DNA of 17,371 nucleotides, taken from assembly GCA_017529175.1 (NCBI GenBank), contig JAFXNX010000035.1:1-17371 (forward strand). Reading direction: 5' to 3'. Under the pieces are notes generated by a model. It ran no database searches. It was not told the origin of the DNA and was given only the letters and a program-made list of their open reading frames with translations. Source of the stretch: Clostridia bacterium. Lineage in GTDB: Bacteria > Bacillota_A > Clostridia > Oscillospirales > CAG-272. Position numbers and translations under genes: made by a program. Positions 1 to 17,371 of this stretch are shown piece after piece; within the stretch, counting starts at the first letter, position 1, and each line of letters starts with the position of its first letter.

Positions 1-456
1 CGCCGCGATGACGAGCAGTATCTCGCCGAAATAGATGTGGAATCCCGCGATCTCGTAATGGAATCCGAACTGGAACACTCCGCCGAGAAGTGTGCGCGCG
101 ATGAGCGGGAGCGCCGTCGCGTTAGCCCAGATTATCGCAACGTAAGTCAGTATAAGGAACCACGCGGACAAAAAACCGTGGTCGTAACCGAAGCACAGTT
201 TTGTGAACGTGTACGCGCCGCCCCCGTCCGCGGGATAACGGTTCATAAGAAAATGATAGTTTGCGGCGATCACCAGCATTATCGCCGCGCCGAGCGCCAT
301 ACCGAGCGCCGTCCCGAGAGGTCCCGCTATCGGAAGGAAAGTGCCTCCCGGCATTACGAAAGCGCCCCATCCGACGCTGCATCCGAAGGCAAGCGCCCAC
401 GCTCCGAGAGAGGAGAGATAAGGACGGCGTCCCGTTTCCGTGACTTTATTGTTCAT
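1..456 (-). CDS. APC-family amino acid permease (partial, C-terminus beyond window)
   Basis: This is the N-terminal 152 residues of an integral membrane amino acid transporter of the APC superfamily; the frame is open to base 1. The first membrane segment carries the glycine-rich APC signature (AFGCSVGWGAFVMPGG, residues 23-38). It is followed by a second hydrophobic segment (about 45-65), the PADGGGAYTFTKLCFGYDHG stretch (75-94) typical of the family, and another membrane segment (about 97-120). The ATG at 456 is preceded by an AAAGGATGA ribosome binding site. The start lies 23 nt after the stop of the Hpt gene, so it is probably cotranscribed with the phosphorelay genes. The exact substrate cannot be told, and any C-terminal signalling domain would be outside the window. 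Confidence 0.88.
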   Translation of the reverse strand, partial: MNNKVTETGRRPYLSSLGAWALAFGCSVGWGAFVMPGGTFLPIAGPLGTALGMALGAAIMLVIAANYHFLMNRYPADGGGAYTFTKLCFGYDHGFLSAWFLILTYVAIIWANATALPLIARTLLGGVFQFGFHYEIAGFHIYFGEILLVIAA

Positions 457-479
457 TGGCGGTCATCCTTTCCGGTCGC

Positions 480-854
480 TTATTGCAGTTCTTCTTCGTA
501 CTTGCGGATCCCTTCCGCGGTCTTTTCATATTTTACTTTTATCTCATCGATCTTTTGTCTTACTTCATCATCAGTCATTTTACGCGCGTTTCCGGGGCGG
601 AATTCCTCAGAAATTTCGGACGCTCCTTCGGCAAGAGAGGCAAGTCCCAGGTTCGAGCATACGCCCTTCATTGCGTGAGCGCTCTCAAAGAGCGCCGACG
701 GGTCCATCATCTCTCCCGCGGCGATAAGCGCGTCGACGACTCCGCCGTCGGGAAATTTTCTGATATGCTTGTCGATCAGTTTTTCAACGCGCAAAACGCC
801 TATTGCCTGATCGTAGTTTCCGCCTATCGTTTCATAGAGTTCTCTAAGTGTCAT
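480..854 (-). CDS. Hpt (histidine phosphotransfer) domain protein
   Basis: A 124-residue free-standing phosphotransfer protein, cytoplasmic and mostly helical. The Hpt signature is SAHAMKGVCSNLGL, with the phosphoaccepting histidine at H60 and the conserved Lys-Gly at 63-64. In multistep phosphorelays such proteins carry phosphate from the receiver of a hybrid kinase to a second response regulator, and both partners are encoded immediately upstream. The ATG at 854 lies only 2 nt past the stop of the REC-GGDEF-EAL gene. Its ribosome binding site (GGAAAGGAT) is inside the end of that gene, so the two are probably translationally coupled. The C-terminal quarter is rich in Lys and Glu and may form an extended helix. 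Confidence 0.9.
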   Translation of the reverse strand: MTLRELYETIGGNYDQAIGVLRVEKLIDKHIRKFPDGGVVDALIAAGEMMDPSALFESAHAMKGVCSNLGLASLAEGASEISEEFRPGNARKMTDDEVRQKIDEIKVKYEKTAEGIRKYEEELQ

Positions 855-856
855 GA

Positions 857-2551
857 TTATATCCTTTCCAACGCGATCTCGCGTTCAATGAGCTTTTCAA
901 ATTCCGCAGGGGGCAGGGGTTTTGAGAAGTAGTAGCCCTGGACGAGGTCGCACCCGTCTTTTTTGAGGATCTCGAGCTGACCTTCCGTTTCGACGCCCTC
1001 CGCGACTACCATGACTTTAAGATATTTTGCAATATCTATTATCAGCTTGACGAGCCTGCGGTCCGTCTCGCTCGTTTCCAGATTGCGTATGAATTTCATA
1101 TCAACTTTAAGAACGTCAACGGGCATTGTCGAGAGCATATTCAGCGACGAATAACCCGATCCGAAATCGTCCATTTCAATGTCGAAGCCGATGTTGCGAA
1201 GGGTCCATATAACGTCAAGAAGCTGGTTCGCGTTGTCGGTCGACGCGGATTCCGTGACTTCGAGTTTCAGATCGGAGAATTCAAATCCGTTATTCTGCAC
1301 GATCTTCTTCAGTTTCTCGACAAGCTCCGGATCGTATACGTCCGCGCGTGACAGATTTACCGATACGGGAAGTGTGATACCGTACTTCTCTTTCCACTGC
1401 GCGATCTGACGCGACGCCTCGTTCCATACGAAATCATCAATGATACTGATAAGACCGTTACCTTCGAACAGAGGAATGAAGCTGCCGGGCGATATCATTC
1501 CGAGTTCGGGATGATCCCACCTTATGAGCGCTTCCGCGCTCGAGAGCTTCGGCGGATCGCATTTGATATTGTATTTGGGCTGATAGTACACGACGAACTG
1601 TCTTGCGTCTATCGAGGAACGCAGATCGTTGAGAAGCCGCTGATTGAGAAGCTCGCGCTCTCTCATCTTGCCGTCGTATATCATAAGCGAGCGCTTGAAA
1701 TCTCCTCTTATCGCGTTGCAGTCAGCTCTCGCGCAGTCGAACGATACGACGGGATCAACTCCTTCATGCCACGGCATGACGCCCATGCGAAGACGTATTC
1801 TGACGTTTGACGACAGAGCGTTTACTCTGTCCTGAAAACGCCCGAGAACTTCGGCATAATCGTCGCGGTGGACGCAGTATATCTCGAAAGTATCCGCCTC
1901 GAGCCGTCCCGCGATACCCTCCGTCTGCGAAAGGAACGCGCGGATCTCGTCTCCTATATTTTTCAACACCTCGTCTCCGAACTCTCTGCCGGAGAGCGCG
2001 TTGAGCGAGTGGAACTGCTCGATATCGAGGACTATGGAATCAAGACACATCTCACTGTGATACATAAAGAGGCGGTTTGCGTATTCAAAGAAGAAGTTGC
2101 GGCTGTAAAGGCCGGTAAGGGAATCGCGCTCCGCCGCGGATATGAGGTGTCTGCCTTCGGAGAGTTCGATTATGCGCTCAACACGGGCAAGGATGACCTC
2201 ATGCATGTCGAAAGGCTTTGTGATAAAGTCCGCGGCTCCCATCTGCAGAGCTTTCAGCTCCGCGTTCTTTTCCGCCGTAAGAACGATGACGGGGATCGAG
2301 TGCATTGCCTCGTCCGCGTTCATGGCTTCGAGCACTTCAAAGCCGTTCATAACAGGCATTATGAGGTCGAGAAGTATTATCGACAAGTCTTCGATATTGC
2401 TCTTGATCTTCTCAAGCGCCTCGCGTCCGTCGCAGGCGTATATAACTTCGTATTCTTCTTCGAGAGTGATGCCGAGCGCGTCGCGGTTCGTCTCCTGATC
2501 GTCAACGACGAGCACGAGCCTTTTTCTGAAGATCTGTTTGGATCTTATCAT
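857..2551 (-). CDS. Response regulator: REC - degenerate GGDEF - EAL (c-di-GMP phosphodiesterase)
   Basis: A 564-residue cytoplasmic response regulator predicted to hydrolyse c-di-GMP to pGpG when phosphorylated or derepressed. The REC domain spans about 10-130, with acidic pair D17/D18, phosphoacceptor D62, T92 and K112. A GGDEF-type domain follows (about 140-290), but its active-site loop reads EADTF (218-222) instead of GGDEF, so cyclase activity is unlikely. The EAL domain (about 315-555) keeps SAEALIRW (E340), VTES, DDFGSGYSSL (D461/D462), K482, EGVET and QGYYFSKP, so it looks catalytic. The ATG at 2551 has an ideal AAAGGAG site and lies 19 nt after the kinase stop. An in-frame upstream ATG at 2635 would overlap the kinase gene and has no such site. 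The receiver probably takes phosphate from the downstream Hpt protein. Confidence 0.92.
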   Translation of the reverse strand: MIRSKQIFRKRLVLVVDDQETNRDALGITLEEEYEVIYACDGREALEKIKSNIEDLSIILLDLIMPVMNGFEVLEAMNADEAMHSIPVIVLTAEKNAELKALQMGAADFITKPFDMHEVILARVERIIELSEGRHLISAAERDSLTGLYSRNFFFEYANRLFMYHSEMCLDSIVLDIEQFHSLNALSGREFGDEVLKNIGDEIRAFLSQTEGIAGRLEADTFEIYCVHRDDYAEVLGRFQDRVNALSSNVRIRLRMGVMPWHEGVDPVVSFDCARADCNAIRGDFKRSLMIYDGKMRERELLNQRLLNDLRSSIDARQFVVYYQPKYNIKCDPPKLSSAEALIRWDHPELGMISPGSFIPLFEGNGLISIIDDFVWNEASRQIAQWKEKYGITLPVSVNLSRADVYDPELVEKLKKIVQNNGFEFSDLKLEVTESASTDNANQLLDVIWTLRNIGFDIEMDDFGSGYSSLNMLSTMPVDVLKVDMKFIRNLETSETDRRLVKLIIDIAKYLKVMVVAEGVETEGQLEILKKDGCDLVQGYYFSKPLPPAEFEKLIEREIALERI

Positions 2552-2570
2552 ATGGTTCTCCTTTCGCAGA

Positions 2571-4028
2571 TCACGCGTTTTCAATACATTCTCTGAGAGT
2601 CGAATAAAGCATATCCGCGTCCGCGGGCTTCGCAAGATGCGCGTTCATACCCGCCTCGAAAGTCTGTGCTATGTCGCTGTCAAACGCGTTTGCGGTAAGA
2701 GCTATTATCGGGATCGACTCGGCGTCCGGTCTTACGAGCGCTCTGATCGCCCTCGTCGCCGTAAGTCCGTCCATGACGGGCATACGAAGGTCCATAAGTA
2801 TCGCGTCGTAATATCCTTCGGGGGATGACTCAAACATTTCAACGCCGACCTTTCCGTTCTCGGCGTGTTCGCTCACTACCCCTTCAAGCTCGAGAAGGTC
2901 CGCGGCGATCTCCGCGTTTTCGGGTACGTCCTCGACTATGAGCACACGGCGTCCTTCGAGAGATACGCCGGATGCGTCGAGCATCGTGCCTCCGCCGTAG
3001 AGCGAAAGAGGAAGCGTGACGGTAAATTTCGTTTCGGTCCCTTTTTTGCTCTCGACCTCTATCGTACCTTCCATAAGAGCGACCATCTTCTTTGTCAGCG
3101 CAAGACCTATACCGCTACCGCCGTGAATGGTCGTCGAACTGTTGTCTTCTTTTGTGAACGCATCAAATATTTTGGGAAGGAAATCCTTGTCTATTCCGAC
3201 GCCGGTATCGTTTATCTCGAATTTGACAGCTCTCTCCTCGTCCATCCACGCGTCGGTGATGCTGAGCGAAACTTTTCCCGGCGCGTCGGTATATTTTACC
3301 GCGTTGTCGAGGATCGCGATGAGCACCTGTTTCAGCATCATCTCGTCGCCCTTGTACGCGCCGTCGATGCCGTCCTCCATATCAAGAGTATACTCAAGAC
3401 CCTTTTCATCGCACAGAGTGTTGATGATCGCGCTGACCTGCTCGATCGCTTCACCGAGCGAGAACGGAGCGCATTTTGCGGAAAGCTCGCCCGCTTCTAT
3501 GCTGTTCATGTCGAGAATGTTGTTGATCATTCCGAGCAGGTGCTTTGCGCTGGATCCTATCTTTTCAAGATAAGATCTCGTCGTATCCGGCACGTCCCGG
3601 TCTTTGAGCGCGATCGAGTCGAGCCCTATTATCACGTTCATCGGAGTTCTCATCTCGTGGCTGACAACGGAGAGAAATTCGTTCTTAACACGGCTGCTCT
3701 CCTGTTCCGCCATCAGTTTCGCTTCATTTCTCTCGTTTTCCACGATCCTGTTCGTGATTCGTTTGAGAAGGATATACATTATGAAAACGAAAACGCTTCC
3801 TCCGAACAGTATGGCTGAAACTATGATATTCGGTTCGACAAAAATACCTACCGCGATATATCCGAGCAAAAACATCACAAGAAGGAATATCGGGATATAA
3901 AGGATCGAATCGCTCCCGCCCGTGCGCTCGCGTCCCTTGATATAGAGCGCGTAGCGAATAAATCCGTATATGTTATATACCATCAGCGCACTTCCGAGAT
4001 ATATCATCCCGTAAATTATAAGATCCAT
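2571..4028 (-). CDS. Membrane hybrid sensor histidine kinase with C-terminal receiver
   Basis: A 485-residue hybrid kinase. Three hydrophobic segments (about 1-23, 42-64, 66-88) sit at the N-terminus with almost no extracytoplasmic domain, so the signal may be sensed in or near the membrane or through a partner. HisKA follows, with H-box SHEMRTPMN (H124). The HATPase domain shows the N-box LDNAVKYTD (N242), G1 DTGVGI (D274) and G2 GGSGIG (303-308). A receiver is at the C-terminus (about 362-485; phosphoacceptor D413 in MDLRMPVMDG, T445, K467). The ATG at 4028 is chosen because it has an AAAGGGGA site and the predicted promoter lies between it and a further in-frame ATG at 4124, which would therefore not be transcribed. 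It is the first gene of a unit encoding the whole relay. Confidence 0.92.
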   Translation of the reverse strand: MDLIIYGMIYLGSALMVYNIYGFIRYALYIKGRERTGGSDSILYIPIFLLVMFLLGYIAVGIFVEPNIIVSAILFGGSVFVFIMYILLKRITNRIVENERNEAKLMAEQESSRVKNEFLSVVSHEMRTPMNVIIGLDSIALKDRDVPDTTRSYLEKIGSSAKHLLGMINNILDMNSIEAGELSAKCAPFSLGEAIEQVSAIINTLCDEKGLEYTLDMEDGIDGAYKGDEMMLKQVLIAILDNAVKYTDAPGKVSLSITDAWMDEERAVKFEINDTGVGIDKDFLPKIFDAFTKEDNSSTTIHGGSGIGLALTKKMVALMEGTIEVESKKGTETKFTVTLPLSLYGGGTMLDASGVSLEGRRVLIVEDVPENAEIAADLLELEGVVSEHAENGKVGVEMFESSPEGYYDAILMDLRMPVMDGLTATRAIRALVRPDAESIPIIALTANAFDSDIAQTFEAGMNAHLAKPADADMLYSTLRECIENA

Positions 4029-4104
4029 CGTCTTCCCCTTTAAAAAGCTATATTCCGAACGACCCGCTTTATTGAGATCAGGCCGCAATACACCTATTTT
4101 ATTA

Positions 4105-4134
4105 ATTATATAATATTCGGTCATATATTGTCAA
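4105..4134 (-). promoter_or_regulatory. Sigma-A-type promoter of the phosphorelay operon
   Basis: Reading the minus strand, TTGACA (4134-4129) and TATAAT (4110-4105) are both perfect hexamers separated by 18 nt in very AT-rich DNA. The expected transcript start is near 4098, giving a leader of about 70 nt before the kinase ATG at 4028. No known riboswitch fold was recognised in that leader. Confidence 0.75.
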
Positions 4135-4192
4135 TATATTATAATATTTTTATATTCTATTTCTCTTCTGTCACACCGCGCGCGTTATACCG

Positions 4193-4220
4193 TTGACAAA
4201 ACGCTGTGTTTTGTGATAAA
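4193..4220 (+). promoter_or_regulatory. Promoter of the 54-residue orphan gene
   Basis: TTGACA (4193-4198) is followed after 16 nt by GATAAA (4215-4220), which is preceded by TGT and so makes an extended -10 element. The expected transcript start is near 4227, about 30 nt before the ATG at 4258. It diverges from the phosphorelay promoter at 4105-4134. Confidence 0.65.
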
Positions 4221-4257
4221 CTGTTTTTGAAAGTTATTATCATGAGAGGTTTGAAAA

Positions 4258-4422
4258 ATGGAAAAGCAAAAAGTCACGATAACCGTTATTACGGAAGGCG
4301 AAAAGTGCGAGATGAGCGACGGTGAGATAAAGGAATGGTACCGCGCGAACGTTTCAAAACTCTTCAACCCCGAATACGGAACTCCCGAAATATCGGTTGC
4401 GCTCGAAAGATGCGAAAAGTAA
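4258..4422 (+). CDS. Small hypothetical protein (54 residues)
   Basis: I do not recognise this protein. It starts MEKQKVTITVITEGEKCEMS, contains EIKEWYRANV and NPEYGTPEIS, and ends LERCEK. It is charged and soluble, with no membrane segment or signal peptide and with two cysteines (C17, C52). The pattern of an N-terminal strand, a central helix with an EWY core and a C-terminal strand would fit a compact alpha/beta fold, but that is inference. Support for a real gene is the near-consensus promoter, a GAGAGG ribosome binding site 8 nt before the ATG, a codon choice like its neighbours, and a terminator beginning just after the stop. It is the only short plus-strand gene between two minus-strand c-di-GMP genes; any functional link is unproven. 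Confidence 0.72.
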   Translation: MEKQKVTITVITEGEKCEMSDGEIKEWYRANVSKLFNPEYGTPEISVALERCEK

Positions 4423-4423
4423 A

Positions 4424-4463
4424 AAAACCGGCTGAATCAGAAAGCTCTGTTTCAGCCGGTTTT
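4424..4463. terminator. Bidirectional rho-independent terminator
   Basis: A hairpin with arms AAAACCGGCTGAA (4424-4436) and TTCAGCCGGTTTT (4451-4463), plus an inner CAGA/TCTG stem. The A-run on one side and T-run on the other let it act in both directions. It lies between the stop of the 54-residue gene (plus) and the stop of the 7TM-EAL gene (minus), which converge here. Confidence 0.85.
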
Positions 4464-4466
4464 ATT

Positions 4467-6386
4467 TCACTTCAAATGCTTTTTGATAAGTTCACGCTCG
4501 GGAACGGGGCGTGAGAAATAGTACCCCTGCATATAGTCCACTCCGAGAGACTTGAGCAGTTTGACCTGCGCCTCGGTTTCAACGCCTTCGACAAGGATAC
4601 CGACGCCGATCTGTTTGAGCATACGTACGTTGTTCTCGAGGATTATCATTCCGAGCTCGCTCTTTTCCGCTTCCCAAAGGATCGACTTGTCTATCTTGAT
4701 AACGTCGAAATCCATAGAGAAGATCGCCTGGACGTTCGAATAACCCGTTCCGTAATCGTCGAGGTATATGTGAAATCCGTTTTGCTTGAGCTGACTTACG
4801 ACCGTCCTCACCACCTCGTAGTCGCTCGTATCGGCGGACTCGGTGATCTCAAAGCATATCTGAGATTTGTCCACCCCCGACTCTTCGACAACGGCGGTCA
4901 CATGATCCGCAAATCCGGGCTTTATGCACTGGAGGACCGAAAGGTTCACGTTTATACAGTTTATTCCGAGCCCTGACGGCACTCCGCTCTTGAGGAAATT
5001 GCAAACGCTCGACAGAACGTAGTCGTCTATATCCCCGATCATTCCGTTATACTCCGCGATAGGGATGAACTCGCCCGGATAAAGCCTTCCGAGCTTTTCA
5101 TCGTTAAGACGGATGAGCGCTTCCGCGCCGTAAAGTTTCAGTCCGTCCGCGCTGTAAGTCGGCTGATAAAAGACCACGAACGAGCCGTTGGCAAGGCCTT
5201 TTTGCATCGAACTTTCGACGTAACGTCTGCGGAGCAGATAAGCGAGGTCTTCTTTTCCGATAAGGCACTTTTTATGTTCGTGCGGAAGAAATCCGTCGAC
5301 CATATCGAAAAGGTCTTCCGTTGTTTCAATGTCGCCGGGAAGCCTTGCGAGCATTACCGTGGCGGAGAGCAGGACGTCTGTGTGCTGAACGGTCCACGCT
5401 TCGTCAAATCTTTCGCTGAGTTTTTCCGCAAAGGCCGTCGCTTCGGCGGCGCTCTCGTTCATAAGAATTATGACGAACGTGTCGGGAGCCGTCTTGTATA
5501 TGCTGTATCGCGGAACGTATTTGACAAGCTCGCGGTACATGAGGTCCGAGAGGATCTCCGTGTTGGCGGATCCCGTGACGCGTCTTACGATGTCCGAATT
5601 CTCTACCTTGACGCATGCGACGTGGAAGTTCTGGTCGTTCGTGATATAAGTGTCGATATCGATTTTAAGCGCCTTGCGGTTGTAAAGCCCGACGTCTCCG
5701 TCAATAAGGTCATCCTCGTTCTCGACAGTCAGAAGGAGTCCGAGATATGCGACCGATTCCGCGAACAGTTCTATGCGAATGCTCGAATGGATCATCTGAA
5801 GAATGATCCCGACGAACACCATGAGAAGAAAGTACACCAGCGCGATGCGGCGTTTTTTTGTTATGGCTTTCCACGAGCCGAACAGATTTGCAATAAAGAA
5901 TATAATGTAAAACGCGGAGATCACGTAAAGGGCGGTGACGCCCCATCCGCGTTGGTATTCAAACGGGACCTTGCCGAACGAGAAACACCACAGATGGATC
6001 GGGTTTGTTATCATCAGCGCTTCAATAAACAGTACGGGAAGCCCGAAAAGGGTGTAACCGAGCTTGCTGAAACGTCTTAACCTTCCGGTTATGCTGAGTC
6101 CGTAATATCCGAGGATCGGCAGGACCGCGGTGTGAGATATGAAATAAACGTATTTGCAAAGAGTCAGTATGACGGGGATCGCGCTGCTGTCCGCGTGATG
6201 CGAAAACGCGACCTCATACACGGTCTCGGTGACCGTGTTGAGAACCAGAATTATCAACATCCACAAATACATTTTCTTCTGCGGCTTGTCGACGCGGTTC
6301 TGGATATATGTATAGACTATGCAAGTCATAGTTATTAGAAAAGCGGCGATATGAAAAGCCACTCCCATGTAACCGTAGTCTGTCAT
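4467..6386 (-). CDS. 7TM - degenerate GGDEF - EAL protein (putative c-di-GMP phosphodiesterase)
   Basis: A 639-residue membrane protein. Seven hydrophobic segments occupy the first third (about 8-28, 39-57, 69-97, 109-126, 149-170, 181-199, 207-222), a sensor-like 7TM module. A GGDEF-like domain follows: VGLYNR at 232-237 is the usual start, but the catalytic loop reads TAPDTF, so cyclase activity is not expected. The EAL domain (about 395-630) is complete: GAEALIRL (E422), EITES, DDYGTGYS (D543/D544), KIDKS (K564), EGVET and QGYYFSRP. The predicted reaction is c-di-GMP to pGpG at the membrane. The start at 6386 has a GGAGAGGG site. A longer frame opens at 6425, but that codon sits at or before the predicted transcript start. 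It is transcribed alone, from its own promoter to the terminator at 4424-4463. Confidence 0.9.
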   Translation of the reverse strand: MTDYGYMGVAFHIAAFLITMTCIVYTYIQNRVDKPQKKMYLWMLIILVLNTVTETVYEVAFSHHADSSAIPVILTLCKYVYFISHTAVLPILGYYGLSITGRLRRFSKLGYTLFGLPVLFIEALMITNPIHLWCFSFGKVPFEYQRGWGVTALYVISAFYIIFFIANLFGSWKAITKKRRIALVYFLLMVFVGIILQMIHSSIRIELFAESVAYLGLLLTVENEDDLIDGDVGLYNRKALKIDIDTYITNDQNFHVACVKVENSDIVRRVTGSANTEILSDLMYRELVKYVPRYSIYKTAPDTFVIILMNESAAEATAFAEKLSERFDEAWTVQHTDVLLSATVMLARLPGDIETTEDLFDMVDGFLPHEHKKCLIGKEDLAYLLRRRYVESSMQKGLANGSFVVFYQPTYSADGLKLYGAEALIRLNDEKLGRLYPGEFIPIAEYNGMIGDIDDYVLSSVCNFLKSGVPSGLGINCINVNLSVLQCIKPGFADHVTAVVEESGVDKSQICFEITESADTSDYEVVRTVVSQLKQNGFHIYLDDYGTGYSNVQAIFSMDFDVIKIDKSILWEAEKSELGMIILENNVRMLKQIGVGILVEGVETEAQVKLLKSLGVDYMQGYYFSRPVPERELIKKHLK

Positions 6387-6428
6387 GATACCCTCTCCGA
6401 TGTTATGACGTTCGTCATTTAACAATTT

Positions 6429-6457
6429 ATTTTAACAGTTTGTTTTATCAAAGTCAA
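6429..6457 (-). promoter_or_regulatory. Promoter of the 7TM-EAL gene
   Basis: On the minus strand TTGACT (6457-6452) and TAAAAT (6434-6429) are separated by 17 nt. The expected start is near 6422, giving a leader of about 36 nt and supporting translation from 6386. This is too short for a c-di-GMP riboswitch. Confidence 0.68.
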
Positions 6458-6536
6458 TATTCATTATTACATTTTATGCTTTCGCAGGCGCATGAGCACA
6501 AACTGAAATTTGAAAATATTTTAATTTAGTTTGCTG

Positions 6537-6565
6537 TTGAAATATTGAAAAAACTATGGTATAGT
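6537..6565 (+). promoter_or_regulatory. Promoter of the DHH phosphoesterase gene
   Basis: TTGAAA (6537-6542), a 17-nt spacer, then TATAGT (6560-6565) preceded by TGG, an extended -10 element. The expected transcript start is near 6572. It diverges from the 7TM-EAL promoter, with about 80 nt between the two -35 elements. Confidence 0.7.
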
Positions 6566-6580
6566 AATTTATGTAAACAA

Positions 6581-6596
6581 CGGATCGCGCGATCCG
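6581..6596. repeat. Perfect 16-bp palindrome in the DHH gene leader
   Basis: CGGATCGCGCGATCCG is a perfect inverted repeat with no spacer. It begins about 10 nt after the predicted transcript start and ends 16 nt before the ribosome binding site. Its position just downstream of the -10 fits a repressor operator; as RNA it could only form a small tight hairpin and has no T-run, so it is not a terminator. Confidence 0.5.
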
Positions 6597-6623
6597 CAAA
6601 ATAATAATGTCTGGAGATTGATT

Positions 6624-7553
6624 ATGGATCAGAAAATGAGACTTGTTACAAGAAGCGACTTCGACGGACTCGCTTGCGCTATGATGCTCAGAGAGCTTTC
6701 ATTGATAGACGAGATCAAGTTCGTTCATCCCAAGGACGTTCAGGACGGAAAGATCGAACTTTCCTCAAATGATATCACGACAAACCTTCCCTACGACCCC
6801 CGCGTCGCGATCGCGTTCGACCATCATGAATCGGAGATCGACCGTCTCAAAGCGAAAGAAGTAGGCGGAAAACTCGTCATCGACCCGAACGCAAGAAGCG
6901 CCGCGCGCGTCGTTTACGATTATTACGGCGGAAAAGAAAAGTTCAAGTGCATAAGCGAGGAGCTGATGGCGGCGGTCGACAAGGGCGACAGCGCAGACTT
7001 CACTCTCGACGAAGTTCTACACCCCGAAGGCTGGGTGCTTCTCCACTTCTTAATGGACCCCCGCACGGGACTCGGACGCTTCCGCAATTTCCGCATTTCC
7101 AACTACGACCTCATGATGGAGCTTATCGGTTACTGCATGAACCACACCATCGACGAGATCCTCGCGCTTCCCGACGTTGCGGAGCGCGTCGAGCTTTACC
7201 GCGAGCAAGCCGAACTCTTTGAAGCTCAGCTGAAGCGCATCGCAAAGGTAAAAGGCAAGGTCGTCGTACTCGACCTTCGCGAAGAGGAGATTATCCACGC
7301 GGGCAACCGCTTTATGATCTACGCGCTCTATCCCGACGCACAGATCTCCGTTCACGTCGCGTGGGGCTTCCACAAGCAGAACACCGCGGTCATGATCGGA
7401 AAATCCATTTTCAATAAAGCGTCAAGCGTCGATATCGGCGAGCTCTGCCTCAAATACGGAGGCGGCGGACATCACAACGCAGGTACCTGTCAGCTCGATA
7501 ACGACGTCGTCGACGCGGAGCTTGTCAACATTATCAAAGCACTTAACGAATAA
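6624..7553 (+). CDS. DHH/DHHA1-family phosphoesterase
   Basis: A 309-residue soluble phosphoesterase of the DHH superfamily, which includes oligoribonucleases, pGpG/pAp hydrolases and exopolyphosphatases. The N-terminal metal motifs are TRSDFDGLACA (D12, D14) and the DHH motif itself (D66-H68, in FDHHES). A further acidic motif is VDKGDSAD (117-124). The C-terminal DHHA1 substrate loop is GGGGHHNAG (279-287). The subfamily lacks the first histidine often seen before the DxD motif and instead has the RSDFDG form. The ATG at 6624 follows a GGAGA site with good spacing; a TTG two codons earlier overlaps that site and is unlikely. It is a single-gene unit, divergent from the 7TM-EAL gene. Substrate is not determinable by eye; pGpG or nanoRNA is an attractive guess because of the neighbour. 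Confidence 0.87.
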   Translation: MDQKMRLVTRSDFDGLACAMMLRELSLIDEIKFVHPKDVQDGKIELSSNDITTNLPYDPRVAIAFDHHESEIDRLKAKEVGGKLVIDPNARSAARVVYDYYGGKEKFKCISEELMAAVDKGDSADFTLDEVLHPEGWVLLHFLMDPRTGLGRFRNFRISNYDLMMELIGYCMNHTIDEILALPDVAERVELYREQAELFEAQLKRIAKVKGKVVVLDLREEEIIHAGNRFMIYALYPDAQISVHVAWGFHKQNTAVMIGKSIFNKASSVDIGELCLKYGGGGHHNAGTCQLDNDVVDAELVNIIKALNE

Positions 7554-7570
7554 TAAAAACCCATACAGCA

Positions 7571-7611
7571 AAAACGCCTTTGAGGCCCGTACGGTCTCAA
7601 AGGCGTTTTTT
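7571..7611. terminator. Bidirectional rho-independent terminator
   Basis: Arms AAAACGCCTTTGAG (7571-7584) and CTCAAAGGCGTTTTTT (7596-7611) around an 11-nt loop that can itself pair. It lies between the converging stops of the DHH gene (plus, 7553) and the last gene of the eight-gene operon (minus, 7623), and the A/T flanks allow use in both directions. Confidence 0.88.
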
Positions 7612-7622
7612 ATAGATTTTTA

Positions 7623-8843
7623 TCAATATGAGTAAATATAAAGTGTCATCGCGACGTGTACGGCGATCATCGTTCCGAGAATAATGATCTGTTTGAGCCG
7701 ATGCTTCGTCAAAAGCCCCGCAAACTCTCTTACCGCCGCGTTCGGCCAGAAATACCACTTCGTCTTCGCTCCCATTCCGACTGCGCGCATCTTGACGCGG
7801 CGAGCGAACAGTCCGCTTCGGAAAACGTGGTAATTTGTCGTCGAGAAAGCTATCTTTGCCGACGGGTCGATCGCATATATCTTCTCTTTTGAAAACTTCA
7901 TGTTTTCGTAAGTGTCGCTCGAACTGTCCTCTTCGATTATCCGTTCCTCCGGAACACCGTGTTCCATAAGATAACGCTTTATCGCAAAGCTCTCCGACAC
8001 CGGCTCGTCCGGCCCTTTTCCTCCGGAAGCTACGAACGTTGCCTCTTTATCCGCAGTCTCTTTCTGTCTGACGTAAAAGGCGAGCGCGCGGTCGATCCTT
8101 CCTTTGAGAAGAGGAGTCGGCGTACCGTCGCGCCTCAAGCCGCACCCGAGAATGATTATAAAGTCCTTGTCGCGATCCGGTTCATACCGCGCGGCAATAT
8201 AATCCGCCGCTATCGCGCCGATCAGCATACACTCAAAATACAGATATATCGCGGCAAAAAGGTTGAGCGCAAGGTCGTGTATCATAACGTAAGTTTCACT
8301 GCCGGAAACCTCGTAGTCAAAGAAGAAGATAAAAGCTCCTCCCGCAACGATAAGAAAAGACAGCAAGATCCCGAGAAGGTTGACCGGACGTCGCCCTTCA
8401 TGGCGTATCAGCGAAATATTCGATATGCACAAGGCGGCTGAAAAAGCAAGCAGAAACGGACACGTCAGTATCATATACTCTTTCGCCGAGTACAGCAGAG
8501 TGTATATGATCGCGCGTTCATTGTATACTTCCGGATGACTGAACGAACGAACAGCGAGAACTATATGCGCCGCCATAATGAACAGCGCGAATATCGCAAA
8601 CCCGAAATAAAAGATCGTATTGTACGAATACGGATTATACTTTATCTGTTCTCTGAAAGTATAAAGAAGCAAAAGAGACGCCGAAAAGCAGTATACTGCC
8701 ACCGTAACGCAGGCGACGCCGGCGTTTCCCGACGGATCTCTCATCAGAAGCGCCGCCGTAATAATCGCCGCGATAACGGTCAGCGCGAGTAAATTATACA
8801 GCTTCGGTTTTTTGTCCCTCGTATCGAAAGGAAGCAGTTTCAT
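7623..8843 (-). CDS. Membrane DUF218 (YdcF/ElyC/SanA-like) protein
   Basis: A 406-residue integral membrane protein. The first half has several hydrophobic segments (about 17-34, 42-63, 76-99, 122-141, 155-175, 190-213). A DUF218 domain follows (about 226-365): DFIIILGCGLRRDGTPT, LKGRIDRAL, VASGGKGPDE, SESFAIKRYL, EEDSSSDTYENM and FSTTNYHVFRSG are the family blocks. A last membrane segment (384-404) closes the protein. Members of this family (ElyC, SanA, YdcF) are linked to envelope integrity, but their biochemical activity is largely unsettled. The ATG overlaps the stop of the PHP gene in an ATGA arrangement, so translation is probably coupled. It is the second DUF218 protein of the operon and its last gene. 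Confidence 0.87.
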   Translation of the reverse strand: MKLLPFDTRDKKPKLYNLLALTVIAAIITAALLMRDPSGNAGVACVTVAVYCFSASLLLLYTFREQIKYNPYSYNTIFYFGFAIFALFIMAAHIVLAVRSFSHPEVYNERAIIYTLLYSAKEYMILTCPFLLAFSAALCISNISLIRHEGRRPVNLLGILLSFLIVAGGAFIFFFDYEVSGSETYVMIHDLALNLFAAIYLYFECMLIGAIAADYIAARYEPDRDKDFIIILGCGLRRDGTPTPLLKGRIDRALAFYVRQKETADKEATFVASGGKGPDEPVSESFAIKRYLMEHGVPEERIIEEDSSSDTYENMKFSKEKIYAIDPSAKIAFSTTNYHVFRSGLFARRVKMRAVGMGAKTKWYFWPNAAVREFAGLLTKHRLKQIIILGTMIAVHVAMTLYIYSY

Positions 8844-9703
8844 TTCTCAAACATCTCCAGGAAACGTTTCAATCCCTCGGGATATTCTGTCACGTCCTCA
8901 AGCCCGGTATCGCCGAGCCTTACCATCTTGTTCGTGCCGTGGTAATCGCTTCCCGCGGTGATGAAAAGACCGAATTCATCGGCAAATGATATCGCCTCTT
9001 GACGCAGTTTGTCGGAAAAGCCGGAATAAAACGCCTCTATACCGCGAAGTCCGTATCCCACAAGTCTCGAAAGTCTTCCGCGCATCTCGTCCCCGAGGAT
9101 CAGCTCGTCCCCGCTGCCGTAGAACGGGTGGGCAAGGACGGGGATCCCTCCGCCGTCAATGATACCGTGTATCGCTTCTTCCGGGGAGATATATTCGCTC
9201 TTGACGCGGATCTTGTTGATAAATTCCTTTATCGCCTGCTCCTTTGTCTTCGCGTAACCGTACTTCACCATAAGGTTGCCGATGTGCGGTTTACCCGGGT
9301 TGTCAAGCGAGAGCAGCGTCTCAACGTCTTCAGCGGAAAACGATATGCCGAACTCCGTTTTTAAAAGTTCGATGCGGATCACGATCTTTTTCATGCGGAT
9401 CCCGTGTCCGTGATCGATCAGAGCGCGTATCGGCGCGCTCTCCGGATCGAAACCGTAGCCGAGGATATGATACTTACCGTTACTGTCACGGCACGAAAAC
9501 TCCGCTCCGGGAATAAAGCGTGGAGAGTCATGTGAAAGCTGCTCCTTTATCATCCCGGCGGCTTTCACGGCGTCGTGATCGGTCACCGAAAAGGCGGAAA
9601 TTCCCGCTTCCTTTACTTTTTCAAGCAGTTCAGGAGGAGTATCTGTACCGTCCGAAACAGTCGTATGTAAATGAAGGTCTATCTGTGCAGGTCTGTCTGT
9701 CAT
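8840..9703 (-). CDS. PHP-domain metal-dependent phosphoesterase (YciV/TrpH-like)
   Basis: A 287-residue soluble PHP-family hydrolase, similar in plan to the YciV/RNase AM group that acts on nucleotide 3',5'-bisphosphates or RNA 5' ends. All metal-binding blocks are visible: DLHLHTTVSDGT (H11, H13, D18), TDHD (41-44), GAEFS (E68), H79, AHP (H192), E223 and GSDYHG (D253, H255). The insertion between about 90 and 185, with KPHIGNLMVKYGY, is also typical of that group. The ATG at 9703 begins 8 nt after the stop of the STAS-kinase gene; an in-frame TTG at 9715 would instead overlap it by 4 nt. Neither has a clear ribosome binding site, which suggests coupled re-initiation. It overlaps the next gene by 4 nt. 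Confidence 0.88.
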   Translation of the reverse strand: MTDRPAQIDLHLHTTVSDGTDTPPELLEKVKEAGISAFSVTDHDAVKAAGMIKEQLSHDSPRFIPGAEFSCRDSNGKYHILGYGFDPESAPIRALIDHGHGIRMKKIVIRIELLKTEFGISFSAEDVETLLSLDNPGKPHIGNLMVKYGYAKTKEQAIKEFINKIRVKSEYISPEEAIHGIIDGGGIPVLAHPFYGSGDELILGDEMRGRLSRLVGYGLRGIEAFYSGFSDKLRQEAISFADEFGLFITAGSDYHGTNKMVRLGDTGLEDVTEYPEGLKRFLEMFEK

Positions 9704-9711
9704 TACATTAT

Positions 9712-10869
9712 TCAAAAGCAGAGAGTGTCGTGCTTTTCAAGAAGCGGGACGAGCTTTTCCATCCAAAGCGCCTTTGTCTCTTCGTTATCGGGACCCGGAT
9801 GTCTTGTTCTCCAGTCGATAAGGTATGCGTACGAAACGCAGCGGATCTTTTCATCGACTTCGTCGATCTTCGCGTCGTCCGTCGTGCCGATGTACGCGCC
9901 GAGCGCAGCGCGCCAGAATCTTCTTGAGATATCGGCGTCAAAGCCCTGGAACGAAAGAACTATCGACGGATCGTATTCGGAGTATCCGACGTACGAGTTA
10001 TACATACGCGAAAGGTCGAATATGGGGTGACCTACAGACAGCGTATCCATATCGATTACAAGCACTTCGTCCCCTGCGAGAACGATGTTCTTCGTATGGA
10101 AATCGCCGTGGAGCATGTGGTTACTCTCCGGGATATCGTCGATCATCCTCATCAGTTTATAACCGAGAGCGCCCGGCAGAGATCCCTGCATCCTCGAGAT
10201 GCCTTTCGCGATCTTTTCCTTGAAATTCGGGAGCTTGCCTTCCGGCACTTCGATCGAGTGGATGTTCTTCAGCATCTTGACGTATTCCGAAACGCACCAG
10301 TCGAAGCGTTCGGGCTCGTGCGCGAGAATTTTTGCGAACGAGCGGGCGTTGAGAAGCTCAAATACGGAGCCGTAGCTGTCGCCGACGCGAACGACGTCGT
10401 AAGAGATCGCCGTGGGAACGCCGAGAATGAGCGCAAGGCGGGCAACTTCCCTCTCGTGCTGTATCTCTGCGAGCGCGTCGGCGTTCTTGTACGTTTTGAC
10501 GACGTTGTCCTTATCGATACGGTAAACTTTTCCGTTGAATCCTTCTCCGATGACCTCGCACCCTTCGACCGATACGACGCGGTACGCTTTTTCTACCGTC
10601 ATCATTTCGGTAAATCCGGTCATCTCGAATATCTCGTATACTTCGGGTATGACGTTTATTACCCTCATTGACGGATGAGACTTCTTTACGCGCAGAATGA
10701 CTCTGAGTCCTGCGCTGGAAATGTATTTAAGTTCTTCGGCGTCAATGATGACCGTGCCGTCCGTGCATCCCGAAAGCTGTTCGGTGATGCTCTGCTCTAC
10801 CTCTGCCGCGTTACCGGAATCTATCCTTCCGGAGAGTTTGACCGTTGCGACGTTCTGATTGTTTTCCAT
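9712..10869 (-). CDS. STAS domain fused to APH/choline-kinase-like phosphotransferase
   Basis: A 385-residue cytoplasmic fusion. Residues 1-95 form a SpoIIAA/RsbV-like STAS domain; the phosphoserine position of SpoIIAA aligns with S52 in YISSAGLRVIL. Residues about 100-385 form an aminoglycoside-phosphotransferase-like kinase: glycine loop GEGFNGKVYRI (108-118), ATP lysine K125 in VVKTYK, catalytic HGDFHTKN (D256, N261) and the metal-binding VIDMDT (D273). The kinase part resembles a widespread APH-like family of unknown substrate (TIGR02172, from memory) rather than a resistance enzyme. The ATG at 10869 has an AAAGGAAA site, 31 nt after the VanX-like gene. The STAS domain should be readable by the same HATPase kinase and PP2C phosphatase encoded upstream, so phosphorylation of S52 may control the kinase part. 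Substrate unknown. Confidence 0.85.
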   Translation of the reverse strand: MENNQNVATVKLSGRIDSGNAAEVEQSITEQLSGCTDGTVIIDAEELKYISSAGLRVILRVKKSHPSMRVINVIPEVYEIFEMTGFTEMMTVEKAYRVVSVEGCEVIGEGFNGKVYRIDKDNVVKTYKNADALAEIQHEREVARLALILGVPTAISYDVVRVGDSYGSVFELLNARSFAKILAHEPERFDWCVSEYVKMLKNIHSIEVPEGKLPNFKEKIAKGISRMQGSLPGALGYKLMRMIDDIPESNHMLHGDFHTKNIVLAGDEVLVIDMDTLSVGHPIFDLSRMYNSYVGYSEYDPSIVLSFQGFDADISRRFWRAALGAYIGTTDDAKIDEVDEKIRCVSYAYLIDWRTRHPGPDNEETKALWMEKLVPLLEKHDTLCF

Positions 10870-10900
10870 ATTATATATTTCCTTTCGTGATTAATCTTTG

Positions 10901-11557
10901 TTATTTTTTCAAATATTGTGATGATACCGGAAACTCAAAATATGTGTTCGGATAAGGTTCGTCTTCGAGGCAAAAATGCCACCATTCGCACTCGAGAGGC
11001 GCAAACCCTGCGCGCATCATCGCCTTTCGGAGCGTCATGCGGTTTTTATACTGTTCTTCGGTGATACCGCCGTAGTCCGGATGAGAGACCTCGTCGAACA
11101 GATCGAACGGGCTCCCCATATCGACCTCTTTTCCGGTCTTCATATCGAGAAGCGTCAGATCGACCGCGCTGCCTCTGCTGTGAGAAGAGTTCTTTGCGAT
11201 ATATCCCTTCGCGAAAAGCTCCTGCTTTTCAAGACCGGGATAAAAGTATTCCTTCATACGTACGTCCTGATCTTCGATACCCCAAAGTATGAAATGCTTC
11301 ACCGCAGAGAGCGGTCTGTAGGCGTCGAAGACTTTGAGACGGTATCCCTGAACTATGAGCTCGCCCGCCGCGCTCTTCAGCGCCCGCGCCGCCTCCTTCG
11401 TTATAAGCGCGCACGGCTCTTCATAGCCGTCGATGCGCTCTCCGATAAAGTTGTAGGTAGAATAGTAACGTATCTCCTGAACGACGTGCGGAACAAAGTC
11501 GGCAAGAAGAACGAACCCGGAGGGGTCCATTTTATAATTCTCTTTCAGATCTTTCAT
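10901..11557 (-). CDS. VanX-type D-alanyl-D-alanine dipeptidase (peptidase M15D)
   Basis: A 218-residue zinc dipeptidase predicted to split D-Ala-D-Ala. The catalytic set is complete: R81 (AYRP), zinc ligands H126 and D133 (SSHSRGSAVDLTL), catalytic E191 and ligand H194 (EWWHF). These are spaced exactly as R71, H116, D123, E181 and H184 of enterococcal VanX. There is no signal peptide, so it should act in the cytoplasm. ATG 11557 is the outermost start, with a GGAT site close by. The internal ATG at 11530 would give a 209-residue protein whose N-terminus lines up better with VanX, so the start is uncertain. No VanH or ligase gene is nearby, which argues for D-Ala salvage or envelope remodelling (as for DdpX) rather than glycopeptide resistance. 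Confidence 0.9.
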   Translation of the reverse strand: MKDLKENYKMDPSGFVLLADFVPHVVQEIRYYSTYNFIGERIDGYEEPCALITKEAARALKSAAGELIVQGYRLKVFDAYRPLSAVKHFILWGIEDQDVRMKEYFYPGLEKQELFAKGYIAKNSSHSRGSAVDLTLLDMKTGKEVDMGSPFDLFDEVSHPDYGGITEEQYKNRMTLRKAMMRAGFAPLECEWWHFCLEDEPYPNTYFEFPVSSQYLKK

Positions 11558-11600
11558 ATCATCCGATAGTATCCATCTGTACGCTTAAAATACCTTTTTC

Positions 11601-12479
11601 TCAATTAAGCGGAGGCAGTTCATGAATATCGTAGTTATCGTAATAAATTTCAAAAGCGGTCTCGATGTCTCCCGACAGTTCGATCAGCGCTCCCGCCTGG
11701 AACATTGTCGAAAGAGTGCCGGACGGCGCCTTCCATGCGGCGTTCGATACTACCTCGAGTCTTTCGTTGCCGGGCGTATTCGCTCTTATGATCGCTTCCG
11801 CCTTGAAGAGAAGCTCTCCCGTCGCGATATGATAATCGCTCGAGACTATCGCAAGCTTCTTCACGCTCGGGTAAAGACACGTCAGTATATCGTATGTAAA
11901 TATCGCGTTCTGCGCGGTCGTTATCGAATTGTCCTCCACTATCACGCGGTCCTTGTCGATCCCGTTTTCGATGAGCCACTTCGCCATCTCACCGGCTTCG
12001 CTCGCGTCCTCGTTTTCGGCTGCGGTCCCGCCTCCGGTGCAAACGATGTACGCGTTCGGGTACTTCTCCGCGCTGTTCTTCACGACCTTAAGACGTTCGA
12101 TCAACTCATCCCGCATCGTCCCGTCCGGCTCGAGCTGGAACCCGAGAGCGACTATGCACAGTTCGTCCGTATCGGGCAGACCGTCCGGCAGAACGTCATA
12201 GTTGATCGTCTTGCCGAGCTCCGGCGACGTCCATACGGAAACGATGTCTTTCCAGCGCGCGGCGGCGCTTGAGTCAACTCCTTCAAGCTCTTTGAGAAGC
12301 TCGTTTATCCTGTTTTCGGCTTCGGCGCCGTAAGTCGCGTGGTCGACCGCTATCTCTTCGATTATTTCCTGAACGCTCCGTCCCGCATCGGCATTATCGC
12401 TTTTGCATCCCGGCAGGATGCAGATGAGGGAAAGCGCAAGAATGAGCGCTGACACAGCTTTGAGAAATCTGTTTTTCAT
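11601..12479 (-). CDS. DUF218 (YdcF-like) lipoprotein
   Basis: A 292-residue exported lipoprotein. The N-terminus is MKNRFLKAV followed by a hydrophobic stretch and the lipobox ILPGC, with the lipidated cysteine at C25. After a helical spacer (about 35-90) comes a DUF218 domain: ALGFQLEPDGTMRDELIERL, YIVCTGGGTA, SEAGEMAKWL, VEDNSITTAQNA and IVSSDYHIATGELLF. The domain should lie on the outer face of the cytoplasmic membrane. It differs in topology from the other DUF218 protein in this operon (7623-8843), which is multi-pass. The start has a GAGGA site 7 nt upstream, 28 nt after the MATE fusion gene. Activity of the family is not established. Confidence 0.87.
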   Translation of the reverse strand: MKNRFLKAVSALILALSLICILPGCKSDNADAGRSVQEIIEEIAVDHATYGAEAENRINELLKELEGVDSSAAARWKDIVSVWTSPELGKTINYDVLPDGLPDTDELCIVALGFQLEPDGTMRDELIERLKVVKNSAEKYPNAYIVCTGGGTAAENEDASEAGEMAKWLIENGIDKDRVIVEDNSITTAQNAIFTYDILTCLYPSVKKLAIVSSDYHIATGELLFKAEAIIRANTPGNERLEVVSNAAWKAPSGTLSTMFQAGALIELSGDIETAFEIYYDNYDIHELPPLN

Positions 12480-12507
12480 ATCGTTATCCTCGCTTGATCA
12501 CATATAA

Positions 12508-14268
12508 CTATATTGTCAGAGTCAGGTTGTTGAGCCCGAGCGAATTTATGTATCTTGCCTCTTTTACGGTCCCCATCACCATCCGGAGCCCGATATGAGC
12601 GGCGGGGTCGTCGCTCTGATGGAGCTTCAGATACTCTGTCGGATCGAATCTGACGCAGTTGTCCCTCACACGGATTATCCGGCTGTTCTCGTCGATGACG
12701 AGACGTATGTCGACGTTGTGCGAGAGATTGTCCTTTGTAAATCCGTGTTCTATGACGTTGACTGTAATTTCTTCCACGGAAAGGCTTATCAGCATAGACA
12801 TCTTTCTGTCAAATCCCTTATCGCGGCAAAAATCGCATATTTTCGCAGACGCTTCCGTCGCCTCTTCGACCGATACGACACTGCACTCGAAGCAGTCGTC
12901 GGGCGAAGGCGCAAAATCAGGTTCAAGCATACTGTACGCGCCGGCGGAAAACGATACTTTGCGGTTATGACGCCATGCGATAACGGAAAGCGCAAGAAAC
13001 GTAACGCTCTCTCCGCATACGAACCCGAGCCAGATGCCGTTCAGACCGATAAAGCGGCTGAGTACGAACGCGAACAAAACGGTGAACACAAAATTCTGAA
13101 GGACCGATATGATCTCGGAAAGGCGGAGTCTGTTCACTCCCTGGAAATAGTTTTTAAACGCCGAATTGAGCGACGACGGCAGGATCGACAGCGAGAAAAG
13201 ACGAAGTCCTGTCACGGCGATATCTTTCGCTGCTTCCGACTCTTCTCCGGTCAGGAAAAGCGTGATAAGAGGAGTTGCCGCGGCGACGCCGACTGCGACT
13301 ACTATCGCGTCAAGAATTACGGCGTATCGCGTCATTACTCTTACAAGTTCCGTGATAGAAGTACGGTCCCGCTCCGCGTAGAAAATGGCGGCGAGCATCA
13401 TTGCCACCATACCGATACCCGAGCCGAAGCAGTACATTATATTACCCACCGTGCTTATTACGGAATACGCGGCGACAGCACGCGTGCCCTCGACGCTTAT
13501 CAGGAGCTGATTGATTATGAATACGAGCATGACCATGCTCACCTGATTCACAACTGTCGGAACACCGTATGAAACGAGCTCGCGTCCCGCTTTAAAACGT
13601 ATGAGTTTGCGGCGGAAGCGGAACATACAGTCTTTTTTGAAGAAATACGTGACGCCGATCACGAACGCTATATAATAACTGAGAGTCGAGCCGAGCCCCA
13701 TTCCGAACGTGTTCCATTTGACGACGAAAACGTTCAGAAGGTCGAATATTATGTCGGACACCGTCATTGCTATGACCGCGCTGACAAGACGTCCGCGCGA
13801 GCCCGAAAGCTGCATATACGGCACCATTATCTGCGCGCAAAGGAAAGCCGGCGCGCCGATTATAAATCCGGTGATATAGTCCTTCGTAAGCCCGAAGACC
13901 GGGTTGTCCGCCCCGGCGCTTCCCGCGCCGAGCAGAGTCGTCAGCGGATCTATGAAAAGCAGCACCGCGACAAGTCCCACGGCGGAGATCGCCGCCGCAA
14001 GGAAGACTGATATGGAAAAGCATCCGTTTGTCCCTTCGCGGTCTCCCTTTCCCATCGTCTTTCCGCACATGACCTGCACGCCGGACGAAATAAGGCTGCC
14101 GAGCGCCGCGAACACGAGAAGCAGCGGACTTGCAAGCCCGTAAGCGCTCATCGCGTCGACTCCGAGAAAACGACCGATCATAATGCTGTCTATCAGCATA
14201 CATATCGTGACCGTCATCGTTGATACTATCTGTGTCAACAGCATTTGCCGGAACAGTTTTTTTATCAT
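12508..14268 (-). CDS. MATE-family transporter fused to RsbW-like HATPase (anti-sigma-type kinase) domain
   Basis: A 586-residue fusion. Residues 1 to about 435 are a full-length MATE-type efflux carrier of about 12 membrane segments; blocks include LIDSIMIGRFLG (25-36), ASPLLLVFAALG (46-57), SGSRGRLV (155-162) and FKNYFQGVNRLRLSEI (371-386). A linker rich in acidic residues leads into a cytosolic HATPase_c_2-type domain (about 462-586). Its N-box is SVEEITVNVIEHGF (E500, N504, with the four-residue spacing of SpoIIAB E46/N50), the G1-like motif is RVRDNCVRFDPTEY (D536) and the G2-like motif is HIGLRMV (558-564). It ends with the family's LGLNNLTLTI strand. Such domains bind and phosphorylate STAS proteins, and one is encoded two genes upstream. 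The gene starts 45 nt after the phosphatase gene. Confidence 0.9.
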   Translation of the reverse strand: MIKKLFRQMLLTQIVSTMTVTICMLIDSIMIGRFLGVDAMSAYGLASPLLLVFAALGSLISSGVQVMCGKTMGKGDREGTNGCFSISVFLAAAISAVGLVAVLLFIDPLTTLLGAGSAGADNPVFGLTKDYITGFIIGAPAFLCAQIMVPYMQLSGSRGRLVSAVIAMTVSDIIFDLLNVFVVKWNTFGMGLGSTLSYYIAFVIGVTYFFKKDCMFRFRRKLIRFKAGRELVSYGVPTVVNQVSMVMLVFIINQLLISVEGTRAVAAYSVISTVGNIMYCFGSGIGMVAMMLAAIFYAERDRTSITELVRVMTRYAVILDAIVVAVGVAAATPLITLFLTGEESEAAKDIAVTGLRLFSLSILPSSLNSAFKNYFQGVNRLRLSEIISVLQNFVFTVLFAFVLSRFIGLNGIWLGFVCGESVTFLALSVIAWRHNRKVSFSAGAYSMLEPDFAPSPDDCFECSVVSVEEATEASAKICDFCRDKGFDRKMSMLISLSVEEITVNVIEHGFTKDNLSHNVDIRLVIDENSRIIRVRDNCVRFDPTEYLKLHQSDDPAAHIGLRMVMGTVKEARYINSLGLNNLTLTI

Positions 14269-14313
14269 TTTTCTGTCATCCTATTCTGTAATCATTTCAA
14301 AGTGAAACGGAGT

Positions 14314-15777
14314 TTATCCTCTGTACTCAAGACAAAGCATCGTAAGGTCGTCGAACTGCTCGGCGTCTTTGACGAATCCGTCGACGGCGCGGCGCACGTT
14401 CTTGAGGGTCTGCTCGACAGACGCCGAACAGTCGGCGTTCAGCGCCGCGATCATACGTTCCGCACCGAACATCACGCTGTTGACGTCAGTCGCTTCCGGC
14501 ACGCCGTCTGTGTAAAGAAACAGTTTTGATCCGGGTTCGAGCGTCAGTTCATATTCTTTATATTTCAGCCCCTGCATACCGCCGATAACGAATCCGTGCT
14601 TATCCTTCAGTAACTCAAACGGACCGCAAGGCGTTTTGAGTACCGGGTACTCGTGTCCCGCGTTTGCGGCAACGAGTCTGCCCGAGGAGATCTCGAGTAT
14701 CCCGAGCCAGACAGTAACAAACATTTCTTCGCTGTTGCTGGCGCAAATGGACGCGTTTGTGTCGTATAAAATTTGAGCAGGGCTTTTTCCCATCTTCGCG
14801 TTGTTCGCAAGAATGATCTTCGACGCCATCATGAACAGCGCCGCGGGTATGCCCTTTCCGGAAACGTCTGCGATGACTATACAAAGATGATCGTCGTCGA
14901 CGAGGAAGAAATCGTAAAAATCTCCGCCGACTTCCTTTGCGGGATCCATCTTCGCATATATGTCGAATTCAGTCCGGTCCGGAAACGCGGGGAATTCATT
15001 CGGAAGCATATTGCCCTGTATACCCGTCGCAAGGTCCAGTTCAGACTCTATGCGCGCGCTCTTTAAGTCCTTTTCGTGTTGAACGACGACCATGTCACGG
15101 CCGCGTCTTGCGATGTTGTAGCTGATGATCGATACGATAAGGAACATAAACCATCTCGGCAGATAGTCGAAGAGCAAGGTGTTGACGACGAGCATCTTGT
15201 CATCGGCTCCGGCGTTCTGTATCGCTTCTCCGAGAAATCCCCCGGTCGCGACCATCTGCGTGCCGGCGGGAAACGTGACGATATTCAGGTTGATAAAGCC
15301 GTGCGTCGCTCCCCAGGCGGCGGACGCCAGAAATACCACGGTCGTTAATACAGCGGTGAAAACGGTGAGCCGCTTCGAAAAATATCTGCTGCTGAATACG
15401 ACCGGAATGATCATAAGGATCGCCGCCTTGTGAGTCAGCATACTGTCAAGTCTTGCGTACACGATAACAAGGCCGAGCAAAAGGATCGGCTTGAGCCACC
15501 ACGCGTCATACTTTACGATAACGCAGGCGGCGATCAGCACGGCGATCTCCGCTATCGCCTGTATAGACGGAGCGGCGACAGACTCCCACGGAAGCAGAAA
15601 GAAGCCCAGCGCGGTAAGGATCAATATTATGATAAGGATTATACCGCTGCAAAACAATATCAGCGCGCCGAGGCGGTTTGCTTGAACTTCCGTCTTGCGG
15701 AACATCTCGTCTGACGTCAGCGCGCTTTTGAGACGTTTCCAAAAAGAGAGCTTGTTTGCGCTGCTGGTATTTTTCAT
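14314..15777 (-). CDS. Membrane SpoIIE/RsbU-family PP2C serine phosphatase
   Basis: A 487-residue membrane phosphatase. About six hydrophobic segments fill the first 225 residues (about 37-63, 71-89, 95-109, 117-129, 137-155, 205-222), with a loop of about 50 residues between the fifth and sixth that could sense a ligand. A short coiled linker (230-250) leads to a PP2C_SIGMA/SpoIIE domain (about 255-485) with all metal sites: EVGGDFYDF (D286), IADVSGKGIPAALF (D304), ANAGHEYP, LYTDGVPEA (D424) and QFDDLTM (D476/D477). It should dephosphorylate the STAS protein encoded just upstream. The two genes overlap in TAATG (1 nt), indicating translational coupling and roughly equal output. Confidence 0.93.
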   Translation of the reverse strand: MKNTSSANKLSFWKRLKSALTSDEMFRKTEVQANRLGALILFCSGIILIIILILTALGFFLLPWESVAAPSIQAIAEIAVLIAACVIVKYDAWWLKPILLLGLVIVYARLDSMLTHKAAILMIIPVVFSSRYFSKRLTVFTAVLTTVVFLASAAWGATHGFINLNIVTFPAGTQMVATGGFLGEAIQNAGADDKMLVVNTLLFDYLPRWFMFLIVSIISYNIARRGRDMVVVQHEKDLKSARIESELDLATGIQGNMLPNEFPAFPDRTEFDIYAKMDPAKEVGGDFYDFFLVDDDHLCIVIADVSGKGIPAALFMMASKIILANNAKMGKSPAQILYDTNASICASNSEEMFVTVWLGILEISSGRLVAANAGHEYPVLKTPCGPFELLKDKHGFVIGGMQGLKYKEYELTLEPGSKLFLYTDGVPEATDVNSVMFGAERMIAALNADCSASVEQTLKNVRRAVDGFVKDAEQFDDLTMLCLEYRG

Positions 15778-16076
15778 TATTCTATCGTCAGAATATCCGC
15801 GAAACCTGTGACCTCGAACACTTCCATAACAGTTTCATTTACGTTGCAGACCTTCATGCTTCCCTGCGCCATCATTACCTTCTGTACGGAGAGCAGAACG
15901 CGAAGCCCCGCGGATGAGATATATTCAAGATCTTTAAAGTCGAACGTCAGTTCCGTCAGTCCCGGAAGCGTTTTTTTGACCGCGCTTTCCAGATCGGGAG
16001 CCGTCACGGTGTCAAGGCGTCCTTCAAGAGCGATGATCGCTTTTCCGTTTTCGACCTTTTCGTTTATGTTCAGCAT
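15777..16076 (-). CDS. STAS-domain anti-sigma factor antagonist-like protein (SpoIIAA/RsbV type)
   Basis: A 99-residue single STAS domain. The switch loop YISSAGLRVLL (52-62) aligns with the SpoIIAA loop FMDSSGLGV, placing the phosphoacceptor at S55. In a partner switch, the unphosphorylated protein binds an RsbW-like kinase and is inactivated when that kinase phosphorylates it; a PP2C phosphatase reactivates it. Both enzymes are encoded downstream in the same unit. The start at 16076 has a very strong GGGAGGA site. The sequence is clearly related to the STAS part of the STAS-kinase fusion at 9712-10869, sharing YISSAGLRV and the C-terminal VFEVTGFADILTIE / IFEMTGFTEMMTVE block. No sigma factor gene accompanies it. 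Confidence 0.93.
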   Translation of the reverse strand: MLNINEKVENGKAIIALEGRLDTVTAPDLESAVKKTLPGLTELTFDFKDLEYISSAGLRVLLSVQKVMMAQGSMKVCNVNETVMEVFEVTGFADILTIE

Positions 16077-16136
16077 AGAGTTCCTCCCGTAATGTATATG
16101 GATAACAATTTGCTAATAAATGATATACCATTTAAC

Positions 16137-16165
16137 ATTATATACAATATATTAACTAATTTCAA
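16137..16165 (-). promoter_or_regulatory. Sigma-A-type promoter of the eight-gene partner-switch operon
   Basis: On the minus strand TTGAAA (16165-16160) and a perfect TATAAT (16142-16137) are separated by 17 nt. The expected start is near 16130, with a leader of about 54 nt before the STAS ATG. It lies just past the terminator of the transhydrogenase gene, so the operon is independently transcribed. Confidence 0.75.
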
Positions 16166-16208
16166 GATGCGGCGGTAAGTTTTTGCCGTTTTCGACCGCA
16201 AAAGATCG

Positions 16209-16244
16209 AAAAAAGCGGGGAAATGAACTTTCCGCCGCTTTTTT
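16209..16244 (-). terminator. Rho-independent terminator after pntB
   Basis: Arms AAAAAAGCGGGGAAA (16209-16223) and TTTCCGCCGCTTTTTT (16229-16244) pair with one bulged base around a five-base loop, followed on the minus strand by a T-run. It lies 33 nt after the pntB stop and before the promoter at 16137-16165. Confidence 0.82.
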
Positions 16245-16276
16245 ATGGTATGACAAATATCAGATCGGGGTTTTTC

Positions 16277-17371
16277 TTAAAAGCTTTCGATAAGCTCCGC
16301 TACGGTTTCTTTCGCGTCGCCGAGCTTCATTATCGTCTTCGGGTCTTTATACAGCGGGTTCTCAACTCCCGCGTATCCCGGTTTTTCGTCGAAATTGCAG
16401 ATAATGATATGGTTTGCATCCCCCGCGTTCAGAACGGGCATTCCGTATATGGGAGTCCCCTCCGCGGTGTTTGCCGCCGGGTTGACGACGTCGCTCGCGC
16501 CTATTATTATCGCCGCGTCGCATTCCGCAAATTCACCGTTTATGCTGTCCATTTCATACAGCTTGTCGTAGGGGATATCGACTTCGCAAAGCAGGACGTT
16601 CATATGTCCCGGCATTCTTCCCGCGACCGGATGGATCGCGAATTTTACTTCCGCGCCGTTTGCCTCGAGCTTGTCCGCAAGGTCCTTGACCTGCTGCTGC
16701 GCCTGGGCGAGAGCCATTCCGTAACCGGGAACGATGATGATTTTCTTTGCATCCTTCAATATATCGCCGACGGAAAGTGACGGGGCGTTGTCCTCCTCTT
16801 TTTCTTCCGCGGCAACGGCGTCTTCGGCATCTTCCGAAACATCTGTATCTTCAACCGTTTCAGCGTTTTCGCTCTCTTCGGATACTGCGCCGTTCAATGC
16901 GTCTTCCGATGCGTCTGCCTCTTCCGCTTTTTCTTCTTTTTTAGCGCTGACGGAAGTCGCGCCGAGAAGGATACCGGAGAGCTTTCTGTTCATAGCGCGG
17001 CACATGACCTGCGTAAGAAGCAGACCCGACGCGCCGACGATGCCGCCGACAGCTACGAGAAGCACGTTGCCGACAGCGATACCCGCGATCCCTCCCGCAA
17101 CTCCGCTGAGAGAATTGAGAAGCGAAATGGTGATCGGCATATCCGCGCCGCCTACGCGTATCGCGAAAAGAATGCCGAAGAGCGACGATACGATCGCCGT
17201 CGCCCAGAGCGGAGCTTCAAGCGCGGCGCAAACGACCGCTCCCGCTATCAGAATTATGATAAAGAAAGTATGACCTTTAAGGACAACGGGTTTCTGAGGC
17301 AGTATCTTATGCAGTTTTCCCGCCGCGACAAGACTTCCCGTAAACGTGACAAATCCTATCACGAGCGCTAC
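16277..17371 (-). CDS. pntB: NAD(P) transhydrogenase subunit beta (partial, N-terminus beyond window)
   Basis: The C-terminal 364 residues of the proton-translocating transhydrogenase beta subunit, which exchanges hydride between NADH and NADP+ using the proton gradient. The frame runs off the window edge, so the gene continues upstream. Visible are several membrane segments of domain II (GSLVAAGKLHKILPQKP, RVGGADMPITISLLNSLSG) and the NADP-binding domain III: VPGYGMALAQAQ, HPVAGRMPGHMNVLL, YDKLYEMDSIN, IIGASDVVNPAA, GMPVLNA, PGYAGVENPL and GDAK. Between them is a linker of about 60 residues (roughly 16785-16945) dominated by Glu, Asp, Ala and Ser, much longer than the short linker I remember from E. 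coli PntB. A terminator follows. Confidence 0.95.
   Translation of the reverse strand, partial: VALVIGFVTFTGSLVAAGKLHKILPQKPVVLKGHTFFIIILIAGAVVCAALEAPLWATAIVSSLFGILFAIRVGGADMPITISLLNSLSGVAGGIAGIAVGNVLLVAVGGIVGASGLLLTQVMCRAMNRKLSGILLGATSVSAKKEEKAEEADASEDALNGAVSEESENAETVEDTDVSEDAEDAVAAEEKEEDNAPSLSVGDILKDAKKIIIVPGYGMALAQAQQQVKDLADKLEANGAEVKFAIHPVAGRMPGHMNVLLCEVDIPYDKLYEMDSINGEFAECDAAIIIGASDVVNPAANTAEGTPIYGMPVLNAGDANHIIICNFDEKPGYAGVENPLYKDPKTIMKLGDAKETVAELIESF

Follow-up and report, generated by a model that had tools for sequence, protein, structure and literature searches.

A divergent anti-sigma-type HATPase domain fused to a MATE transporter recurs beside partner-switch genes in Clostridia and may act as a STAS receptor

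The window analyzed here, the whole 17,371-nt stretch of contig JAFXNX010000035.1 (GCA_017529175.1, Clostridia bacterium, CAG-272), encodes a STAS protein, a PP2C phosphatase and a MATE transporter that terminates in a HATPase domain with an altered ATP site. We judge the chances to be about even that these genes comprise a partner-switching module with a membrane transporter as its output, in which the divergent MATE-borne HATPase domain would act as a receptor of STAS and not as the main kinase. A more specific proposal is put forward tentatively, as falling somewhat short of an even chance: Clostridia would recurrently use partner switching to gate a membrane transporter directly, through a MATE-fixed pseudo-kinase that docks unphosphorylated STAS, with no transcription step.

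Genes were annotated by homology because G+C-rich shadow ORFs spoiled longest-ORF calling. The STAS, PP2C and MATE-HATPase genes, whose open reading frames lie exactly where the original prediction had placed three adjacent genes, are the first of an eight-gene operon-like run on the minus strand (Table 1), and the start of the PP2C gene overlaps the stop of the STAS gene by 1 nt. The VanX-like protein also matched NF033115 with 207 bits, below the cut-off of 320 for that family. A PHP gene lies on the same strand within 6 kb of the MATE-HATPase in 12/80 loci. The promoter-like sequence upstream of the STAS gene was the best of 14 such sites found over 9.1 kb, against 8.1 expected from shuffling, and the hairpin past the last gene had the longest stem among 14 terminator-like sites (10.8 expected). 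The STAS-APH fusion, encoded in the same run, had been absent from the original prediction.

Table 1. Genes, domain and flanking signals of the run (positions in the window)
Feature	Position	Strand	Support and spacing
Promoter-like TTGAAA-17-TATAAT upstream of STAS	16137..16165	-	11/12; consensus match only
STAS anti-anti-sigma-like protein, 99 aa	15777..16076	-	TIGR00377 over cut-off; PF01740 51 bits
Membrane PP2C phosphatase (SpoIIE/RsbU type), 487 aa	14314..15777	-	PF07228 158 bits
MATE-HATPase_c_2 fusion, 586 aa	12508..14268	-	PF01554 97 bits; PF13581 33.4 bits
Divergent HATPase domain of the MATE fusion, residues 459-586	12511..12894	-	
DUF218 gene	11601..12479	-	PF02698 64 bits; 28-nt gap
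D-Ala-D-Ala dipeptidase-like (VanX/Peptidase_M15)	10901..11557	-	PF01427 142 bits; 43-nt gap
STAS-APH fusion (STAS + phosphotransferase), 385 aa	9712..10869	-	PF01740 52 bits; PF01636 51 bits
PHP-domain phosphoesterase	8840..9715	-	PF02811 35 bits; 4-nt overlap with STAS-APH
DUF218 membrane protein, closing the run	7623..8843	-	PF02698 90 bits; 4-nt overlap
Terminator-like hairpin past the last gene, 18 pairs	7570..7610	+	Consensus match only

The STAS protein exceeded the cut-off of TIGR00377 (70.6 against 53.45 bits), and an alignment by eye placed its S55 (codon 15912-15914) in the position of SpoIIAA S58, which we take to be the phosphorylated serine; the SSA-GL site was found in 56 of the 60 STAS copies of the collected loci. 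The phosphatase carries all four metal motifs (GGDFYD at 284, DVSGKG at 304, TDG at 423 and FDDLT at 475), as do 40 of the 44 PP2C copies scoring above 200 bits, and hydropathy indicates a hydrophobic, multi-pass N-terminal region of about 220 aa. Two parts of a partner switch, a STAS protein with a phosphorylatable Ser/Thr and a SpoIIE/RsbU-type PP2C with a complete metal site, are thus encoded in the window, in agreement with the lone S55-bearing STAS protein and the intact membrane phosphatase originally predicted.

The full-length model of the MATE-HATPase fusion (pLDDT 85.5) had the PfMATE type as its best fold match (E 8e-15), and the sequence and fold match to PfMATE and DinF-BH spans residues 8-425. 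D27 and D176, invariant in 31/31, align with D41 and D184 of PfMATE, which we take to be key Asp positions and which are common to PfMATE, DinF-BH and the fusion, so that both the fold and the conserved Asp residues of the MATE family are found here. Solved MATE structures with a sequence match are chains of 440-492 aa and lack such a tail. The HATPase tail scored above the Pfam cut-off for HATPase_c_2 (27.4 bits), and its predicted fold is the anti-sigma HATPase fold of SpoIIAB, RsbW and UsfX.

The ATP site of the MATE-borne domain departs from that of SpoIIAB and RsbW, in which the G1 and G2 glycines are intact. In the window's copy E500, N504 and D536 are retained, Cys538 (codon 12655-12657) stands for the G1-box glycine and His558 (codon 12595-12597) for the first G2-box glycine, and Arg562 lies two positions after the retained glycine. 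In a tally covering loci up to L161, the six ATP-site letters were all intact in none of 94 MATE-borne domains versus 52/52 canonical HATPases, each set having been gathered with a profile that favors its own kind (for the canonical set, a profile from four canonical copies, which favors intact ones). The G1-box Gly is replaced by Cys in 84/94 MATE copies and the first G2 position lacks Gly in all 94; the N-box Glu is present in 94/94, the Asn in 85/94 and the G1 Asp in 90/94. As these Glu, Asn and Asp residues are mostly kept, and as L171, a distant MATE-HATPase outside the 94-copy set, has an intact GGLG (the G2 glycines) and N box, ATP binding or residual activity of the domain is possible. 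We read the domain as divergent and probably non-kinase, with the putative role of a receptor.

The relatives encode a second, canonical HATPase, either free-standing or as a fusion with STAS-APH or with PP2C. The profile built for it matched 43/43 MATE-HATPase genomes, scoring far above SpoIIAB, so that the kinase of a partner switch is present, with intact boxes, in the clusters or genomes of the relatives. Many of the relatives' STAS-APH proteins carry a C-terminal canonical HATPase_c_2 that the 385-aa protein of the window lacks; the open frames of STAS-APH are likewise short in two relatives, G100 and G181 (385 and 396 aa), and there the canonical HATPase is fused to PP2C on another contig. 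The MATE domain was the only HATPase_c_2 found in the window, which thus shows no kinase of this type whose N, G1 and G2 boxes are all intact, and at 5/7 phylum-wide MATE-HATPase loci no strong separate canonical HATPase was found nearby. The original prediction that the three genes supply every catalytic part of the switch is therefore not upheld, since Cys538 and His558 replace glycines that all 52 canonical copies keep; of the RsbW-like kinase fused to a MATE transporter, the fusion and the anti-sigma-type fold stand and the kinase label is not supported. As no canonical kinase was found in the window, the MATE domain may yet be the kinase there.

The MATE-HATPase is a gene family, with 358 matching stretches in one scan. 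By a strict count, genes for STAS, PP2C or a kinase adjoin it in 21 of the 39 close relatives with complete flanks (canonical HATPase in 18, STAS in 18 and PP2C in 15); a looser count of 23 included L012 and L043, which were dropped for having 14- and 18-bit matches only and which the gene-tree labels still count as linked. The other 18 have no switch-gene neighbor on the same strand within 6 kb. The tree leaves out five loci with repeat or second copies (L120, L121, L144, L152 and L156). PP2C lies beside the fusion in 7/7 distant loci, and none of 20 plain-MATE control regions (12 control genomes) had STAS, PP2C or kinase genes. The STAS/PP2C/MATE-HATPase association, for which the original prediction suggested a genome search, recurs in other genomes. 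By the mirror-tree method the MATE HATPase covaried weakly with STAS (partial r 0.24, 26/999 permutations) and at least as strongly with PP2C (0.31, 24/999), so that the signal is not STAS-specific. Plasmid records gave no match at 60% identity; of the 53 that matched, 3 spanned 80% of the query, with identities of 21-25%; no PADLOC defense match was obtained for the five proteins tried. In open-licence full-text literature we found no description of the fusion or of the cluster.

As originally predicted, Pfam scanning revealed no sigma factor among the 14 proteins of the window, and none was linked to the cluster among the matches listed (to E ~1e-9) in 14 genomes. A sigma target elsewhere in the genome must still be reckoned with because SigF/SigG-type (SigBFG) factors over the cut-off are encoded in 33/43 MATE-HATPase genomes. 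Transporter-linked output is plausible, since the association recurs, the listed matches include no linked sigma factor and the HATPase is predicted to fold like the anti-sigma proteins that bind STAS.

Three other readings were weighed against a transporter output with a receptor domain. The MATE-borne HATPase could be the switch kinase itself, tethered to a transporter whose conformation sets STAS phosphorylation, the transporter then being sensor and not output; this is the original prediction with its direction left open. The lack of any other HATPase_c_2 in the window, the catalytic Glu, Asn and Asp present in most copies and the intact motifs of L171 speak for it; we nevertheless hold it to be unlikely, given the substituted G1 and missing first G2 glycines, the loss of the N-box Asn in 9/94 copies (8 of which still adjoin STAS or PP2C) and of the G1 Asp in 4/94, and the canonical HATPase match in all 43 MATE-HATPase genomes. 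Somewhat more doubtful is that the target of the cluster is a sigma factor encoded elsewhere, with the MATE-HATPase as an extra STAS competitor or a membrane titrator of STAS. The distant SigF/SigG-type factors agree with this, as does RsbW3 of M. smegmatis, described in PMC7693655 as an antagonist acting by protein contact; yet none of the matches listed for 14 genomes is linked to the cluster, sigF has its own separate SpoIIAB alongside in 8/9 of the regions examined, and the recurring transporter fusion would be left unexplained.

It is improbable that the genes form an envelope or small-molecule metabolism cluster in which the HATPase tail is a stabilizing or nucleotide-sensing domain without a STAS partner. 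The VanX-like, two DUF218 and PHP genes of the same run, to which APH may be added, fit such a cluster, as do the 18 of 39 loci without switch genes within 6 kb. The recurring neighbors, however, are the canonical HATPase, STAS and PP2C, the last at every distant locus, whereas VanX occurs in only 4/80 loci and DUF218a in only 5/80.

The cluster resembles the SpoIIAA/SpoIIAB/SpoIIE and RsbV/RsbW/RsbU switches of Bacillus in its STAS protein with a phospho-site serine, its SpoIIE-type PP2C and its anti-sigma-type HATPase, the MATE-borne domain matching the fold of SpoIIAB and RsbW. It differs from them in that no linked sigma factor was seen among the matches listed for 14 genomes and that one HATPase copy is fused to MATE with an altered ATP site. 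Sia-type switches need no cognate sigma factor as target; SiaABCD of Pseudomonas aeruginosa, in which SiaC is phosphorylated on Thr68, has no transporter fusion. In M. smegmatis, according to PMC7693655, kinase and anti-sigma roles are divided among the RsbW homologs RsbW1, RsbW2 and RsbW3, which act with RsfB; that system has a sigma output and no transporter, unlike the MATE-HATPase cluster. The STAS tail of SLC26/SulP transporters is treated in PMC8256260 as a partner-switch-type domain tied to a transporter; there the tail is STAS itself, whereas in the MATE-HATPase the tail has the STAS-binding fold and STAS is free.

From these observations we infer a scheme of STAS phosphorylation, docking and transporter gating, together with a signal and a transported substrate. 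The membrane PP2C would sense the signal and dephosphorylate STAS at S55, and an RsbW/SpoIIAB-like kinase, in relatives the separate canonical HATPase, would rephosphorylate it. In its unphosphorylated form STAS would dock on the transporter's divergent HATPase domain, at the cytosolic end of the protein, and thereby alter transport; the domain has the predicted fold of an anti-sigma kinase and the putative role of a receptor, not of the main kinase. STAS-APH probably provides this switch with a second arm.

To our knowledge, the output of a partner switch is a sigma factor or, occasionally, a cyclase or secretion control. Here, switch parts are linked to a transporter across a deep gene tree, and the genomes concerned encode an intact kinase as well. 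In some gut-type bacteria a transporter ends in an altered version of an anti-sigma kinase and is often encoded beside switch genes, which suggests that the switch there acts on a transporter and not on a transcription factor. If true, this would extend a classic bacterial switch to a new class of output, and would provide a natural pseudo-kinase receptor together with clear two-protein binding tests.

The open reading frames from which the original prediction had assembled a partner switch without a sigma factor in the window, namely STAS, PP2C and a kinase fused to a MATE transporter, were borne out at their positions. STAS and PP2C are spaced by -1 nt, and 45 nt separate PP2C from the gene encoding the MATE-HATPase, a MATE transporter with a C-terminal divergent HATPase_c_2 domain. 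Downstream of it, the run continues through a DUF218 gene, a VanX-like dipeptidase, a fusion of STAS to a phosphotransferase (STAS-APH), a PHP protein and a second DUF218 gene, with spacings of 28, 43, 31, -4 and -4 nt. The top promoter-like site (11/12) lies directly upstream of STAS, and a terminator-like hairpin of 18 pairs directly follows the run. Each is a consensus match only, such sites being slightly more numerous than in shuffled sequence (14 vs 8.1 promoter-like; 14 vs 10.8 terminator-like). The dipeptidase and DUF218 genes hint at an envelope theme, and near the MATE-HATPase genes VanX occurred in only 4 and DUF218a in only 5 of 80 loci. The second signalling block of the window suggests c-di-GMP control adjoining the switch run.

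Features of the window and of loci from relatives (L-numbers)
Feature	Position	Strand	Assignment
STAS	15777-16076	-	Above anti-anti-sigma cut-off
PP2C	14314-15777	-	SpoIIE domain, 158 bits; four metal-site motifs all present
MATE-HATPase	12508-14268	-	MatE and HATPase_c_2, each above Pfam cut-off
DUF218 gene	11601-12479		
VanX-like dipeptidase	10901-11557		
STAS-APH	9712-10869		APH/TIGR02172-like, 108 bits, below cut-off of 228; HGDxxxxN motif
DUF218 gene	7623-8843		
311-aa protein	6618-7553	+	No Pfam/NCBIfam match at the limits used; start presumably DHH-like, by eye
Second signalling block	480-6425		Hpt, response regulator-GGDEF-EAL, hybrid histidine kinase, EAL proteins
PP2C of L005	L005:5845-8004		Extracellular dCache_1 sensor, 68.7 bits
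MATE-HATPase of L171	L171:6208-7929		Tail retains GGLG and N box; G1 glycine replaced by Ala
Protein between STAS and MATE-HATPase	L024:7266-7859		About 200 aa; no Pfam match

A MATE-HATPase locus was counted as linked when STAS, PP2C, STAS-APH or a canonical HATPase (a separate SpoIIAB/RsbW-like HATPase_c_2 with intact ATP-site letters) lay no more than 6 kb away on its own strand, at 40 bits or more. The co-occurrence for which the original prediction proposed a genome search was observed across genomes, with switch genes linked in 21 of the 39 loci having about 6 kb or more of flank on either side (canonical HATPase in 18, STAS in 18, PP2C in 15 and STAS-APH in 9). When contig ends were included, 38 of 80 loci were linked, and STAS, PP2C and canonical HATPase appeared jointly in 17. 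No switch gene was found in 20 control regions (16 fully flanked) around plain MATE genes, hand-picked from a larger list in 12 of the same genomes, giving a Fisher p of 1.2e-4 for fully flanked loci only (21/39 vs 0/16); within 1.5 kb, the counts were 27/63 vs 0/28. All seven distant, out-of-sample loci had a same-strand PP2C within 4 kb (split over two frames in L170), with STAS in three and a strong canonical HATPase in two. In a quick gene tree with long branches, linked loci fell on either side of the deepest forks, and the linkage label changed 12 times; shuffled labels averaged 14.5 changes, and 32 of 500 shuffles were as low.

Seven of the 18 unlinked loci were examined, picked for STAS-APH in the genome (L010, L012, L014, L016, L017, L029 and L038), and all seven genomes encoded STAS, STAS-APH and canonical HATPase elsewhere. 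Linked and unlinked copies also occur within one genome: at L202 the end of a degenerate MATE-type HATPase is followed by a PP2C-canonical HATPase and then STAS, and the other MATE-HATPase locus of that genome, L021, is unlinked. The small L024 protein, whose cluster has members in seven loci, shows an N-box-like stretch by eye and is perhaps a further degenerate HATPase.

The canonical HATPase of the relatives takes several forms. Pfam placed it C-terminally on STAS-APH (82.6 bits in L005, 85.5 in L040) or on PP2C (76.6 in L022, 75.2 in L019), and it is free-standing in L024, L030, L032, L036 and L056. In many relatives it follows the APH domain, yielding a three-domain STAS-APH-HATPase protein; the window, searched in six frames, contains no canonical HATPase, and its STAS-APH ends at the point where the L040 protein runs on into this domain. 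A profile of the canonical HATPase matched all 43 MATE-HATPase genomes at E <= 1e-25, with a single match in 35. Among nine sigF regions examined for specificity, the SpoIIAB-like frame scored 13-29 bits with this profile in eight and none was found in one. In the five weakest-matching genomes (119-167 bits), inspection by eye showed ExxxN, DxG and GGLG to be retained; four of the five have the gene next to or inside a PP2C gene.

Within a family sample of 150 genomes, 36 carried the canonical HATPase, 22 carried STAS-APH and 11 had a MATE-type HATPase counted as strong, at 60 bits or above. The canonical HATPase was present in 9 of these 11 and in 27 of the remaining 139 (p 4e-5, genomes treated as independent, completeness not stated) and in 7/9 after removal of two genomes known beforehand (p 5e-4, kinship ignored). 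The corresponding figures for STAS-APH were 6/11 vs 16/139 (p 0.0015) and 4/9 (p 0.02), kinship again ignored. Nine further genomes with the MATE-type domain each had HATPase_c_2 of at least 69 bits outside the MATE frame, which may include SpoIIAB.

Of 299 candidates in a search with the HATPase part, 153 proteins reached E <= 0.001, and 119 of the 120 matches listed carried both MatE and HATPase_c_2. The species-genome scan gave 358 matching stretches, 80 of them retained as loci; by their titles these come from Clostridia of the rumen and other gut sites, and almost all are MAGs. The family is rather uncommon, since only 10 of 398 genomes in a phylum-wide sample matched the domain at E <= 1e-10; the nine besides the centre genome comprised seven MATE fusions and two PP2C-HATPases. 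It has paralogues, because several genomes bear two or more MATE frames of about 600 aa, some with strongly degenerate tails (L144, L149-L156). The tail residues of the L171 protein make it a possible evolutionary intermediate.

SigBFG matches above cut-off, found in 33 of the 43 genomes, are probably sporulation SigG and SigF. Among the sigma-70 region 2 matches listed for 14 genomes, none came closer to the cluster than 7 kb, the shortest distance being 7.3 kb, in genome G023; these matches reach only E ~1e-9, and weak ECF factors may therefore have been missed. A non-sigma output is served by partner switching in SiaABC, as described in PMC7647112, and RsbW homologues of M. smegmatis can divide the kinase from the anti-sigma role, according to PMC7693655. 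The available portion of a review of STAS-only proteins (PMC8256260) mentions transporter links for SLC26/SulP only. The domain combination is machine-annotated, as in a JGI name, 'Na+-driven multidrug efflux pump/anti-sigma regulatory factor', and our full-text search of open-licence papers listed none recognisable as being about the MATE-HATPase fusion or its cluster.

Most likely, PP2C would oppose the canonical kinase in setting the phosphorylation of STAS, and unphosphorylated STAS would bind the MATE tail, which by the topology of MATE transporters should lie on the cytosolic side. The sensor part of PP2C is variable: the multi-pass form of the window is also present in L019 and L040, and a form with an N terminus like that of L005 (dCache_1 per Pfam) lies near the MATE-HATPase in 8 of 80 loci. 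The dCache_1 AI-2 receptors of a rumen study include serine phosphatases (PMC9540692). The direction of the signal, as read from sequence, could run either way, with STAS gating the transporter or the state of the transporter being reported to STAS, and we rate the MATE-HATPase system as a new variant of partner switching.
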